Shown piece by piece: positions 1-64,000 of a DNA stretch of 64,000 nucleotides; position 1 is the first letter of the stretch, and every line of letters starts with the position of its first letter. The notes beneath the pieces were generated by a model, which did not search any database, had not been told where the DNA came from, and was given only the letters and a program-made list of their open reading frames with translations. The position numbers and the translations under genes were made by a program. The stretch lies in contig NZ_CP031311.1 in the NCBI RefSeq assembly GCF_004799685.1, forward strand, positions 1,054,001 to 1,118,000. Reading direction: 5' to 3'. Origin of the DNA: Halobellus limi. GTDB lineage: Archaea; Halobacteriota; Halobacteria; Halobacteriales; Haloferacaceae.

Positions 1-259
1 GCTCCTCGGCGAGCACCGGCTGGCCGATCGTCGCGTCCGGGACGTCCTCGTGGGTGATGACCGCCTGAACGCCCGACATCGACTCCGCCTCGGAGGTGTC
101 GATGTTGCGCACCCTCGCGTGGGCGTAGGGACTCTTGACGGTCTTCGCGTGCAGGAGGTTATCGAACTGGTAGTCGTCCGCGTACTTTGCCTCGCCCGTC
201 ACCTTCGCCCGGCCGTCCGGGACCTCGAAGTCGTTTCCGACGTAGTTGTGGTTGGACAC
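1..259 (-). CDS. Molybdopterin-binding subunit of xanthine dehydrogenase/aldehyde oxidase family (N-terminal part, runs off the window)
   Basis: Only the first 86 codons are present. The frame begins at a GTG at 257-259, six bases after the stop of the upstream 2Fe-2S subunit gene, and stays open to the window edge. The translation (MSNHNYVGNDFEVPDGRAKV, then TGEAKYADDYQFDNLLHAK) matches the opening of the large molybdopterin subunit of this family, in which an early 'VTGxAxYxxD' segment is followed by 'HAxxVxSPYAHARV' and 'ALxxPGVxAVxTxxD'-like sequence; here the corresponding stretch reads SPYAHARVRNIDTSEAESM. The family binds Mo-pterin cytosine dinucleotide or related cofactor and hydroxylates purines or aldehydes. 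The substrate cannot be told from this fragment. Coupling to the [2Fe-2S] subunit supports the assignment. Confidence 0.85.
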   Translation of the reverse strand, partial: MSNHNYVGNDFEVPDGRAKVTGEAKYADDYQFDNLLHAKTVKSPYAHARVRNIDTSEAESMSGVQAVITHEDVPDATIGQPVLAEE

Positions 260-265
260 GGTTGA

Positions 266-916
266 TCACATCCGCTCGGCCGCTGTGAGGACGCTGTCGA
301 TCTCGTTCTCGTAGTTGCCGCACCGACAGAGGTTGCCCTCCAGGGCGTCTTTGACCTCCTCGCGGGACGGGTCGCCGTTCTCTTCGAGCAGCGACTTCGC
401 CGACATGATCATCCCGGGCGTACAGAACGCACACTGCCCGCCGAGTTCCTCGATGAACGACTCCTGGATCGGGTGGAGTTCACCGCCCTCCGAGAGCCCC
501 TCGACCGTCGTGATCTCCTGGCCCACAGCGTCTTTCGTGAAGTAAGAGCAACTGTAGATCGGATCCCCGTCGACCTGGACGGTACAGGCACCGCACATCG
601 CCCGGTCGCACCCGAACTTCGTCCCGGTCAGCCCGAGCTTGTACCGGAGCGTCTCGGCGAGGCGCTCCTGATCTTCGACCCTGACGAAGTGCTCGCGACC
701 GTTGACCGTGAGCTTCAGTTGGTTCGAGAACCGCTCTCGAACCCCCGGCGAGCCGTCGCCCGCTGCGGACGTCTGCCTGATGTTGTTGAACAGGTACGCG
801 TTCGCCGCAACGAGCGTCCCGCCGATGGTCCCCTTGATGATGTCGCGGCGGGACGGCCCTCCCGAGTCGTCGCCCGCCTCAGGCTCTGACTCGTCCGGTG
901 CATCTGTCGTAGACAT
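266..916 (-). CDS. [2Fe-2S]-binding subunit of a molybdenum hydroxylase, with twin-arginine signal
   Basis: A 216-residue small subunit of the xanthine dehydrogenase/CO dehydrogenase/aldehyde oxidoreductase family; it passes electrons from the Mo site through two [2Fe-2S] clusters. The plant-ferredoxin-type cluster motif is FGCDRAMCGACTV with a fourth Cys at DPIYSC; the C-terminal cluster is GGQCAFCTPGM and GNLCRCGNY. Residues 22-45 hold SRRDIIKGTIGGTLVAANA, a twin-arginine signal-like segment, as known for the exported E. coli PaoA (YagT) subunit, so the enzyme may work outside the membrane. An in-frame ATG at 934 exists, but the TATA-like box at 941-950 would start transcription near 917-920, which favours the ATG at 916 as a leaderless start. 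The large-subunit gene follows six bases downstream. Confidence 0.9.
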   Translation of the reverse strand: MSTTDAPDESEPEAGDDSGGPSRRDIIKGTIGGTLVAANAYLFNNIRQTSAAGDGSPGVRERFSNQLKLTVNGREHFVRVEDQERLAETLRYKLGLTGTKFGCDRAMCGACTVQVDGDPIYSCSYFTKDAVGQEITTVEGLSEGGELHPIQESFIEELGGQCAFCTPGMIMSAKSLLEENGDPSREEVKDALEGNLCRCGNYENEIDSVLTAAERM

Positions 917-940
917 ACCTTGATTATTTTTCATAGACGT

Positions 941-950
941 TTATATAGAT
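941..950 (-). promoter_or_regulatory. TATA box of the molybdenum hydroxylase operon
   Basis: On the minus strand the sequence reads TCTATATAA about 25-30 bases upstream of the ATG at 916, the normal spacing for a leaderless haloarchaeal transcript. The rest of 951-1221 shows no gene that I can support. Confidence 0.5.
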
Positions 951-1221
951 TCGGCCTCCGGAAGGGGTGTCCGGTGGACCTCACGAACGGGCTTCTTCGA
1001 CGCATCCGCCGCCCGTATCCGACATTTTCGACGCGTTCCGACGTCGGCGATCACTCGGTCGATCTCACCGATCGAGCATTCGCTCGGACGCGCTCTAATC
1101 GCTTGTCGGGCAGACGCAAGTGGCGAACTTCGACGCCCCAGTCACGAGTAATCAGACCCACGTCCCACAAGGAGGCGGCCGCGTGTCCGAAATCGTCAGG
1201 AGACAGTCACGTCCGACAGCG

Positions 1222-2034
1222 TCAGGAGTCGATGGTGCCGGGTCGCAACCCGTGGCGGACCCGGTTGAGCTCGGCGAGGATCGAGAGGGCGACGTCCGCG
1301 GGGTCGCCGCCGCCCAGTTCGAGGCCGACCGGCGAGTGAAACCGCTCGAAGTCGCCGTCGTCGACGCCGTCCTCGCGGAGGCCGTCGGCGACGCGTTCGG
1401 CCTTCGTGTCGGAGGCGACGAGGCCGACGTAGTACGCCCCGCGTTCGAGCGCCTCCCGCGAGGCGACCCGATCGAAGTGGCCGCTCCTCGTGGCGACGAC
1501 GACGGCGGTGTTGTCGGTGACGCCGACCGATTCGATCCCCGCGTCGTAGTCGTCGGCGTACACGTCGGCGTCCGGGAACCGCTCCGGGTCCGCGAACTCC
1601 TTCCTGTCGTCGACGACGAACACGTCGTACCCCATCTCGGCGGCCATCGCCGCGAGCGACTGGCCGATGTGGCCGCCGCCGGCGGCGATCAGCCGTTGCT
1701 TGCCGGGAATCACGTTGATGAACACGTCCATCTCGCCGCCGCAGACCATCCCGGTGTTGCCCTCGGGCCGGAGTTCCCAGTGTTCGGTCCGCGGGCTCCG
1801 CGCTTCGATCGCTTCGAGGGCGGCCCGGCGCGTCCGCTCCTCCACCGTCCCGCCGCCGACGGTCCCCTCAGTCCGCCCGTCCGCGCGGACGAGCATCGCC
1901 GCACCGGGGTCCTGCGGGGCCGACCCGTCCACGCCGGTCACGGTCGCGAGCGCGACCGTCTCGCCGGCCTCGGTCAGTTCCTCGACTCGACCGTACACCC
2001 CGGTCGATTCGTCGGTTCCGCCGTGCTCGCCCAT
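1222..2034 (-). CDS. xdhC: XdhC/CoxI family molybdenum cofactor maturation protein
   Basis: A 270-residue protein with the two-part structure of XdhC: an N-terminal XdhC/CoxI domain ending in the GMVCGGEMDVFI motif (about residues 95-106) and a C-terminal Rossmann domain starting at LIAAGGGHIGQSLA (about 113-126) and closing with the typical ADVALSILAELN segment. XdhC binds molybdenum cofactor, promotes its sulfuration and inserts it into apo-xanthine dehydrogenase-type enzymes. The conserved Cys of the CGG motif is present. It lies 300 bp upstream of the hydroxylase subunit genes on the same strand, with its own TATA-like box near 2067-2076, so it probably serves that enzyme while being transcribed separately. 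Confidence 0.88.
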   Translation of the reverse strand: MGEHGGTDESTGVYGRVEELTEAGETVALATVTGVDGSAPQDPGAAMLVRADGRTEGTVGGGTVEERTRRAALEAIEARSPRTEHWELRPEGNTGMVCGGEMDVFINVIPGKQRLIAAGGGHIGQSLAAMAAEMGYDVFVVDDRKEFADPERFPDADVYADDYDAGIESVGVTDNTAVVVATRSGHFDRVASREALERGAYYVGLVASDTKAERVADGLREDGVDDGDFERFHSPVGLELGGGDPADVALSILAELNRVRHGLRPGTIDS

Positions 2035-2097
2035 TGTGATTCGGTACCGTCCGACGGATCTTATATCTGTCTTCCGTCGAACCGGGAGGGGCGACGC

Positions 2098-2145
2098 GAT
2101 GCGGTGCGGTCGGACGCGGGCGACGCGGTTCGATCGGACGCGGGC
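2098..2145. repeat. Two tandem copies of a 24-bp unit
   Basis: Positions 2098-2121 and 2122-2145 match at 21 of 24 bases (GAYGCGGTnCGnTCGGACGCGGGC). The repeat lies in the 300-bp region between xdhC and the TrmB-type gene and is not inside a supported gene. Confidence 0.7.
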
Positions 2146-2337
2146 GACGAGGAGGCTGAGGCGGAAGAGGACGGGCGAAACGCCCCTCGGCGATGGGACC
2201 GTCCGTCGGCGACGAGCGCTCTCGACGACGGGGAAGTTCGCCGGCGGCAGGGGTCCGGAGGCGGTTCACCGCGTTCCGAAACGGTGTGCTACTCGAAGCA
2301 TAGTAAACAGTAAGTGTCGGGAGCGAGACCTTCCGGT

Positions 2338-3399
2338 ATGGCAGACGAACTCCGAACGACGCTCGAACGCGTCGGCGACCGCTTCAATCTCGGGGAGTAC
2401 GAGATCGAGGCGTACCTGGCCGTCCTCGAACACGGCGAACTCACCGCCTCCGAGATCGCCGACCGCACGGAGATCCCCCAGCCCAGGGTGTACGACACGG
2501 TCCGGAGCCTCTCGGACCGGGGGCTCGTCGAACTGCGGGAGTCGCGACCGATGAAGATCGTCGCCGTCGCGCCCGAGGACGCCTTCGGCAACGTCCAGCA
2601 GTCGCTCGACGAACTGGTCTCGGAGCTGGAAGCGCGCTACACCGCGCCGGCCCGCGACACCGAGGCCGTCTCGCTCGTCAAGTCGCGCTCGACGATCCTC
2701 CGCTACGTCGAGGAGATCATCGAGAGCGCCGAGTACGAGCTGATCCTCTCGCTCACGCCGGACCTCCTCCGGCGGTTCCGCGAGGACCTCGCGGCCGCCA
2801 TCGACGACGGCGTGAGCATCGACCTACTCGTGACGCCCCGCTCGCGTGCGCCGGATCCCGACGACTTCGACTACCTGGAGGTCGCGACCGTCGCGCGCGC
2901 TCGGCGCGGGATCACGACGCCGGTCCTCGCGGTCGCCGACGGCAACTACTCCGTCTACGCGACGCAGGACGCCCTCCGCGACGACCGCGAGCGCTACGGC
3001 GTCATCTTCAACCGCTCGGCGCTCGGCTTTCTCGTCTCGGGGTTCTTCGGCACGGTCCTGTGGTCGACCGCGGAGACGCTCGCCGCCGACGGCAAGCGGC
3101 GGCCGTTCCCCCGGCGCTACGCGTCGATCCGCCGCGCCGTGAAGGACGTCCGCGAACTCGACGGACCGTTCTACGCCTCGATCACCGGTCGCGACATCGA
3201 GACCGGCGACGCCGTCGTCGTCGAGGGGAAGGTCCAGACGGCGAAGATCGAGGCCACAGAGGAGGTCGCCTCGCTCAAACTGGAGACCGACGACGGCGTG
3301 CTCGACGTCGGCGGCCTCGTCGCCGCGCTCGAAGACGTCGAGGCCCAGGAGATCATCCTCGGTCGCGACGGCGTCCCCGACCGCGAGCAGTTCGCCTGA
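2338..3399 (+). CDS. TrmB family transcriptional regulator
   Basis: A 353-residue protein with an N-terminal winged helix (about residues 8-75; [20 protein letters not shown], then [20 protein letters not shown]) followed by a long coiled region and a C-terminal domain of the TrmB sugar-binding type (about 100-353). The family regulates sugar uptake and central metabolism in archaea, responding to sugars or metabolites. The ATG at 2338 is chosen because a TATA-like stretch (CATAGTAAAC, about 2299-2308) lies about 30 bases upstream; a GTG at 2314 would sit too close to it. It is transcribed away from xdhC and towards priS. Neighbouring genes give no clue to its regulon. Confidence 0.85.
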
Positions 3400-3496
3400 G
3401 GCCGGTCATCGAGGTCGGCCGGGCGGCGAGGACCGAGAGCGATCCGCCGCCGAGGCGCAACGGCTTTACCCCTCCCTTCGCAATCCTCGCCGACCG

Positions 3497-4654
3497 ATGG
3501 AGGCGCGCACGCGGACCTATCTGGAGGGGCGGTTCGGCGACTACTACCGCCGCAGCGACGTCTCCCTGCCGCCCGCGGCCGAACGCCGCGAGTGGGGACA
3601 CATCCCCTGGAGCGCGGGCTCGACCACGATGATCCGCCACCAGTCGCTGCTCGACGTCGGCGACCTCTCGGATTTCCTGCACCGCACCGCGCCCCGGCAC
3701 GTCTACTTCTCGTCGGCCCGCTTCTCCGACCCCGGCGCGAGTTCGATGGACGAGAAGGGCTGGCGGTCCGCGGACCTCGTGTTCGACCTCGACGCCGACC
3801 ACCTCCCGGGGGTCGATCCCGCGGAGACGACCTACGCGGAGATGCTCGCCGCGTGCAAGGAGGAACTGCTGAATCTGCTCTCCTTCATCGACGACGACTT
3901 CGGCTTCGAGGAGACGGAGGCCGTCTTCTCCGGCGGCCGCGGCTACCACGTCCACGTCCGCGACCCCGAGGTGCGGGAACTCGACAGCGAGGCCCGTCGC
4001 GAGATCGTCGACTACGTCCGCGCGATCGACCTCGACGTCGAGGGGCTGATCGGCACGGAGTCGAACCGCGGCACCACCCGCCGGGTGCTTCGCCGCCGCG
4101 GCGGCTGGGGGGCGCGCGTGCACCGCCGGCTCGTCGACCTGGCCGAGCGCCTCCGGGAGATGGACGAGGCCGACGCGCTCGACCGGCTGCAGGAACTCGA
4201 CGGGATCGGCGAGGGGCGCGCGACGACGATCCTCGGGCAGATCCAGCACAACTTCGAGGCGATCCGTCGGGGGAACGTCGAGGCCGGCGGTCCGGGGACG
4301 CGCATCCTCGTCGACGCGCTCGCCGCGGAGGCGATAGAGGAGGAGACCGCGCCGATCGACGAACCGGTGACGACCGACACGAAGCGGCTCATCCGCCTGC
4401 CGGGGAGCCTCCACGGCGGGTCCGGCCTGACGGTGACGCCGCTCTCCCGCGAGGAACTCGACGACTTCCGGCCGCTCGAAGACGCGATCCCCGAGCGCTT
4501 TCGCGGCAGGGAGATCAGGGTCGACGTGACGGATCCGGGGCCGACGACGTTCGACGGCGACACGTTTACTATCCCGGAGGGAGAGCAATCCGTAGAAGAG
4601 TGCCTCGGGATCTTCTTGATGACCCGGGGGCGCGCCGAGAAGATCAAAGAATGA
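3497..4654 (+). CDS. priS: DNA primase small (catalytic) subunit PriS
   Basis: A 385-residue archaeal/eukaryotic-type primase catalytic subunit, which makes RNA primers for replication together with PriL. The metal-binding Asp pair is in [12 protein letters not shown] (about residues 94-105) and the nucleotide-binding motif [12 protein letters not shown] is at about 145-156. A late '[18 protein letters not shown]' segment is also family-typical. Length is normal. Its stop codon overlaps the ATG of the following GINS gene by four bases (ATGA at 4651-4654), so the two are translationally coupled. Coupling of priS and gins is seen across haloarchaea and fits a replisome operon. Confidence 0.96.
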
Positions 4655-5691
4655 ACTTAGACGAGTTGCGGAGCGTCCGTCGGACCGAGCGGCAGAAGGA
4701 CAGCCTCCAGCATCTCCGCGACTCCTTCTACGAGGACGTCGCCGCCTACATCGCAGAGCGGAAGGCCGAGCGCCGCCGCGCGGCCGACGCGGCCGAGGAC
4801 CCCTTCGCGGACCCCGAGGTCGGTCAGTTGACCGACGAGATCGAGACCGCCGAAGACGTCGTCGAGGCCATCTACGAGCGCCGCGTCGGCAAGGTCGTCA
4901 AGCTCGCGTCCTTCGCGGCTGCGGACATGAGCGCCGACACCGACGGCCTCACCGCCGAGGAGCGGGAACTGTTCGAGAACCTCGTCAGTCGAATCAAGCA
5001 GAACCGTCGGAACGTCCTCGACGTCCTCGCGGGCGAGGGCGGCGACGCGACGACGGGCGAGTCCTCCGCCGAGACGGGCGGACCCCAGTCGGCGTCGGCC
5101 GGCTCACCGTCGGAGGCGGCCGCTTCACCGACGGACCCCGAGTCCGCCGATCCGACGGCATCAGAACCGGCGGACCCGCAGGTGACGGAGGGACAGGCGG
5201 ACGCGCCGACGGACCCGAAAGCAGCCTCTCCGGACGACGTGCTGGCGGACGCGATGGGCGGGAACGAGCGCCCCGACGGCGACGCTTCGCCGTCGGACGC
5301 GACGGACGACGAACCGACCGAGTCACCTCGCGACGCGTCGGGGGGCGACCGCCCCGAAGACGTCCCGCCGGACCTCCCTCCGGACGCGCCCCCTGATGCG
5401 ACGGCATCCGAAACGCCGGTGATCGGCGATAGCGGTGTCGACGGTGAGTCCGGTCAGGGTGAGCCGCGAACGGACGGCGCACCGGGACGCGTCGAGAACG
5501 GCCGTGACTCCGCGGGGGCCGGGGAGGCGGATCCGACCGAGCGCGTGACGCTCCGGATCACGGAGGACGTCGGAGCGATCCTCGGCGTCGACGAACGCGA
5601 GTACGACCTCGAATCCGAGGACGTGGTGACGCTCCCGACGACGAACGCGGGTCCGCTCATAGAGCGGGACGCCGCCGAACGCCTGGATTGA
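4651..5691 (+). CDS. GINS complex subunit (archaeal Gins51 type)
   Basis: A 346-residue replisome factor that links the MCM helicase with primase/polymerase. The N-terminal alpha-helical A domain covers about residues 1-130 ([20 protein letters not shown]; later [20 protein letters not shown]) and a small B-like domain is at the very C-terminus (about 290-346; [20 protein letters not shown]). Between them lies about 150 residues of low-complexity Asp/Pro/Ser/Ala-rich linker, much longer than in non-halophilic homologues but common in haloarchaea. It starts inside the priS stop codon. The compositionally biased linker could be disordered. Confidence 0.9.
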
Positions 5692-5781
5692 CACGGCGGC
5701 GGCCACGGCGCTCGAACGCCGCGCGGTGATGCGGCGCTCGGGAACGGTACGTTGAAGCGCCTCTCCCCGAAGGTACGGACG

Positions 5782-6252
5782 ATGCTCGACACCGGCGAGA
5801 CCGCCCCCGACTTCGAGTTGCCCGACCAGAACGGACAGACAGTGTCGCTCTCGGAGTTCCGAGACGAGTACGTCGTCGTGTACTTCTACCCGCGCGCGGA
5901 CACCCCCGGCTGTACGACCGAGGCGTGCGGCTTTCGCGACTCCTACGCGGCGTTCGAAGACCGCGGCGTGGCCGTCCTCGGAATCAGCGACGACCCCGTC
6001 GACGACCTGAAACCGTTCGCCGACGAGTACGACCTGCCCTTCGCCCTGCTCTCCGACGAGGACGGATCGGTCGCGACCGCCTACGACTCCTACGGCGAGA
6101 AGAATATGTTCGGAAACACCTTCGACGGCGTCTTCCGGAACACGTACGTCGTCGGACCGGAGGGCGACGTCGTCCTCGCCTACGAGGGCGTTTCACCCGA
6201 GGGACACGCCTCGGAGATCCTCGCGGACCTCGACAGCTTCGACGACGACTGA
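5782..6252 (+). CDS. Peroxiredoxin, BCP/PrxQ type
   Basis: A 156-residue thioredoxin-fold peroxidase that reduces hydrogen peroxide and alkyl hydroperoxides using cysteine thiols. The N-terminus (LDTGETAPDFELPDQNGQTV) and the peroxidatic motif YPRADTPGCTTEACGFRD are diagnostic; two Cys five residues apart (CTTEAC) mark the PrxQ class with an intramolecular disulfide. The ATG at 5782 is preferred over an upstream TTG at 5752 because homologues begin with this sequence. It follows gins by 90 bp and may be separately expressed. Confidence 0.93.
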   Translation: MLDTGETAPDFELPDQNGQTVSLSEFRDEYVVVYFYPRADTPGCTTEACGFRDSYAAFEDRGVAVLGISDDPVDDLKPFADEYDLPFALLSDEDGSVATAYDSYGEKNMFGNTFDGVFRNTYVVGPEGDVVLAYEGVSPEGHASEILADLDSFDDD

Positions 6253-6660
6253 TACGAGACGGTCGCGGAGCGTCGGTGCGGACCCGCCGCCCGAAAACGG
6301 TCATCGCACGGCGTCCTTCGAGCGTCGACGCCGCCCGAGCGGTAGACGTCGTGATCCGGGCAGTTTCGACACCTCATTTCCGGTGAAAGAAACTGTAAAT
6401 TCGTTTCTACGATAGACCATCGCTTCCCCGACACGGGTTAAAGACGCGACCGTCGGCCGTCACGGCGCGGAACTCCGTACGGCGTTCCCCACACTGATTC
6501 CTCTCGTACCGCCGGCAACGGGGGTGGCGCTCGGCGGTGAAAAGCGAGAGTAATCGGTATCGGTCGATCGAAAACAAAAGGCCGTCGATGAGCCGAACTG
6601 GGAGCGTCCGTGGGGGGCGTTCCGGAAACGCGCTCACGCGCTACCGGAACGTCTGCCGCG
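6253..6660. other. Intergenic region, no gene seen (convergent end)
   Basis: About 408 bp between the peroxiredoxin and cdc48, which converge. No reading frame resembles a known protein. On the minus strand 6571-6580 reads CTTTTGTTTTC, a T-rich tract that could end the cdc48 transcript. Confidence 0.5.
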
Positions 6661-8922
6661 CTACTGGAACGTCCGGCCGACCTCGCCCTGCGGTTCGCGC
6701 TCGACCTCGTTGGTCTGGAAGCGCTGTTCGATCTCCTCGTAGCGCTCGCGCGTCTCGGCGGTGACGCTCGGCCCGACCTCGTCGAGCGCGTCCTCGAAGT
6801 GGTCCATCGTCACGCGGACGTTGCCGACGGACTCCTCGACCTCCTCGCGGGAGACGCTGTTGATGAACTCGCGGCTCGCGGCCATCGACGCCTCGCGGGC
6901 GACCGCTTCGATGTCGGCGCCGACGTATCCCTCGGTCTTCGAGGCGAGCCTGTCGAGGTCGACGTCGTCGGCCAGCGGCTTGTGCTCGGTGTGGACCTCG
7001 AAGATGGCCCGGCGGGCGTCCTCGTCGGGGACCGGCACGTGGACGTGGCGGTCAAGCCGTCCGGGGCGCAGCAGCGCCGAGTCGATCAGGTCCGGGCGGT
7101 TCGTCGTCGCGACGACGACGACGTCTTCGAGCGTCTCCAGCCCGTCGAGTTCCGTCAGCAGCTGCGAGACGACGCGCTCGGAGACGCCCGAGTCGCCGGT
7201 GTTGCTGCCGCGCTCGGTCGCGATCGAGTCGATCTCGTCGAAGAACACGATCGTGGGGGCGTTCTCGCGGGCCTTCTTGAAGATCTCGCGGACGCCCTTC
7301 TCGGACTCGCCGACGTACTTGTCGAGCAGTTCCGGCCCCTTCACCGAGATGAAGTTCGACTCGGACTCGTTGGCGACGGCCTTCGCCAGCAGCGTCTTCC
7401 CCGTGCCGGGCGGCCCGTACATCAGGATGCCCTTCGCGGACTGCATGTCCATCGCCTCGAACACCTCGGGGTACTCCAGCGGCCACTGGATCGTCTCGCG
7501 GAGGCGCTCCTTCGTGTCTTCGAGGCCGCCGACGTGCTCCCAGGTGACGTCGGGGACCTCGACGAAGACCTCCCGCAGCGCCGAGGGCTCGATGCCCTTG
7601 ATGGCCTCCTTGAAGTCCTTCGAGGTGACCGAAAGCGACTCCAGCACCTCGGCGTCGATCTCGTCGGACTCTAAGTCGAGCTCCGGCCGGATGCGGCGCA
7701 GCGCGTTCATCGCGGCCTCCTTCGTGAGGCTCGCGATGTCGGCGCCGACGAAGCCGTGGGTGTTGTCGGCGTACTCGTCGAGGTCGACGGCGTCCGCGAG
7801 CGGCATGTTCCGCGTGTGGACCTGGAGGATCTCCTTGCGTCCCTCCCGATCCGGCACGCCGATCTCGATCTCGCGGTCGAAGCGGCCGCCGCGGCGCAGC
7901 GCCGGATCGATCGCGTCCACGCGGTTGGTCGCGCCGATGACGACGACCTCGCCGCGCTCGTCGAGGCCGTCCATCAGCGAGAGCAACTGGGCGACGACGC
8001 GGCGTTCGACGTCGCCGCCGGCCTCGCCGCGCTTCGGCGCGATCGAGTCGATCTCGTCGACGAACACGATCGCGGGCGCTTCCTCTTCGGCCTCCTCGAA
8101 GATCTCCCGGAGCTGTTCCTCCGACTCGCCGTAGTACTTCGACATGATCTCCGGCCCGGAGATCGTGTGGAAGGAGGCGTCGATCTCGTTGGCGACGGCC
8201 TTCGCGATGAGGGTCTTCCCCGTTCCGGGCGGACCGTGCAGCAGCACGCCCTTCGGCGGCTCGATGCCGAGCCGCTGGAATAGCTCGGGGTGCCGCATCG
8301 GCAGCTCGATCATCTCTCTCACCTGTTCGAGCTCCCGGTCGAGGCCGCCGATGTCCTCGTAGGTGACCGAGGGCGTGTCGGCCTCCTCTTCCTCGGTCGA
8401 CTGGATCTCCTCGGCGGGCGTCTGGCTGATCGTCACCTCGGTCGAGTCCGTGACGACGACCGTGCCGCTCGGCTCCGTCGAGGCGACCTTCAGCGGGATC
8501 GGCTGGTTCGACGAGGACATGAACCCGAACCCGAAGGGGACGCGGATGTTCTGCCCCTGCGTGACGGGCTGGCCCGCGAGCTTGTCCCGGAGGTGCGTCC
8601 CGATGTTACCGCTGATGCGGAGGTTCTGCGGGAGCGCGACCGAGACGTGCTTCGCGGGCTTGATGTCGGCCTTCTCGACCTCGACGCGGTCGTCGATGCC
8701 GACGTTGGCCTGCTGGCGGAGTCGGCCGTCGATGCGGACGACGCCCGTGCCGCTGTCCTCGGGGTAGCCCGGCCAGACCCGCGCGATGGCGGTGCCGCCG
8801 TTGCCGTCGATCCGGATGTAGTCGCCGCCCTCCAGATCGAGTTCCTCGGCCGCCTGGCGGTCGATGGCCGCGAGTCCGCGGCCGGCGTCCTTCTGCTTGA
8901 GTGGTTTGACAGTGAGCTTCAT
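6661..8922 (-). CDS. cdc48: Cdc48/p97-type AAA ATPase (CDC48 subfamily, VAT homologue)
   Basis: A 753-residue tandem AAA+ unfoldase that threads substrates for degradation or disassembly in the cytoplasm. Residues 1-90 are a double-psi barrel substrate/cofactor domain ([20 protein letters not shown]), followed by two ATPase modules, each with Walker [10 protein letters not shown] (I or L) AKAVANE and Walker B ([13 protein letters not shown] and [13 protein letters not shown]), and arginine-finger regions. The ATG at 8922 overlaps the stop of the upstream Hsp20-like gene by four bases, so the two are translationally coupled. The C-terminus ends GEVGRTFQ. Confidence 0.97.
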
Positions 8923-9167
8923 TTCTCGACGGTGATGGTGAGTACGCCGTTGTTCGTCGCGACCGATGCCTCCGATCCGGGCAGTTCGAACTCCGCCTCG
9001 GAGACCTCGTCTCCGGTCTCGGCGACGACGATCGCGGTCGTGCCGACGACGTCGACGTCGACGTCTTCGGAGGCGAGACCGACGTCCGCTGCGAGAACCC
9101 AACTGTCGTCGTACTCGTACCGGCGGACGATCCGTTCGTCTCCACCGGCTAATTGCTTGGTGCTCAT
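8919..9167 (-). CDS. Small Hsp20-like protein (DUF7127-type), coupled to cdc48
   Basis: An 82-residue acidic protein. The pattern [20 protein letters not shown], then an IVVAETG strand and a final [11 protein letters not shown], has the spacing and closing strand of a truncated alpha-crystallin/Hsp20 fold (family usually ends 'xGVLxVxxPK'). I recall a haloarchaeal family (DUF7127) of this kind next to cdc48, but this is from memory. It is upstream of and overlaps cdc48 by four bases, implying coordinated amounts. A role as an adaptor or holdase for the unfoldase is an inference. Confidence 0.75.
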
Positions 9168-9359
9168 CGTTATTCCTAACTCCAGGTTAGTCGCTTAAGT
9201 ATTTAAATCTGTCGCAGGATAATCGCATCACTGCGGAGAAAACGCGTCATCGCCGGTTGAATTGCGGTTCGACTCCGCCACTCCAGCGTCCAGGCGCGCG
9301 AGCGACGACCGCCGCACCGCGCTCGGGGGTTTATGTCGGCGCCGGTCGAACAGGTCCGT

Positions 9360-10139
9360 ATGGAGACGGTTTCACACCACGGGCGGGAGACCGCCTACCG
9401 GACGTTCGACCGCGGGGGCGGCGGCCCGACGATACTCGCCGTGCACGGCAGCGGGGGCACCCACCGGGTCTGGAGCGCCCAGTCGAAACTCGGTGCGGAG
9501 TATCCCTTCGTCGCGCTCGATCTGAGCGGCCACGGCGAGAGCGGGGACGTCGCCGCCGAACCCGGCTACGAGACCCTCTCGGCGTACGTCGACGACGCCG
9601 TCGCCGTCGCCGACGCGGTCGACGCCGACGTGCTTCTGGGCAACTCCCTCGGCGGCGCGGTCGTCCTCACGGCGCTCGCGGAGCGGGAACTCGCGGTCGA
9701 CGGCGCCGTCCTGGCCGGGGCGGGACCGCGGCTCCCGGTGCTGGACGACCTGCTCCGGTGGGTGACCGAGGACTTCGAGCGGGTCGTCGAGTTCTTCCAC
9801 GAACCGGACCACCTCTTTCACGACGCCGACGAGGACACGCTCGCGGTCTCGCGGGCGGCGCTGCGATCGACCGGCCGGGCGATACTCGAACGGGACTTCC
9901 GGACGGCCCACGCGTTCGACGCCCGCGGGGACCTCGCCGACGTCGACGTGCCGACGCTCGCGCTCGTCGGCGAGCACGACCGGCTGACGCCGCCGCACTT
10001 CCACGAGGAGCTCTGCGCGGAACTGCCCGACTGCGAACTGACCGTCCTCGACGACGCCGCCCACCTCGCGATGCTGGAACGTCCCGACGCGTTCAACGAC
10101 GCCGTCACGGAGTTCGTCGACGGCCGCGTCTCGGGTTGA
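9360..10139 (+). CDS. Alpha/beta hydrolase
   Basis: A 259-residue alpha/beta-hydrolase-fold protein. The oxyanion region is ILAVHGSGGTHRVWS, the nucleophile elbow GNSLGG (about residues 98-103), the acid Asp lies in LVGEHDRLTPP and the catalytic His in DDAAHLAMLERPDAF. The fold covers esterases, haloperoxidases and C-C hydrolases, and the substrate is unknown. The ATG at 9360 lies 25 bases after a TTTATG box at 9330-9335, which suits a leaderless start; the ATG at 9333 lies inside that box. Confidence 0.88.
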   Translation: METVSHHGRETAYRTFDRGGGGPTILAVHGSGGTHRVWSAQSKLGAEYPFVALDLSGHGESGDVAAEPGYETLSAYVDDAVAVADAVDADVLLGNSLGGAVVLTALAERELAVDGAVLAGAGPRLPVLDDLLRWVTEDFERVVEFFHEPDHLFHDADEDTLAVSRAALRSTGRAILERDFRTAHAFDARGDLADVDVPTLALVGEHDRLTPPHFHEELCAELPDCELTVLDDAAHLAMLERPDAFNDAVTEFVDGRVSG

Positions 10140-10219
10140 GTCCCGTCCCGACCAGGGGGGGCGCCACCGGTTCGGCCGGAAATCGGCACGTCTTTGCGCA
10201 CGCTCTCGAAGACGGGCCT

Positions 10220-10495
10220 GTGGACCCTGTCGAGACCTCCGACCCCGACGGCGTCGACTACGGGTGGGTGATGCAGACGACGTTCGTGCTCACCATCGTG
10301 GTCGGCGCGCCGATCGTCGCCGCGCTCTCGCTGCGCGCCACCCTGCCGACGTGGGGCGCCCGCGTCGAGTTCGCGGTCCGCGTGGGGGCCGTCGTCTGGG
10401 TCCTGGTCGCGCTCGCGGTCTTCGCGTACGCCCGGCGGTTCGACGCCGGCGACGGCGGCGGTGACCCCGACGAGATCGACGGCGAGTCCGACTGA
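10220..10495 (+). CDS. Small two-helix membrane protein (DUF5822-like)
   Basis: A 91-residue protein starting at GTG (10220), with DPDGVDYGWVMQTTFVLTIV leading into one transmembrane helix (about residues 20-42) and a second (about 52-75), then an acidic Asp/Gly-rich tail. The PDGVDYGWVMQTTFV opening is, from memory, shared by a haloarchaeal family of unknown function (DUF5822). It follows the hydrolase by 80 bp on the same strand. No function can be given. Confidence 0.7.
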   Translation: MDPVETSDPDGVDYGWVMQTTFVLTIVVGAPIVAALSLRATLPTWGARVEFAVRVGAVVWVLVALAVFAYARRFDAGDGGGDPDEIDGESD

Positions 10496-10674
10496 TCCGG
10501 ACGGCGAAAACCGAACCGGGGACGCCGAACCCGACTGATACGGACACTTCGCTGAGGGCCCGTCACCCTCGACGTCGGTGGAGAACGGCGTTTTCCACCC
10601 GCGTCGGCGTCTCGTTCGAGTGCGAAACCCACCGCCGTCGGAAACTCTTTCACCCGAGTCACCGACGTTCGATT

Positions 10675-11523
10675 ATGATCGACGAGACGATCGCGGAGAT
10701 CCGAGAGATGCAGACGCACAGTTCGTCGGTCGTCGCCGTCAAGGCGACGCGGGCGCTTTCGGATCTGTTAGAGCGCGATCACGCCACGGTCGAGGAGTTC
10801 GAGCGCGACCTCGAACGGAACGCGAGCGCGCTCAAGCGGGCGAACCCCTCGCACGCGTCGCTGTTCAACGCGATGCAGACCGTGCTGGTGAACGTCGTCG
10901 ACCGGAAGGACACCGTCGAGGAGGCGAAGTCCCTCCTCGACGAGGTGGTCGAACGGGTCGTCGAGGACGTTCAACAGGGCAAGTCGCGGGCGGCGCGGAA
11001 CGCGGCTCCCACGTTCGAGGACGGAGAGACGTTCCTGATGCACGACTTCTCCTCGACCGTCTTGGAGGCCGTAGAGCAGGCGGCGACGGACGGCACCTAC
11101 CTGACGGCGTACGTCACGGAAGCCCGACCCCGGTACCTCGGCCGGAAGACGGCCCGCAGACTCGCCGGCATCGACCGGGTCGAACCGCACCTGGTGGTCG
11201 ACAGCGCGTCGGGCACGTTCCTGGACGACTGCGACCGGGTCGTCGTCGGGATGGACTGCATCGTCGAGGACACGCTGTACAACCGCGTCGGGACCTTTCC
11301 CATCGTCGCCACGGCGAACTACCTCGACGTGCCGGTCACGGTCGTCGGGTCGGCGGCGAAGATCGTCGACGACGGCTTCGTCTTCGAGAACGAGCATCGC
11401 TCGCCCGCGGAGGTGTCCTTAGAGCCGATCGAGGACGTCGTGATCGAGAACCCCGCCTACGACGCGACGCCCGTCGACCTGCTCGACGAGGTGATCACCG
11501 ACAACGGCGTCGAGAACCTGTAG
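10675..11523 (+). CDS. eIF2B alpha/beta/delta-like protein
   Basis: A 282-residue member of the translation initiation factor eIF-2B alpha / ribose-1,5-bisphosphate isomerase / methylthioribose-1-phosphate isomerase superfamily. An N-terminal helical bundle (about residues 1-110) precedes the Rossmann-like domain with VVVGMDCIVEDTLYNRVGTF (about 184-203) and VTVVGSAAKI. The isomerase branch catalyses sugar-phosphate ring opening; haloarchaea use a related enzyme for AMP/nucleoside salvage, but this copy is closer in layout to the non-enzymatic eIF2B-like set. The exact role is unresolved. It stands alone between a membrane protein and a convergent GNAT gene. Confidence 0.8.
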   Translation: MIDETIAEIREMQTHSSSVVAVKATRALSDLLERDHATVEEFERDLERNASALKRANPSHASLFNAMQTVLVNVVDRKDTVEEAKSLLDEVVERVVEDVQQGKSRAARNAAPTFEDGETFLMHDFSSTVLEAVEQAATDGTYLTAYVTEARPRYLGRKTARRLAGIDRVEPHLVVDSASGTFLDDCDRVVVGMDCIVEDTLYNRVGTFPIVATANYLDVPVTVVGSAAKIVDDGFVFENEHRSPAEVSLEPIEDVVIENPAYDATPVDLLDEVITDNGVENL

Positions 11524-11538
11524 CCGCCACGACGCCCC

Positions 11539-12030
11539 TCACTCGCCGACTACCGAGCGACGGAAGAACTCCGCGAACTTCTCCCGCAGCGAGGTGCCGT
11601 CGCCGAGGCGGAGGTAGTACGCGTCGCCGCCGTCCTCGTAGTAGCCGGTGATCCGCCGCTGGATCTCGAAGCCGAGGTGCTCGTAGAAGGAGAGCGCTCC
11701 CTCGTTCGTCGCCCGCGCGTGACACGAGATCGACTCGTGGTCCTGCAGCGCGGCGGCGACGAGGCGCTTGCCGTACCCCTCGCCGCGTCGCTCGGGGGCG
11801 ACCGCGAGAAAGAGGATGTAGCCGTCCCGTCGAACCGACGCGAACCCGACGAGGTCGTCGTCCTCGAAGAGGAGGTGGTCGTTCGCCCGTCGATACGCGT
11901 CGACGAAGAACGCCCGACGCTGCTTGAGGACGTCCTCTCGCTCCCGGATCCGCTCTTTGAGGTCCCACGCGCTCTCGACGAACTCGGCGGACCCCGGGGC
12001 GTCGACTCGCGTCTCGACGTTGACGCTCAC
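11539..12030 (-). CDS. GNAT family N-acetyltransferase
   Basis: A 163-residue acetyltransferase. The acetyl-CoA loop reads LAVAPERRGEGYGKRLVAAA (about residues 87-106), followed by CHARATNEGALSFYEHLGFE and a final GYYEDGGDAYYLRL, the layout of RimI-type enzymes that acetylate protein N-termini or small molecules. The GTG at 12030 begins the homologous region (SVNVETRVDAPGSAEFVESA); longer in-frame extensions do not look coding. Convergent with the eIF2B-like gene, with 15 bp between stops. Confidence 0.82.
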   Translation of the reverse strand: MSVNVETRVDAPGSAEFVESAWDLKERIREREDVLKQRRAFFVDAYRRANDHLLFEDDDLVGFASVRRDGYILFLAVAPERRGEGYGKRLVAAALQDHESISCHARATNEGALSFYEHLGFEIQRRITGYYEDGGDAYYLRLGDGTSLREKFAEFFRRSVVGE

Positions 12031-12171
12031 GGCGTCAGGTAGGACCACGACCGATATAATTCTGCCGTCGGTTCGCAAATCTGCCGGTCCGCGTGCCCCA
12101 GTGCGTCGTCTCACTCGTCTGCCGGTCCGCTCGTCGGCTCGCTCTCTCGAATCGAAACCGTCGAGCACGCC

Positions 12172-12651
12172 TCAGACGAAGGCGACCAACAGCAGCACCA
12201 CCAGCACCGATCCCGTCAGGACCACCTGCACGACGGTCGACGCGAGCACGCCAACCGTGGCCCACAGCGCGACGCGGAACCCCGCCTCGGCGTCGGCGTG
12301 CTGGGCGAACTCCACGGCGAAGACGGTCGCCGCGATCCCGAGGACGAACCCGACCGGGCCGGCGACGAAGAGGAGGAAGAGACCGACGAGCACCGCGGCG
12401 GCGGTCGTGAGCGCCGAGGCCCCGCCCGCCCGCGCGGCGACGGCCCCGCCGAAGTAGTCGACGAGCATCGTGAGGAGTCCGACGCCGACGAGGATCGCGA
12501 CGAGCAGCGCCGAGGGCTCCGCATAGCCCGTCGACCACCAGTAGCCGAGGACGCCGACGACCGAGAGCCCCCCGCCGGGGACCAGCGGCAGCGCCGAGCC
12601 GACGACCCCGAGGGCGACGACGCCGAGCGCGATCCAGGTGAGCGGTTCCAT
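12172..12651 (-). CDS. DUF456 family membrane protein
   Basis: A 159-residue integral membrane protein with about five hydrophobic segments: PLTWIALGVVALGVVGSALP, VVGVLGYWWSTG, ALLVAILVGVGLLTMLVDYF, a long central pair, and a final VVQVVLTGSVLVVLLLVAFV. The proline-glycine loop SALPLVPGGGLSVVG after the first helix and the VDYFGGAVAARAGGAS loop are hallmarks of DUF456. Function is unknown for the family. Separated from tmcA by 85 bp and from the GNAT gene by 141 bp on the same strand. Confidence 0.85.
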   Translation of the reverse strand: MEPLTWIALGVVALGVVGSALPLVPGGGLSVVGVLGYWWSTGYAEPSALLVAILVGVGLLTMLVDYFGGAVAARAGGASALTTAAAVLVGLFLLFVAGPVGFVLGIAATVFAVEFAQHADAEAGFRVALWATVGVLASTVVQVVLTGSVLVVLLLVAFV

Positions 12652-12736
12652 ACGGGGACGTCGCCGCCGACGGTGATGAAGGCTGTCTTCGATCTGCTGT
12701 CGGGGCCGCCCTCACTCACTGTCGGGGGCCGCCCGA

Positions 12737-15070
12737 TCACTCACCGAACCGCTCGCGCTCGGTCGCGACGACCTCGTTGGTCCCGCCGTAGCGCTCGACG
12801 AGCGACCCGTACGCGTCGCCGAGCGCCCGGAGACACTGCCGGGCGGACACGTATCCGAGTTCGTCGGCGACGGCGTCCGCCGGGCGCGTCTGGAGCACCT
12901 TCCTCACGAGGAGGCGCTCCTCCCGCGGCGTCAGCGTCGGTTCGCCGTCCGGGCCGTCTTCTCCCTCTTCTCCCGCCCCGACGAGCGCGGCGAGCGCGAG
13001 GCGGCGGAACGCCCGCGGGGCCGTCGCGTACTGCCCCGGACCGAACGCGACGCCGACGACGACGCGCCACTCGTAGTCGGAGAGGTCGAGCGAGAGGGGG
13101 GCCTCGCAGGCCGCCAGCGCACCGCGGACGACGTCGGGGTCGGCGTCGCGGAGGTGCTCGGCGAGCAGGTCTCCGATGCGGTCGCGGAACCAGCGGGCGT
13201 GGCGATCACAGAGCGCCCGTCCCACCTCCGAGAGCGGATCCAGCATCAGCGCCGAATACTCGCCGCTGGACTCGTTCCGCGTCGTCGAGAGGTGGACCGT
13301 CTCGTAGCCGTTCGATTCCCAGAAGGAGAGCAGGTCCGGCGTCGCGCCGTACCCGACGCCGAGGTAGTCGGCGTCGCCGTCGAACTCGGTGCGGACCTCC
13401 GAAAGGAGCGTCGATCCCAACCCGCGCGAGCGAGCGGCGTGGTGCGTCGCGATGCGGACCACGCGGTAACCCACCGGAACGCCCGCCTCCTCGTCGCGGA
13501 GTTGGCTCGTGAACACGTCCGGGAGCATGTTGCCGCGGACCCGCGCGCCCTCGTACATCGACCGGCGCGTCTCGGCGTCAAGGCCGCCCTCGCGCGCCAG
13601 CAGTGCGACGCTGACGACGTGTCCCTCGTGTTCCAGCACCCGGACCCGGAGGTTCGGCGCGTCGAGGAGGCGGGCGAGGTCGTCCGGCTCCGTCCGGTAG
13701 TGCGCCAGCACGAGGAGGCCGAACACCTCCCGGAGCAGGTGTTCGTCGGCGGCGAGTTCCTCGGGAGAGAGCGCCCGATAATCGACCGACGACGGCGACG
13801 CGTCGGCGACGAGGGCCTCGACCGGCGGGCGGGCGTCGAGAAGCAGCGCGCGGAACGCCCACGACTCGACGGGATCGGCGGGCGCGAACCGGATCGGCTC
13901 CGAGAGCGTCACCTCCGTCACGTCGTGGTCGCGCCCGTCCAGTTCGTCCCTGAAGCGCACGGAGAAACCGCGGCCGGCCCCCTCGTAGCCGTGGACGGTG
14001 GTGAAGAAGGCGACCGCCGGCCCGTCGAGGAACGACGAGAGCAGCCGAACGGGCAGCGCCGCCGCCTCGTCGACGAGGACGACGTCGGGGTCGTCCGGAA
14101 GCTCTGCGGCCTCCGCCGGCGGCGCGAAGCGGATCCGGCCGCCGCTTCTCGCACGCAACGGCCCGTCCCCGGAGCGCTCGTCGCCGAGAGCGTCGAGCGC
14201 CGACAGCAACTCGCTCGCCCGTGAGAACAGATCGCTCGCGTTCCGCCTGTCGGGGGCGGTGACGAGGACGTCGCGACCGGCGGCGGCGAGCGATCCGGCG
14301 GCGAGGCCGGCCGCGCTCGACTTCCCGCGGCCGCGGTCGGCCTCGACGACGACGGCGCGCCGCCGTCCCTCGTCAGCCTCGCCCTCCGCGTCCCGCTGCT
14401 CCCCGTCGGTGCCGCCCACCGAATGTTCGAGCGCCTCCAGGGCGTGCAGCGCGCGCGACTGATCCGCGGTCAGACAGGCCTCGTACGCCGCGGCCGGGAA
14501 GCGCCGTGTTCCCGCAGGGGGCGTCGAGGGCGTCGAACGCGCCGGAGCCGACGCGTCGGCGTCGCCGCGGCGTTCGACGGTTCCGGCGTCGACGTCGACG
14601 ATCGCCACGCCGGGGTGGTCCCGGAGCGTGCCGACGAGTCGCTCGCGGAACCGGCCGCCGACGTCGTCGACGGCGTACGGCGGGACAGCCAGCGAGGACT
14701 CGAACGAACCCGGACGGTCGGGCCAGTCGTCGAGCGGCGGCGCGAGCAGGACGAACAGTCCACCGCCGTCGACGGTGCCGACGAGGCGGCCCAGGGCGTT
14801 CGGCGAGAAGTCCTCGTGGGCGTCGTAGATCACCGCCGTCCGGGTCGTGCCCAGGAGTTCCCGGGCGTGGTTCGGCGCCACGCGCTCGAACCGGAACCCC
14901 TCGGCCGTCGTGACGATGGTCGTCTCCTCGTCGGGGATCGCGGCCCCCTCGACGGCGTCGAAGGCGGCGTCGACGCCGGCGTCGCGCTCGCCCGCGAGGA
15001 CGAGCAGCCGCCGGTGATCGCTCCGCCGGGCCGCCGCGCGGAGGTCCGCCGCGAGAGCGGCGACGTTCAT
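12737..15070 (-). CDS. tmcA: tRNA(Met) cytidine acetyltransferase TmcA
   Basis: A 777-residue enzyme that uses ATP and acetyl-CoA to make N4-acetylcytidine in tRNA (archaeal homologues also modify rRNA). N-terminal domain about 1-190; RecA-like ATPase with Walker [13 protein letters not shown] (about residues 275-286) and Walker [12 protein letters not shown] (about 352-362); GNAT domain with [20 protein letters not shown] (about 544-563); C-terminal tRNA-binding tail ending at TERERFGE. Short Asp/Glu/Gly-rich insertions occur near residue 255 and 715. Start ATG at 15070 gives [20 protein letters not shown]; upstream in-frame sequence to 15190 is not convincing. Confidence 0.94.
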
Positions 15071-15206
15071 ATCCCGGAGTCGTCGCGGCCGTGTAAGGAG
15101 GTTGCGTTCGGTCGCGCGTCGTGAGCGGTCGGGGCGACACCGGCGCGTGCGTCCGACGACACAGCCGCGTGTGTCGTCGTGCCACGGCACGACGCCATTG
15201 AAAGCG

Positions 15207-15214
15207 CTTTTATG
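15207..15214 (+). promoter_or_regulatory. TATA-like promoter of the rpl7ae operon
   Basis: CTTTTATG at 15207-15214 is the only clear AT-rich box upstream of rpl7ae. It would place the transcript start near 15235 and leave an unusually long leader of about 98 bases, which includes the hairpin at 15263-15297. Confidence 0.5.
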
Positions 15215-15262
15215 CGATCCGGAGCAATCGAAGTGTACAGCCTGCCCGGGGTTGATGATACT

Positions 15263-15297
15263 CCCCGCCGTCAGGGAAACCGGTATTTCCGGCGGGG
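15263..15297 (+). promoter_or_regulatory. Stable hairpin in the rpl7ae leader
   Basis: CCCCGCCG (15263-15270) pairs perfectly with CGGCGGGG (15290-15297); inside, GAAA (15275-15278) can pair with TTTC (15286-15289) leaving a one-sided bulge TCAGG. The structure ends 35 bases before the rpl7ae ATG. L7Ae binds kink-turn RNA and autoregulation through a leader has been reported in archaea, but I do not see an unambiguous kink-turn (3-nt bulge plus tandem G-A pairs) here. Confidence 0.55.
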
Positions 15298-15332
15298 CAG
15301 TCGAGCCCGCGAGCAGGAGAGGTGAACAACCA

Positions 15333-15695
15333 ATGCCAGTCTACGTAGAATTCGACGTCCCAGCCGACCTCGCAGAGGATGCCCTCGAGGCCCTCGAGGT
15401 CGCCCGAGACACAGGAACCGTAAAGAAAGGAACCAACGAGACGACCAAAGCCGTCGAGCGCGGCACCGCCGAGCTCGTCTTCGTCGCCGAGGACGTCTCG
15501 CCCGAAGAGATCGTGATGCACCTGCCCGAACTCGCCGACGAGAAGGGGATCCCCTACGTCTTCATCGAGACGCAGGACGAGGTCGGCCAGGCCGCCGGCC
15601 TCGAAGTCGGCTCGGCCGCCGCCGCCATCGTCGACGCCGGCGATTCGGAGGGTGACGTCGAAGACATCGCCGCGAAGCTCGAGGAACTGCGGTAA
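15333..15695 (+). CDS. rpl7ae: Ribosomal protein L7Ae
   Basis: A 120-residue L7Ae/L30e-fold protein that binds kink-turns in rRNA, in box C/D and H/ACA guide RNPs and in archaeal RNase P. Recognisable segments are [20 protein letters not shown] (binding loop) and [20 protein letters not shown], then [20 protein letters not shown]. It opens a four-gene operon with rps28e, rpl24e and ndk, with 6 bp to the next start. The leader carries a strong hairpin. Confidence 0.98.
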
Positions 15696-15701
15696 GCGAC
15701 G

Positions 15702-15926
15702 ATGAGCGCAGAAGAGACCGCCAGCGACTCGACCTCGGCCGAAGTCATCGAGATCGTTGGCAAGACAGGGATGCACGGCGAGGCCATGCAGGTCAAGTGC
15801 CGCATCCGCGAGGGCTCGAACCAGGGCCGCATCATCACGCGGAACGTCCTGGGCCCCGTCCGCGAGGGCGACATCCTGCAGCTTCGCGAGACGCAGCGGG
15901 ACGCCGACTCCATCGGAGGTCGATAA
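15702..15926 (+). CDS. rps28e: Ribosomal protein S28e
   Basis: A 74-residue small-subunit protein with an OB-like S1 fold. [20 protein letters not shown] and [18 protein letters not shown] are diagnostic. It has a Ser/Thr/Glu-rich N-terminal extension of about 12 residues, as usual in haloarchaea. Sits between rpl7ae and rpl24e; 3 bp separate it from the next start. Confidence 0.97.
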
Positions 15927-15929
15927 CCA

Positions 15930-16121
15930 ATGGTCGAAACGCGCACGTGCGATTACACCGGCGAGGAGATCGAACCCGGCACGGGCACGATGCTCGTGAA
16001 GAAGGACGGAACGATCCTCCACTTCAAGGACTCGAAGGCCGAGAAGAACTACCGCCTCGGCCGCGAGCCCCGCGATCTGGAGTGGACCGAAGCGGGCCGT
16101 AACGAGGGCGGCAGCGAATGA
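15930..16121 (+). CDS. rpl24e: Ribosomal protein L24e
   Basis: A 63-residue large-subunit protein. The start [20 protein letters not shown] and the segment [20 protein letters not shown] match L24e. Only one Cys of the ancestral zinc-binding set remains, which is common in haloarchaeal L24e. Its stop overlaps the ndk ATG by four bases (16118-16121). Confidence 0.96.
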
Positions 16122-16582
16122 GCGAGGACGAGCGCACCTTCGTGATGGTCAAACCCGACGGCGTGCAGCGCGGCCTCATCGGCGAGATCGTCTCCCGGTT
16201 CGAGGAGCGCGGGCTGAAACTCGTCGGCGGGAAGTTTATGCAGATCGACGACGACCTCGCCCACGAGCACTACGGCGAGCACGAGGACAAGCCGTTCTTC
16301 GACGACCTCGTCGAGTTCATCACCTCCGGACCGGTCTTCGCGATGGTCTGGGAGGGCGCGGACGCGACCCGACAGGTCCGTTCGATGGTCGGCGAGACCG
16401 ACCCCGCCGAGTCCGCCCCGGGCACGATCCGCGGCGACTTCGGCCTGGACCTCGGCCGCAACGTCATCCACGCCTCCGACCACGAGGACGAGGGCGCGAA
16501 CGAGCGCGAGATCGACCTCTTCTTCGACGAGGAGGAGCTGCTCGACTACGAGCGGATCGACGCCGCCTGGCTGTACGAGTAG
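16118..16582 (+). CDS. ndk: Nucleoside diphosphate kinase
   Basis: A 154-residue enzyme that transfers the gamma-phosphate between nucleoside tri- and diphosphates through a phospho-His. The active-site His is in NVIHASD, and [38 protein letters not shown] and PGTIRGDFG are family motifs. It ends the ribosomal operon, a linkage conserved in archaea, and is followed by a hairpin that could terminate transcription. Confidence 0.98.
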
Positions 16583-16643
16583 GTCGCTCGCCGATTCGTT
16601 TTCCCCGTCGCGATCGACGGGATCTCTCATCCGTTCGACGAGG

Positions 16644-16663
16644 CCGGGAGAGACACCTCCCGG
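16644..16663. terminator. Perfect 7-bp hairpin between convergent ndk and metE
   Basis: CCGGGAG (16644-16650), loop AGACAC, CTCCCGG (16657-16663). It lies in the 174-bp region where ndk (plus) and the metE gene (minus) converge, and can form on both strands. There is no strong T-run right after it on the plus strand, so a terminator role is inferred from position; a short GTTTTCCCC tract is at about 16598-16606. Confidence 0.45.
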
Positions 16664-16756
16664 TCTGCGGAGAGGAGGGGAGAGGAGAGAGCAACGGCGT
16701 AGTCGGGGCCGGACGCAGAAATCGGGCCGGGGAACCGAGTATCCGATCGCGGACGA

Positions 16757-17821
16757 CTAACTTTTGGGCGCGGCGACCTCGATCTCGCCGGCGTCCAGTT
16801 CGGCCTCGACCTCGCGGGCGGCCTGCACCATGTTCGCGATCTTCTGATAGGCCACCTCGCGCGGGAGCAACTTCACCCCGCAGTCCGGCGAGACGGTGAG
16901 TCGGTCGGGTGAGACGACCTCGAGCCCCTGCCGGATGTTGCCTTTGATCTCCGCGACGGATTCGACCTCGGGGTCGTGGACGTCCACGACTCCGAGTGCG
17001 AGATCCGGCTCGAACTCGGGGGCTCGAAACACGTCGATCTGTTCGTAGCCGTCGTTGCAGAGTTCGACGTCGAACTCGTCGATCGGGAAGTCGTTGATCT
17101 CCGGGTAGATCCGGGAGTAGTCGCCGTAGCAGACGTGCAGGCAGATCCGGACGTCCTCGGGAACGCCGTCGACGATCCGCTCCATCGACTCGCCGACGAT
17201 GTGGTGATCGTCCGGCGTCGTCGCGAGCGCCGGCTCGTCGATCTGGACGTAGCGCGCACCAGCGTCGACGAGGCCCTTGATCTCCTCGTTGACGAGGTTC
17301 GCGAGGTCGTACGCGAGCGCGGCCGTGTCGTCGTAGGCCTCGTTGAACGACCACCGCGCGAGCGTGTAGGGGCCGGTGATCGGGACTTTCACCGGACGGG
17401 TCGCGACGTCGGCGGCGAACTCGAACTCATCTAGGAGCCACGGGTCGTCGTATTCGACCTCCGAGACGACCGAGGGCTTGTCGAAGTAGTTGTGTCCCCA
17501 GACCTTCACGGGGCCGTTGAACTCGTAGCCGGGGATCCGGTGGGCGAAGTACTCGACCATCTCCTCGCGGCGCATCTCGCCGTCGACGACGGTGTCGAGG
17601 CCGGCGCGCTCGTGCTCGCGGGTGATCACGCGCGCGGCGTCGTCGTAGGCCTCCGCCAGGTCCGCGTCGTCGAACGCCGCGTCGGGATCCTCCGAGAGCT
17701 CTTTGACTGTGTTCAGCCACGTCGGCTTCGGGTAGCTCCCGACGACGGTCGTCAGGAGGAAGTGCTCGGCGTCGTGGTCTCCCGGCCTGAACTGCGCCCG
17801 GTTCGAGGGGTTCCGGACCAT
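16757..17821 (-). CDS. metE: Methionine synthase, cobalamin-independent (MetE C-terminal catalytic type)
   Basis: A 354-residue protein of the vitamin-B12-independent methionine synthase family, equivalent to the C-terminal half of bacterial MetE. It should transfer a methyl group to homocysteine with zinc. LLTTVVGSYPKPTWL is the opening motif; zinc/substrate motifs appear as DEPAL, ICLHVCYGDYSRIY (His-x-Cys) and VSPDCGVKLLPREVAYQKI. Its ATG overlaps the stop of the upstream partner gene by one base (TGATG at 17819-17823). Archaeal enzymes may use a corrinoid or tetrahydrofolate-type donor; the donor here is not known. Confidence 0.9.
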   Translation of the reverse strand: MVRNPSNRAQFRPGDHDAEHFLLTTVVGSYPKPTWLNTVKELSEDPDAAFDDADLAEAYDDAARVITREHERAGLDTVVDGEMRREEMVEYFAHRIPGYEFNGPVKVWGHNYFDKPSVVSEVEYDDPWLLDEFEFAADVATRPVKVPITGPYTLARWSFNEAYDDTAALAYDLANLVNEEIKGLVDAGARYVQIDEPALATTPDDHHIVGESMERIVDGVPEDVRICLHVCYGDYSRIYPEINDFPIDEFDVELCNDGYEQIDVFRAPEFEPDLALGVVDVHDPEVESVAEIKGNIRQGLEVVSPDRLTVSPDCGVKLLPREVAYQKIANMVQAAREVEAELDAGEIEVAAPKS

Positions 17822-18831
17822 CAGGCCGTCACCTCCCTGTCGAGACCGGCGGCCGTCGCGAGCGCCGAGAGCTTCGCCCGGTGCTTGTTGATCGGGAGGT
17901 AGAACGTCTCCGTGTTCGTGCTCAGGTAGACGGTCTCGAAGTCGGTCGCGGGCACCTGTTCGGTGAACCACTCCGCGCGTTCGCGGAGCGTCTCCGCGGA
18001 CTCGACGAGCGTGTTCTGGCCGTCGGCGACGCCGAGCGCGACGTCGCCGGTGACGCCGTACTCGACGGCGTTGTAGACGGTTTGCTCTCGGTCCGCGGCG
18101 ACGAGGTCCAGGCCGAACGCGGCGACGTCGGCGTCCATCAGGTGGGCGTAGGTCTTCTCCTCGAGCGCGCCGAAGTACGTGTGGACGACGACGTCGGCGT
18201 CGGTCGCTCCGGCCACGGCGTCGATTGCCTCCGGGACGGCCGCCGCGAGGTCGTCGCCCGGGGGGTTCGCGACGAGCGACGGTTCGAGGAGAAACAGCGT
18301 CTCGTGGGCCGGAAAGGACTCGACCTCGCCGGCCAGGAAGTCCGCGACGGCCGAGAGGAACTCGCGGTCGTCGCCGTAGTGGTCGTCCGTCGCGAGGTCG
18401 GCCAGCGAGTGCGGGCCGGGGAGGACCGCCTGCAGGGGCGCGGCGTCGTCGAAGAGTTCCAGCGCCGCCGACAGGTCGGCTGCGACGTCGCCGGAGCGCG
18501 TCAACTCGCCCACGACGCGGGGGTTCCGGTAGAAGTTGTTGTTGTCGTAGTAGCGGCTGATGCCGCCCGTCTCCACGTTGTCGTGGACTGTCAGCGGGTG
18601 CGCGATCATGTCGTCCCAGCGGAGTTGCCCCTCGACGATCCGGTCGAGGCCGGCCTCGAACTGGTCGTCGACGACCTCCGCGCGGGCACGGCCGTACGCC
18701 GAGACGACCTGGTCGGACTCGTCGCCGGAGATGAGGTCGGCTTTCTGCCGGCCCTTGAGTTCCGAGAACTCGGACTTCGCCCAGTCCGGAAGCGGAAACA
18801 GGCCCGGTGTCGTCGCGACGAGTTCAGTCAT
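17821..18831 (-). CDS. MetE-family partner protein (second methionine synthase subunit-like)
   Basis: A 336-residue UROD/MetE-fold protein. Family features are ATTPGLFPLPDWAKSEFSEL at the start, GPHSLADLA, VVHTYFGALEEK and ADGQNTLVESAETLRERAE. The catalytic zinc site is much less obvious than in the downstream gene (no Cys at the HxC site), so it may be a methyl-donor-binding or structural partner. The pair is co-transcribed and translationally coupled. I see an AT-rich promoter around 18860-18895. Confidence 0.8.
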   Translation of the reverse strand: MTELVATTPGLFPLPDWAKSEFSELKGRQKADLISGDESDQVVSAYGRARAEVVDDQFEAGLDRIVEGQLRWDDMIAHPLTVHDNVETGGISRYYDNNNFYRNPRVVGELTRSGDVAADLSAALELFDDAAPLQAVLPGPHSLADLATDDHYGDDREFLSAVADFLAGEVESFPAHETLFLLEPSLVANPPGDDLAAAVPEAIDAVAGATDADVVVHTYFGALEEKTYAHLMDADVAAFGLDLVAADREQTVYNAVEYGVTGDVALGVADGQNTLVESAETLRERAEWFTEQVPATDFETVYLSTNTETFYLPINKHRAKLSALATAAGLDREVTA

Positions 18832-18915
18832 CGACGGTCGCTACGAAATGCCGCTGCTTAATATTTACTAAAGTGTGTTATTACTATTGGGTATTTCATA
18901 CGCGGGCGGTGTCGG

Positions 18916-19632
18916 TCACGCTTCGGCCTCGCGGGTCAGCGCGAGCACCGAGAGGGTCTCGAACGGGTACGACTCCTCGACGACGACCTCGTGTTCGAAT
19001 CCGCACTCGCGGACGCGGTCGAGCACCGCGTCGTACCCGGTGAGCGAACTCACGAGCAGCAGCGCGACGCCGCCGGGCGCGAGCACCCGCCCGACGGTTC
19101 CGAGGAACGGGTCGATCAGCTCCCGCCCGGACTGCCCGCCCGAGAGCGCCCGCTCCATCCAGTCGTCCCACTCGTTCTCGGGGTCGGTGGGGAGATACGG
19201 CGGGTTGAACGCGACCGTGTCGAACGCGTCGTCGTCGAAGGGCTCGACGAGGTCCGCGCGCACGACGTCGAAGAGCGGCGGCGCTCCGGCGGGCGCCGCG
19301 TCGGCGTCGGCCTCGTCGACCGTCGCCCCGTCGACGCCGCCCGCCACGGCACGCTCGCGCGCCGCCCGACACGCGTGGGGACTCAGGTCGCTCGCGACGA
19401 CCGCACTCACCTCGGGGACGTCCCGCGCCGCCCGAGAGGCGACCCAGCCCGATCCGGTACCGACCTCCAGCAGCCGTCCCCGGCCCCGTTTCTCGACCGC
19501 GGACGCGAGGAGGGCCGAATCCTCCGCCGGCTGATACACGGCCGTCTCGGCCCCGCGACGCGCGGCGAGATCCCGTTTCGTCTGCTCCTCCGTCGGGTCC
19601 GTAGGTTCCGTCCCCTCTGTCGAGTCTGTCAC
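18916..19632 (-). CDS. HemK2/PrmC-type methyltransferase
   Basis: A 238-residue SAM-dependent methyltransferase. Motif I is LLEVGTGSGWVASRAA (about residues 46-61), the acidic SAM ribose residue is in VASDLSPHA, and the diagnostic post-I motif is FNPPYLP, the (N/D)PPY signature of amino-methyltransferases that act on glutamine in release factors or on nucleic acid bases. The archaeal HemK2 orthologue pairs with Trm112 and methylates aRF1; that function is inferred by family. The GTG start at 19632 overlaps the stop of the mscS gene by four bases. Confidence 0.83.
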   Translation of the reverse strand: MTDSTEGTEPTDPTEEQTKRDLAARRGAETAVYQPAEDSALLASAVEKRGRGRLLEVGTGSGWVASRAARDVPEVSAVVASDLSPHACRAARERAVAGGVDGATVDEADADAAPAGAPPLFDVVRADLVEPFDDDAFDTVAFNPPYLPTDPENEWDDWMERALSGGQSGRELIDPFLGTVGRVLAPGGVALLLVSSLTGYDAVLDRVRECGFEHEVVVEESYPFETLSVLALTREAEA

Positions 19633-20816
19633 GAGTCGCCTCCGCCTCCGTCGCCCCCGTCGGGCGTCGGCTCCACCTGTGGCTCCGCGGGCCGTTCGTC
19701 GCCCGCGAGGACGAACCCGCCCTCTTCGCTGCGGCCCATCAGTTCCCGCTGCGGGAACGGGATCTTGATTCCCTCCGCCTCCAGGGCCTCTTTGACCGCG
19801 CCGATGACGGCCGTCTTCGAGCGCCACTTCCGCCGGGCGCTCGGGTTGTCGATCCAGTAGCGCACGCCGAGGACGACCGCGGAGTCGTCGAGCCGTTTGA
19901 GCACCACCTGCGGCGTCGGCACGTTCATCGGATCGTCGAGCTCCGAGACGGCGCGCTTTGCGACCTCCGCGGCGTGCTCGGGGTCGGCGTCGTAGTCGAT
20001 CCCGACCTCGATCTCGATGCGGAGCCGACCCTTCCGACTCCGGTTGACGAGGCTCTCCGAGGAGACCACGTCGTTCGGGATCATCACGTACTCGCCGTCG
20101 AACGTCTGGATCCGGGTGTTGACGATCGTGATGTCGGTGACGATACCCTCGTAGTCGCCCACCTGGATCCAGTCGCCGATCTCGAACGGCCGGGAGAACA
20201 TCAGGACGAACCCCGCCAGGAGCGCTCCGAGCGTCTGTCTGGCGGCCATCCCGACGACGATCCCGAGGAATCCCGCGCCGACGAGGATCCCGCCGACGTT
20301 CACGTCCCACAGCGCGAGGATGATCGTGAACGCGAGGAGATACAGCGTCACCTGGCCGACCCGGAAGGCGATCTCGCCCTCGTGCTCGCCGATCGACGAG
20401 CGCGTCTCCGCGAGTTCCTCGGCCAATTGCCGGACCAGCCCCGTCATCGTGTACGCGCCGATCAGGAACAGCAGGGAGATGCCGATCTGAACGATGGTTT
20501 CGGGGCCGTAGTTCGGTCCGAAGACGCCGATCAACTCGTCGGAGAGCCCCCAGACCCCGACGATCGCCACGCCGGCGGTCGCGGCGAGGAACATCGTCCC
20601 CAGCGTGACCAAGAGGTGCCACGCCGTCGACGGCAGCCGCTCGGGGGCCGCGGCGTGGACCCGGTCCGTCCGCGCCAGGAGCGCCATCGTGGCGACCCCG
20701 ATCGCGAAGGTGACGGCGAGGCGGCCGGTGAACGTCGGGACCAACTCGGAGAGCGCCGCCAACGCGCTCTCTACTCCACCGAGACCGCCGGTCGACGTCT
20801 GGAGGATTCCGGACAT
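19629..20816 (-). CDS. MscS family mechanosensitive ion channel
   Basis: A 395-residue small-conductance mechanosensitive channel. N-terminal hydrophobic segments occur at about 35-55, 75-100, 115-135 and 180-215; the pore helix region GMAARQTLGALLAGFVLMF leads into the beta domain (RPFEIGDWIQVGDYEGIVTD, VMIPNDVVSSESLVNRSR). The cytoplasmic tail is acidic. Such channels release solutes on hypo-osmotic shock, which fits a salt-loving cell. Overlaps the HemK-like gene and is 10 bp from ksgA. Confidence 0.92.
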   Translation of the reverse strand: MSGILQTSTGGLGGVESALAALSELVPTFTGRLAVTFAIGVATMALLARTDRVHAAAPERLPSTAWHLLVTLGTMFLAATAGVAIVGVWGLSDELIGVFGPNYGPETIVQIGISLLFLIGAYTMTGLVRQLAEELAETRSSIGEHEGEIAFRVGQVTLYLLAFTIILALWDVNVGGILVGAGFLGIVVGMAARQTLGALLAGFVLMFSRPFEIGDWIQVGDYEGIVTDITIVNTRIQTFDGEYVMIPNDVVSSESLVNRSRKGRLRIEIEVGIDYDADPEHAAEVAKRAVSELDDPMNVPTPQVVLKRLDDSAVVLGVRYWIDNPSARRKWRSKTAVIGAVKEALEAEGIKIPFPQRELMGRSEEGGFVLAGDERPAEPQVEPTPDGGDGGGGDS

Positions 20817-20826
20817 AGAGAGCGAC

Positions 20827-21693
20827 TCAGCGACCGTGCTCGTCGGCGATCGCGGTCAGTTCCGCGAACGCTTCGGGTGCGAGCGATCCGGCCCGCGCAC
20901 GCAGGAGGTCCTCGTTCCGCTCCTCGACCGCGTCGACGACCGCGTCGGGATCGGAGAGCCCCGAGATGTGGGCGGTGTTCCGGATCCCGTTCCGGATCGT
21001 CTTGCGGCGCTGGGTGAAGAGCGCCTTCACGAAGTCGAAGAAGAACCCCTCGTCGTCGACGGTGTAGTCCGGCTCCCTCGGTCGCAGCCGGACGATCGCG
21101 CTCTCGACCGCCGGCGCGGGATCGAACGCCGTCGGCGGCACGGTCTCGACGACCTCGACGTCGGCGTAGTGCTGCGCGGTGACCGACAGCCGACCGTACG
21201 CGTCGGTGCCGGGGTCGGCCGCCATCCGCTCGCCGAACTCCCGCTGGAACATCAACACGAGCGGACGGCTCTCGGGCAGGAGTCGGAACGCGATCTCAGA
21301 AGAGATGCCGTACGGGAGGTTCGAGACGGACGCCGAGAAGTCGGGCAGGTCGACTTCGAGGGCGTCGCCCTCGAGGACCCGCAAGCGTCCGGCGTCGATT
21401 TCGGCGGCGAACTCCTCGCGGAGGAACGTCGCGAGCGGCGGATCGCGCTCGACGACGGTCACCTCGTCGGCGACCCGAAGCAGCCGGTCGGTGAGCGCGC
21501 CCGTCCCGCCGCCGATCTCGAGGAGGTGCGTCGCGTCGGCGTCCTCGGGGAGGTACGTGGGAATCCGATCCAACACCCGGTCGTCGACCAGGAAGTGTTG
21601 GTCCCGATCCGGGTCGCCGCGTACGCCCGCCCGACGGCGCAGGTCGTCGGGATCTCGGGGCTCGGAGATCCCATCGGGCGTCGTATCTGTCAT
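20827..21693 (-). CDS. ksgA: 16S rRNA dimethyladenosine transferase KsgA/Dim1
   Basis: A 288-residue SAM-dependent enzyme that dimethylates two adenines at the 3' end of 16S rRNA. N-terminal DQHFLVDDRVLDRIP, SAM motif LEIGGGTGALTDRLL (about residues 63-77), catalytic motif NLPYGISSEIAFRLL, and ALFTQRRKTIRNGIRNT are all present. The last Gly-rich loop reads GGGTG instead of the frequent GPGTG. Upstream lies the DUF655 gene, matching haloarchaeal order. Confidence 0.95.
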   Translation of the reverse strand: MTDTTPDGISEPRDPDDLRRRAGVRGDPDRDQHFLVDDRVLDRIPTYLPEDADATHLLEIGGGTGALTDRLLRVADEVTVVERDPPLATFLREEFAAEIDAGRLRVLEGDALEVDLPDFSASVSNLPYGISSEIAFRLLPESRPLVLMFQREFGERMAADPGTDAYGRLSVTAQHYADVEVVETVPPTAFDPAPAVESAIVRLRPREPDYTVDDEGFFFDFVKALFTQRRKTIRNGIRNTAHISGLSDPDAVVDAVEERNEDLLRARAGSLAPEAFAELTAIADEHGR

Positions 21694-21856
21694 TGCCCCT
21701 CGTTGCGGGCGGGAGAGTGTAAACGTCTCGGGTCGCGGGCCCGCCCCGACCGCGATCCGGGCGCCGTTCCCACCCCTGTCGCCGTTCTCGACCCCGGTGG
21801 CGTTCGCACTCCGAACATCGGCGTCGACGGACCGCCCTCGGCGCGCGACGCCGCCG

Positions 21857-22507
21857 CTACGAGTCGCGTCCGACGAAGGTCTTGTACTTCAGGTCGTCGT
21901 CGCGCAGTTCCTCTAAGATCCGCTCGACGAGCACCTCCTTCGGTCGGTGGAGCCCCGAGACGCGCTCTTCGACGTCCTCGAAGCTCTCGAAGGGGCCGCG
22001 TTTGCGCTGATCCAGGATGTTGTTCCGGAGTTTCTTCCCGATTCCGGGGAGGAGGTTCAGCTGGTGCAGCCGGAGGGTGATCGGCTGCGCGTCGTTGTAG
22101 AAGTCGACGAACCGCTGTTCGTTCGCCTCGACGATCTCCTCGATGGCGTACTCGAGTTCGGCGTTCGCGGTGTTCGAGAGGTCGTCGTAGGTCACCTGCT
22201 TGAATCCCGAGACGGCGTCGCGCGCCTCCGTCGGACCGATCACGACGCGGTCGCCGATCGAGACGTCGGCGTCGTCCGCGAGCGTCACCTCGAAGAGGCG
22301 GAAGTCGCGCTCGCCGAGCGCGTACGCGAGCGGGGACTTCCGGTGACGGGGCCGGTCGTCGTCCGCGCGTCCGTGCGGGAGGTGATCCAGGACGACCGCA
22401 TAGCGCACGTCCTCGGGGTCGGATTCGCGTTCGCCCGCCGTCTCGTCGGCGTCGTCGCCCGCCGAGTCGGTCGGGCCGTCGGCGTCTCCGCTCTCGGTCG
22501 TGGTCAT
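21857..22507 (-). CDS. DUF655 family protein (helix-hairpin-helix, RNA metabolism)
   Basis: A 216-residue protein: acidic N-terminus, a beta-rich part (about 30-100; RYAVVLDHLPHGRADDDRPR) and a helix-hairpin-helix region LHQLNLLPGIGKKLRNNILD (about 150-170). DUF655 is conserved in archaea next to ksgA and rpoF; it is presumed to bind nucleic acid. No activity is known to me. Confidence 0.85.
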   Translation of the reverse strand: MTTTESGDADGPTDSAGDDADETAGERESDPEDVRYAVVLDHLPHGRADDDRPRHRKSPLAYALGERDFRLFEVTLADDADVSIGDRVVIGPTEARDAVSGFKQVTYDDLSNTANAELEYAIEEIVEANEQRFVDFYNDAQPITLRLHQLNLLPGIGKKLRNNILDQRKRGPFESFEDVEERVSGLHRPKEVLVERILEELRDDDLKYKTFVGRDS

Positions 22508-22584
22508 GTGGTGTCGTACGGCGAGGGTCTATTTAAATAGTTGGCCGACGCGTCGCCCCGTCGGTCGGTGCGACAGCCGCCGCC

Positions 22585-22941
22585 CTAGACGTACTTCGCG
22601 ACGACGTTCAGCACGTCGTCGAGTTCGTCGCCGCTGAGGGCGTATCGCTCCTGGGCGTAGACCGCACGGAGTTCGTCCCGGCTCTGCGGGAGGAGGTCCG
22701 CGATCTTGATCGCCGTCGTCGCGTCGACCTTCTCCAGTTCGAGAAGTTCCTCGACGAGATCACGCGACTCCTCGGGGTCGAGATGGGCGAACCGGTTCAC
22801 GTGTTCGATGGCGCGAGCCAGCTCGTAGCGGAGCTCCCGCTCCTCGTCTGCGGCGCGGTCGGCCTCGACGTCCTCCAGGAGGGTCTTGACCTCCGAGACG
22901 GTCAAGTACTCCTCGTCTACCTTCTCTTTGAAGATGGTCAT
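22585..22941 (-). CDS. rpoF: DNA-directed RNA polymerase subunit F (Rpo4)
   Basis: A 118-residue Rpb4-like stalk subunit. VSEVKTLLEDVEADRAADEE, YELARAIEHVNRFAHLDPEE and AIKIADLLPQSRDELRAVYA are typical, with the final acidic helix GDELDDVLNVVAKYV. It pairs with Rpo7 to form the stalk that guides RNA and initiation factors. It is preceded by rpl21e 11 bp upstream on the same strand. Confidence 0.96.
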   Translation of the reverse strand: MTIFKEKVDEEYLTVSEVKTLLEDVEADRAADEERELRYELARAIEHVNRFAHLDPEESRDLVEELLELEKVDATTAIKIADLLPQSRDELRAVYAQERYALSGDELDDVLNVVAKYV

Positions 22942-22952
22942 CGGCGTCGATG

Positions 22953-23243
22953 TTACTCCTGAGCGCGCAGGTGAGCGGGACGAGCGATGAGCGTCTTCTC
23001 TTTCCCGCCGTCGACGATCCGGACCTTGAACGCGCGGCCCTGTTTGCCGACGACCTCACCGGTGTGCCCGTTGAATCGGGGGTGGAACCGACCGCCGCGA
23101 ACGCTCGGGTCGATCTTCAGGTGGACCTTCTGTCCCTCGTCGTACTCCGCGATCGCGCGCTGCGGCGGCGACGTCCCGCGCTCGCGCGGCTTGTTCGAGA
23201 GCTTTCCTCGCGTCCCGTGAAGTGGACCATTGGAACTCGGCAT
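22953..23243 (-). CDS. rpl21e: Ribosomal protein L21e
   Basis: A 96-residue large-subunit protein; [20 protein letters not shown] and [20 protein letters not shown] are hallmarks. The ATG at 23243 is chosen because homologues begin with it; a longer frame upstream is not conserved-looking. First gene of the rpl21e-rpoF unit. Confidence 0.97.
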
Positions 23244-23380
23244 AGTCGTTGGAGGCAGTACTTCCGACGCGGTTATAAAACGCACGTTCCCGTCCCGTCA
23301 GCGGTCGCGGGGCCACGGCGGGAGCGAGGCGCCAGCCCGTCTCGACAAAATCTAAACCACCGGGTGTCGTACGACCGGGT

Positions 23381-23647
23381 ATGGCACAGCAACACGCTTC
23401 CGGCGGGCAGCTCCCAGAGGAGATCGACCGCGCCACCGACGGCGGCGGAACGGTGGATCACGACTCGAGCTCTCGCCTCGAAACGTTCGGGCTCGGCGTC
23501 TCGGTGAGCATCCTCCTCGGTGCGGTCGTCGGCGTCGCGGCCGCGACCGCCCTCGACGCCGGCGGGCTGCCGCTCTTGATCGCACTCGGCGTCGGCTTCA
23601 TCCTCTCGCCGCTGGTCGGGCTCCTGTTCCTCCGCCGGGGCGAGTGA
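23381..23647 (+). CDS. Small two-helix membrane protein, unknown
   Basis: An 88-residue protein. After an acidic, flexible first 30 residues two transmembrane helices follow: GLGVSVSILLGAVVGVAAAT (about 37-56) and LPLLIALGVGFILSPLVGLL (about 63-82). A Shine-Dalgarno is not obvious; the start has a TATA-like stretch (ACAAAATCTAAACC) about 30 bases upstream, as expected for a leaderless transcript. Not recognised. It is transcribed divergently from rpl21e. Confidence 0.75.
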   Translation: MAQQHASGGQLPEEIDRATDGGGTVDHDSSSRLETFGLGVSVSILLGAVVGVAAATALDAGGLPLLIALGVGFILSPLVGLLFLRRGE

Positions 23648-23842
23648 CCGTCGTCGCGCACGGGTGAAGCGTGTGCGCGTCCGGTCGCAACAGCCGTCCG
23701 GAGAAGACACGGGACGAACACGCGACGAACGGAGCGGACACTACCGAATCGGTGCGGTCGACCGGCCGGCGGTCGGCCGATCTAGTACTGGTTACTCTCG
23801 TAAGTGAGAGTGAGCGGTGTGAAAAAAACGCTCGCGACGGCC

Positions 23843-24109
23843 TCAGATGCGGCCGACGTTCTCGACGGAGACGCTCTCGACGCCGTCGACGCCGTGGAAC
23901 GCCTCTTCGACCGCTTCGGTGCCGCCCGCGTCGTCGGGGACGACCACGGTCGGCAGCAGCGCGACCAGCCCGAACGCGACGTCGTCACGCTCGAAGCCGT
24001 TGATCTTCGCGCCCTCGGGGAGCGACTGTTCGAGTCGCTCCTGGAGGTCGTCGAGGTCGATTTCGGGGCTGTTCGGCATGACCTTGATCTTGGCAGCTAC
24101 CTTTCCCAT
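23843..24109 (-). CDS. ef1b: Elongation factor 1-beta
   Basis: An 88-residue aEF-1beta that exchanges GDP for GTP on aEF-1alpha. It has the ferredoxin-like fold sequence [40 protein letters not shown], and [32 protein letters not shown]. It follows the zinc-finger gene by 3 bp on the same strand, so they form one transcript. Confidence 0.97.
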
Positions 24110-24112
24110 CGT

Positions 24113-24292
24113 TCAGGGTCCCATGAACCCGCAGTCGGGGCACTCATAGAGGTTGCTCTGCTTTCGGCACTTCGCACACCGCGAGATCTCGTGGCCACAG
24201 TCCGGACAGTTGAACGTCGCCGCGCTCATGCCGGAGATGTTGATGCCACAGGACACGCACTGTCGGGCGTGTCGCTGTTCGGACTGGCTCAT
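24113..24292 (-). CDS. Four-CxxC zinc-finger microprotein (HVO_2753-like)
   Basis: A 59-residue protein, too short for most gene callers. Four CxxC pairs appear in order: CVSCG, CPDCG, CAKC and CPDCG (starting [15 protein letters not shown] and ending [13 protein letters not shown]). From memory it matches the Haloferax volcanii zinc-finger protein HVO_2753, whose deletion affects biofilm and swarming; that link should be confirmed by search. It lies 3 bp upstream of ef1b, on the same transcript, the same context as in Haloferax. Confidence 0.9.
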
Positions 24293-24392
24293 ACACTACT
24301 TGACCCGGCGGCGACTTTTAACGGTTGTCTTTCCCGCCGCGTCGACGGACCGCCGGTCGCGGGGGCGTCGTACCGCCGCCCGCACCGAGGCC

Positions 24393-25652
24393 TCACCCCA
24401 GCGCGATCGGCCCGAAGAGCACCCCCATCAGGTGGACGCGCCGCGCGCCGACGCGCGGCGGCAGCAGTCCGACGAGCGACGCGAGACAGAAGACGGCTCC
24501 GCCCAGCGCGCCCGCGAAGCCGACCGAGAGCGCGAACAGGAGCCCCAACACGACGGCGAGGAGCGGCCGGCGCGGGAGGCGACGGACGAGTCCGAGGTAC
24601 CGCTCGCCGACCGACAGCAGGATCGCGACCCCCAGACCCGCGGCGAGGACGATCACCAGGAGCATCCCCGGGAGGTCGATCGGGGCGGTCGCGGTACCGT
24701 CGCTCCCCGATCCCACGAGCGACGAGAGCGCGACGGTCACGCCGCTCCGCGGCGCGCCGAGCACCGCGAGCGAGGCGACCGCGAACACCGCCGTCGCGGT
24801 GTCGGCGCCGCTGGTCGCGACGACGTACGCGCGGTCGGAGCCGCGACCCGCGGGCCCGCTCCCGCCCGCGCCGCCGAGCGCGAGCACCGCCGCGACCCCC
24901 GCGGAGACGCCCGGCAGGTAGCCGACGAGCGCCCCGCCGCCGACGCCGGCCAGCGCGGCCCGGAGCGTCCCGACCCGCGACAGGCCGAGCGTCGTCCCCT
25001 CCTGCGGCGGGATCCGTCCGCGGGCGTCGAGCGCGTCCAGTAGGATGGGCGCGCCGAACAGGCCGCCGAAGATCGGCGCGAGCATCGAGGCCGCGCCCTC
25101 GGGAGTCAGTATTCCGGTCGCCGGCAGGTCGAGCGTCAGGAGTCCGAGCGCGGTCGCGACCGCGAGACAGCACACGCCGCCGAGGCGCGCCCGTCGGGTC
25201 GGTTCGGCGAGGACCAAAAGCGCGGCGACGAGCGCCAGGAGGACTGGCAGCGCTGCGAGCAGCGGCTCACGCCCGGCGGCGACGACGCGCGACAGCGGGA
25301 CCGCGACCGCGACGGCCCCGACGAGGGCGACGCCGCTGCCCACCGCCGAGAGCCGGATCGCCTCCCGGCCGCGACCCGCGAGCACGAGCCGGTGACCCGG
25401 AAGGGCCCCCGGCGCGGTCGCGGCGTCGGGCACGCCGAGGACGAGCCCCGGAACGATCGAGAGGAAGGTGTGCACCACGCCGGCCGCGAGGATCGCCGCG
25501 CCGACGGCCGCGGGCGGACCGTCGACGCTCGGCGCGACTCCGACGAGGACGAACGCGACGCTGTTGACGTGGAGCCCCGGGATCAGCCCCGTGAGCGTTC
25601 CGAGCCCCACGCCGAAGAGCGCGTACGCGAGTGTGATCGACGGCGACGCCAT
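24393..25652 (-). CDS. TctA/DUF112-type polytopic membrane permease
   Basis: A 419-residue integral membrane protein with about ten hydrophobic helices. The start LAYALFGVGLGTLTGLIPGL and the repeated 'GxLxGxxPGxxxG' motif (also ALVGYLPGVSAGVAAVLALG) match the TctA / DUF112 permease family. In bacteria TctA transports tricarboxylates with TctB and a binding protein, but archaeal members usually stand alone with an unknown substrate. No partner genes are adjacent. Confidence 0.78.
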   Translation of the reverse strand: MASPSITLAYALFGVGLGTLTGLIPGLHVNSVAFVLVGVAPSVDGPPAAVGAAILAAGVVHTFLSIVPGLVLGVPDAATAPGALPGHRLVLAGRGREAIRLSAVGSGVALVGAVAVAVPLSRVVAAGREPLLAALPVLLALVAALLVLAEPTRRARLGGVCCLAVATALGLLTLDLPATGILTPEGAASMLAPIFGGLFGAPILLDALDARGRIPPQEGTTLGLSRVGTLRAALAGVGGGALVGYLPGVSAGVAAVLALGGAGGSGPAGRGSDRAYVVATSGADTATAVFAVASLAVLGAPRSGVTVALSSLVGSGSDGTATAPIDLPGMLLVIVLAAGLGVAILLSVGERYLGLVRRLPRRPLLAVVLGLLFALSVGFAGALGGAVFCLASLVGLLPPRVGARRVHLMGVLFGPIALG

Positions 25653-25850
25653 CGCGACGCAGTGGTCCCGCCCTCGTATTTGAACGTTCGCGGCGGGCGA
25701 GTCGAACGAGAGCGGCCTCGACCACAGCCCCGCCCTGTGCGACCTTCACCACAGCGCCGCCGCTGGCGACGAAGCGTCGAAAGAAATCGAATCGAAAGAC
25801 GGGTCGGCGCGACGTCCGGACGGGACGCTCGGCGTGTTCGTCCTCGGAAT

Positions 25851-26192
25851 TCAGCCGAAGAGGTTGCCGAGGCCCTCGCCGGAGGCCTCCTCGTCCTCGT
25901 CGTCGTCGCCGGCTTCCTCGGCCTCGTCGGCCTCGTCGGCCTCGTCGGCCTCTTCAGCCTCGTCGTCGGCCTCTTCGACGGCGCCGGCGTCGCCGCCCGC
26001 GGCGGGCGCGGGAGCGGCGGCGGCCGTCTCGACGGCCTCGTCGATGTCGACGTCCTCGAGCGCGGCGACGAGCGCCTTCACTCGGGACTCTTCGACGTCC
26101 ACGTCGGCGGCCTCGAGGACCGCGGTGATGTTCTCTTCGTTGATCTCTGCGCCCGATTCGTTCAGGGTGAGAGCTGCGTAAACGTATTCCAT
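25851..26192 (-). CDS. rpl12: Ribosomal protein L12 (P1-type stalk)
   Basis: A 113-residue stalk protein. N-terminal dimerisation domain [20 protein letters not shown] and [16 protein letters not shown] is followed by a long Ala/Glu/Asp hinge and the conserved C-terminus EGLGNLFG, which recruits translation GTPases. Last gene of the L1-L10-L12 operon, 18 bp after rpl10. Confidence 0.97.
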
Positions 26193-26210
26193 TGTCGTGT
26201 TCCTCTGTAG

Positions 26211-27260
26211 TTATCCGAACATCGCGCCGAGGCCCTCGGCACCGTCGTCGTCATCGTCGTCGGTGTCGTCGGCGTCGGCTTCGTCTTCGGTGTCGTCTTC
26301 GTCGGCCGATTCATCTGCATCGTCCGCGTCGTCCGCCTCCTCGGCGGCCGGCGCGGGCGCTTCGACGCCCCGGAGTTCCTCCGGGAGCGCCTCCTCGTCG
26401 TCGATCTGGGCGGCGAGCGCGCGGACCTGCGCGTCGGCCTTCGCGACGAGGTCGGGCAGCACGTCGGGGTCCTCGATGGCGGCGAAGAGCCCGAGGGCCT
26501 TCGCGTCGCCGGCGGCCTTCGCGAGCAGCGTCGGCGCGGTCTGCGCCGTCGGGTAGCTCGCGTTGACCGAGAGGTTCCGGGCTGCCGCGGCGGCGGACTC
26601 GATGTCCGCGCGGTACTCGTCGACGTCGATCGCGAGTTCGTCGGGCTCGAAGCGGACGCCCTCGGAGAAGACGCCGCGCAGGTCGAGACCGACCTCCTTC
26701 GGCTCGATGCCGAGCTCGGAGAGGACGCCTTCGAGTTCCTCGGAGACGGGCTCGCCGGCGTCGAGGACCTTCGAGTCCTCGGTGACCTGGATCGAGCCGT
26801 CCATGATGCGGGCGGCGGCGCCCACCTGCTGGAGTTCGCCCACGAACGGGCCGGGGTCGACGCCCGTGTCACCCTCGGGGATGACGATGTCGTTGGGCGC
26901 GACTTCGCCGGCGCTGATGGGCGCGGGCGTCTTCGAGGCTTCGAGCTGCTTGTACAGCCCGAAGGGGTTGTCGTTGGTGCCGACGAGGGCGACCTGTCCC
27001 GAGACGTACTCGGTCAGGTCTTCGAGGCCGTCGTCGACCTCTTCGAGCGCGCGGACGGTGAGCGTGTTGCGGCTCATCCGCAGCTCCGCGCTCCCGTGGA
27101 GTTCCCGCCGCATGCTCTGCAGCTGGCGGCTCGGGATGCCGGCGACGTCGACGACGCCGATCGAGTCGTAGCCCTCGAGGAAGTCGACGAGTTCGGCGAC
27201 CTCCTCTTTCTTCCACTCGGGGATCGTCTCCGTTCGTCGCGCGGCGGCGCTCTCGCTCAT
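26211..27260 (-). CDS. rpl10: Ribosomal protein L10 (P0)
   Basis: A 349-residue archaeal P0-type L10. N-terminal rRNA-binding domain ([40 protein letters not shown]), an insertion domain and a long helical spine that binds L12 dimers, then an extremely acidic tail ending GLGAMFG, shared with L12. The ATG overlaps the rpl1 stop by four bases (27257-27260). Confidence 0.97.
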
Positions 27261-27895
27261 GCGGGTACCTCCACGGACGGGCCCATCGTCGTCTTCACGT
27301 ACATCGAGTCGATGTTGAGCGGGCCCTTCTCCAGGCTCGCTTCGAGACGACGGACGATGACGTCGACGTTGTCCGCGATCTCGTCGGGGTCCATGTCCTG
27401 AGCACCCACGCGGGTGTGGAACGTCCGGCGATCGCGGGAGCGGAGTTGCACCGTGTTCTTCATCCTGTTCACTGTCTCGACGACGTCGTCGTCCGGCTGG
27501 AGCGGCGTCGGCATCTTACCGCGCGGACCGAGAACCGTCCCCAGGAAGCGGCCGATGTCCTGCATCATGCTGGCTTCGGCCACGAAGAAGTCGGTCTCGT
27601 CGGCGAGGTCTTTTGCCGCGTCGGTGTCGTCTCCGAGCTCTTCGAGGTCGTCGCCGTCCAGAACCTGGTCGGCGGCCTCCTCGGCTCGGAGCGCGGTCTC
27701 ACCGCTCGCGAAGACGACGATCTGTGTCTCCTGCCCGGTTCCGGCCGGCAGGACGACAGACTCGTCGACACGTTTCGATGGATCGTTTAGGTCGAGATCG
27801 CGCAGGTTGACGGCGAGGTCGACCGTCTCGCGGAAGTTCCGCGGCGGCGCCTCGTCGAGTGCGCGAGCGACTGCGTCAACTATCGTATCTGCCAT
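27257..27895 (-). CDS. rpl1: Ribosomal protein L1
   Basis: A 212-residue L1-stalk protein that also represses its own operon by binding a leader that mimics 23S r[63 protein letters not shown] are diagnostic. The start ATG at 27895 follows a strong GGAGGTGA ribosome-binding site. A hairpin that overlaps this region lies just upstream (27905-27931). Confidence 0.97.
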
Positions 27896-27904
27896 TATTC
27901 ACCT

Positions 27905-27931
27905 CCGTAGTACGCAGGATTGCTCCTACGG
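27905..27931 (-). promoter_or_regulatory. Hairpin in rpl1 leader, candidate L1 autoregulation site
   Basis: On the minus strand CCGTAG (27931-27926) pairs with CTACGG (27910-27905); within it GGA and TCC close a GCAA tetraloop, leaving a one-sided bulge TGCGTA between the two helices. Two short helices split by an asymmetric loop is the general plan of L1 binding sites. The 3' arm abuts the ribosome-binding site, so bound L1 could block initiation. In Halobacterium such a site is known in the untranslated leader of this operon. Confidence 0.6.
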
Positions 27932-28104
27932 GTCAGTGAAACAGGCGTCTGCCTGTCTCGTCGGATCGAACGGGGATGGCGGCCTTAAGTCCGTCGAAGC
28001 AGTCTCCCCGTACCGCCCGATTTCGGCCCCGAGACGCCCGATCCGTGGGAACTGTCGGCACGGTCCGGACCGCGGAAACCGATCCCCTTCGAGCGATCAC
28101 GAAC

Positions 28105-28188
28105 TATAGTAGCGTTTGCAAGTCTTTCCTCACTCGATCGCACGACGGTATGCGGTCGGATGAGTAATCAGTTGCAAACGCTACTATA
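28105..28188. mobile_element. 84-bp palindromic MITE-like element between rpl11 and rpl1
   Basis: TATAGTAGCGTTTGCAA (28105-28121) and TTGCAAACGCTACTATA (28172-28188) form a perfect 17-bp terminal inverted repeat. The inside (28122-28171) is also imperfectly palindromic (about 14 of 21 bases), so the whole element can fold into one long hairpin. Flanks are ...GAAC and ACCG..., giving at best an AC duplication; alternatively the outer TA pairs are a TA target duplication, as made by IS630-type transposases. No open reading frame. The rest of 27932-28313 holds nothing else I can support. Confidence 0.8.
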
Positions 28189-28313
28189 ACCGTCGACGAT
28201 CGAGACCGGCGTCGCGACTCTCGGTCACGTTCGAACGCGTCGAGGTCCCGTCGAGAGCGACGGTCCCTCGAACGAGGAAGTGAGAAGTCTCGGTCGTTCC
28301 CGCGGTGTCCGGA

Positions 28314-28790
28314 CTACTCCGCGAAGACGTCGTCGTACTCGCCGTCGTCCATCCGCTCTTTGAACTCGCGCGGGTCGTTGCCCTCGATCGTGACGCCGAG
28401 GGAGGTGCAGGTGCCGACGACCTCCTTCGCGGCGTTGAACGAGTCGTAGGAGAGCAGGTCCGAGGACTTCTGCTCTGCGATCTTCTTCACCTGCTCGACG
28501 GTCAGATCGGCGACGAAGTTCTTCTGGGGTTCGCCCGATCCGGTCTCGAAGCCGGCCTCGTCCTTGACGAGTTCGGCCGTCGGCGGGACGCCGACCGAGA
28601 TCGAGAAGGAGCCGTCGTCGTCGTACTCGACGGTGACGGGGACTTCCATCCCGTCGAACGCGGCGGTCTCGTCGTTGATCTGCTGTACGACGTCCTGCAC
28701 GTTCACGGGAGTCGGTCCGAGTTCCGGACCGAGCGGCGGACCGGGGTTCGCCTCCCCGCCGGGAACGAGTACTTCGATAGTTCCAGCCAT
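28314..28790 (-). CDS. rpl11: Ribosomal protein L11
   Basis: A 158-residue L11 that, with L10-L12, forms the GTPase-associated centre. N-terminal MAGTIEVLVPGGEANPGPPL, GPELGPTPVNVQDVVQQIND; C-terminal rRNA-binding domain with AEQKSSDLLSYDSFNAAKEV and a GTCTSLGVTIEGNDPREF end. It is separated from rpl1 by 418 bp, so it has its own transcription unit or a long intervening leader. Confidence 0.97.
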   Translation of the reverse strand: MAGTIEVLVPGGEANPGPPLGPELGPTPVNVQDVVQQINDETAAFDGMEVPVTVEYDDDGSFSISVGVPPTAELVKDEAGFETGSGEPQKNFVADLTVEQVKKIAEQKSSDLLSYDSFNAAKEVVGTCTSLGVTIEGNDPREFKERMDDGEYDDVFAE

Positions 28791-28955
28791 ACCTCACAAC
28801 ACCCTGCGGCGACTTTTAACGGTTTTCTTTCGGCCGAACGGCCGTGTGAGGGTGCGACACGGTGTTCGCTACGGGTCCGTGGGACCCGCTGCCCGCCCGA
28901 CGAGAGACGTCTTCTCTCGACCGGCTCATACCGTCGGACGTACGTCCGCGGCGTA

Positions 28956-30014
28956 TCACAGTTCCAGCCCGAACGGCGCGGCGTCGCCGGCGCGGGCCGC
29001 GACCGAGCCGAGCAGGTCCGCGACGGCGTCGAGGTCGGTCGTGTCGATCACCTCGACGGGAGTGTGCATGTAGCGGTTCGGCACCCCGAGGTTCAGCGCG
29101 GGGATGCCGCTGCGGGCGGTGTAGAACGCGTCGGCGTCGGTGCCGGTCCGCGTGCCGGTCGCCTGCAACTGCACGTCGATGTCGGCCGCCTCGGCCGAGT
29201 CGCGCGCGAGTTCGACGAGCGACGGGTGGTTCGCGCTGCCGCGTGAGACGACCGGGCCGCCGCCGAGTTCGACGGGGCCGGTGCGCTTGCCCGGGACGTC
29301 GGGGTTGTCGGTGGCGTGGGTCACGTCGACGGCGACGGCCGCGTCGGGATCGAGGCCGAACCCGACCATCTTCGCGCCCTGGACGCCGACCTCCTCCTGG
29401 ACCGTACTCACCGCATACACCGTGGCGTCGACGTCCGCCTCGACGGCCGCGCGGAGCCCCTCGGCGGCCGACCAGATCCCCACGCGGTTGTCCATCCCCC
29501 GGGCGGCCAGTCGGGTCCCGTGCAGCGGCCGCACGCGGGTCTCGACGGTCACCGGGTCCCCGACCTCGACGAGATCCTCGGCCTCCTCGCCGTCCTCGAC
29601 GCCGACGTCGACGAACTGCTCGTCGATGTCGTCGTAGGACTCGTCCTCGCGGTCGCGCAGGTGGATCGCCGTCTGCCCGACGACGCCCGCGACCGGGGTC
29701 TCGGCGTGCACGGTCACGTGCTGGCCCTTCGAGACCGTCCGGTCGGCGCCGCCGATCGGGCCGATCCGAAGGAAGCCCTCCTCGGTTATATCGCGGACGA
29801 TGAATCCGATCTCGTCGGCGTGACCGGTGAAGGCGATCGAGACGTCCGTGCTCCCCTCGTGGACCGCGACGGCGTTGCCGTAGTCGTCCGTCCACACGTC
29901 GTCGGCGAAGTCGCGAACGTAGTCGAGCCACACCCGCTGGCCGACGGCCTCGAAGCCCGAGGGGCTGGGCGTCGTCAGGAGGTCCGTCAGAAACGCGCGT
30001 CTGTCGTCGTCCAT
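28956..30014 (-). CDS. M42 family metallopeptidase (tetrahedral aminopeptidase type)
   Basis: A 352-residue zinc/cobalt aminopeptidase of the TET/M42 family. The metal ligands and catalytic acids are visible: GHADEIGFIV, RGMDNRVGIWSA, TVQEEVGVQGAK, DVTHATDNPDVP and RYMHTPVEVI. The family removes N-terminal residues from peptides in large tetrahedral complexes. The ATG at 30014 (MDDDRRAFLTDLLTTPSPSG) is chosen over upstream in-frame starts because the homologous sequence begins there. Confidence 0.93.
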   Translation of the reverse strand: MDDDRRAFLTDLLTTPSPSGFEAVGQRVWLDYVRDFADDVWTDDYGNAVAVHEGSTDVSIAFTGHADEIGFIVRDITEEGFLRIGPIGGADRTVSKGQHVTVHAETPVAGVVGQTAIHLRDREDESYDDIDEQFVDVGVEDGEEAEDLVEVGDPVTVETRVRPLHGTRLAARGMDNRVGIWSAAEGLRAAVEADVDATVYAVSTVQEEVGVQGAKMVGFGLDPDAAVAVDVTHATDNPDVPGKRTGPVELGGGPVVSRGSANHPSLVELARDSAEAADIDVQLQATGTRTGTDADAFYTARSGIPALNLGVPNRYMHTPVEVIDTTDLDAVADLLGSVAARAGDAAPFGLEL

Positions 30015-30135
30015 ACTCACGCTCTGACTGGGTGGTACCTGAAAGCACCGACTGACAGGCGCTAGACATTCCGGCGGCTCCGCCGAGCGGACGTCCGCAA
30101 CCGTTATGATTCCTGTCGGCGTATCGAGAGGTGTT

Positions 30136-30450
30136 GTGACCGAGTTCACCTTCTTCGAGATCCACCTCCACGACGGCCTCAGTTTCAGCGCGACGAACAC
30201 CGCCCCGGCGATCGGCGGGTCCGGCGAGGGCGCATCCGACGGCGGGACCGAACAGAGCGAAGCGGGCTCCGTCGCCGACGAGGGCGGTTCGACCGACGAC
30301 GGCTCGCCTGCCGGCGGCCGTTCCGGACAGGTCCGGATCGGGGCGGTCGTCGCGCTCGTGCTCCTCGTCGCGCTCGCGGCCGCGGCGAAGTACCTCCGCG
30401 GCGGCGACGACGCAGAACTGACGGAGCTCGACGACTTCGCCGAGGAGTAA
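30136..30450 (+). CDS. Single-helix membrane protein, unknown
   Basis: A 104-residue protein from a GTG start (30136). A short beta-like N-terminus (TEFTFFEIHLHDGLSFSATN) is followed by about 40 residues of Gly/Ser/Asp low complexity and one transmembrane helix (IGAVVALVLLVALAAAAKYL, about 75-94) before an acidic tail. Not recognised. It precedes mvk by 80 bp on the same strand. Confidence 0.7.
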   Translation: MTEFTFFEIHLHDGLSFSATNTAPAIGGSGEGASDGGTEQSEAGSVADEGGSTDDGSPAGGRSGQVRIGAVVALVLLVALAAAAKYLRGGDDAELTELDDFAEE

Positions 30451-30532
30451 CGCGAGGGGACCGACCCTCCGGAGCTCCCGGCCCCCGATTTCAGTCGGAT
30501 AGCTTAAGCGCCGCCCACGGTATGCCTCCCGT

Positions 30533-31585
30533 ATGACCGTCTCAAGCGCCCCCGGGAAGGTGTACCTCTTCGGGGAGCACGCGGTCGTCTACGGCGAGCC
30601 GGCGGTCCCCTGCGCCATCGAGCGCCGGGCCACCGTCGCCGTCGACGCCCGCGAGGACGACCACATCAGGGTCGAGGCCCGGGATCTGAGCCTCGACGGC
30701 TTCACCGTCGAGTACGCCGGCGACACCGACGACCGGCCCGACGTCGACGTCCCGTCTGGACTCGTCGACGCCGCGATGGGGTACATCGACGCCGCGGTCG
30801 AACAGGCCCGCGACGCCGCCGACGCGCCCGACGCCGGCTTCGACATCCGCGTCGAGAGCGAGATCCCCCTGGGAGCGGGGCTCGGCTCCTCGGCGGCCGT
30901 CGTCGTCGCCGGCATCGACGCCGCCACGCGGGAACTCGGCGTCGAACTGTCGTCCGAAGAACTTGCCGACCGAGCCTACCGCGCGGAGTACGACGTCCAG
31001 GACGGTCAGGCCTCGCGCGCGGACACGTTCTGCTCGGCGATGGGCGGCGCGGTGAGAGTCGAGGGCGACGACTGCCGCCGGATCGACGCGCCGAACCTCC
31101 CCTTCGTCGTCGGCTTCGACGGCGGCGCGGGCGACACGGGCGAACTCGTCGCCGGCGTCCGCTCGCTCCGCGAGGAGTACGGCTTCGCCGCCGACACCGT
31201 CGAGAGCATCGGCGACATCGTCAGGGAGGGGGAGTCGCTGCTCGCGGCGGCCGACCCCGCGTCCGATCCCGAGCCGGAACTCCTGGCCGACCTCGGCCGA
31301 CTGATGGACTTCGATCACGGCCTGCTCGAAGCGCTCGGCGTCTCCTCGCGCACGCTCGACAACATGGTGTGGGCCGCCCGCGAGGCCGGCGCCCACGGCG
31401 CGAAACTCACCGGCGCGGGCGGCGGCGGCTGCATCGTCGCGCTCGACGAGACGCCCGAGACGCGGACGGCGCTGCGGTACACGGCGGAGTGCCGCGACGC
31501 CTTCCGCGCGGAACTGGATCGGGAGGGCGTCCGGGCGGAAAAGGCACCGAACGCGACGAGCGCCCCGAACGCGGAGGCGGAGTGA
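30533..31585 (+). CDS. mvk: Mevalonate kinase
   Basis: A 350-residue GHMP-family kinase that phosphorylates mevalonate in isoprenoid (archaeal lipid) synthesis. APGKVYLFGEHAVVYGEPAV is motif 1, the ATP loop is IPLGAGLGSSAAVVVAGIDA, and KLTGAGGGGCIVAL is motif 3. The next gene, ipk, starts 1 base after the stop, so the two form an operon of the archaeal mevalonate route. Confidence 0.97.
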   Translation: MTVSSAPGKVYLFGEHAVVYGEPAVPCAIERRATVAVDAREDDHIRVEARDLSLDGFTVEYAGDTDDRPDVDVPSGLVDAAMGYIDAAVEQARDAADAPDAGFDIRVESEIPLGAGLGSSAAVVVAGIDAATRELGVELSSEELADRAYRAEYDVQDGQASRADTFCSAMGGAVRVEGDDCRRIDAPNLPFVVGFDGGAGDTGELVAGVRSLREEYGFAADTVESIGDIVREGESLLAAADPASDPEPELLADLGRLMDFDHGLLEALGVSSRTLDNMVWAAREAGAHGAKLTGAGGGGCIVALDETPETRTALRYTAECRDAFRAELDREGVRAEKAPNATSAPNAEAE

Positions 31586-31586
31586 C

Positions 31587-32324
31587 GTGACGGTCGTCCT
31601 CAAACTCGGCGGGAGCGTCGTCACCGACAAGGAGACGCCCGAGACCGTCGACGACGACGCGCTCGATCGGGCCGTCGAAACGATCGCCGACGCCGACGAG
31701 TCGTCGCTGGCGCTCGTGCACGGCGCGGGGAGCTTCGGGCACCACTACGCGGACAAACACGGCGTGACTCCGACGGAGGGGAGCCACGACGCCGAGGGCG
31801 TCTGGGCGATCCACGACTCGATGCGCCGGCTCAACGACGAGGTGGTCGGTCGGCTCCAGGCCGCCGGCGTGCCGGCGCTCCCGGTCCACCCGCTCTCTGT
31901 GGGCGCGCGGGACGCCGAGTCGACGCTCTCGTTCGCGCTCGACTCCACGGCGACGATGCTTTCGGAGGGCTTCGTCCCCGTCCTCCACGGCGACGTCATC
32001 GCGCAGGCGGGCGCCGGTGCGACGATCATCAGCGGCGACGAGATCGTCGCCCACCTCGCCCGCGGCCTCGACGCCGACCGCGTCGGCCTCTGTTCGACCG
32101 TCGACGGCGTCTACGACGCCGACGGCGACGTGATCCCCGAGATCACCGACTTCGCGGAGGTCGCCGACGCCCTCGGCGGCTCCGAGGCGACGGACGTGAC
32201 CGGCGGGATGGCGGCGAAAGTACGGGCGCTCCTGGCGCTCGGCGCGCCGGCGCATATCTTCGGTCCCGACGCCCTGTCGGCGTTCCTGGCCGGCGAACCG
32301 GCCGGAACGCGCGTCAGCGGGTAG
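31587..32324 (+). CDS. ipk: Isopentenyl phosphate kinase
   Basis: A 245-residue amino-acid-kinase-fold enzyme that converts isopentenyl phosphate to IPP in the alternative archaeal mevalonate pathway. VVLKLGGSVVTDKETPETVD, LVHGAGSFGHHYADKHGV (active-site His in the SFGHH stretch), ISGDEIVAHLARGLDADRVG and VTGGMAAKVRALLALG are present. Starts at GTG (31587). Confidence 0.97.
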   Translation: MTVVLKLGGSVVTDKETPETVDDDALDRAVETIADADESSLALVHGAGSFGHHYADKHGVTPTEGSHDAEGVWAIHDSMRRLNDEVVGRLQAAGVPALPVHPLSVGARDAESTLSFALDSTATMLSEGFVPVLHGDVIAQAGAGATIISGDEIVAHLARGLDADRVGLCSTVDGVYDADGDVIPEITDFAEVADALGGSEATDVTGGMAAKVRALLALGAPAHIFGPDALSAFLAGEPAGTRVSG

Positions 32325-32513
32325 TCCCGCCAGCACTCGTCGCGGCCGTTGCCATCCGGAAGTCGACTTTCGGATCGAGGCAGGTTGGAGTGAGTCCCAC
32401 TGACCCCGGCCTGCGATCGGGTCGCAGGAGGCTATTGAGGATACGTAGTCCCTGGGAGCGATTAATATAGGAAATATATCATTTTATCCGGCCAGTCGTC
32501 GTTATCCCAGGTG

Positions 32514-32858
32514 ATGTCCCAGCCACCCGCCGAGACGCGCGTCGTCGTCCGCCGCCCGATGAACGACCACGACACGGTCACCGTGGAGGTGTGTGCGACG
32601 AACGAGACGCGACACCTCGTGGAGTACGCCTCTCCGGAACTCCGACGGACGCTCTCCGACCTCCCGGCCGGAGCGGCGGTCCCGCTCGGGATGTCGCGGG
32701 TCGGCGTGCGCTCGAACGTCTGGCGCGCCACGTCCGTATCCGGAGCCGACCGAGCGCCTGTTCGCGAGGCCGACGACGCCCGGGACGGTCCTCACCAGTC
32801 GCGAACACGCGTCACGGACCGAGGTACGCCGTCCGTTTCGGCGTCCAGATCCAGGTAG
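32514..32858 (+). CDS. Small haloarchaeal protein, unknown
   Basis: A 114-residue protein. Residues 1-75 look well conserved in style (RVVVRRPMNDHDTVTVEV, LVEYASPELRRTLSDLPAGA, LGMSRVGVRSNVWRATSV), resembling a haloarchaeal family of about 80 residues. After TSV the sequence turns into Arg/Asp/Ser low complexity, so the 3' part may be a run-on after a lost stop or frame change. A TATA box (TTAATATAG) is at about 32461-32470, about 45 bases upstream. Confidence 0.5.
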   Translation: MSQPPAETRVVVRRPMNDHDTVTVEVCATNETRHLVEYASPELRRTLSDLPAGAAVPLGMSRVGVRSNVWRATSVSGADRAPVREADDARDGPHQSRTRVTDRGTPSVSASRSR

Positions 32859-33010
32859 CCGGAAGACGCTCCGCGCCGATCCGTCGCGAGTTTCGACCCT
32901 CCGGACCGGCACTGTTCTGATGAGAGCGCGGGAACTGGAACCGAAGCTCGGATCTCAGAAGTTCGACTCCCCACCGCTGTCGCTCCGTCGTTTCTCGCTG
33001 GAAAGACAGG

Positions 33011-34336
33011 CTACAGCTCCCCCGCCCTGAGTTTCGAGAGGTACTCCGAGGGGGTGATCACCTCGATCCCGTCGGTGTCGGCGACGAGGTCCACCGTGGC
33101 CTCGAAGTCCGCTTTCGAGATCCGCCCCTCCGCGTTCAGCGCGTGGTACATAATCGGGACGACGAGTCCGTATCTGGCGGCCCGATCGATCGCCTGGCAG
33201 ACCGACTCGAACCGGTCGCCGTCGGTGCGACCGAGCAACAGCGGCGAGGAGACGCGCGGACTGTACTGACCGCGCTCGACCTTGAACGCGAGCCTGTGAT
33301 AGTCGGCGACGACCTCCAGCGCCGCGTCGTCTACGGCCCCGTAGGGGTAGATCATCGTCTCCGCTCCCCGATCGAACCCGTGGTCGTAGAGCCACGATTT
33401 GTACGCTGCGAGGGTGTCGTCGAGCCGATCGAGACCCATCTCCGGAAGCGCTCGGTCGAACTGCGGATGGCTGCAGAACTCCCACCCCGCCGCCGCCATC
33501 TCGTCCATCCGGTCGAGCGACAGGTAGCCCGAGTGGCCGAGGTGTCGCTTGATGACCCCGACGCACCCGGCGAACCCGCGCTCTCGCATCGCCGGATACG
33601 CCACGGTGTAGGCGGACTCGGGGGCGTCGTCGAAGGTGAAAAGCACGTATCCGGTGTCGGCGGTCGGCACCGACCGGAGGTCGTCGACGAACACCCGGGA
33701 GGCGCCGTCGCCGACCCACGTCATCACGTCCATCCCGGTGACTCTCGTGAGGTCCGGGTCGCCGCCGACGGAGTGGACGCCGAGGTCGAGTCGGTGCCAG
33801 TCGCTTCGGTGCGGGGCCTCGACGACCTGCGTGAATCGGAGGAAGTCACCGTCTGCGTCCCGAAGCGTGAGCGCCACCTGGTACCACGCGTCGCTCGGAG
33901 CCTCCCACTTGGCGGCGAGGGAGAACCCCCGATTCGAGAAGTCCCGCGGCGCGTCGAACTCGCGGCAGGCGATCGCCTCGGACTCGGTCCGATCGGTCGA
34001 CAACCGGAGGGCCCGTTCGCCTCGGACCCGCTCCCCGGACTGGAGGCTCGCGTCGCCGCGGGAGGCCGACCACGAGCCGGCCGTCTCGAAGTCGGCGACC
34101 GGCGTTCCGACGTCGGCGCGGGCCGCTCTGAACTCGCCGTCCACCGTGAGCGACGACCTCGGGCGGGAGGTGGCGGTTCCGGTCGGCTCGACAGGTTCGG
34201 TCGCGCCGGTCGTAGAGCGCGGAGGCGCCGTGTCGGTCCGGCCGGTCGCGGTGCTCGACTCGTCGTCCCCGAGACAGCCGCCGGCGATCGAGGCGATTCC
34301 GACGCCGACGGTCGAGAGGAAGTGACGCCGGCGCAT
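33011..34336 (-). CDS. TAT-exported lipoprotein with polysaccharide deacetylase domain
   Basis: A 441-residue protein. The N-terminus MRRRHFLSTVGVGIASIAGG is a twin-arginine lipoprotein signal with lipobox AGGC at about residue 18-21, followed by a Thr/Ser/Pro linker. Residues about 65-215 form a beta-sandwich (concanavalin/CBM-like), and 240-430 a NodB/polysaccharide deacetylase fold: FTFDDAPESAYTVAYPAMRE (the usual TFDDG replaced by TFDDA) and the metal-ligand region AGWEFCSHPQFD. It would act on cell-surface sugar outside the membrane. It ends a four-gene polysaccharide cluster. Confidence 0.85.
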   Translation of the reverse strand: MRRRHFLSTVGVGIASIAGGCLGDDESSTATGRTDTAPPRSTTGATEPVEPTGTATSRPRSSLTVDGEFRAARADVGTPVADFETAGSWSASRGDASLQSGERVRGERALRLSTDRTESEAIACREFDAPRDFSNRGFSLAAKWEAPSDAWYQVALTLRDADGDFLRFTQVVEAPHRSDWHRLDLGVHSVGGDPDLTRVTGMDVMTWVGDGASRVFVDDLRSVPTADTGYVLFTFDDAPESAYTVAYPAMRERGFAGCVGVIKRHLGHSGYLSLDRMDEMAAAGWEFCSHPQFDRALPEMGLDRLDDTLAAYKSWLYDHGFDRGAETMIYPYGAVDDAALEVVADYHRLAFKVERGQYSPRVSSPLLLGRTDGDRFESVCQAIDRAARYGLVVPIMYHALNAEGRISKADFEATVDLVADTDGIEVITPSEYLSKLRAGEL

Positions 34337-34337
34337 G

Positions 34338-35642
34338 TCACTTCCCCCAGCTGCGGTTTCCGCGCAGGAGATCCGCGACCACTCGGAGGTAGACGTAGGT
34401 CCCCATCGGGAGCTGGAACAGCCGGACGGGCACGGAGACGAGCGCGCCCAGGAGCGCTCGCTTCCGTTCGCGTGCCACGGCGACCGCGATCACCGCGTAC
34501 GTCGATAGCTCGAACGCGAGCAGGCCGAAGAGCCACTCCAGGTCGACGATTTGTAACGCCAACAGTGCGACCGTCAACAGGAGCATCGACGGGTAGAGCC
34601 CGTCGACGAACTGCGCGAGCACGGCCCGTCCGTACGGGCGGCGACGGGGGTCGTCGCCGCCTCTGACGCGCGTCGAGAGGCGTCTGAAGTAGTACGCGCT
34701 CTGGAGGTACGCCGACCCCCACAGGTACGTCTGCCGCGGTAGCTCCCGGAGCGACGGTTCCGCCGTCCGCATCGAGACGCGATCGACCTGGACGTTCGTC
34801 AGGCCGCGGTGGGCGAACGCGAACCCGAGGAAGATGTCCTCGCTGTTCGTGAGGTTGTCCCCCAGCGACGCCTCGTAGCCGTCGAACACCTCGACCAGTC
34901 GTTCCCGGTCGTACAGGACGCCGCAGCCCGCCGGGAACAGCGCCGTCCCGAACAGTCGCATGTACGCCTCCTTGATGAACCCCTGTTCGACGCGGTAGAG
35001 GGTGTCGCGGTACCGCTCGACCGGCCATCGGCCGAGGTAGTACCGGAGCTTCGAGCCGGGCGTCTCCCACGACTCGATCTCCTCTTCGAGGGGCACACGG
35101 GCGGGGTCGTCCTCGCCGTACCGACCCCGAATCTCCGAGTCGAACACCGCCGCCTTGTCGGCTCGCGTCGACGGGCGCACGCGCCCGAACGCACACGCGA
35201 CGTCGTCGTCGCGCTCGTGCTCTCCGAGCAGCGCTTCGAGATACGTCTCGCTCTCCAGGTACGTGTCAGCGTCGAGGACGAAGAGCCGCTCCTCGGTGGC
35301 CGCCCGCGCGACTTCCTTGATGCTCGCGGTCTTCCCCCGCGGCGTCTCGTGGGTGCGGAGTTCGACGTCGAACGGGACCCCCGATCGGATCCCCTCGACG
35401 ACGTCGCCCGTCGAGTCGGTCGACCCGTCGTCGACGACGACCAGTCGGTCCGGCGGCACCGTCTGCGTCGCCAGCGAGACGATCGCGTACGGGATCGTTC
35501 GCTCCTCGTTCAACGCCGGGATGACGGCCACCACGTCCGGCTGTGCCCCCGTACTCACCGCGGCCGGGAGCGCCCCGTAGCGGAGCTTCGCGTAGCCACA
35601 CAGCATCGTCGACAGCCCGAGGATCGGCATCGGCGCGCCCAT
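34338..35642 (-). CDS. Family 2 glycosyltransferase with C-terminal membrane segments
   Basis: A 434-residue GT-A-fold GT2. VVAVIPALNEERTIPYAIVS (about residues 38-57), VVDDGSTDSTGDVVEG, the DxD-type FVLDADTYLESETYLE and the later SEDIFLGFAFAHRG are present; about residues 345-400 hold two hydrophobic helices (LYPSMLLLTVALLALQIVDL, LLAFELSTYAVIAVAVARER), as in processive synthases that anchor at the membrane. It is 1 bp from the deacetylase gene and 6 bp from the epimerase. Confidence 0.9.
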   Translation of the reverse strand: MGAPMPILGLSTMLCGYAKLRYGALPAAVSTGAQPDVVAVIPALNEERTIPYAIVSLATQTVPPDRLVVVDDGSTDSTGDVVEGIRSGVPFDVELRTHETPRGKTASIKEVARAATEERLFVLDADTYLESETYLEALLGEHERDDDVACAFGRVRPSTRADKAAVFDSEIRGRYGEDDPARVPLEEEIESWETPGSKLRYYLGRWPVERYRDTLYRVEQGFIKEAYMRLFGTALFPAGCGVLYDRERLVEVFDGYEASLGDNLTNSEDIFLGFAFAHRGLTNVQVDRVSMRTAEPSLRELPRQTYLWGSAYLQSAYYFRRLSTRVRGGDDPRRRPYGRAVLAQFVDGLYPSMLLLTVALLALQIVDLEWLFGLLAFELSTYAVIAVAVARERKRALLGALVSVPVRLFQLPMGTYVYLRVVADLLRGNRSWGK

Positions 35643-35648
35643 CGCCCG

Positions 35649-36650
35649 TCACTCCACCTTCGACCCGACTGGAGCGCGGGCCGTCGTTCCCGACTCGACT
35701 GGTCCCTCTGGCTGCTCGTCGAGGAAGGATCGGAGGCCGTCGTCGAGATCGATCTCCGGTTCGTACCCGAGCTTCTCGGTCGCTTTCGAGACGTCGGCGA
35801 CGCGGCGCTCCACCGTGTAGGGCCGGGGGTGGTCCACGTGGACCACCTCGCCGTCGCCGACGACGTCGACGACCTTCCGCGCCAGCGCGCCGACGGACGT
35901 CTCGGTGCCGGTCCCGACGTTGAACGTCTCGTTTCGCCCCGCCGGACCGAGCGCTCGAACCGTACACCGGACCGCGTCGCGAACGTGCGTGAAGTCCCGC
36001 GTCTGGTCGCCGGCGCCGTGCACCGTCACCGGGTCGCCGTCGAGCGCGTTCGAGAGGAAGATCGGCACGACGTATCCGTACTCCGAGCCGTCCTGACGGG
36101 GGCCGTACACGTTGAAGTACCGCAGGACCGTGTACTCGAGGCCGTAGCGCTCCGCGAAGGCCTTCGTGAACCGCTCGTCGACCAGTTTCGCGACCGCGTA
36201 GTTCGTCTTCGGGGCGGTCTCGTCGCTCTCGGCGTAGGGCGGGACGGGGGCGTCGCCGTAGACCTCCGACGTGGAGGCGACGGCCACCCGTTCGACGCCG
36301 GCGTCCCTCGCCGCCTGCAGGACGGTCTGCGTCCCCTCGATGTTCACCGACAGCACCTCCAGGGGGTTCTCCAGCGTCCGCTGGACGCCCATCATCGCCG
36401 CCAGGTGCACGACGACGTCCTGCCCCTCGGCGGCGTCGCGAACGCGGTCGTACGCTCGCACGTCGGCCTCGACGACTCGTTCCGGGTCGATCCGCGCGAG
36501 GTTCTCGCGGGCACCGGTCGAGAAGTCGTCGAGGACCGTCACGGCGTTGGCGCCCTGGAGCCGCTCCGCCAACCGACTGCCGATGAAGCCCGCCCCGCCC
36601 GTGATCAACACGTTCCGGTTCCGAAGCCCGGCGTCTACGGTGTCGGTCAT
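35649..36650 (-). CDS. SDR family NAD-dependent epimerase/dehydratase
   Basis: A 333-residue extended short-chain dehydrogenase. NAD motif LITGGAGFIGSRLAERLQ (about residues 14-31), active STSEVYG, and catalytic Tyr-x3-Lys in NYAVAKLVDERFTKAFAERY. It is of the UDP-glucose/GlcNAc 4-epimerase or decarboxylase type; the substrate cannot be fixed from sequence alone. It abuts the UDP-sugar dehydrogenase (stop to start without gap), so they likely act in sequence on a nucleotide sugar. Confidence 0.9.
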   Translation of the reverse strand: MTDTVDAGLRNRNVLITGGAGFIGSRLAERLQGANAVTVLDDFSTGARENLARIDPERVVEADVRAYDRVRDAAEGQDVVVHLAAMMGVQRTLENPLEVLSVNIEGTQTVLQAARDAGVERVAVASTSEVYGDAPVPPYAESDETAPKTNYAVAKLVDERFTKAFAERYGLEYTVLRYFNVYGPRQDGSEYGYVVPIFLSNALDGDPVTVHGAGDQTRDFTHVRDAVRCTVRALGPAGRNETFNVGTGTETSVGALARKVVDVVGDGEVVHVDHPRPYTVERRVADVSKATEKLGYEPEIDLDDGLRSFLDEQPEGPVESGTTARAPVGSKVE

Positions 36651-37973
36651 CTACATCCCCCTGACGATGAAGCCCCGCTCGCGGGCGGCCCCGCGGTCGA
36701 TCGACTGCGTGGCGTCGACGAGGACCGGGTTCTCGCTCATCGCTCTCGACACCCGATCGAGATCGAGCCGCCGAACCAGTTCGTGGTCGGTGAACACGAC
36801 GAGGGCGTCGAACCCCTCGGGGTCCAGCTCCGCTTGGATCGGGACGTCGAACGTCTCTGCCGCCGCGGCCGGCGACGCGTGCGGGTCGTACCCGACCACG
36901 TCGCCCTGCCGCTCGGACAGTTCCGCGATCGCGCGTCTCCTCGTCGGAACCCGGAGGTCGTCCGCCCCCGACTTGTAGGTGAGGCCGACGGCGAGTACGT
37001 CGTTCGACGACCCCCGGGCGGGAACGGTCGGTCGGCCGTCGACCCCGCCGTCGGCGACCACCTGTGGACGCTGCGCGAGGGCGTCGCACGTCAGCTCGAC
37101 GACGTGGTCGGCGGCCCGGTCGTTCACCCGGCGCGCGGTCTTCATCAGTTCCGGCGAGTAGTCCGCTTCCTCGAACCGGTGGATCAGGTAGTGCGGGTCG
37201 ACCGGAATGCAGTGGCCGTCGACCAGTCCGGGCCGGTAGCTGTGGAAGTTCCACTTCGTGGCCGCCGCCCGGAGGACCTCGTCGGCGTCGAGGGCCTCGA
37301 CGCGCTCGCAGGCCATCGCGAACTCGTTCACCAGGGCGATGTTGACGTCGCGCTGGACGTTCTCGAGGCACTTGGCCGCCTCGCACGCCTCGATCGTCGC
37401 GACCGGGTGCACCGGTGCGTCGAGAACCGTCTCGAACAGTCGCCGTATCCGCGCTCGGCTCGCGGCGTCCTGCGCCGCCACACATCGCTCGATCTCCTCG
37501 ATGTCCCGGGTTTCGGCGCCCGGACTCGACCGCTCGGGCGCGTAACCGACCGAGAACTCCTCGCCGGCCGTCCAGCCGGACGCCTCCTCGATCGCGGGCA
37601 CGAGTTCCCGGCGGGTGCCGCCCGGATAGATCGTCGACTGCAGGACGACCGTGGTGTCCTCCGAGAGGTGAGCGCCGATCGTTCGACCGGCCTCCCGCAC
37701 GGCGGACGTGTCGGGTTCTCCGCTCTCTGTGATCGGCGTCGGGACCGACACGAAGACGGTCCCACACGCCGACAGCCGCTCCGGCTCCGAGGTGTGCGTG
37801 AGCCGGGCGGCTTCCGCACCGGTCGCTTCGGCGAGCGAGTGATCGCCGCTCCGAAGCGCGTCGACCTTCTCCTCGTCGACGTCGTAGCCAACCACGGAGA
37901 ACCCGCTCTCGGCGAACGATACCGCTAACGGGTAGCCAGCGTACCCGAGTCCGACGACGCCTATCTGGGTCAT
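36651..37973 (-). CDS. UDP-N-acetyl-D-mannosamine dehydrogenase-type nucleotide sugar dehydrogenase
   Basis: A 440-residue enzyme that oxidises a nucleotide sugar C6 to the uronic acid with NAD. Rossmann motif GVVGLGYAGYPLAVSFAESG; the catalytic Cys lies in GLVDGHCIPVDPHYLIHR, which matches the WecC/ManNAc dehydrogenase branch (GHCIPVDP) more than the UDP-glucose branch. The C-terminal UDP-binding domain starts around 310 (LAVGLTYKSGADDLRVPTRR). First gene of the four-gene unit reading leftward. Confidence 0.92.
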   Translation of the reverse strand: MTQIGVVGLGYAGYPLAVSFAESGFSVVGYDVDEEKVDALRSGDHSLAEATGAEAARLTHTSEPERLSACGTVFVSVPTPITESGEPDTSAVREAGRTIGAHLSEDTTVVLQSTIYPGGTRRELVPAIEEASGWTAGEEFSVGYAPERSSPGAETRDIEEIERCVAAQDAASRARIRRLFETVLDAPVHPVATIEACEAAKCLENVQRDVNIALVNEFAMACERVEALDADEVLRAAATKWNFHSYRPGLVDGHCIPVDPHYLIHRFEEADYSPELMKTARRVNDRAADHVVELTCDALAQRPQVVADGGVDGRPTVPARGSSNDVLAVGLTYKSGADDLRVPTRRRAIAELSERQGDVVGYDPHASPAAAAETFDVPIQAELDPEGFDALVVFTDHELVRRLDLDRVSRAMSENPVLVDATQSIDRGAARERGFIVRGM

Positions 37974-38216
37974 CTCGCGTCGAGAGACGCCGGATTTTCA
38001 CATTGTTATTCTCAGTAAACCGCGAGTCGGGGGCGCGGTTAGCAGGCTCCTACGGATTCCGGCCCGATTCGTATCACCTCAGTAACTATACGGAGTCTCG
38101 GAGCGGGCGGATTCGAGGCGTCCGCTCGCGGCGGGGTCGAGTCCCCGCAGCGTTCGCCGTCCATCCGGCCGATACGGTATGCGTCTCGCTGCGGATTCCG
38201 TCGCGGCCCCCGGCGG

Positions 38217-38612
38217 CTACGTTCCGGGAACGCCGAGCGCCGAGACCGACCCCAGACCGATCAGTTCCAGCGCGGCGAGGGCGACGACCGCGGCGGCCCA
38301 GGCCGCCGCGCCGGTGACCGCCGCCTTCGCCCAGCCGCCGGGGTAGCGCCACTTGATGACGCCGATCCAGCCGACGAGTCCGAACAGCGCCCCGAACAGC
38401 GGGATCCACGAGAGGAGCGCCCACGCGACGGCGCCCAGGAGCGCCGTGAGGACGGCGTGTTCGAAGGTCAGCCCGCCGGGCTCGCCGCGGAAGACGACGT
38501 GTCTGGCCGCGACGTGGATCGCGCCGCCGCCGACGAGCAGGCCGACGGCGAAGACGACGACGCCGTCGAGCGGATCGAACCGACCGAACTGGAGCAGGGT
38601 GTCGAGATACAT
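38217..38612 (-). CDS. Four-helix membrane protein, unknown
   Basis: A 131-residue integral membrane protein with about four hydrophobic segments (VVVFAVGLLVGGGAIHVAAR, LTALLGAVAWALLSWIPLF, FGLVGWIGVIKWRYPGG, AWAAAVVALAALELIGLGSV). Start MYLDTLLQFGRFDPLDG. The pattern is common in haloarchaeal genomes but I cannot name a family. Confidence 0.72.
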   Translation of the reverse strand: MYLDTLLQFGRFDPLDGVVVFAVGLLVGGGAIHVAARHVVFRGEPGGLTFEHAVLTALLGAVAWALLSWIPLFGALFGLVGWIGVIKWRYPGGWAKAAVTGAAAWAAAVVALAALELIGLGSVSALGVPGT

Positions 38613-38908
38613 CGGATTCACTGACCTCCGACGCCGACTCGGCGGCCGTCGACAATGAATGGGACCGTCCTTGAACGCCAGTTTCGCCGGATTCTCCGCA
38701 GTTTGCGTCGATTTGGGCCGGGGCGGGATGCGACCGGGAGGCTCGTCAAGCACGCGTCGCACCCGCAGGGCGGGACGGCGCTTCCATAGTCGGGGTGCGG
38801 ACCGCCGGCGCGAAGAGCGGCCACGACGGGGCGGGGCCGACGCGCGGACGAGGGCCGAACCGCCCGCGCGAGGAAACCGATATGTAACCCGCAGCGCAAC
38901 GGTACCCT

Positions 38909-39559
38909 ATGAGCGAACCGGACGGGTCGGTCGAGACCCAGGACACCCGTGAGGTCATTATGGAGGCCACCTTTCGGGCGCTGCGAAAGCACGGGTACAG
39001 CGACCTCCGCGTCCGCGACATCGGGGCCGAGATGGATCTCTCTCGGCAGGTGATCCACTACCACTTCGACGGCAAGTACGACCTGCTGTCGTCGTTTCTC
39101 GAATACGTCATCGACCAATACGAGGGGAGCATCGCGGTCGACGAGGAGACGGGCCCCCGCGAGGAGCTCGAGATGCGCATCGACCGCTGCCTGTTCGGAC
39201 CGGAGTTCGCGGAGTTCTCCCACTGGGAGCGCATGGAGGTGTATCACGAACTGTACGCCTCCGCCCAGCACGACGAGGCCCACCGCGAGCTGTTCACGGA
39301 GCACTACGACCGGCTCAAGGCGAGCATCGTCGACGTCATCGAGCGCGGGATCGAAGCGGGGGCGTTTCGAGACGTCGACGCCGACCTGATGGGACAGCAC
39401 CTCACCGACACGATCCACGTCGCGCGGGAGCGGCGGCTGGCGCTCGGCCACGACGACGCGCCGGAAGAGGCCCGGCGCGCGATAGAGGAGTTCGTCCTCG
39501 ACTCGCTGTACGACGGGTCGGACGAGGCCGGCGAGGCCGACGAAACGGCAGAATCGTAA
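38909..39559 (+). CDS. TetR/AcrR family transcriptional regulator
   Basis: A 216-residue protein. The helix-turn-helix is in residues 12-58 (TREVIMEATFRALRKHGYSD, LSRQVIHYHFDGKYDLLSSF). The C-terminal ligand-binding bundle covers about 70-190 and ends in an acidic tail. No adjacent target operon or obvious operator is visible; the region 38613-38908 upstream may carry its promoter. Confidence 0.88.
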   Translation: MSEPDGSVETQDTREVIMEATFRALRKHGYSDLRVRDIGAEMDLSRQVIHYHFDGKYDLLSSFLEYVIDQYEGSIAVDEETGPREELEMRIDRCLFGPEFAEFSHWERMEVYHELYASAQHDEAHRELFTEHYDRLKASIVDVIERGIEAGAFRDVDADLMGQHLTDTIHVARERRLALGHDDAPEEARRAIEEFVLDSLYDGSDEAGEADETAES

Positions 39560-39728
39560 CCGCTCGACCGATCCGTTTCAGTCCGGGATCGTGTTTCGAT
39601 CCCGGTTCGGTTCCAGTTCAGCGTCGTTTTCGATTCCAGTTCAGCGTCGTGTTTCAGTTACGGCTCGCCGTCGTTTCCCAGTTCCGCCACGGCGTCGCGT
39701 TCCGGCCCCGGTCGGCGTCGGCCCTTCC

Positions 39729-40289
39729 CTACAGTTCGGGGACGTCCGACGGCATATCGAAGTCGTGGTAGTACTCGCCCTTCTCCTTCGAGAGGACGTC
39801 GAGGACGGCGGCCGCGCCGTCGCCGGCGGCGATGACGGCCTGCCACTTCTCGGCGCGACCCATCGCGCCGGTCGCGTAGACGTCCTCGACCGACGTCTCC
39901 ATATCGAGATTCACGTCGACGACGTCCTCGTCGGTGAAGTCGCAGCCGAGACCCTCCGCGAGGCTCCGGTCGCCGCCGGTCGCGAGGACGACGTACGACG
40001 CGGTGTACTCGTCGTCGGCCGTCGAGACGTCGAACCCGTCGTCGGTCTCCTCGACGTCCGTGACCGCCTCCTCGACGAGCGTCGCGCCGCGGTCGCGGGC
40101 CTGTCCGCGGGTGACAGTGAGGAACTCGTCGCCGCTGATGCTCCGCACGGCGGGGTAGTTGAACAGGTGCGCCTTGTGCATCCACGACTCGTCGGTGTCG
40201 AAGACGACGGTTTCGAGGTCGTTCTTGGCGGCGTACAGTGCGGCGCTCAGGCCGGCGGGTCCCCCGCCGACGACAGCTACGTCTACCAT
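39729..40289 (-). CDS. Small FAD-dependent oxidoreductase (thioredoxin-reductase-like)
   Basis: A 186-residue flavoprotein. The FAD-binding motif VAVVGGGPAGLSAALYAAKN opens the protein, and YVVLATGGDRSLAEGLGCDF and EDVYATGAMGRAEKWQAVIA complete the FAD-binding domain. There is no CxxC and little room for an NAD(P)-binding insertion, so it is a single-domain relative of thioredoxin reductase; its electron donor is unknown. A TTTACC-ATCT-GGTAAA palindrome lies 32-47 bases upstream of its ATG. Confidence 0.85.
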   Translation of the reverse strand: MVDVAVVGGGPAGLSAALYAAKNDLETVVFDTDESWMHKAHLFNYPAVRSISGDEFLTVTRGQARDRGATLVEEAVTDVEETDDGFDVSTADDEYTASYVVLATGGDRSLAEGLGCDFTDEDVVDVNLDMETSVEDVYATGAMGRAEKWQAVIAAGDGAAAVLDVLSKEKGEYYHDFDMPSDVPEL

Positions 40290-40320
40290 ACCTCAGTGCA
40301 ATCACCGCGCGTTAATACAC

Positions 40321-40336
40321 TTTACCATCTGGTAAA
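40321..40336. promoter_or_regulatory. Palindromic operator TTTACC-N4-GGTAAA upstream of flavoprotein
   Basis: Perfect six-base arms TTTACC (40321-40326) and GGTAAA (40331-40336) with ATCT between. On the minus strand it directly precedes a TATA-like GTGTATTAAC. The same pattern occurs at 41230-41243, upstream of the pirin gene, so one regulator may control both. Confidence 0.65.
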
Positions 40337-40355
40337 ACAGGTCGTTCCGCCCGAA

Positions 40356-41216
40356 CTACAACACGAACGGACCGCGCTGGCGGATCGGCTCGCCGTGCGG
40401 TTGCCCCGCGACGGCGACGACTCGCCAGTCGTCGGCGTCGTCGCCGCGGGGGTCGTCCCCACCGTCGCCGCGTGAACCCCCGGCAGCGTCGCCGCGGGAA
40501 TCGCCCCCACCGTCGCCGCGGAGTTCGACGGGTGCGTCGTCGGTTATCGCCAGCACGTCGCCCTCGCCGAGCGGTTCCGCCGAATCGAACCCCGCGCCGG
40601 CGCCCTCGGAGCCGACCGCGACCGTGCCCGAGCCGGAGACGCCGTAGAGGAACCCCGACCAGCCCTCGGGCCGGGTCCACGTCCAGTCGCCGTCGACGGT
40701 GACGTCCAGGTACTCCATCGAGGTCCGAAGCGCGATCGGCGATCCCTCGCCGACGACGGTCGTGACCGTCGCGCCGTCGACGCGCTCGGTCGGCAGTTCC
40801 GCGGCGCTCGCGTCCTCGTAGTCGGGATCGACGTCCTTGGCCGCCCGCGGGAGGTTCACCCAGAGCTGGAGGCCCGTACAGGCTGCCCCGCCCGCCGGGA
40901 ACTCCGAGTGGCGGATCCCCGCTCCGGCGGTGATCCGCATCGCCTCGCCCGCCTCCGCGGTGTTCGCGACGCCCAGGGAGTCCTCGTGTTCCATCCCGCC
41001 GTCGATCATGTACGAGACGATCTCGAACCCGCGGTGGGGATGCATCGGGAACCCCTGATCGGGGTCGATGTAGAACCGCTCGAATAGGACGAAGGGGTCC
41101 AGGTTCGAGGGATAGGCGTCCGTCGGGAACGCGCGGTTCGAGTGCACGCCCGTGCCGTGTCGGACGCGCTGTCCGGTGCGTACTCGTCCCGCCGCGTTCG
41201 ACTCGTTCGGGGACAT
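40356..41216 (-). CDS. Pirin family protein
   Basis: A 286-residue bicupin. The metal ligands appear in FPMHPHRGFEIVSYMIDG (two His) and AGAGIRHSEFPAGG (His and Glu); LQLWVNLPRAAKDVDPDYED follows, and a C-terminal cupin from about 165. Pirins bind iron, and some act as quercetin 2,3-dioxygenase. Residues about 232-260 contain an 8-residue tandem repeat (RGDGGGDS, RGDAAGGS, RGDGGDDP) encoded by a 24-bp DNA repeat. The ATG at 41216 lies 14 bases downstream of a TTACCG-TC-CGGTAA operator. Confidence 0.92.
   Translation of the reverse strand: MSPNESNAAGRVRTGQRVRHGTGVHSNRAFPTDAYPSNLDPFVLFERFYIDPDQGFPMHPHRGFEIVSYMIDGGMEHEDSLGVANTAEAGEAMRITAGAGIRHSEFPAGGAACTGLQLWVNLPRAAKDVDPDYEDASAAELPTERVDGATVTTVVGEGSPIALRTSMEYLDVTVDGDWTWTRPEGWSGFLYGVSGSGTVAVGSEGAGAGFDSAEPLGEGDVLAITDDAPVELRGDGGGDSRGDAAGGSRGDGGDDPRGDDADDWRVVAVAGQPHGEPIRQRGPFVL
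40440..40520. repeat. 24-bp tandem repeat inside the pirin gene
   Basis: GTCGCCGCG recurs at 40440, 40464, 40488 and 40512, exactly 24 bases apart. On the coding (minus) strand it encodes three and a bit copies of an eight-residue RGD-x5 unit in the pirin C-terminal half. The repeat probably arose by slippage and may vary in copy number. Confidence 0.8.
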
Positions 41217-41229
41217 ACCGACCGTTGGC

Positions 41230-41243
41230 TTACCGTCCGGTAA
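41230..41243. promoter_or_regulatory. Palindromic operator TTACCG-TC-CGGTAA upstream of pirin
   Basis: Six-base arms TTACCG (41230-41235) and CGGTAA (41238-41243). It lies 14 bases upstream of the pirin ATG. Read from the common core both sites are TTACC-N4-GGTAA. Confidence 0.65.
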
Positions 41244-41455
41244 AGGCTGTCGGCACGGACGTCGTATCGGAGGGACGGCGAACGTGACATCGGAGATCGT
41301 GCGGTCGAAAGCCGTGACGCCGGCAGTCTAGGGATCGACGTCGTGGACGTCGATAAGGGCCCGAACGCGGCCGATCTACGGGGCGGCGTCGATCGACGGT
41401 CGACGGGTCTCGCGGAGCCGACCGGGATTTATCCTCGGCTGGCCTTCCCTCTCGC

Positions 41456-41812
41456 GTGCAACTGCCGTCGCGGCTCCGGCTTTCCGGAACGCCGTTCGGC
41501 GAGCGGGAGTTCTCGCGGCTGTGGTTCTTCGCCACGGTGACGTACGGCGTCGGCGACGTTATGACCACCATCGCGCTGATCGGCTTCAGCGATCGGGTCC
41601 GAGAGGCGAACCCGCTGATCCGGGCCGCCGTGGAAACGCTCGGCAACGCGGGGCTGGTCGGACTCAAACTGGCGGTGTTTCTGACGTTCATCCTCGTGAG
41701 CGTCGACGCCGCCCAGCGCGAGGGCCGGATCTTCTATTACTTGCCGCCGGTCGTGCTGACGGTTCTGGGAACGTTCACCACGGTGTACAACCTGCGGTTG
41801 CTGCTGGGGTGA
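41456..41812 (+). CDS. Three-helix membrane protein (DUF5658-like)
   Basis: A 118-residue protein, GTG start at 41456. Hydrophobic segments are LWFFATVTYGVGDVMTTIAL, LKLAVFLTFILVSVDA and LPPVVLTVLGTFTTVYNLRL; the 'GVGDxxTTxAL' and 'EANPLIRA' motifs resemble, from memory, haloarchaeal DUF5658. Function unknown. Followed by a 224-bp spacer. Confidence 0.72.
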   Translation: MQLPSRLRLSGTPFGEREFSRLWFFATVTYGVGDVMTTIALIGFSDRVREANPLIRAAVETLGNAGLVGLKLAVFLTFILVSVDAAQREGRIFYYLPPVVLTVLGTFTTVYNLRLLLG

Positions 41813-41997
41813 GACGCTCGTCGACGCGCGACTGCTCGGCGCCCCCGTCGGAGACCGCGAGCGACCGCATCGACCGTCGGTCCCTCGTCGGCCACTGCCG
41901 ATCCCTCGTCGCTGCCGCGCGAGGATCAGAAGTCGGACCGCCGAGCGGTTCGTTCGCGAACCCGAGGGACCGACGTCGAACACCACAGTTCATCGGG

Positions 41998-42005
41998 TTT
42001 ATATT
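41998..42005 (+). promoter_or_regulatory. TATA box (TTTATATT)
   Basis: TTTATATT at 41998-42005, 32 bases upstream of the ATG at 42037. The AT-rich run 41998-42010 stands out from its GC-rich surroundings, and the spacing fits a short-leader or leaderless transcript. Confidence 0.6.
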
Positions 42006-42036
42006 TTTGATTGTCAGATTACTACCTACACACCGG

Positions 42037-42591
42037 ATGGCCCCCCACAACGCAGATCGGGATTCGGATGTCCGCATCGTCGAACGGCCGGTCATCACCA
42101 GCGCCACCGATCCCGTCTTCAGTCCGCCCTCGTCGCTCGAACCCGACACCCACGTGCTCCACCTCGATTGCGTGTTCTCCCCGCAGGCGCGCCTGCAGCA
42201 CTGGTCCGAGACCGACGTCGACCGGCTCGCCGAGGTGGCGATCGTCCACACCGGGTACGCCGTCGACGACGCGACGGCCGTCGAAGCCGCCGGCGAGTCG
42301 CTGGGGATTCCCACGCGGTTCACGTACGTCGGCAACCCCGGCGACCTCTCGCAAATCGGGCTCGAACTCGTCAAGTTCTGCGATCGCACTCCAACTGATG
42401 ACCCGACGATCGTCTACGTGGACTCGGTGTCGCTGCTGCTGCAGTACAGTTCGGTGGACGCCGTGGTCTCCTTTCTCGAGCGGTGTCTCGAGCTGTTCGA
42501 ACAGCACGACGTCTCGGCCCGACTGTTTCTCACCCCGGCCGTCCACGACCCGGAGACGGTGGAACGACTCCGGTCGGTCGTCCCCGAGTAG
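42037..42591 (+). CDS. KaiC/RecA-like protein without P-loop (DUF7504-type)
   Basis: A 184-residue protein. The beta-alpha-beta pattern with TIVYVDSVSLLLQYSSVDA (a Walker-B-like strand at about 130-148) and FLERCLELFEQHDVSARLFL resembles RecA/KaiC-fold proteins that haloarchaea place next to HalOD1-domain proteins. A P-loop (GxxxxGK) is absent. It is followed by a HalOD1 protein gene on the same strand. I infer a role in signalling; no activity is known. Confidence 0.6.
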   Translation: MAPHNADRDSDVRIVERPVITSATDPVFSPPSSLEPDTHVLHLDCVFSPQARLQHWSETDVDRLAEVAIVHTGYAVDDATAVEAAGESLGIPTRFTYVGNPGDLSQIGLELVKFCDRTPTDDPTIVYVDSVSLLLQYSSVDAVVSFLERCLELFEQHDVSARLFLTPAVHDPETVERLRSVVPE

Positions 42592-42765
42592 CGTTTCCTC
42601 GCTCTCGCAGGGGACGCACTCTTTCACGGTCTCGTGAATTGATGGGGATCATCGTAGCAACCTATCGATTCGGTTTCAGCCGATCCGAAGACCGGGGCCA
42701 GCCGAGGTCTGTGGCTCCCCGGTCACCTCCGTTACTCCCTCTGACAAGCCCGAAGCCGAAGCCTC

Positions 42766-42791
42766 GGAAGCGTCGTTCCCCGGCGGCTTCC
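42766..42791 (+). promoter_or_regulatory. Hairpin and TATA-like tract before HalOD1 gene
   Basis: GGAAGC (42766-42771) pairs with GCTTCC (42786-42791). It is followed by ACTACTTTTTGTAC, which could be either the T-tract of a terminator for the upstream gene or the TATA box for the gene starting at 42829 (about 25-30 bases away). A second small palindrome ACTTG-agacaa-CAAGT (42805-42820) lies between. Confidence 0.4.
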
Positions 42792-42828
42792 AACTACTTT
42801 TTGTACTTGAGACAACAAGTTAGTGCTG

Positions 42829-43551
42829 ATGAGTATCGACCTGCTCCGACGGCAACCGTTCCCGTCGGAGTATCACCTCCTTTTGTTCACCGGTCTGAAC
42901 GCGGCTGCGGCTGGCGGATACCTCCTGTACTCTCCGGAGCCGGTCCTCTGGGATCTCCTCGTCGTGCTCGTTCCGCTGGGCGTCTCACTCGGACTGGGGC
43001 TCTTCACGCTCCGTCTCAGACGGCGACAGCTCGAAACCGACCAGGTGAACCGGATCGTAAAGTGGGGCTGGGTCGGGACGGTGGCCGCCGCCGCGATCGC
43101 GGGGTGGATGATCGCGCTGCACCACGTCAACTCGGCTCCGATCGGCGGCGTGATCGATCAGACGCTGATCCTCATCAGCGTCGGTATCGGCGCCGGGGTC
43201 TTCGTCGGAAGGACCCGTGCCCGGACGCATCCGGCTCCCTCGCCGTCCCGACGGCGGTCTGCCGGCGGGCGGAGGCCCGTTCCCGATCGGGACCGCGTCC
43301 TCGCCGAGAACAGCTGGGTGACGCAACCGGGCGACGATCCGATTCTGGAGACGGTCGTCCAGACGCTGGCCGACGCCGACGGCGTCGATCCGCTCGAACT
43401 CGAACCGATCCACACCCACATCGATCCGGACCTCTTCGCACGCCTGCTGCAACAGGAGGACTCGGAGTGGCAACTGCTCTTTTACACCGACGAGTACGCG
43501 GTCCAGATCAGTAGCGTGGGTACGGTCACCGTGTACGAACGCGAATTATAA
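42829..43551 (+). CDS. Membrane protein with C-terminal HalOD1 output domain
   Basis: A 240-residue protein (ATG 42829). Hydrophobic helices LLLFTGLNAAAAGGYLLYS (about 18-36), LWDLLVVLVPLGVSLGLGLF, WVGTVAAAAIAGWMIALHHV and LILISVGIGAGVFVG form an N-terminal membrane bundle, then a basic linker. Residues about 170-240 (ILETVVQTLADADGVDPLEL, IDPDLFARLLQQEDSEWQLL) match the HalOD1 domain found in haloarchaeal signalling proteins. The signal sensed is unknown. Confidence 0.85.
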   Translation: MSIDLLRRQPFPSEYHLLLFTGLNAAAAGGYLLYSPEPVLWDLLVVLVPLGVSLGLGLFTLRLRRRQLETDQVNRIVKWGWVGTVAAAAIAGWMIALHHVNSAPIGGVIDQTLILISVGIGAGVFVGRTRARTHPAPSPSRRRSAGGRRPVPDRDRVLAENSWVTQPGDDPILETVVQTLADADGVDPLELEPIHTHIDPDLFARLLQQEDSEWQLLFYTDEYAVQISSVGTVTVYEREL

Positions 43552-43744
43552 TCGGTTCGGGGCGGAAAACCAACGGCCCGGCACTTCTGACGGTCTCTCT
43601 CGTCCCTTCGATGGCGACCGCGGGTGCGACGCGAAACGCTCTCCCGAGTCGCTCTCGGTCGCGTGGTCGCGCCGAGGCGGTCGGGACCACCGTGCAACCG
43701 CGGTCAGCAGAACACTTTTCTCCGAACGTGGACCACCGGTAGCT

Positions 43745-44344
43745 ATGTCCCAGTTCCCCGGGTCCGACGCGTCGTCCCCCTACGACATCTCGACGGTCGA
43801 TCTCACCGACGACCGCTACGAGGTCAAACAGTCGATGATCCGGAACAAGTACGTCGTCCGCGACGGCGCCGGTGACGTCGTCCTGCGCGGCAAGCAGAAG
43901 CTGTTCAAGATGAAAGAGGAGTTCCCCTTCGTCACCGGCGACGGCGCGGAGGCGTTCACGGTGAAGGCCGGCGGCATTCTGGACGTCGCCGGGAACTACG
44001 CCATCACGGACGCGGGCACCGGCGAGGAGGTCGTCGTTCTCGACGAGGACTTCTCGCTGTTCGTCGAGAACTGGACGATCCGCGACCCCGAGACGGGGGA
44101 GGCGCTCGCGACCATCCGCTCGAAGAACAAGCTCCTCTCGGCGCTCCGACACCTCGTCTCCGTCGCGAACCTCGTCCCGAACAAGTACGAGATCTTCGAC
44201 GCCGCGGGCGACCACGTCGGCGACATCGAGGGGCAGTTCTCGCTGCGGGACACCTACACGGTCAGCATCGACGACGCCAGCAACGTCCCGAAGGAGGCCG
44301 TGATCGCCGCCGCGTGCATCCTCGACGCCCTCGAAAACCAGTGA
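43745..44344 (+). CDS. LURP-one-related (LOR) / Tubby-C-fold protein
   Basis: A 199-residue protein with a predicted beta-barrel. YEVKQSMIRNKYVVRDGAGD, VLRGKQKLFKMKEEFPFV, FTVKAGGILDVAGNYAITDA and LFVENWTIRDPETGEALATI are in the style of LOR family proteins (PF04525). Such proteins resemble phospholipid scramblase/Tubby domains, and biological function in archaea is unclear. Single gene, ATG at 43745. Confidence 0.78.
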   Translation: MSQFPGSDASSPYDISTVDLTDDRYEVKQSMIRNKYVVRDGAGDVVLRGKQKLFKMKEEFPFVTGDGAEAFTVKAGGILDVAGNYAITDAGTGEEVVVLDEDFSLFVENWTIRDPETGEALATIRSKNKLLSALRHLVSVANLVPNKYEIFDAAGDHVGDIEGQFSLRDTYTVSIDDASNVPKEAVIAAACILDALENQ

Positions 44345-44419
44345 GGTGAGATCCGGTGCAGTCGTCGGGCGCTCCGGTTGTGAGACGTGCGGCGACGCTG
44401 GCTCGCGTCCGATTCGGGG

Positions 44420-44530
44420 TTAGGAATCCTCCGGAACGTCGGCGCCGCACTCCTCGCAGTAGTCTGACTGCCACGGCACGGTGTCGATGATCGTCGAGTC
44501 GTTGCCGCAGTTCGGGCACTCTCGGGTCAT
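44420..44530 (-). CDS. 36-residue zinc-ribbon microprotein
   Basis: The translation is MTRECPNCGNDSTIIDTVPW followed by QSDYCEECGADVPEDS. It has two CxxCG knuckles, CPNCG and CEECG, separated by 20 residues, a typical rubredoxin-like zinc ribbon. A TATA-like ACTTATTTGA at about 44573-44582 (minus strand) lies about 45 bases upstream. Haloarchaea contain many such tiny zinc-finger proteins of unknown role. Confidence 0.8.
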   Translation of the reverse strand: MTRECPNCGNDSTIIDTVPWQSDYCEECGADVPEDS

Positions 44531-44672
44531 TGGTCGGGCCTACGGGCGTCGTTGGATCGTACGAGAGGACGTGTCAAATAAGTTTCCTGAAAATTCCCGA
44601 GTGACGGACGGCGTAATTAGTTGACGTTCTCGCGTGCGTCTCCGGCCGGGACGCACGGCGTCCCGCGACCGA

Positions 44673-45812
44673 CTACCACGACCCCGCTACGGCGCGTTGG
44701 TAGGCCCGCTCAGCCCGGTCGGCGACGGCATCCCAGTCGTACTGCTGGGCGCGGTTGAGGGGATCCGTCGGCGGTCGTCTCCCTCCCAAGGCGGCGTCGA
44801 GCGTCTCCGTGAGGGATTCGACCGTGGGATCGACGAGAAAGCCGGCGTCGCCGACGACTTCGTCGGCCGCGGAGTCGGGGTGGTCGGCCGCGATAACGGT
44901 GCAATCTGCGGCCATCGCCTCCGCGAAGGTGAGCCCGAAGCCCTCCCTCGTGCTGGGGGAGGCGAAGACGTCGGCGGCGCGCATCTGACCGAGGACGTCC
45001 TCGTAGTCGTCGAGGAAGCCGAGGAACTCCACGCGGTCGGCGTGGGTGAGTGCGTCGCGCTCGCGTTCGAGGCGGTCGCGCTCGGGGCCGTCGCCGACGA
45101 CGCCGAGCGTGACGTCGCGGTCGTCGGCGACCGCGTCGAAGGCGTCGAGGAGGAGGTCGACGTTCTTGTGTTCGACGAGCCGGCCGGCGAAGAGCACGTC
45201 GTAGCCCCGGTCGGGCAGCGGGGCGTTCCGGATCTGTCCGACGTCGATACCGTTCGGGACGACGTCGATCCGTTCTCTGTCGGGACCGATGGCCGCGAGT
45301 CGGTCGGCGGTGATCTCGGAGATCGCGATCGGGTGCTGTGGCGTACGGGCGGTGAGGTGTTCGGTCAGTTTGCCGAACGGGGCGAGTGCGCCGAGGTACT
45401 CCTCCCAGTATTCGCCCCAGACCTCGTGCCAGGTCGTGACCAGCGGCGTGTCCGTCCGGAGGCTCGCGAGTTCGGTGGCGAGGACGGGGAAGTACGGAAA
45501 GACGCTGGCGACGACGACGTCGTGTTCGTCTTCTCGGAGCCGGCGGCGGAGCGGCGGGACAGCTCGGACGGCGAAGTCGAGGGCCTCCGTGATGGAGCGG
45601 CGCTCGCCGGCGTAGAGTTCGGCCTCGGGGGCGACGGCACGGAGGGTGATGCCCTCGTGGGTGATCTCTTCGGGGCCGTCCCAGAAGTGGCGGCCGTAGA
45701 TCGTGACGTCGTGGCCCCTGTTCGTGAGTCGGGTGCCGATCTCGTGGATGCGCTTTTCCGCACCGCCGGTCACCCAAGGATAGACGACGTTGCTCACGAA
45801 GGCCACGCGCAT
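44673..45812 (-). CDS. GT4 family glycosyltransferase
   Basis: A 379-residue GT-B enzyme. N-terminal FVSNVVYPWVTGGAEKRIHE acceptor motif, GHDVTIYGRHFW, and C-terminal donor half with PNGIDVGQI, LLFAGRL-type strand (VLFAGRLVEHKNVDLLLDAF), VGVVGDGPERDRL and the E-x7-E motif FASPSTREGFGLTFAEAMAA. Uses a nucleotide sugar donor; acceptor unknown. First gene of the surface-glycan region. Confidence 0.93.
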   Translation of the reverse strand: MRVAFVSNVVYPWVTGGAEKRIHEIGTRLTNRGHDVTIYGRHFWDGPEEITHEGITLRAVAPEAELYAGERRSITEALDFAVRAVPPLRRRLREDEHDVVVASVFPYFPVLATELASLRTDTPLVTTWHEVWGEYWEEYLGALAPFGKLTEHLTARTPQHPIAISEITADRLAAIGPDRERIDVVPNGIDVGQIRNAPLPDRGYDVLFAGRLVEHKNVDLLLDAFDAVADDRDVTLGVVGDGPERDRLERERDALTHADRVEFLGFLDDYEDVLGQMRAADVFASPSTREGFGLTFAEAMAADCTVIAADHPDSAADEVVGDAGFLVDPTVESLTETLDAALGGRRPPTDPLNRAQQYDWDAVADRAERAYQRAVAGSW

Positions 45813-45992
45813 TGTTTTGAGTGGTAATGGACAGCGACAATGGTCTTTCGATGTGTCGTCGGACTGTAGATCGGCGTCTGCTCGCCGGCCTCGGAACGGA
45901 GCCGGCATCGAACGCGCCGATTCGAGAGTGGTCGACCGAGGGATGTCGCCTCCTGGTACGCGCGGCACTGCGCTGACCCGTCGGGGAGCGGG

Positions 45993-46100
45993 TCACCACG
46001 ACAGGTACGCGTGAAGGATCGTAATCAGGACGATCGCGAGGAACAACCCGCCGAGTAAGAGCATCGCGACCATCGCCTCCGCGGGGGTGAGCGGTCGCAT
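45993..46100 (-). CDS. 35-residue single-helix membrane microprotein
   Basis: MRPLTPAEAMVAMLLLGGLF continues as LAIVLITILHAYLSW: a short basic/Pro start and one transmembrane helix (about residues 10-32) with a Trp end. It has ATG start and TGA stop, but nothing in sequence identifies a function. Real status needs confirmation by expression or conservation. Confidence 0.5.
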   Translation of the reverse strand: MRPLTPAEAMVAMLLLGGLFLAIVLITILHAYLSW

Positions 46101-46639
46101 ATCACGCACACAGCCGTGCACGACGGAACCATCCACCCGAACGGGCTAAGTTAGAGACATTTTACCCTGGTCCGCGTCGCCGGGGGTCGGTCCACACGGG
46201 CCGGTAGGCGGTCGCTATCCCGCGGGAGTCGCCGGCGGAGTCCGCGCGCCGCCTGCTCACAGATAGCGAAACACAAGCCCGCGACCCCAGTCGCGAGAGA
46301 TGCACTCGGCCTCTGTTTCGCTCGGCGTCGCTGCGAACGCCTCGTACAGTTCCACGTTCCCTTCCAAACCGCGGTCGAGCCGACGTTGTGCATCCCGATA
46401 TCTCTCGACAGTCTCTCGGCGAGCTATCGATTTAGGTTTCGGGTCGTTAACGTAGGTACTATTCAGATGGGAAGCCTATGGAGAGAGGGCACTCGAGCGA
46501 TTGTTCACGGTTTCGTTCCTTCGTGCTCGCAGGATCCATTTCTCTTCTAGGCTCGAGACGGGCGTGATCAGCCATAGCCGTTCCAGAGAGAGCCTCGTTT
46601 CGACTCGAAATATAAACCAACGGATGATAACACACCCGT
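46101..46639. other. Intergenic region, no supported gene
   Basis: 539 bp. One minus-strand frame is open from 46475 to 46257 (73 codons, ending GRGLVFRYL) but has no plausible start codon, so it may be a remnant. An upstream promoter for the gene at 46640 is not clear. Confidence 0.5.
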
Positions 46640-46981
46640 ATGCAGGCACTGGTACACTTCACTGTCGGTATCAGTATCGCGCTCCTGATTTTCACGCGCG
46701 TCGATCTCCCTACCCCCCAGGAGTTCCTCCTGATGTTCTGCAGCGGCTTCTGGGGGTTGGTCCCGGACGGTCACTGGCTGTTTCGGGAGTTCGGGATTAC
46801 GGGCGTCGCGAGTACCTGGCGCGCCGTCCACCAGACGGTGTACGTGAACGTCTTCTGGTTTCACCACTTCATCGACAGCATCGAGACCGGACGGAACAAC
46901 CTGGAGGCTGGAATCGCGCTCGGCATACTCCTCGTGGCGGTCGCCGGGTATCACCGCTACAACGACTGGACGATCAGTTGA
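46640..46981 (+). CDS. Membrane-associated protein, unknown
   Basis: A 113-residue protein beginning MQALVHFTVGISIALLIFTR, with a first helix (about 4-18), a hydrophobic patch PQEFLLMFCSGFWGLVPD with aromatic residues, and a final helix AGIALGILLVAVAGYH. HWLF and HHFIDSIETG are His-rich. I do not recognise it. The next 285 bp (46982-47266) show no gene. Confidence 0.65.
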   Translation: MQALVHFTVGISIALLIFTRVDLPTPQEFLLMFCSGFWGLVPDGHWLFREFGITGVASTWRAVHQTVYVNVFWFHHFIDSIETGRNNLEAGIALGILLVAVAGYHRYNDWTIS

Positions 46982-47266
46982 GTCTCGATGTGGTGATCCG
47001 CGGGCGGGTCCGCTGAACCGCCGGCGAACGGCTCCCGCTGCGTCTCGAGAGCATCGCAGTGAGGATCGCTCAGGGATCCGTAGACTGCCGTGCGGTGTCT
47101 CTCGATTGTGCGTATTCGGGGACGAGCAGTAGGCCGATATCCCTCGTGACCGCGATCGCGTTTCCGGTCGAAGAGCGGCTCTCGGGTAGACGCCTCGGCC
47201 GCGGTCCCGGTGAATAGACGGAGGCCGCAAAACGTTTCCCCGGTGACAGTCAGATACGACTATCGG

Positions 47267-47701
47267 ATGGACGAGATGACGACGGAACGAGCCGTCACCT
47301 GGGTGTTGGCCGTGGCGCTCCTGGCGTCGCTCTTCGGCGTGGTGTTCTTCGCAGCGAATCCCCCCACGGTGACGGAGCCATTCACGGAGTTCTACATCCT
47401 GGGGCCGGACGGGAGCGCGACCGACTACCCGACGAACCTGTCCGTCGGCGAATCGGGGACGGTGATCGTGGGCGTGACGAACCACGAACACGAGGCCGTG
47501 AGCTACACGGTGGTGATGAAACTGGACAACGAGACGGTCGGAGAGCGACCAGTGCGGTTGGGAGACGAGGAGACCTGGGAGGGGGAGATGTCCTTCACCG
47601 TCGAGGAGCCGGGTCGGCAGCGGCTTCGGCTGGAGTTGTACCGGGGTGAGGTGTCGGGGGAGCCGTATCGGTCGTTACGGTTGTGGGTGCACGTTACGTA
47701 A
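47267..47701 (+). CDS. DUF1616-like membrane-anchored protein
   Basis: A 144-residue protein. An N-terminal helix (AVTWVLAVALLASLFGVVFF, about 10-29) anchors an Ig-like external domain: FTEFYILGPDGSATDYPTNL, TVIVGVTNHEHEAVSYTVVM and RLRLELYRGEVSGEPYRSL, which is the usual C-terminal domain of haloarchaeal DUF1616 proteins found in glycan clusters. Start ATG 47267. Its stop region overlaps the following convergent glycosyltransferase by 8 bp. Confidence 0.75.
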   Translation: MDEMTTERAVTWVLAVALLASLFGVVFFAANPPTVTEPFTEFYILGPDGSATDYPTNLSVGESGTVIVGVTNHEHEAVSYTVVMKLDNETVGERPVRLGDEETWEGEMSFTVEEPGRQRLRLELYRGEVSGEPYRSLRLWVHVT

Positions 47702-48668
47702 GATCTCGGTAGATATTCATCGTCTCTTCGGCGGCCCTCTCCCAGGAGAACTCCCACGCTCGTTCTCGCGCTCTCGTCGAGAGTGCTTTACGCTCGGTTT
47801 CGTCTTCGAGAAGTCGTTCGATGGCCTCGACGTGAGCGTCCGTATCGTGCGGATCACACAGGATAGCGGCGTCGCCGGCCACCTCCGGAACGGAGTAGAC
47901 GTCGGAGGCGACGACCGCACAGCCGGCCGCCATCGCTTCGAGGACCGGCAGGCCGAACCCCTCGTGGAGGGTCGGGAAGTAGAACACGGCGGCTCGCTCG
48001 TAGAGGTCGACGAGTTCGTCCTCGGGGACGTAGCCCCTGATTTCGACGTTCTCCGTTTCCGGTCGGTCCGGGATGTGCTCGTCCCACCCGCTGCCGGCGA
48101 TCACGAATCGACGATCGAGCCGTTCCGCGGCTTCGACGATCGCGGCGGGGTTCTTGCGCTTCGCCGCGAGGCTGACGTGGAGCACGAAGGGCTCGTCGTC
48201 CGTCGGTGTGGTCTCGTCGGCGCGGTATCGCGCGTCGACACCGTGGCGGACGACGTCGATCTTCGACTCCGGGAACTCTTTCCTCAGCGCCGCTTTGACG
48301 CTCTCGGAGATCGCGATGATTCGATCGCAGCTGTCGAAGAGCCACGTTTGCGTGAGGTGATTGAGCGGGTAGAGTCCGGGTCGGGCGGTGAGTTCCGGGC
48401 GATCGAGGAAGAAGAGGTCGTCGGTGGAGACGACGACGGGCGTGTCGGATCGGAGCATTCGGAACAGCGTGAGGTATTCGAACTCCGAGAGCGCCGCGCG
48501 GGAGTAGAAGTTCACCTCGAAGAGGTGGACGACGTCGGCCTCGCGCCAGTCGTCGACGGCGACGACGTCGCGGTCGGTGAGGGCATCGCGGAGCGAGGAC
48601 ATATAGATGTGTTCGGAGGCGTTGGTGTCGGTGAGAGTGAAGAAGTGAACGCGGAGGGGATCGGTCAT
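47694..48668 (-). CDS. GT4 family glycosyltransferase
   Basis: A 324-residue GT-B protein with donor motifs VVRHGVDARYRADETTP, LHVSLAAKRKNPAAIVEAAE, FYFPTLHEGFGLPVLEAMAA and GCAVVASDVYSVPEVAGDAA; the acceptor half is short. Ends overlap the DUF1616-like gene by 8 bp in convergent orientation. Confidence 0.9.
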   Translation of the reverse strand: MTDPLRVHFFTLTDTNASEHIYMSSLRDALTDRDVVAVDDWREADVVHLFEVNFYSRAALSEFEYLTLFRMLRSDTPVVVSTDDLFFLDRPELTARPGLYPLNHLTQTWLFDSCDRIIAISESVKAALRKEFPESKIDVVRHGVDARYRADETTPTDDEPFVLHVSLAAKRKNPAAIVEAAERLDRRFVIAGSGWDEHIPDRPETENVEIRGYVPEDELVDLYERAAVFYFPTLHEGFGLPVLEAMAAGCAVVASDVYSVPEVAGDAAILCDPHDTDAHVEAIERLLEDETERKALSTRARERAWEFSWERAAEETMNIYRDLT

Positions 48669-48675
48669 CGATGAA

Positions 48676-50034
48676 TCACTTATATCCGAGGTGTTCCAAA
48701 CGGTCTTCGATCTCGTCCGGCATTTCGTCTATCGAATCGTCGCTTTCGCCCGTGAAATCTCTGCGGTTCTCCCGCACTTCGTCGACTCGTTTTCGTAGCT
48801 CGGATACGCGCTCCGGGAGCCGTTCTCCCGTCTCGGGATCGATCGCTCGATCGCCATCCTTGTCGTGGATGAACATCGCGTCCTTCGTCCGGAGCATATA
48901 GTGGTCCCGATTCCACTCGGCCGGGATGTTGGCGAGGATACCCGTGGCGTCGGGCGAGTACTGACCGACTCCCGTGCTCTCGGCGTAGACGGCTCGGTCG
49001 TCGTCGAAGTCGTCCTCGAAGAGGTTGCGTCCGCGGATGAAGTCGTCCGTGTCGATCCCGGCGAGATCGAGGATCGTCTTGTGGATCTCGAGGATGCTCG
49101 TCACGGCGTCGATATCCCTCTCTGGGACTTCATTGCCGAGCGCGACGGCGGGGACGTGGACGAGCTCGGGCCAGATGCCGTACTCGTGTCCGCGGAAGCC
49201 GTGCTCGCCGAACATTTCGCCGTGATCGGAGATGACGAAGAGCGCGTCCCAGTCGACGCGATCGATCAGTTTCGGGAGTTCGTCGTTCAGGTAGCGGGCC
49301 GCACCCCTGTAGTTCTCCCAGTGGCGGGCGTGTTCCTCGTCTGTGACGGGATCCCTTCGGAGAGTGAGGTGGAAGGGTTGCGTGTCGAGTGGCTCCTCGT
49401 CGGCGTAGCCCTCGGGTGGTTCGTACGGGAAGTGTGCCGGCATCAGATTCGCGAAGAAAAAGAGATCATCCGGTGGGTTTTCCAGGTGTTCGTCAGCCCC
49501 GTCGTGGGCCCACGAGAGAGTGTTCGAGTCGTCTGCCACGTTCGACCGGAGGAACTCTACACCCGTGCGAAGAGTCCGGAGCGTCGGGGCGTCGCTTTCG
49601 ACGACGCGTTTGACCGCACGGGCGTAGCGAAGCGGACCGTCACCGATGGTCGAAAATAGCTCGTCCCAGTCGAAGTCGTCGGAGCCGGTGGGTCGCCCTT
49701 TGAGATTCGGTCCCCTGACTAACTCATCGAATCCACGACTGAAATTGAAGAAGGGATCGATGTGGACGTTGTTGCTAAACGCGACTGTGTGGTAGCCGGT
49801 GTTGGAGAGCCGTTCCGCCAGCGTCGGACGATCAGTCGTGAGATATCTGTTTTCGGAATGGGTACCGGTTTCAGTCGGGTAAAGACCTGTGAATAGAGAC
49901 GCGTGTGCAGGCGCAGTCCATCGTGAGGTAGAATGAAATGCGTTCAACGACGAAGTGGCGGAGTTGAGGTCCGTACACTCAGAACAGAAAGTATCGTAGC
50001 GTAGCGTGTCAAGTACAACGATGCCTATCTTCAC
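48676..50034 (-). CDS. Alkaline-phosphatase-superfamily (sulfatase-like) enzyme with Thr nucleophile
   Basis: A 452-residue protein from a GTG start at 50034. KIGIVVLDTLRYDTF holds the first metal-binding Asp (D9). The nucleophile position reads SRWTAPAHASLFTG: Thr40 where sulfatases carry Cys/Ser (CxPSR). SDHGEMFGEHGFRGHEYG (about 280-297) supplies more metal ligands. A Thr nucleophile is used by phosphoglycerol and phosphoethanolamine transferases of this superfamily, so a sugar-modifying group transferase is more likely than a formylglycine sulfatase. It sits 7 bp from the preceding GT4 gene. Confidence 0.85.
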   Translation of the reverse strand: MKIGIVVLDTLRYDTFCSECTDLNSATSSLNAFHSTSRWTAPAHASLFTGLYPTETGTHSENRYLTTDRPTLAERLSNTGYHTVAFSNNVHIDPFFNFSRGFDELVRGPNLKGRPTGSDDFDWDELFSTIGDGPLRYARAVKRVVESDAPTLRTLRTGVEFLRSNVADDSNTLSWAHDGADEHLENPPDDLFFFANLMPAHFPYEPPEGYADEEPLDTQPFHLTLRRDPVTDEEHARHWENYRGAARYLNDELPKLIDRVDWDALFVISDHGEMFGEHGFRGHEYGIWPELVHVPAVALGNEVPERDIDAVTSILEIHKTILDLAGIDTDDFIRGRNLFEDDFDDDRAVYAESTGVGQYSPDATGILANIPAEWNRDHYMLRTKDAMFIHDKDGDRAIDPETGERLPERVSELRKRVDEVRENRRDFTGESDDSIDEMPDEIEDRLEHLGYK

Positions 50035-50100
50035 TCGGACCACGTCCGTTGCGCTAACCTCATTTACAAATTCCCCGATATCGCAACGTCTCGGTTCCAA

Positions 50101-50116
50101 CTATCCGATTGGATAG
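50101..50116. promoter_or_regulatory. Palindrome CTATCC-GATT-GGATAG between divergent genes
   Basis: Perfect 6-base arms (50101-50106 and 50111-50116), in the 170-bp region between the divergently transcribed sulfatase-like gene and the GT4 gene. It may be an operator for one or both. Confidence 0.4.
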
Positions 50117-50207
50117 AAAAGCATTTCTATTTGATACACAGTTTACATTCAATCACAAGGAGGAGCGTGAACTACTATCGATTCACGCCGATCTAAAAAA
50201 GAAACCA

Positions 50208-51326
50208 ATGGATGTCGAACTAAACGTCGGCTGGGTATACCCCGCGATGGGACACTCGGTAAACGAGGAAAGCGCGAACTACGGACATCCGGCTCACCGG
50301 GGCTTCCAGCAGCACATCGATGCCGATCCGATTCTCTTGCCCGATGTCGATATTGGCCCATTTGCTGGGACGTTCGCGAAACCACTCGTGGAAGCTTGGC
50401 AGCTGGCCATTCCTGAGTACGACGTGTATATTTTGGAGAACGCGGAAGCAGTATACGCCGCTCCGTTCATCCGGCGAGCGTATCCAGACGCGACAATCAT
50501 TCTCCTCGCTGCACACCGCGTGTTCGGCTTGGAGAGCTACGACTTCGCTAGCGATCCGTTCCCGAAATCAGTATTTCGCCGAGGAGAACGATACCTCGAC
50601 CAGAGACTCATTCGGAGGTTCATACGAAGTTACGTTGACGGTGTACTCGCCGTGTCCGACCTAGTCAAATCGACTGTCGAGCAGTTCGCCCCCGGCCTGC
50701 CGGTCGAGGTCGTGTACCCGTACGTTCAGCCGGATATGGTTGAGGCTCTAGACGGAGTTACGCCGAATCTGGGATCCAATCACGCGGTCACCGTCTGTGA
50801 AGGTCGCGACCACAAGGGCGTAGATCTACTGGTCGAGGCATGGTCGCAGGTTCGCGAGCAGATTCCGGATGCGACACTCCACATTGTTGGTAGTGGTCAT
50901 CCTGAGAAGTACGAATCAACGCCCGGCGTCACGGTTCGAGGGTTCGTGGATGATCTCGGCGACGAGTATGGGAAGGCATCATTGTATGTTCACCCGGCGC
51001 GCGCTGATGCCTTCGGTGTGACGGTTACGGAAGCGATGCGTGCCGGCGTCGTCCCGCTCGTCACACGTACTACTGGAGCGTACCCTATCGTTCGAGAGGT
51101 GTCGCCAGATATGGTCGTCGAACTGAACGTCGAGTCGTTAGCAGATGGGGTTATAAGATACTTTGAGCAAAGCGATAACGTGCGACAACAGTGGTCCAAG
51201 CAGGCTATTAAGGGGTCTAAACCATTCGTGGAGGACAAAATGATTAGAAAATTCAAAAACTGGCTTCGAACATTACTTGAAAAAGATAATTATCGTATAC
51301 AGTTCAAGAATTTACCGAAACAATAA
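50208..51326 (+). CDS. GT4 family glycosyltransferase
   Basis: A 372-residue GT-B protein (MDVELNVGWVYPAMGHSVNE). Donor half: VTVCEGRDHKGVDLLVEAWS, LHIVGSGHPEKYESTPGV, and the E-x7-E region LYVHPARADAFGVTVTEAMR. The start ATG at 50208 is chosen because an AT-rich box (ATCTAAAAAAG) lies directly upstream and homologous sequence starts here; a TTG at 50109 would add 33 doubtful residues. Codon use drifts AT-rich towards the 3' end, where the AT-rich island begins. Confidence 0.87.
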   Translation: MDVELNVGWVYPAMGHSVNEESANYGHPAHRGFQQHIDADPILLPDVDIGPFAGTFAKPLVEAWQLAIPEYDVYILENAEAVYAAPFIRRAYPDATIILLAAHRVFGLESYDFASDPFPKSVFRRGERYLDQRLIRRFIRSYVDGVLAVSDLVKSTVEQFAPGLPVEVVYPYVQPDMVEALDGVTPNLGSNHAVTVCEGRDHKGVDLLVEAWSQVREQIPDATLHIVGSGHPEKYESTPGVTVRGFVDDLGDEYGKASLYVHPARADAFGVTVTEAMRAGVVPLVTRTTGAYPIVREVSPDMVVELNVESLADGVIRYFEQSDNVRQQWSKQAIKGSKPFVEDKMIRKFKNWLRTLLEKDNYRIQFKNLPKQ

Positions 51327-51426
51327 TTTATTAGAGATTAATGGTATGTTATATCAATATTTCCTATTAAATATTCTATATTATTTTAATTCTGTCTAGT
51401 ATTCTTAGAAAATATTTCTGTTGGAA

Positions 51427-52427
51427 CGCTCTTCTGTAGGAGATTGTTGATACTGGCGAGCTGTCGCTGTGGAGTCGAAGAGGACAAGGGCACCGCGTCA
51501 GCGGTGCCCGACACGGATGATTCCGCTAGATGCGTTTGGGTCGGAATCGGTCGCAGCGGACCTGCTCCAACAGGTTCGCTGGCGTGACGGTGTGACTTGT
51601 CCCCGCTGCCGTTCTGACCGAACGGTCAGAAACGGCAGCTATGGGAAGTTTCAGCGGTATCTCTGTAAGGATTGCGGCCGCACATTCAACGATAAAACCG
51701 ACACGATCTTCGCTCATTCGAAGATCGCGCTCCGCAAGTGGCTGTTTTCGACCTACGCCTTTCTCCGGTTTAACACCAGCCTCAGGCAGTTATAGTGCGA
51801 AATCGAGGTCACCTACAAAACGATCCATAGGCGTGTCGAGCGCTTCACCGAAGCACTCGACGCGCCGTCACTCAATCTCGTTGGCCCGGTCGAAATAGAC
51901 GAATTCTACGTCTCTGCCGGCCTCAAAGGCCGCGAGCGCGACCGCTGGTCGCGCTCTCGCGGTCTCTCCCGACGTGGACGCGGAACGTATCACCAAGACA
52001 AACCGCCAGTTTTCGTTCTCGTAGATCGTGGCACCGAGCAACGATACATCGTGCCAGCGAAATCCGCAGATGAATCGACGATTCGGCTCCTGCTGGCTGA
52101 CCGCCAGCAGGAGCCTCTCACCGTCTATACCGACGGATTTTGCGCGTACGAGCCCCTTGCGGAAGATGAGAATTTCGACCGTGAATACGTCGTTCATAGA
52201 GACGGTGAGTACACCGATGACACGGTCCACGTGAACACGTGCGAGAGCCACGCGTCGCTGGCGCGACGGTGGCTCTCGCCGCATCGAGGCATCTCAAAAG
52301 ATCGTCTCACACAGTATCTTAGAGCGTTCCAACTCAGACGAGAACTCTATCGCAAACCCGGACGAAAAGCGCTCAAACACGCCATCAAAGCCACTCTCTG
52401 AAATCAACAATGTGCTCCACAAGAGCG
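51427..52427. mobile_element. IS1595-type insertion sequence, about 1001 bp, defective
   Basis: Imperfect 25-bp terminal inverted repeats: left 51427-51451 (CGCTCTTCTGTAGGAGATTG...) and right 52403-52427, 21 of 25 bases matching. The single gene encodes an IS1595-type (zinc-ribbon plus DDE) transposase that is interrupted by an in-frame TAG. The 8-bp flanks (TGTTGGAA left, ATGAATGT right) do not match, so no target duplication remains. The right end runs into a truncated sulfatase-like gene. Confidence 0.85.
51517..52401 (+). pseudogene. IS1595 family transposase, nonsense mutated
   Basis: A transposase of about 294 codons with one in-frame TAG at 51793-51795. N-terminal zinc ribbon: CPRCRSDRTVRNGSYGKFQR with a second pair in YLCKDCGRTF. 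Then ALRKWLFSTYAFLRFNTSLR, stop, CEIEVTYKTIHRRVERFTEA, and the catalytic core PVEIDEFYVSAGLKGRERDR, VYTDGFCAYEPL and HVNTCESHASLARRWLSPHR. The reading frame is the same before and after the stop, so a single base change is sufficient. ATG at 51517 is likelier than the GTG at 51469. Confidence 0.85.
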
Positions 52428-52892
52428 ATGAATGTTTACTGCCAATTGGCGTACTCCAGGCTTCTTCCCGATTATCGGGCCAAATGAATCAGCGATTTTA
52501 GAATACACCCTTGAACGCGTTGATGACGGGACAGTATGATCAGTTTCCTCATCCATTTCAGTTGTGAAGTCCTCGTAATGGTCGAAATCTGCAACTGTGT
52601 CATATCGCGTCGAGATCGTTGTATTAGAATGGAATGCTGCCGTAGTCAATCCGAAGCTTTGTACTGGTGTTGCAATTGTCGGACATTCTTCAACTGCCTC
52701 ACCAGGAACATACTGGGAAGTCAAGAGAGAAGGAAGAGATTGCGCAGTATGTGGGCCGTTTGCAATCGTTGGATCCACTTGGGTTGCATTAGCCAACCAA
52801 TCATCTATAACCGACATAGTATTTCGCCGGTATCCATATTGAGAAAGATGGTCGGCTCGGAGAGCATCAACCGTAATTATGATCGTCGACAT
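52404..52892 (-). pseudogene. Sulfatase-like gene truncated by the IS (N-terminal 155 residues remain)
   Basis: The minus-strand frame starts at ATG 52892 (MSTIIITVDALRADHLSQYG), carrying the first metal Asp (D9), and IANGPHTAQSLPSLLTSQY with Thr49 at the nucleophile position. The protein should run to about 450 residues, but at 52427 the frame enters the IS1595 inverted repeat and stops there (RSCGAHC, TGA at 52404-52406). No continuation is visible on the far side of the IS, so the 3' end was lost, presumably in an IS-linked deletion. Confidence 0.8.
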
Positions 52893-53056
52893 TATTAGTA
52901 GATAGAGGTGTCTTCATCATTTAATAAGTTGCTCATCCACAGGAGACTATTGACACGGTTACGGGATGCTCAATAGGGAGTTACCTTTTGATTGTGTGCG
53001 ACCCGTCAGATCCAGTCGGATTTAAATACTTAGAACGTGACCGGTGAACACGACTG

Positions 53057-54490
53057 ATGGCTCTGAATATAGTCTGCGTTTCTATTGATAGCCTTCGAGG
53101 TGACTTTTGTTCATTTATTGAAAGTGACGAGGAGACAACACCGTTTTTATCCAAACTCTCGAACAATGCAATGGTTTACGAATCAGCAATCACGCCCTCG
53201 ATATGGACACTCCCTGTCCATACCTCGATTTTCACCGGCCACTTTCCACCCGAACATGGTGTTCTAACCGGCAACGAAGGGTTAGGTGATCATCCGACTT
53301 TTGCAGAACAATTACAGGATGCTAATTATACAACTAAGGCGTTTTATTCAAACGGTTGGCTAGATACCGCAGATATCCTACGGGGATTCGACACCAGTTG
53401 GAGTTCTCAGCCCTCTAGTCAGTCTGAAGAAACAGTTAAGAAAAAAGTTTCAAATGGAATAAAATCTGTCTCCCCAAGACTTCAAGAAGCCGTGAAAAAA
53501 AGCTATTCATATTATGAGGGGTCTCGGGCAAGAGAGGCTTATGATCTCTACAATTTGTGGCGATCCTCAGAAACATCCCTGACTGGAAAGGATACGGATG
53601 GAGAACGAGATGTGAATTCGGCAATAGATGAGGTGAAAAATATCACAGAGCCATTTTGTTGGTTCCTACATCTTAATGAAGCACATTGGCTGTATAAACC
53701 ACCAAACCCTCACCAGACTGCGTTTACTGATCGTTCAACCCCAGCACTGATAAAAAATGCAGTGTATTGGCAGAACCGTGTCTATGGATCTAGACCGAAC
53801 CGTCTCAAGACTGTTGCCGACGAGATCTCTCCCCCTGCGCGCGAAGTTGAAACGTTCCGAAATCTCTACCGAGGGGGTATCCGATACTGCGATAGTCTCG
53901 TACAGAAATTGGTAGAGAGTTTAAAATCGGCTGGTGTCTGGGATGACACTGTATTCATTCTTTTCGGTGACCATGGCGATAGCTTCGGTGAAAACGGTGT
54001 GTTTGGACATCACTTCTCAATGGACGAATCGCTCATTCGGGTTCCGTTACTAATTCATGACCCCACGGGTCAGATCTCTTCTGGTCGAGTCTCTAAGCCT
54101 GTTTCTCTAGTTGATATTTATCCGACCGTTTTATCGCTTGCTGATGCTGATATACCGGAAAATAGTGGATTTGATCTTACTAAAGAGACACGTGATGAGG
54201 CTTTCTCTTATTATGATATCAGTAAACATGATTACTATACAAACGATTACGGGGTCAGTAAGGATGATCTGCCACCACCAATACAACATCTCGTTTGGCG
54301 ATCTCAATCGGAAAAGGCTATTCACTACCCCATTAGCGACGAATATCATATTGTCGGGGCAAATAAAAAAGAACTCCGGAACTTACTACAGGAGCACAAA
54401 GCTGGATTCAACTTATTGGAAAATAGTGAGAATGAACTGAGCAAAAATGTTCGAGACAGACTAGAAAAAATAGGTTATCTGCAAGAATAA
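53057..54490 (+). CDS. Alkaline-phosphatase-superfamily (sulfatase-like) enzyme with Thr nucleophile
   Basis: A 477-residue protein. LNIVCVSIDSLRGDF (D11), then TPSIWTLPVHTSIFTGHFPP with Thr51 instead of Cys, and FILFGDHGDSFGENGVFGHH (about 295-315) for metal binding, followed by HFSMDESLIRVPLLIHDP. Same architecture as the gene at 48676-50034, so probably a group transferase on a cell-surface sugar. DNA is distinctly AT-rich compared with the 15-45 kb region, with codons such as AAA, ATA and TTA, a sign of recent transfer. It is 9 bp from the following FkbM gene. Confidence 0.85.
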   Translation: MALNIVCVSIDSLRGDFCSFIESDEETTPFLSKLSNNAMVYESAITPSIWTLPVHTSIFTGHFPPEHGVLTGNEGLGDHPTFAEQLQDANYTTKAFYSNGWLDTADILRGFDTSWSSQPSSQSEETVKKKVSNGIKSVSPRLQEAVKKSYSYYEGSRAREAYDLYNLWRSSETSLTGKDTDGERDVNSAIDEVKNITEPFCWFLHLNEAHWLYKPPNPHQTAFTDRSTPALIKNAVYWQNRVYGSRPNRLKTVADEISPPAREVETFRNLYRGGIRYCDSLVQKLVESLKSAGVWDDTVFILFGDHGDSFGENGVFGHHFSMDESLIRVPLLIHDPTGQISSGRVSKPVSLVDIYPTVLSLADADIPENSGFDLTKETRDEAFSYYDISKHDYYTNDYGVSKDDLPPPIQHLVWRSQSEKAIHYPISDEYHIVGANKKELRNLLQEHKAGFNLLENSENELSKNVRDRLEKIGYLQE

Positions 54491-54499
54491 TACAAGCAC

Positions 54500-55429
54500 A
54501 TGACACTAATGGAACTCCTCAATAAGATATATACGGCGGTTGGTATGATTCGAAACGGGCAGACAAAGAGGTTAGTAGCTATATTATCAGATAAGTATAG
54601 AGAATGGGTAGATATACCGCAAAACAATTCACGATATGTTTTCTTGTTCCCTATTATAGTGCTAGAAGAGATTCACATTTTACTTGATGAATGTTCGCTT
54701 GCTTATCCACTCCATGATGGGGGGTGGCAGATAATCGAATTGTCTGATTTTTCTCGTGGACGGCAGATTCTAGTACTAACTAGAAGTGTTATAGATACAC
54801 GACATGGATCACCTAAACACACCAAACTGATGGAAGATATATATTCGTTTGATGGGTTTGTTACAGTTGAACAAGACGATATAATAGTTGATGTCGGTGC
54901 ATATATTGGTACGCTATCTTTCTGCTTTGCTGAAACATCAAGCATCTTCATTTCGATTGACCCGATGGCTGCAGTAAGTGATGAGCTAAAATATAATACA
55001 CAATCATATTCAAATGTTATTACTGTGCCGAAAGCAGCATGGACAAAAAAAACAGAATTGGAAATTAACCAGTCGTCGCTCCCGAACGAGAATTCTGTTC
55101 TCCAACCCGATCAGCGCGATTCAAATAGCTCTTTTACTGTTGATGCTGATACTGTACCAAATATTGTCAAAAACCTTGGAATTGAGCATATTGACTATCT
55201 TAAAATCGAAGCTGAGGGGGTCGAAATGGAGATTCTAGAAGCAGCACTCGCAGATGAGATCGAGATTGAGAAAATCGCAGTAGATGCTAGTGCTGAACGA
55301 GACGGTAGTGGTGTTATTGATGAAGTGGGTGCTATTCTTGAGTCCTACAATTATGATTGGCGAATTAATGAGGAAGCTCCTGAATGGGGTTCAGAAATTG
55401 TCTTCGCAAAACAAGAATCTAGTAAATGA
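54500..55429 (+). CDS. FkbM family methyltransferase
   Basis: A 309-residue SAM methyltransferase. The SAM motif is DIIVDVGAYIGTLSFCFAET (about 130-149), then IFISIDPMAAVSDELKYN, and the FkbM signature DYLKIEAEGVEMEILEAALA (about 233-252). FkbM enzymes O-methylate sugars or polyketides; in this cluster a methylated glycan is likely. AT-rich like its neighbour and probably in the same transcript with the sulfatase-like gene. Confidence 0.88.
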   Translation: MTLMELLNKIYTAVGMIRNGQTKRLVAILSDKYREWVDIPQNNSRYVFLFPIIVLEEIHILLDECSLAYPLHDGGWQIIELSDFSRGRQILVLTRSVIDTRHGSPKHTKLMEDIYSFDGFVTVEQDDIIVDVGAYIGTLSFCFAETSSIFISIDPMAAVSDELKYNTQSYSNVITVPKAAWTKKTELEINQSSLPNENSVLQPDQRDSNSSFTVDADTVPNIVKNLGIEHIDYLKIEAEGVEMEILEAALADEIEIEKIAVDASAERDGSGVIDEVGAILESYNYDWRINEEAPEWGSEIVFAKQESSK

Positions 55430-55549
55430 CGGCAGAAGTACATACACTCTGACAAAACCGCTCAATTAGATTTCCATTTTGTCGATTCAAAATACCTGTT
55501 TCATATTCAATAGTGGTCTCTCATTCTACGCAAAGTCAAGAACGCTTGG

Positions 55550-56539
55550 TTATGATTTTCGAACCAATGGCTCGTACCACTCTTGGTTCTCTCTGTACCA
55601 ATCGACAAATTTCTTGACCCCCTCACGAATTGTATATTCTGGACTGTAGCCTATGAGTTCATCAGCCTTCGATACAGCTGCGTGAGTATGTTCAGCATCA
55701 GCGTCGTATCGTTCAGCATACTCTAACTCTAACTCTGGAGCCAACTGATCACGGACTTCCGTAGCTAGCGCCCGAATCTCAATATTATCTGATGAACCAA
55801 TATTTAGGACCTCTCCATCTGCTTCGTCTGACTCTAACAGCGTCAGATTCGCGTCAACAATATCTTCGATGTACGTGAAGTCGCGTGTTTGCGTCCCATC
55901 CCCGTATACTACCGGTGATTCCCCGTTCATACATCGGGATACGAAGTTCGAAATAGCCATATTCGGTCGCATCCGCGGGCCGTACACCGTGAAATATCGT
56001 AGCGATACCGTCGAAATGTCGTATACCTCGTGATAGGCGGCTGCGTAACGCTCGGCAGCAAGTTTCGATGCCCCGTAAGGGCTCACAGGGAGTGTCGGAT
56101 CAGTTTCTTCGAACGGAACATACTCACCACGCCCACCGTATACCGACGAAGAAGATGCCACTACAATCCGCTCAATATCTGTTTCGCGGGCCGCATCTAG
56201 AATATTTAGTGTACCATCAACATTCACCTCATCGTACACTCGTGGCTCCGCAACGCTGTCGCGGACACCAGCACGCGCTGCTTGGTGGAAGACGATGTCT
56301 GTTTTACTGACGAGGTCGTCAACTAAATTACTATTCCGAACATCACCTTCGACAAACGCATAGGTACACCCTTCAGCCTCGGCAATTGATTGGTGGACAT
56401 CCAGCGTGTGTTCCTTAATCTTGAGATCATAGTAAGGGTGCATCACATCAAGAACCGTAACATCGTGGCCGTCTCTAAGGAATTGCTCGACGAGATGACC
56501 GCCGATGAAGCCAGCACCACCCGTGACGAGTATTTGCAT
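55550..56539 (-). CDS. UDP-glucose 4-epimerase-like SDR
   Basis: A 329-residue extended SDR. The NAD motif is ILVTGGAGFIGGHLVEQFLR, catalytic YxxxK is in SPYGASKLAAERYAAAYHEV, and VSLRYFTVYGPRMRPNMAIS follows. ATG 56539 is preferred, since the 23 upstream codons do not match the family. It supplies a sugar nucleotide for the local glycosyltransferases; exact product unknown. Confidence 0.92.
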   Translation of the reverse strand: MQILVTGGAGFIGGHLVEQFLRDGHDVTVLDVMHPYYDLKIKEHTLDVHQSIAEAEGCTYAFVEGDVRNSNLVDDLVSKTDIVFHQAARAGVRDSVAEPRVYDEVNVDGTLNILDAARETDIERIVVASSSSVYGGRGEYVPFEETDPTLPVSPYGASKLAAERYAAAYHEVYDISTVSLRYFTVYGPRMRPNMAISNFVSRCMNGESPVVYGDGTQTRDFTYIEDIVDANLTLLESDEADGEVLNIGSSDNIEIRALATEVRDQLAPELELEYAERYDADAEHTHAAVSKADELIGYSPEYTIREGVKKFVDWYRENQEWYEPLVRKS

Positions 56540-56726
56540 TACCCATCCTGTTCTCAGCGGTTCTAAAAGAGCTATTGGATTCATGCCATTAAGTATACTA
56601 GGTGGCAAATTGAATCAGACTGCCCTGTAGAATCCGCATAAAGCGAAGAGATAGCGTCGCTCTTAAAATGATGACGAGACTGAGAGAAGAGATGGAGCGC
56701 ATGCGCGAACAGATAGTGATCCAAAA

Positions 56727-56933
56727 TTAATTTTCGCGTGTGATTACTGACTTGACCAAGCTCCCTATGAAGAATCCAGGCTTCCCAAATATTGGGGCTA
56801 TCAATAACTCTAGATATTCCCCGCTCACTCCGGGGTGAATATGAAATGCTCGTGAGAAAGACCGTATAGCTGAAAAGGACCAGACGTGATCTCTCAAATG
56901 TGCATACCCCAGTTTCCACGCCAGACTCTCCAC
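56727..56933 (-). pseudogene. C-terminal remnant of a GT2 glycosyltransferase
   Basis: A 68-residue fragment (LGYAHLRDHVWSFSAIRSFS, then ELLIAPIFGKPGFFIGSLVK) that aligns with the last 60 residues of the GT2 proteins at 57036-57941 and 61644-62561: compare RDHVWSFSAI with RDHIWSLRAI, and IFGKPG with FFGRPG. A stop sits directly upstream, and the glycosyltransferase core is missing. Together with its position it shows that an older GT2 gene once occupied this spot. The rest of 56540-57035 holds no other gene. Confidence 0.75.
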
Positions 56934-57035
56934 CTAAGACAGACCCTTACGATGAAACGGCAGATTGTTATGAGGATCTCAACAGAGACGGAAAATTAAT
57001 ATCCTGATAGTGCAGTAACATCCAAGAGAACAACC

Positions 57036-57941
57036 ATGGAAGAACTGGTATCTATCATCATTACAACGCACTATCGTAATAAACCACTCCAGAACGCAAT
57101 TAAAAGTGCGTTGAATCAAGAATATCAGCCAATTGAAGTTATAGTCATAGATGATTCGGGGGAGCGCTACGCCGAGCCAGTAGTACAAAAATATGATGTC
57201 CAATACGTCGCTCATAAAGAAAATATGGGACAGGTATCGGGTTGGCAAACCGGCCTCAGAGTGGCTTCAGGGGACTATATTCAATTCCTTGATGACGACG
57301 ATATACTTAAGGAACAAAAAATATCGGAGCAAGTGAAGATTCTTAGGGATCAGCCAGACACTGGAGTTGCGTATTGTGGTGTTGAACGTCAGGATGGGTT
57401 CGTGAATCTTCCTCCAGAAAATGCTCGTGGTGATGTCGAGGAACTTATGTTACAGATTAATTTTTCTCCGGCTCAAACATCAACTCTGTTGATGGAGCGA
57501 AAGTGTTTAGATCGCATCTCACCTCTCCCAGATTATCAGGCAGGAACTGACATCCCACTCCGTATCGAACTTGCTCAGATTACTAAATTCGACTTCGTGA
57601 ATGAACCACTCGTGAAACGCCGCGTAGAATTTGGTACACAGGCCACATCGCTGGCAGCCATTGATGCACGAGAACGAATGCTTAACGACTATGAAGATTT
57701 ATATGAAAACTATCCCGAGAGAGTTCGTCAAGAAGCTATAGCAAATGTATCGCGATTCCAAGGGCTCGTCTATCTTAATCATAGTATCTGGTCACGGCAT
57801 GCGATAGCTTGCTTCTGGCGGGAGATCCGGACGGATCCCAATACTGATACAGTCTCAGTCGGTCGATTCCTCGCCTCGATTTTTGGATCACCCGGTATTG
57901 ATATCTCGGAAAAGTGCTTTGATTTTTACACAAGTAGGTAG
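57036..57941 (+). CDS. GT2 family glycosyltransferase
   Basis: A 301-residue GT-A enzyme. VSIIITTHYRNKPLQNAIKS, VIVIDDSGERYAEPV, and the DxD-like YIQFLDDDDILKEQKISEQV (about 86-105), then DYQAGTDIPLRIELAQITKF and a C-terminal helical end with IFGSPGID. AT-rich gene on the plus strand. A new sugar is likely added by it in the local glycan. Confidence 0.9.
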   Translation: MEELVSIIITTHYRNKPLQNAIKSALNQEYQPIEVIVIDDSGERYAEPVVQKYDVQYVAHKENMGQVSGWQTGLRVASGDYIQFLDDDDILKEQKISEQVKILRDQPDTGVAYCGVERQDGFVNLPPENARGDVEELMLQINFSPAQTSTLLMERKCLDRISPLPDYQAGTDIPLRIELAQITKFDFVNEPLVKRRVEFGTQATSLAAIDARERMLNDYEDLYENYPERVRQEAIANVSRFQGLVYLNHSIWSRHAIACFWREIRTDPNTDTVSVGRFLASIFGSPGIDISEKCFDFYTSR

Positions 57942-58103
57942 ATTTTCATTACTGTTATTTTCTCACGCATACAATGGAACTAACGATGGCCGAGTGCCCG
58001 AAGTTGCTCTTCTACTCTTTTTCAGACTGTTTAACGGACTTGTGTTCAGCAGGCATCAATTCCCCAGGGCCTTCCGCGGTTGTCTCAATCCAAGGAACCT
58101 TAT

Positions 58104-58110
58104 GTACAAC
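58104..58110. repeat. Left target-site duplication (GTACAAC) of the IS5-type element
   Basis: GTACAAC at 58104-58110 directly precedes the left inverted repeat and is repeated at 59051-59057 directly after the right one. Confidence 0.85.
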
Positions 58111-59050
58111 GGCTCTGTTGAATCACTAGACAGCGTCGGGATGGGTCGCTAAATCGAAGGAGTTGAAGCGGGAGACTTCAGTTGTCTATGACCCAAATCT
58201 CCCGCTTCACTAGTGAGATTGTCTCGATTGCTCAAAGAGTTGCTGGTGATGAGGACGAATCCGCCGCCCCGCAAGGTGGCGGCGGATTCTCCGATTCTGC
58301 TCTCATTTCTCTCCATTGTCTACGGATTTATTTTGATACGTCGTACCGAATGACGATTGATCTGCTGAAGGAGATGCCACAAATAACCCGGGAGATCGGC
58401 CTCAGCGCAGCCGATCTCCCTTCGCCGTCCACGTTGTGTAAGGCATTCGATCGGATCAGTATGAACGTCTGCCGAGTGCTGCTGCGCCAGTCGGCGCAGC
58501 TGCACGATCCTTCGAAACACGCTGCTATCGACGCCACATTCTACGAACGCTCAGCAGCGAGCCGCCATTACTGCCACCGAATAAACTACCGCGTGCAAAA
58601 ACTGAAAGTCACGAAGCTCGTCGATACAGCGTCTCAAGCAGTCCTTGACGTTCACTGCTCGACGACTCGGGACGGAAGTGACGCAGACCTCGCTGAGCAG
58701 ATCGCCCGCCGGAATGCGGGCGATCTGCGGTCTCTCGCCGCCGATAAAGGCTATGACAAGCAATCTCTTCGTGGCGCTCTGCGCGAAATCGGCGTCAGAC
58801 CGCTCATCAAGCACCGTATCTTCGCTCCCTACGATCACGCTCACAACGCCAGAATCGACAACCAACGCTACAACCAGCGCTCTATGACAGAAACCGTGAA
58901 CTCGGCAATCAAGCGCTCGCTCGGCTTCGCCGTGCGAGCGCGTTCCTGGTTCCGTGAGTTTCGAGAAATCGCTCTGATGTGTGTCGTCTATAACATCAAG
59001 CGAGCCGTGAAACAGTGAATTCCACCGCAGTATGGCGATTCAACACAGCC
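58111..59050. mobile_element. IS5-family insertion sequence (940 bp), apparently intact
   Basis: Terminal inverted repeats GGCTCTGTTGAATC (58111-58124) and GATTCAACACAGCC (59037-59050) match at 13 of 14 positions, and a 7-bp direct duplication GTACAAC flanks it. One complete transposase gene is inside. Intact ends, complete gene and perfect duplication suggest a recent insertion. Confidence 0.9.
58188..59018 (+). CDS. IS5 family transposase
   Basis: A 276-residue DDE transposase. N-terminal domain RFTSEIVSIAQRVAGDEDES, then catalytic residues in AAIDATFYERSAASRHYCHR (first Asp), SLAADKGYDKQSLRGALREI (second Asp) and NSAIKRSLGFAVRARSWFRE (third acidic region). The ATG at 58188 is the start. 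Located within the IS with both inverted repeats. Confidence 0.93.
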   Translation: MTQISRFTSEIVSIAQRVAGDEDESAAPQGGGGFSDSALISLHCLRIYFDTSYRMTIDLLKEMPQITREIGLSAADLPSPSTLCKAFDRISMNVCRVLLRQSAQLHDPSKHAAIDATFYERSAASRHYCHRINYRVQKLKVTKLVDTASQAVLDVHCSTTRDGSDADLAEQIARRNAGDLRSLAADKGYDKQSLRGALREIGVRPLIKHRIFAPYDHAHNARIDNQRYNQRSMTETVNSAIKRSLGFAVRARSWFREFREIALMCVVYNIKRAVKQ

Positions 59051-59057
59051 GTACAAC
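59051..59057. repeat. Right target-site duplication (GTACAAC)
   Basis: Identical to 58104-58110; see the IS5-type element. Confidence 0.85.
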
Positions 59058-59239
59058 AGGATGTTGAAGACCAGTCCGATGATCCCACAGGAACCGCTTA
59101 CAAAATGCGTGGCCTTGATCTGCCGTGATAGCTGCCTTCGTTGCATCAATGTTTTCTAGCAATACAGGAACATCATCAGAAATCAAGTCATCAAGAATGA
59201 AACAACACTACCTAAATCCCGGAAAAATATCTTCTGATA

Positions 59240-60772
59240 ATGACTGAAAACAGAGACGAACAATCTACAGGTGATTCGCTTGCCACAGTCCTCTCGGGTG
59301 GCGCGCTCGTCTCCGCTGGCAAGGTTCTTGCGTTAGGATTCGGGTTTTTTACGCAGATCGCGATGGCTCGTCTCTTGACGGAGGCAGCCTACGGGAATGT
59401 CGTTTTAGCGTTAGCCGTCGTGAACATCGCCGGACTCGTCGCTAAACTTGGCCTCGACGACGGCGTCATGCGAGAGTATCCACATCACGAGGATGATCCT
59501 GCCGAGGCCCATGGTGTCGTTCGTGCAAGCACAGTTATAACAGTAACTTCAGGGCTCGTCACCGCGATTGTCCTATTTCTCGCTGCACCTACTATTGCAC
59601 GCGTGGTCTTCGACGATGCATCACTCATTCCACTGTTCCGTATCGGTTCGATTGCGATTCCGTTCATCACGACGAGCAGCGTTGCAGTGTCGCTAGCGCG
59701 TGGAGCTCGTGACGCTCGAGTGCAGGCATACGTACGGCAGATTTTCCAGCCCGCGGCGCGTCTGCTGTTCGTTGGGGGCCTTCTCCTCGCAGGGTTCAAC
59801 GCGGTCGGTGCAATTAGTGGACAAATCGCAGCTATCGTGTTAGCTGCTCTTGCCGCATTCTATATGGCACGACGGTCGTTGCCGTCGTTCGACGTTTCAC
59901 CGAACCCAATGTATCGTTCGGTACTTGCGTTCTCACTACCTTTGATCGCGGTCCAGGGTATGGGATTTCTCAATTCGAACGTGGATGTCTATATGGTCGG
60001 GTACTTTATGAACTCATCTTCACTGGGTGTTTACAATATCTCACTTCAGCTGGGGAATATCGTCAATTCTATTCTTGGTACTACGGGGTTTCTCCTTCCG
60101 CCTATGCTGACCCGTCTCCAGCAGCGCGGACAGAATACTGAGATGCTCCGTACGTATCAGGTTGTCACAAAGTGGATGGTCGTTCTCATTATACCCGTAT
60201 TCATCGTTCTCTTTTTCGCCCCTCGATTGGTTATCGGGCTGTTCTTCGGTGAGTCGTACACCCGTGGTACGTTAGCATTGCGAATTCTTCTTGCCGGTAA
60301 ATTCATCACTATTATTATGGGACTGAACAGCAGCGCTCTCATCGCACTTGGAAAGAACCGAGTCGTCTCGTATATCGTATTCTGCGAGACGGCGGTAAAC
60401 GTAGCGATCAATTTCATCCTCATCCCAGTTATTGGGTTCGAAGGTGCCGCGATCGGGATGACAATCAGCACAATCATTGGCGACGCACTGGGAGTGGCAA
60501 TTCTCTACCGTCGGTTCGGACTTCATCCGTTCACTAGGAGTGTTCTATCTCCGGTAGCTGCAATTGGGGTCGTTAGCACAGTTGGATACGGAACTCTTTG
60601 GCTACTTGGCCTTCCAACGTACTTGACAGTGGGACTAGTCGGCATAGCGTACTTGCCGATTATCGCAATTCTCGCACCCGAACCCGAAGATGAGAAATTA
60701 CTAACTCAAGTCGAAGATCAAACGGGATATGATCTTGAGGTTGTTAGAGATGTGGTGAGCTCTTTCAGATAA
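59240..60772 (+). CDS. Oligosaccharide flippase (Wzx/polysaccharide transporter family)
   Basis: A 510-residue MATE/MOP-superfamily protein with about 12-14 hydrophobic helices (VSAGKVLALGFGFFTQIAMA, LGVYNISLQLGNIVNSILG and ILLAGKFITIIMGLNSSALI). It should flip lipid-linked oligosaccharides across the membrane so that glycans can be attached to surface proteins. The 'ALGKNRVVSYIVFCETAVNV' loop is family-like. GC content is intermediate. An N-terminal acidic tail of 10-20 residues precedes the first helix. Confidence 0.92.
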   Translation: MTENRDEQSTGDSLATVLSGGALVSAGKVLALGFGFFTQIAMARLLTEAAYGNVVLALAVVNIAGLVAKLGLDDGVMREYPHHEDDPAEAHGVVRASTVITVTSGLVTAIVLFLAAPTIARVVFDDASLIPLFRIGSIAIPFITTSSVAVSLARGARDARVQAYVRQIFQPAARLLFVGGLLLAGFNAVGAISGQIAAIVLAALAAFYMARRSLPSFDVSPNPMYRSVLAFSLPLIAVQGMGFLNSNVDVYMVGYFMNSSSLGVYNISLQLGNIVNSILGTTGFLLPPMLTRLQQRGQNTEMLRTYQVVTKWMVVLIIPVFIVLFFAPRLVIGLFFGESYTRGTLALRILLAGKFITIIMGLNSSALIALGKNRVVSYIVFCETAVNVAINFILIPVIGFEGAAIGMTISTIIGDALGVAILYRRFGLHPFTRSVLSPVAAIGVVSTVGYGTLWLLGLPTYLTVGLVGIAYLPIIAILAPEPEDEKLLTQVEDQTGYDLEVVRDVVSSFR

Positions 60773-60804
60773 CCGAATTGAAAAGAGGGGCTGGGTTTCA
60801 TAGG

Positions 60805-61569
60805 TTAGATTTGTGAAGAAGCACTGACGGTACCTGCTGCCCCCCGCACACGCTGTATTTCAGCTTCATGCGACAGCCGTGACGAAATTATTTGTTCGGC
60901 TAGTTCCGTGAAATTCGTAGTATTTTCTGTCTCTTGATCTCTTTCAGAACTAAGTACGTATTCTGTACCATTCTTTGACCTTTCAGAATCGACTGTTGAC
61001 CAGTACTTCCTCTCAGTAGTTCGGACCGCTATCTGATTCGGCCGGAACGTACGACTGAGTGTGTACCTCGATTCATGATCCGTTGGGTCGAAGTCATCCT
61101 TCGCGATACTCACGATTATGTCATAGATTGAGGTGAGTGAGACGGGACCCGTGATCTCGTCACTGGCATCAGCATCTCTTACGACGAGCGGAACGTGAAC
61201 GTTCTCCTCGAAAAACGTCCCCTGATGTCCCCACTCGCCGTGATCCAATGGACCGAATCCCTCTCCGTGATCTGAGTGGACGATCAACGACGTGTCTGAC
61301 GACACGGTCTCAGACAGCCAACCGATAAATTCGTCCGCGTCCTCGATTGCGTCCTCGTATAGTTCCATCATCGCCGTGGGATCTGGAGATAGCGGACCAT
61401 CAGTCCCGGATCAGTAGCGAACGTTGTTCGTGACCATCCGAAGCCAGCTGCTTCGCCGATGTTCTGCGTGCGGTAAGTACGGGGTGTGCGGTTCGAGAAG
61501 GAATATCCAGAGGAAGTAGGGTTCTGAAGCGTCGTTCAACCACGAAGATAAGTCTGACTGATATGATCT
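60805..61569 (-). pseudogene. Sulfatase-like gene, C-terminal part, with in-frame TGA
   Basis: The minus-strand frame from 61569 reads SDLSSWLNDASEPYFLWIFL, LEPHTPYLPHAEHRRSSWLR, then hits TGA at 61411-61413, and continues SGTDGPLSPDPTAMMELYED, IVHSDHGEGFGPLDHGEWGH, NVHVPLVVRDADASDEITGP to the stop at 60805. The 'SDHGEGFG...GH' motif marks an alkaline-phosphatase-superfamily member. The N-terminal Asp/nucleophile half is missing and frames before 61569 are shifted. A protein restarting at ATG 61371 would lack the catalytic core. Confidence 0.8.
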
Positions 61570-61643
61570 TCAGGGTTGAGCGATTCGATCCTGCCCGCAA
61601 CGCGGCGGTCGAATGGTGTCTAGATGGTTTCTTCAGCTGCGTT

Positions 61644-62561
61644 TCACCAGATTTTCCCCTCATTTGTTTCGTCAAGGATGTATTTCGAGTATATCTGACG
61701 AGCCATATCGCGTCCGGGCCTGCCGAAGAACGCCGCAATCGCGTATCCGGTTGTTGCAATTGACGGTGAGTTTTGCGCTGCACATAGGCCGTACCAGATT
61801 GCTCGCAGTGACCATATGTGGTCTCGGAACTCTGCTTGTGCTGCTAAAAGGTTCGTTGCGGCTGTAGCACGGCGATACGCTTCTGGATGTTCTTGATAGA
61901 GGTCGCGGTACTCTGTGATTGTTTTTCGGCGGTTCTCCACGATCTCTTTTTCCCCTCCTACTCCTGCCTCTCCCGGCTGCCGTTTAGCAACAACCTCATT
62001 CACGAATTTATATTCTGCAAATTGTGCCAATTCGATATTGACTGCTATATCATCGCTTGGGAGTGTCTCCATCCTAGGTATCCTCTTCAGGGCTTCTGCC
62101 GAAATTAGCATAGTTGATGGGATACACGGTGCCATCTCGAATGCAAGTGCTTGCGGCAGTACATCTTCCTGTACCTCAGGGTTAGGTTGAAGTATACGTC
62201 CGTCTGGCCACTGGATTGCTCCATATACGACTTCTGCTCCAGTTTCTTCTGCAGCCTCAACTTGCGATTCGATAGCAGATTCTGTTAGCGTATCATCGTC
62301 ATCTAAGAAGTGGATATACTTGCCATCAGCCTCGTCAATTCCGAGTTGACGGCACCCTGCGATACCGGGATCTGGGGTTGGTGAGAGATAGGTGGCTCCG
62401 AAATCTTCAGCAATATGTTGTGCGTTCCCATCAGCACCGTCTACGACGAATATTTCGACATTCTCTTCTGAGACTGTTTGGTTTTTAACACTCTCTAGGG
62501 CTCCTTCGAGTGATTCATTCCGTCTAAATGTTGGGATGATAACCGAAATTCTGGATATCAT
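61644..62561 (-). CDS. GT2 family glycosyltransferase
   Basis: A 305-residue GT-A protein. ISVIIPTFRRNESLEGALES, VDGADGNAQHIAEDFGATY, the DxD-like YIHFLDDDDTLTESAIESQV and a C-terminal helical tail AIAAFFGRPGRDMARQIYSK similar to the GT2 at 57036. The ATG at 62561 has a good GAGGTGA site 5 bases before it; the GTG at 62570 is inside that site. The gene replaces the middle of an older sulfatase-like gene according to my reading of the flanks. Confidence 0.9.
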   Translation of the reverse strand: MISRISVIIPTFRRNESLEGALESVKNQTVSEENVEIFVVDGADGNAQHIAEDFGATYLSPTPDPGIAGCRQLGIDEADGKYIHFLDDDDTLTESAIESQVEAAEETGAEVVYGAIQWPDGRILQPNPEVQEDVLPQALAFEMAPCIPSTMLISAEALKRIPRMETLPSDDIAVNIELAQFAEYKFVNEVVAKRQPGEAGVGGEKEIVENRRKTITEYRDLYQEHPEAYRRATAATNLLAAQAEFRDHIWSLRAIWYGLCAAQNSPSIATTGYAIAAFFGRPGRDMARQIYSKYILDETNEGKIW

Positions 62562-62566
62562 CTCTG

Positions 62567-63082
62567 TCACCTCACACTTTGTGATTGGCTGTTATATCGC
62601 CACGTGTGTTCACCCTCGCCGGGCGGCTGGACGCCCTCGAGGGCTGAGAGGCTGTCCCGCCCCTTCACACAGTTCGACCAGAACGAGGCGCCGGTGGCGT
62701 AGTCGATGTCGTCGGGGTCGACCAGCTCGAGGAAGTCGGCGCGGGTGGCGGAACCCTCGCATTGAAGATAGGCGTACAGCCAGGCAATCGCCCGTCGACG
62801 GCGCTCGTAGGTCTCCCCGGAACCGAGAAAGTCGAGGTCGTCGGGCACGTCCGCCGACTCGATCTCGGCGATCGCCTCGCCGCTCTCCTCTGGTTCGGCG
62901 TCGACATCGCCGCGCTGCTCGCGGAGGCGGTTGAGTACGTCGTTGAATGACTCGCCGGGGCGTTGCTTCTGTTTGGTGAACCACCGCCAGTTCGGCGTGA
63001 AACTATCTCCAGTACTCAAGCCAGTCTTGTCTGCCCGAAGGCTGTCGATGGTTACAAGAACGATATTGGAGTGTTCAGCCAT
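62567..63082 (-). CDS. Chimeric ORF: sulfatase-like N-terminus fused to a GC-rich antitoxin-like segment
   Basis: 171 residues. Residues 1-31 (MAEHSNIVLVTIDSLRADKT, then SFTPN) are the opening of an alkaline-phosphatase-superfamily protein. From about residue 32 the sequence changes to QKQRPGESFNDVLNRLREQR, in the style of VapB-like antitoxins, then to YERRRRAIAWLYAYLQCEGS, SFWSNCVKGRDSLSALEGVQ and GEGEHTWRY, like a haloarchaeal small regulatory protein. The base composition changes abruptly at about 62989 (AT-rich before, GC-rich to about 62590). Whether it is expressed is unclear. Confidence 0.6.
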   Translation of the reverse strand: MAEHSNIVLVTIDSLRADKTGLSTGDSFTPNWRWFTKQKQRPGESFNDVLNRLREQRGDVDAEPEESGEAIAEIESADVPDDLDFLGSGETYERRRRAIAWLYAYLQCEGSATRADFLELVDPDDIDYATGASFWSNCVKGRDSLSALEGVQPPGEGEHTWRYNSQSQSVR

Positions 63083-63152
63083 TTTATTTGAATAGTAGAT
63101 CAATCGGTTGATAACATTAAGCCAGTAATGATTCACCGGACTGATTTCGATA

Positions 63153-64000
63153 TCAGTTCAGTGTTCGGTTATCATATGAGTTTTCGTAATAAATAACACC
63201 ATATCCATTCGAATACACCTGGCTTCCAGTCGTGAACGCATTCATATCTCTTTGATAAAAGTTGAATTTGTATCCAATAGCGAAACCACCTAAATCCCGA
63301 TTATGTGCAAGCAAGGCGAGGAAATCGCCGGATGGTACGTCCGACTGATTTGCGCCAATGACGTTGTAACTGAGCGGCAAATCCGTCTGCTCTGCGAGTG
63401 TCCCGCGGTAGTAGTCTCGTTGGTTGTCCATTCGCAGGCCAACGTGAACGGTCTCTTCACGGGGGATCTGATTTCCCCTCCACACGTGCGTCTGAACGTT
63501 ACAGCGCCCACATGCCGTGGCACGTAACCGGAAATCCGGGTCGTCGCTGTTCAATAACCGTTCTCCACTCAACGAATTACTCGGTGCGACATCGTTAGTA
63601 ACGGTCTCGGAGACGACGCCGATATTCAATAACAGAAACACCGCAAGAACGAGAGAAAGCGTTGTCCGACTTGGAAGATACCCGGACCAGGTTGATGAAA
63701 CGCGACTGAAATCGTGCCGGAACATCCACTCCAAGAAGTTCCCAGATTCCCGTGAGCCGATTACTGCGAAGGGAACTGCGAATGTAAATATAATCATCAT
63801 CACGCGCGCGACCGCGAACCCGTTCCCCGAGGGAAGTGCCGACCCGACGAACATACTCATAAAACCGATTGCGACGGCGAGATAACCGGCGTCGATCCGC
63901 TCGTCCCTGAGTACGACGAGCCGAAGCACAGCAATAGCGATGCCGAGCGACATCAGGAGACCGAATACCACATAGAGGTACTTCGAGACAGTGATCGCAG
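63153..64000 (-). CDS. DUF2206-like membrane protein (C-terminal part, 5' end beyond window)
   Basis: At least 282 codons, open at the right edge. Hydrophobic segments (VVFGLLMSLGIAIAVLRLVV, YLAVAIGFMSMFVGSALPS, VARVMMIIFTFAVPFAVIG, TLSLVLAVFLLLNIGVVSET) precede an external region ending FTTGSQVYSNGYGVIYYENS. The layout matches haloarchaeal DUF2206 membrane proteins, found in surface-glycan clusters and suspected to act in glycan assembly or polymerisation. No stop or start seen beyond the window edge. Confidence 0.78.
   Translation of the reverse strand, partial: AITVSKYLYVVFGLLMSLGIAIAVLRLVVLRDERIDAGYLAVAIGFMSMFVGSALPSGNGFAVARVMMIIFTFAVPFAVIGSRESGNFLEWMFRHDFSRVSSTWSGYLPSRTTLSLVLAVFLLLNIGVVSETVTNDVAPSNSLSGERLLNSDDPDFRLRATACGRCNVQTHVWRGNQIPREETVHVGLRMDNQRDYYRGTLAEQTDLPLSYNVIGANQSDVPSGDFLALLAHNRDLGGFAIGYKFNFYQRDMNAFTTGSQVYSNGYGVIYYENSYDNRTLN

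Follow-up and report, generated by a model that had tools for sequence, protein, structure and literature searches.

The locus analysed here raises the question of what proteins with a sulfatase fold do within a glycan cluster when the residue at their nucleophile site is Thr instead of Cys. It lies in a stretch of 64,000 nucleotides of the Halobellus limi genome (contig NZ_CP031311.1, positions 1,054,001 to 1,118,000; hereafter the window), in which two intact genes of this type were found. P0001 (48676-50034, minus strand) encodes 452 aa from a GTG start, a longer version of its frame, from TTG, reaching 50100, and P0002 (53057-54490, plus strand) encodes 477 aa; both match PF00884 (E = 5.7e-22 and 3.8e-39, respectively). 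The motifs of P0001 are DTLRYD, WTAPAH, AHFPY, DHGE and GH, with RLEHLGYK at the C-terminus, and the key residues of P0002 are D11, W50-T51-L-P-V-H55, H210, D305-H306 and H318, with RLEKIGYLQE at the C-terminus. As they share only 24% identity, the two proteins need not have the same job.

Gene Copies and Glycan Cluster

A third copy, P0003 (52404-52892, minus strand; 162 aa), is an N-terminal remnant whose match to PF00884 (E = 2.9e-10) covers profile positions 4-137 only. It belongs to a T-x-x-S-x-P subtype (GPHTAQSLPSLLTS) and is truncated beside a transposase remnant, with transposase-like frames at 51469-52401 adjoining it. The nucleophile motifs of the three proteins read RWTAPAHASLFTG (P0001), IWTLPVHTSIFTG (P0002) and PHTAQSLPSLLTS (P0003). 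Several further copies, which did not figure in the sequence-only reading of this DNA, were also observed. The C-terminal remnant of one (HSDHGEGFGPLDHGEWGHQG) lies at 60805-61371 on the minus strand (PF00884 E = 9.5e-7, profile positions 203-279), with an in-frame TGA in the whole-genome match. Translation revealed a possible N-terminal remnant (MAEHSNIVLVTIDSLRAD...) at 63040-63093 on the minus strand, joined to unrelated sequence in the frame 62567-63136 (minus strand), which as a whole gave no family match in the profile search. Two more intact Thr-type copies are positioned just past the window edge (contig C1:1120865-1121776 and 1122112-1123092).

The genes around P0001 and P0002 comprise five glycosyltransferases, one epimerase, one FkbM methyltransferase and one flippase. 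On the minus strand, a glycosyltransferase of GT4/GT1 type (44673-45968; PF00534, 1.3e-30) and one of GT4 type (47694-48668; PF00534, 1.7e-30) lie at lower coordinates than P0001, the latter 7 bases from it and on the same strand, and another of GT4 type is found at 50109-51326 on the plus strand (PF13692, 1.7e-21). The FkbM-type methyltransferase (54500-55429, plus strand; PF05050, 1.2e-7; TIGR01444, 2.5e-19) starts 9 bases downstream of P0002, followed by an NAD-dependent nucleotide-sugar epimerase/dehydratase (55550-56608, minus strand; PF01370, 2.4e-65), a family 2 glycosyltransferase (57036-57941, plus strand; PF00535, 4.2e-26), a Wzx-like polysaccharide/oligosaccharide flippase (59240-60772, plus strand; PF13440, 4.5e-28; PF01943, 2.5e-23) and a second family 2 glycosyltransferase (61644-62570, minus strand; PF00535, 4.9e-23).

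Thr at the Nucleophile Position

The sequence-only reading held that these proteins carry Thr, not Cys, at the nucleophile site, and this was borne out by HMMER alignments to solved sulfatases, all three frames being matches to PF00884. The Thr of P0001 aligns on the catalytic Cys of the choline sulfatase 6fny (STSRWTAPAHASL versus STSPLCAPARASF), and with STSRWTAPAHASLFTG placed over STSPLCAPARASFMAG of the choline sulfatase, the Thr lies opposite the catalytic Cys while a His takes the place of the signature Arg. In a profile of 100 sequences, the same Thr column lands on the Cys of SpAS2 (4upl). Both intact proteins have T-x-P-x-H at the position aligned with the Cys/Ser-x-Pro/Ala-x-Arg formylglycine signature, and a Cys/Ser-x-Pro-x-Arg at that position, which would have spoken against the Thr assignment, was looked for in these alignments and was absent. 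Thus, the Thr-for-Cys and His-for-Arg replacements support the view that P0001 and P0002 are not formylglycine sulfatases by motif, and the warning that the annotation "sulfatase" misleads was justified.

That Thr can occupy the nucleophile position is already known. SulfAtlas (2016) recorded Thr in 30 of 59 PF00884 seed sequences, which cannot be assumed to be sulfatases (PMC5066984); as in P0001 and P0002, Thr replaces the catalytic Cys/Ser in these sequences, which were judged unable to form formylglycine and left uncharacterised, with no function given (PMC5066984).

The Halobellus limi genome itself holds 12 PF00884 matches, including two fragments and one phosphoglycerate mutase. The remaining matches have Thr motifs (WTAPAH, two WTLPVH, ATPISF, WTPFSF, PTYFSF, PTIASM and ATPESM), with a classic CMPSR at C1:1196211 as the sole exception. 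Profile search of this genome gave no formylglycine-generating enzyme (FGE; PF03781). One strong radical-SAM match to the sulfatase maturase model TIGR03942 (anSME), below cut-off, was rejected as an anSME, as it scores higher to the peptide maturases DarW/DarE.

Distribution of Thr, Ser, and Cys Types

To see the locus against its family, 100 PF00884 genes were sampled randomly among the higher-scoring matches listed in 38 haloarchaeal genomes, leaving out that of the window and those already retrieved. The nucleophile column held Thr in 66 genes, Ser in 13 and Cys in 17 (18 with one gap-shifted CSPSR), three being misaligned. A large family thus has Thr as the usual residue at this position, so the feature does not set this locus apart, and a reading of the locus as unique was dropped. 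A C-terminal LxxLGY tail was found in 74 of 79 Thr/Ser proteins versus 0 of 18 Cys proteins (Fisher p = 2e-15, a value that overstates the evidence because related sequences are not independent). On a tree built without the active-site columns, the Thr, Ser and Cys states need six changes, versus about 30 with shuffled labels. The searchable literature yielded no description of this split between Thr/Ser and Cys classes with its LxxLGY tail, and no paper treating haloarchaea, sulfatase and formylglycine together.

Across 100 diverse homologues, D11, H210, D305 and H306 (P0002 numbering) do not vary, and H318 hardly does. Relatives with WT-x-P-x-H also occur in Nitrospirota, Acidobacteriota, Planctomycetota, Spirochaetota, Gemmatimonadota and Thermoplasmata, in a set that was picked by motif-containing patterns and is not a fair sample. 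The residue after the DHG motif is Lys in most Cys types and His in most Thr types; this difference was set aside as an argument, since the alignment register is off by one residue.

Glycosyltransferase neighbours were observed at 16 of 65 related loci versus 0 of 20 control stretches (p = 0.018), a modest enrichment measured against haloarchaeal controls only, with bacteria among the loci tested. No glycosyltransferase was seen near most of the widespread WTLPVH paralogues, which suggests that action on glycans need not be common to all Thr-type proteins.

Predicted Structure and Location

An AlphaFold2 model of P0002 built with 100 homologues (pLDDT 86.6, pTM 0.86) was used; a model from 5 sequences was poor (pLDDT 56) and was left out. 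Residues 1-458 of the model adopt the fold of the S1 sulfatases together with its C-terminal subdomain, with Z scores of 32-39 (up to 38.7) and rmsd of 2.3-4.0 in VIA-align; 6hhm (Z 37.2) and 5g2u (Z 36.5) are among the matches. S1 sulfatases and phosphonate monoester hydrolases were matched over nearly the whole chain by both Foldseek and VIA-align, and sequence-profile matches to them range from 1e-71 to 1e-50. Thr51 caps the helix 51-60 in the model, and formylglycine likewise caps a helix in sulfatases. No membrane segment was detected in either protein by 19-residue hydropathy, which peaks at 0.89 (P0001) and 1.17 (P0002), and the first strand of the catalytic domain in the P0002 model spans residues 4-10. 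With no hydrophobic stretch of membrane grade and a first strand that starts at residue 4, P0001 and P0002 are probably cytoplasmic.

Among solved systems, the S1 formylglycine sulfatases (S1_7 6hhm, S1_25 6hr5, BT1596 5g2u and choline sulfatase 6fny) share with P0001 and P0002 the full-length fold, the aligned metal-site Asp/Asp/His and the order of motifs, but they have Cys where these have Thr and the signature Arg where these have His, lack the extra LxxLGY tail and depend on a formylglycine residue for which no FGE was found in this genome. The phosphonate monoester hydrolases (S1_0; 2vqr, 4uph and 4upk), also among the nearest structures and profile matches, differ in making formylglycine from Cys.

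Likeness to Agl30 and Agl31

The closest functional precedent comes from Halobacterium salinarum, in which Agl30 (VNG1056C) and Agl31 (VNG1057C) were shown in 2025 to sulfate an N-glycan: their deletion strongly lowers sulfation, and their expression in Haloferax adds it (PMC11980604). Because sulfate and phosphate are almost alike in mass, the +80 Da gained on expression in Haloferax would not by itself prove sulfate. Like P0001 and P0002, these are haloarchaeal alkaline-phosphatase/sulfatase-like proteins in a glycan assembly cluster (PMC11980604). The best DALI matches given for VNG1057C and VNG1056C are 5G2U and 6HHM (PMC11980604), so Agl30/31 and P0002 share their nearest solved folds. 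Agl30 differs in being membrane-associated (PMC11980604), whereas P0001 and P0002 have no membrane segment.

The portion of that report available here names no active-site residue for Agl30/31 (PMC11980604), and a published primer sequence for these genes had no match in 242 genomes of the class, in 26 genomes of one family or among the loci retrieved for this analysis. Translation of the published primers gave the C-termini HLEDLGYL (VNG1056C), LEELGYT (VNG1057C) and KELGYIE (VNG1063H) (PMC11980604); on the Agl30/31 side, the LxxLGY tail shared with P0001 and P0002 is thus read from primer-encoded C-termini. As this is the tail of the Thr/Ser class, the nucleophile of Agl30/31 is likely Thr or Ser, although the tail is no proof. 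VNG1063H has the tail, but no sulfation role was found for it (PMC11980604), so function cannot be read from the tail by itself.

Candidate Functions and Mechanism

We propose that P0001 and P0002 work in the cytoplasm as metal-dependent transferases with an S1-sulfatase fold and place an ester, most likely sulfate, on a sugar in the cluster's surface glycan, a proposal to which we give about an even chance. It builds on observed residues, the fold class, the lack of a membrane segment, Thr throughout the family and the cluster context, and extends by analogy to a function shared with Agl30/31, whose glycan sulfation is taken from the literature (PMC11980604). D11, D305 and H306 would hold a metal ion, and Thr51, at the N-terminus of its helix, would attack an activated donor at its sulfur (or phosphorus) to give a covalent enzyme ester, with assistance from H210 and H318. 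A formylglycine sulfatase frees its sulfate when the sulfated hydrate breaks down by hemiacetal elimination, and so acts as a hydrolase; sulfatases in which Cys is replaced by Ser trap the sulfate ester. An ester on Thr (or Ser) could not undergo this elimination, so it would stay in place until relieved by the hydroxyl of an acceptor, as a transferase requires. The incoming hydroxyl would be that of a sugar on the lipid-linked glycan before the flippase exports it; the lack of a membrane segment fits action on a cytoplasmic dolichol-linked glycan.

Against sulfation stands the want of a clear sulfate donor. Profile search of the genome found neither ATP sulfurylase (PF01747) nor APS kinase, and the only proteins resembling sulfate-activation enzymes were a CysD-like protein below cut-off and DndC. 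As 37 of 39 haloarchaeal genomes are without APS kinase, not finding it in this one says nothing specific against sulfation. The want of a clear donor nevertheless keeps phospho-transfer and hydrolysis as live rivals.

The sequence-only reading had expected modification of the glycan with a phospho-group or other ester, and had gone from Thr to a phosphoglycerol or phosphoethanolamine transferase. A transferase role is indeed plausible, but the second step was not supported. LtaS and EptA, which use a Thr nucleophile, would offer the model: Thr would move a group such as phosphoglycerol or phosphoethanolamine from a phospholipid or nucleotide to the glycan, and donor supply would pose no problem. 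LtaS, EptA/MCR and PbgA/YejM belong to the same superfamily and share the Asp-His metal ligands, and the corresponding positions in P0002 (T51, D305 and H306) are common to many superfamily members and not decisive. P0003 adds a weak match to a phosphoethanolamine transferase model (0.0039) and its T-x-x-S-x-P motif, which we take to resemble that of EptA and count on this side. By sequence, however, LtaS-type structures (best 1.4e-9) and EptA (2e-4) are matched far more weakly than the S1 sulfatases and phosphonate monoester hydrolases. Among the best 50 VIA matches listed, YejM/PbgA was the only one of these proteins, LtaS and EptA being outside those 50, which does not exclude them. P0001 and P0002 have no counterpart of the N-terminal multi-pass membrane domain of LtaS/EptA with its extracytoplasmic catalytic domain, and Agl30/31, the only tested haloarchaeal proteins likely to be relatives, add sulfate rather than phosphate (PMC11980604). 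Phospho-group transfer is therefore less likely than sulfotransfer, and we regard it as unlikely.

Hydrolysis of a phosphodiester, phosphonate or phosphomonoester, with Thr used as in NPP and PafA, in the editing or recycling of glycans appears to us similarly doubtful. Thr-nucleophile hydrolases such as these exist in the superfamily, the nearest folds include phosphonate monoester hydrolases, and there is a secondary match to the phosphodiesterase family PF01663 (2.1e-13). A cytoplasmic hydrolase is nevertheless hard to fit into a cluster for glycan biosynthesis, and several adjacent copies better suit the decoration of different sugars. That the proteins are genuine formylglycine-free sulfatases, or paralogues without activity that persist by chance in a variable island, is improbable: their fold and overall similarity are those of sulfatases and two or three remnants in the window indicate that copies decay here, but the catalytic residues are strongly conserved across phyla and the trapping of the ester by Ser-substituted sulfatases makes hydrolase turnover unlikely.

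Implications for Haloarchaeal Sulfatases

Returning to sulfotransfer, we tentatively extend it, as a conjecture we hold well short of probable, to most haloarchaeal "sulfatases", which may be formylglycine-free sulfotransferases whose Thr/Ser sulfo-enzyme is relieved by a sugar hydroxyl only. The donor would then not be PAPS made by APS kinase, an enzyme that nearly all these genomes lack. If this is true, about four-fifths of the sampled haloarchaeal genes of the Sulfatase family would be misnamed, their products adding a group rather than removing sulfate. Thr in place of formylglycine would give a simple chemical reason for a sulfatase fold to run as a transferase, and the mechanism and donor question of Agl30/31 would become testable.

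Shorter relatives and the Cys-type sulfatase

A shorter group of PF00884-type proteins (310-430 aa; loci L082, L084, L085, L088 and L095) falls near the sulfatase-fold proteins with Thr or Ser at the catalytic position, and its members possess HYxQPH and the LGY tail together with an altered nucleophile region. The primer published for VNG1063H of Halobacterium salinarum encodes VHYFQPH, and this protein, judged by that motif, is probably a member of the same group. The Cys-type sulfatase of Halobellus limi, with CMPSR, was located at C1:1196211-1197215 (L004; C1, whole-contig coordinates), and neither an FGE nor a convincing anSME was found in this genome.

Sulfate supply and genomic context

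APS kinase was scarce, being present in only 2 of the 39 haloarchaeal genomes, although glycan sulfation is known in at least one haloarchaeon. A CysD-like protein (L304, C1:2136653-2137198), matched below the cut-off, ends in ERLRDLGYM, a tail of the kind found in the Thr-type proteins; this likeness could be due to chance, because a GYF terminus may occur among CysD proteins as well. DndC with its DndD-like neighbour (L303, C1:2646102-2646779) is a DNA phosphorothioation system. Also outside the window, a radical SAM/SPASM protein closest to the DarW/DarE peptide maturases (positions 4510-5619 of L019; C1:2942527-2943576) is encoded next to a 157-aa gene, and a frame close by ends in EFNNCCPVV; this may be a haloarchaeal locus for the modification of ribosomal peptides.

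Across the glycan cluster (window 50000-64000), GC content drops from ~68% to 41-53%, and the region contains remnants of several genes as well as transposase-like frames at 51469-52401 and 58182-59018, indicative of a variable island that was probably acquired.
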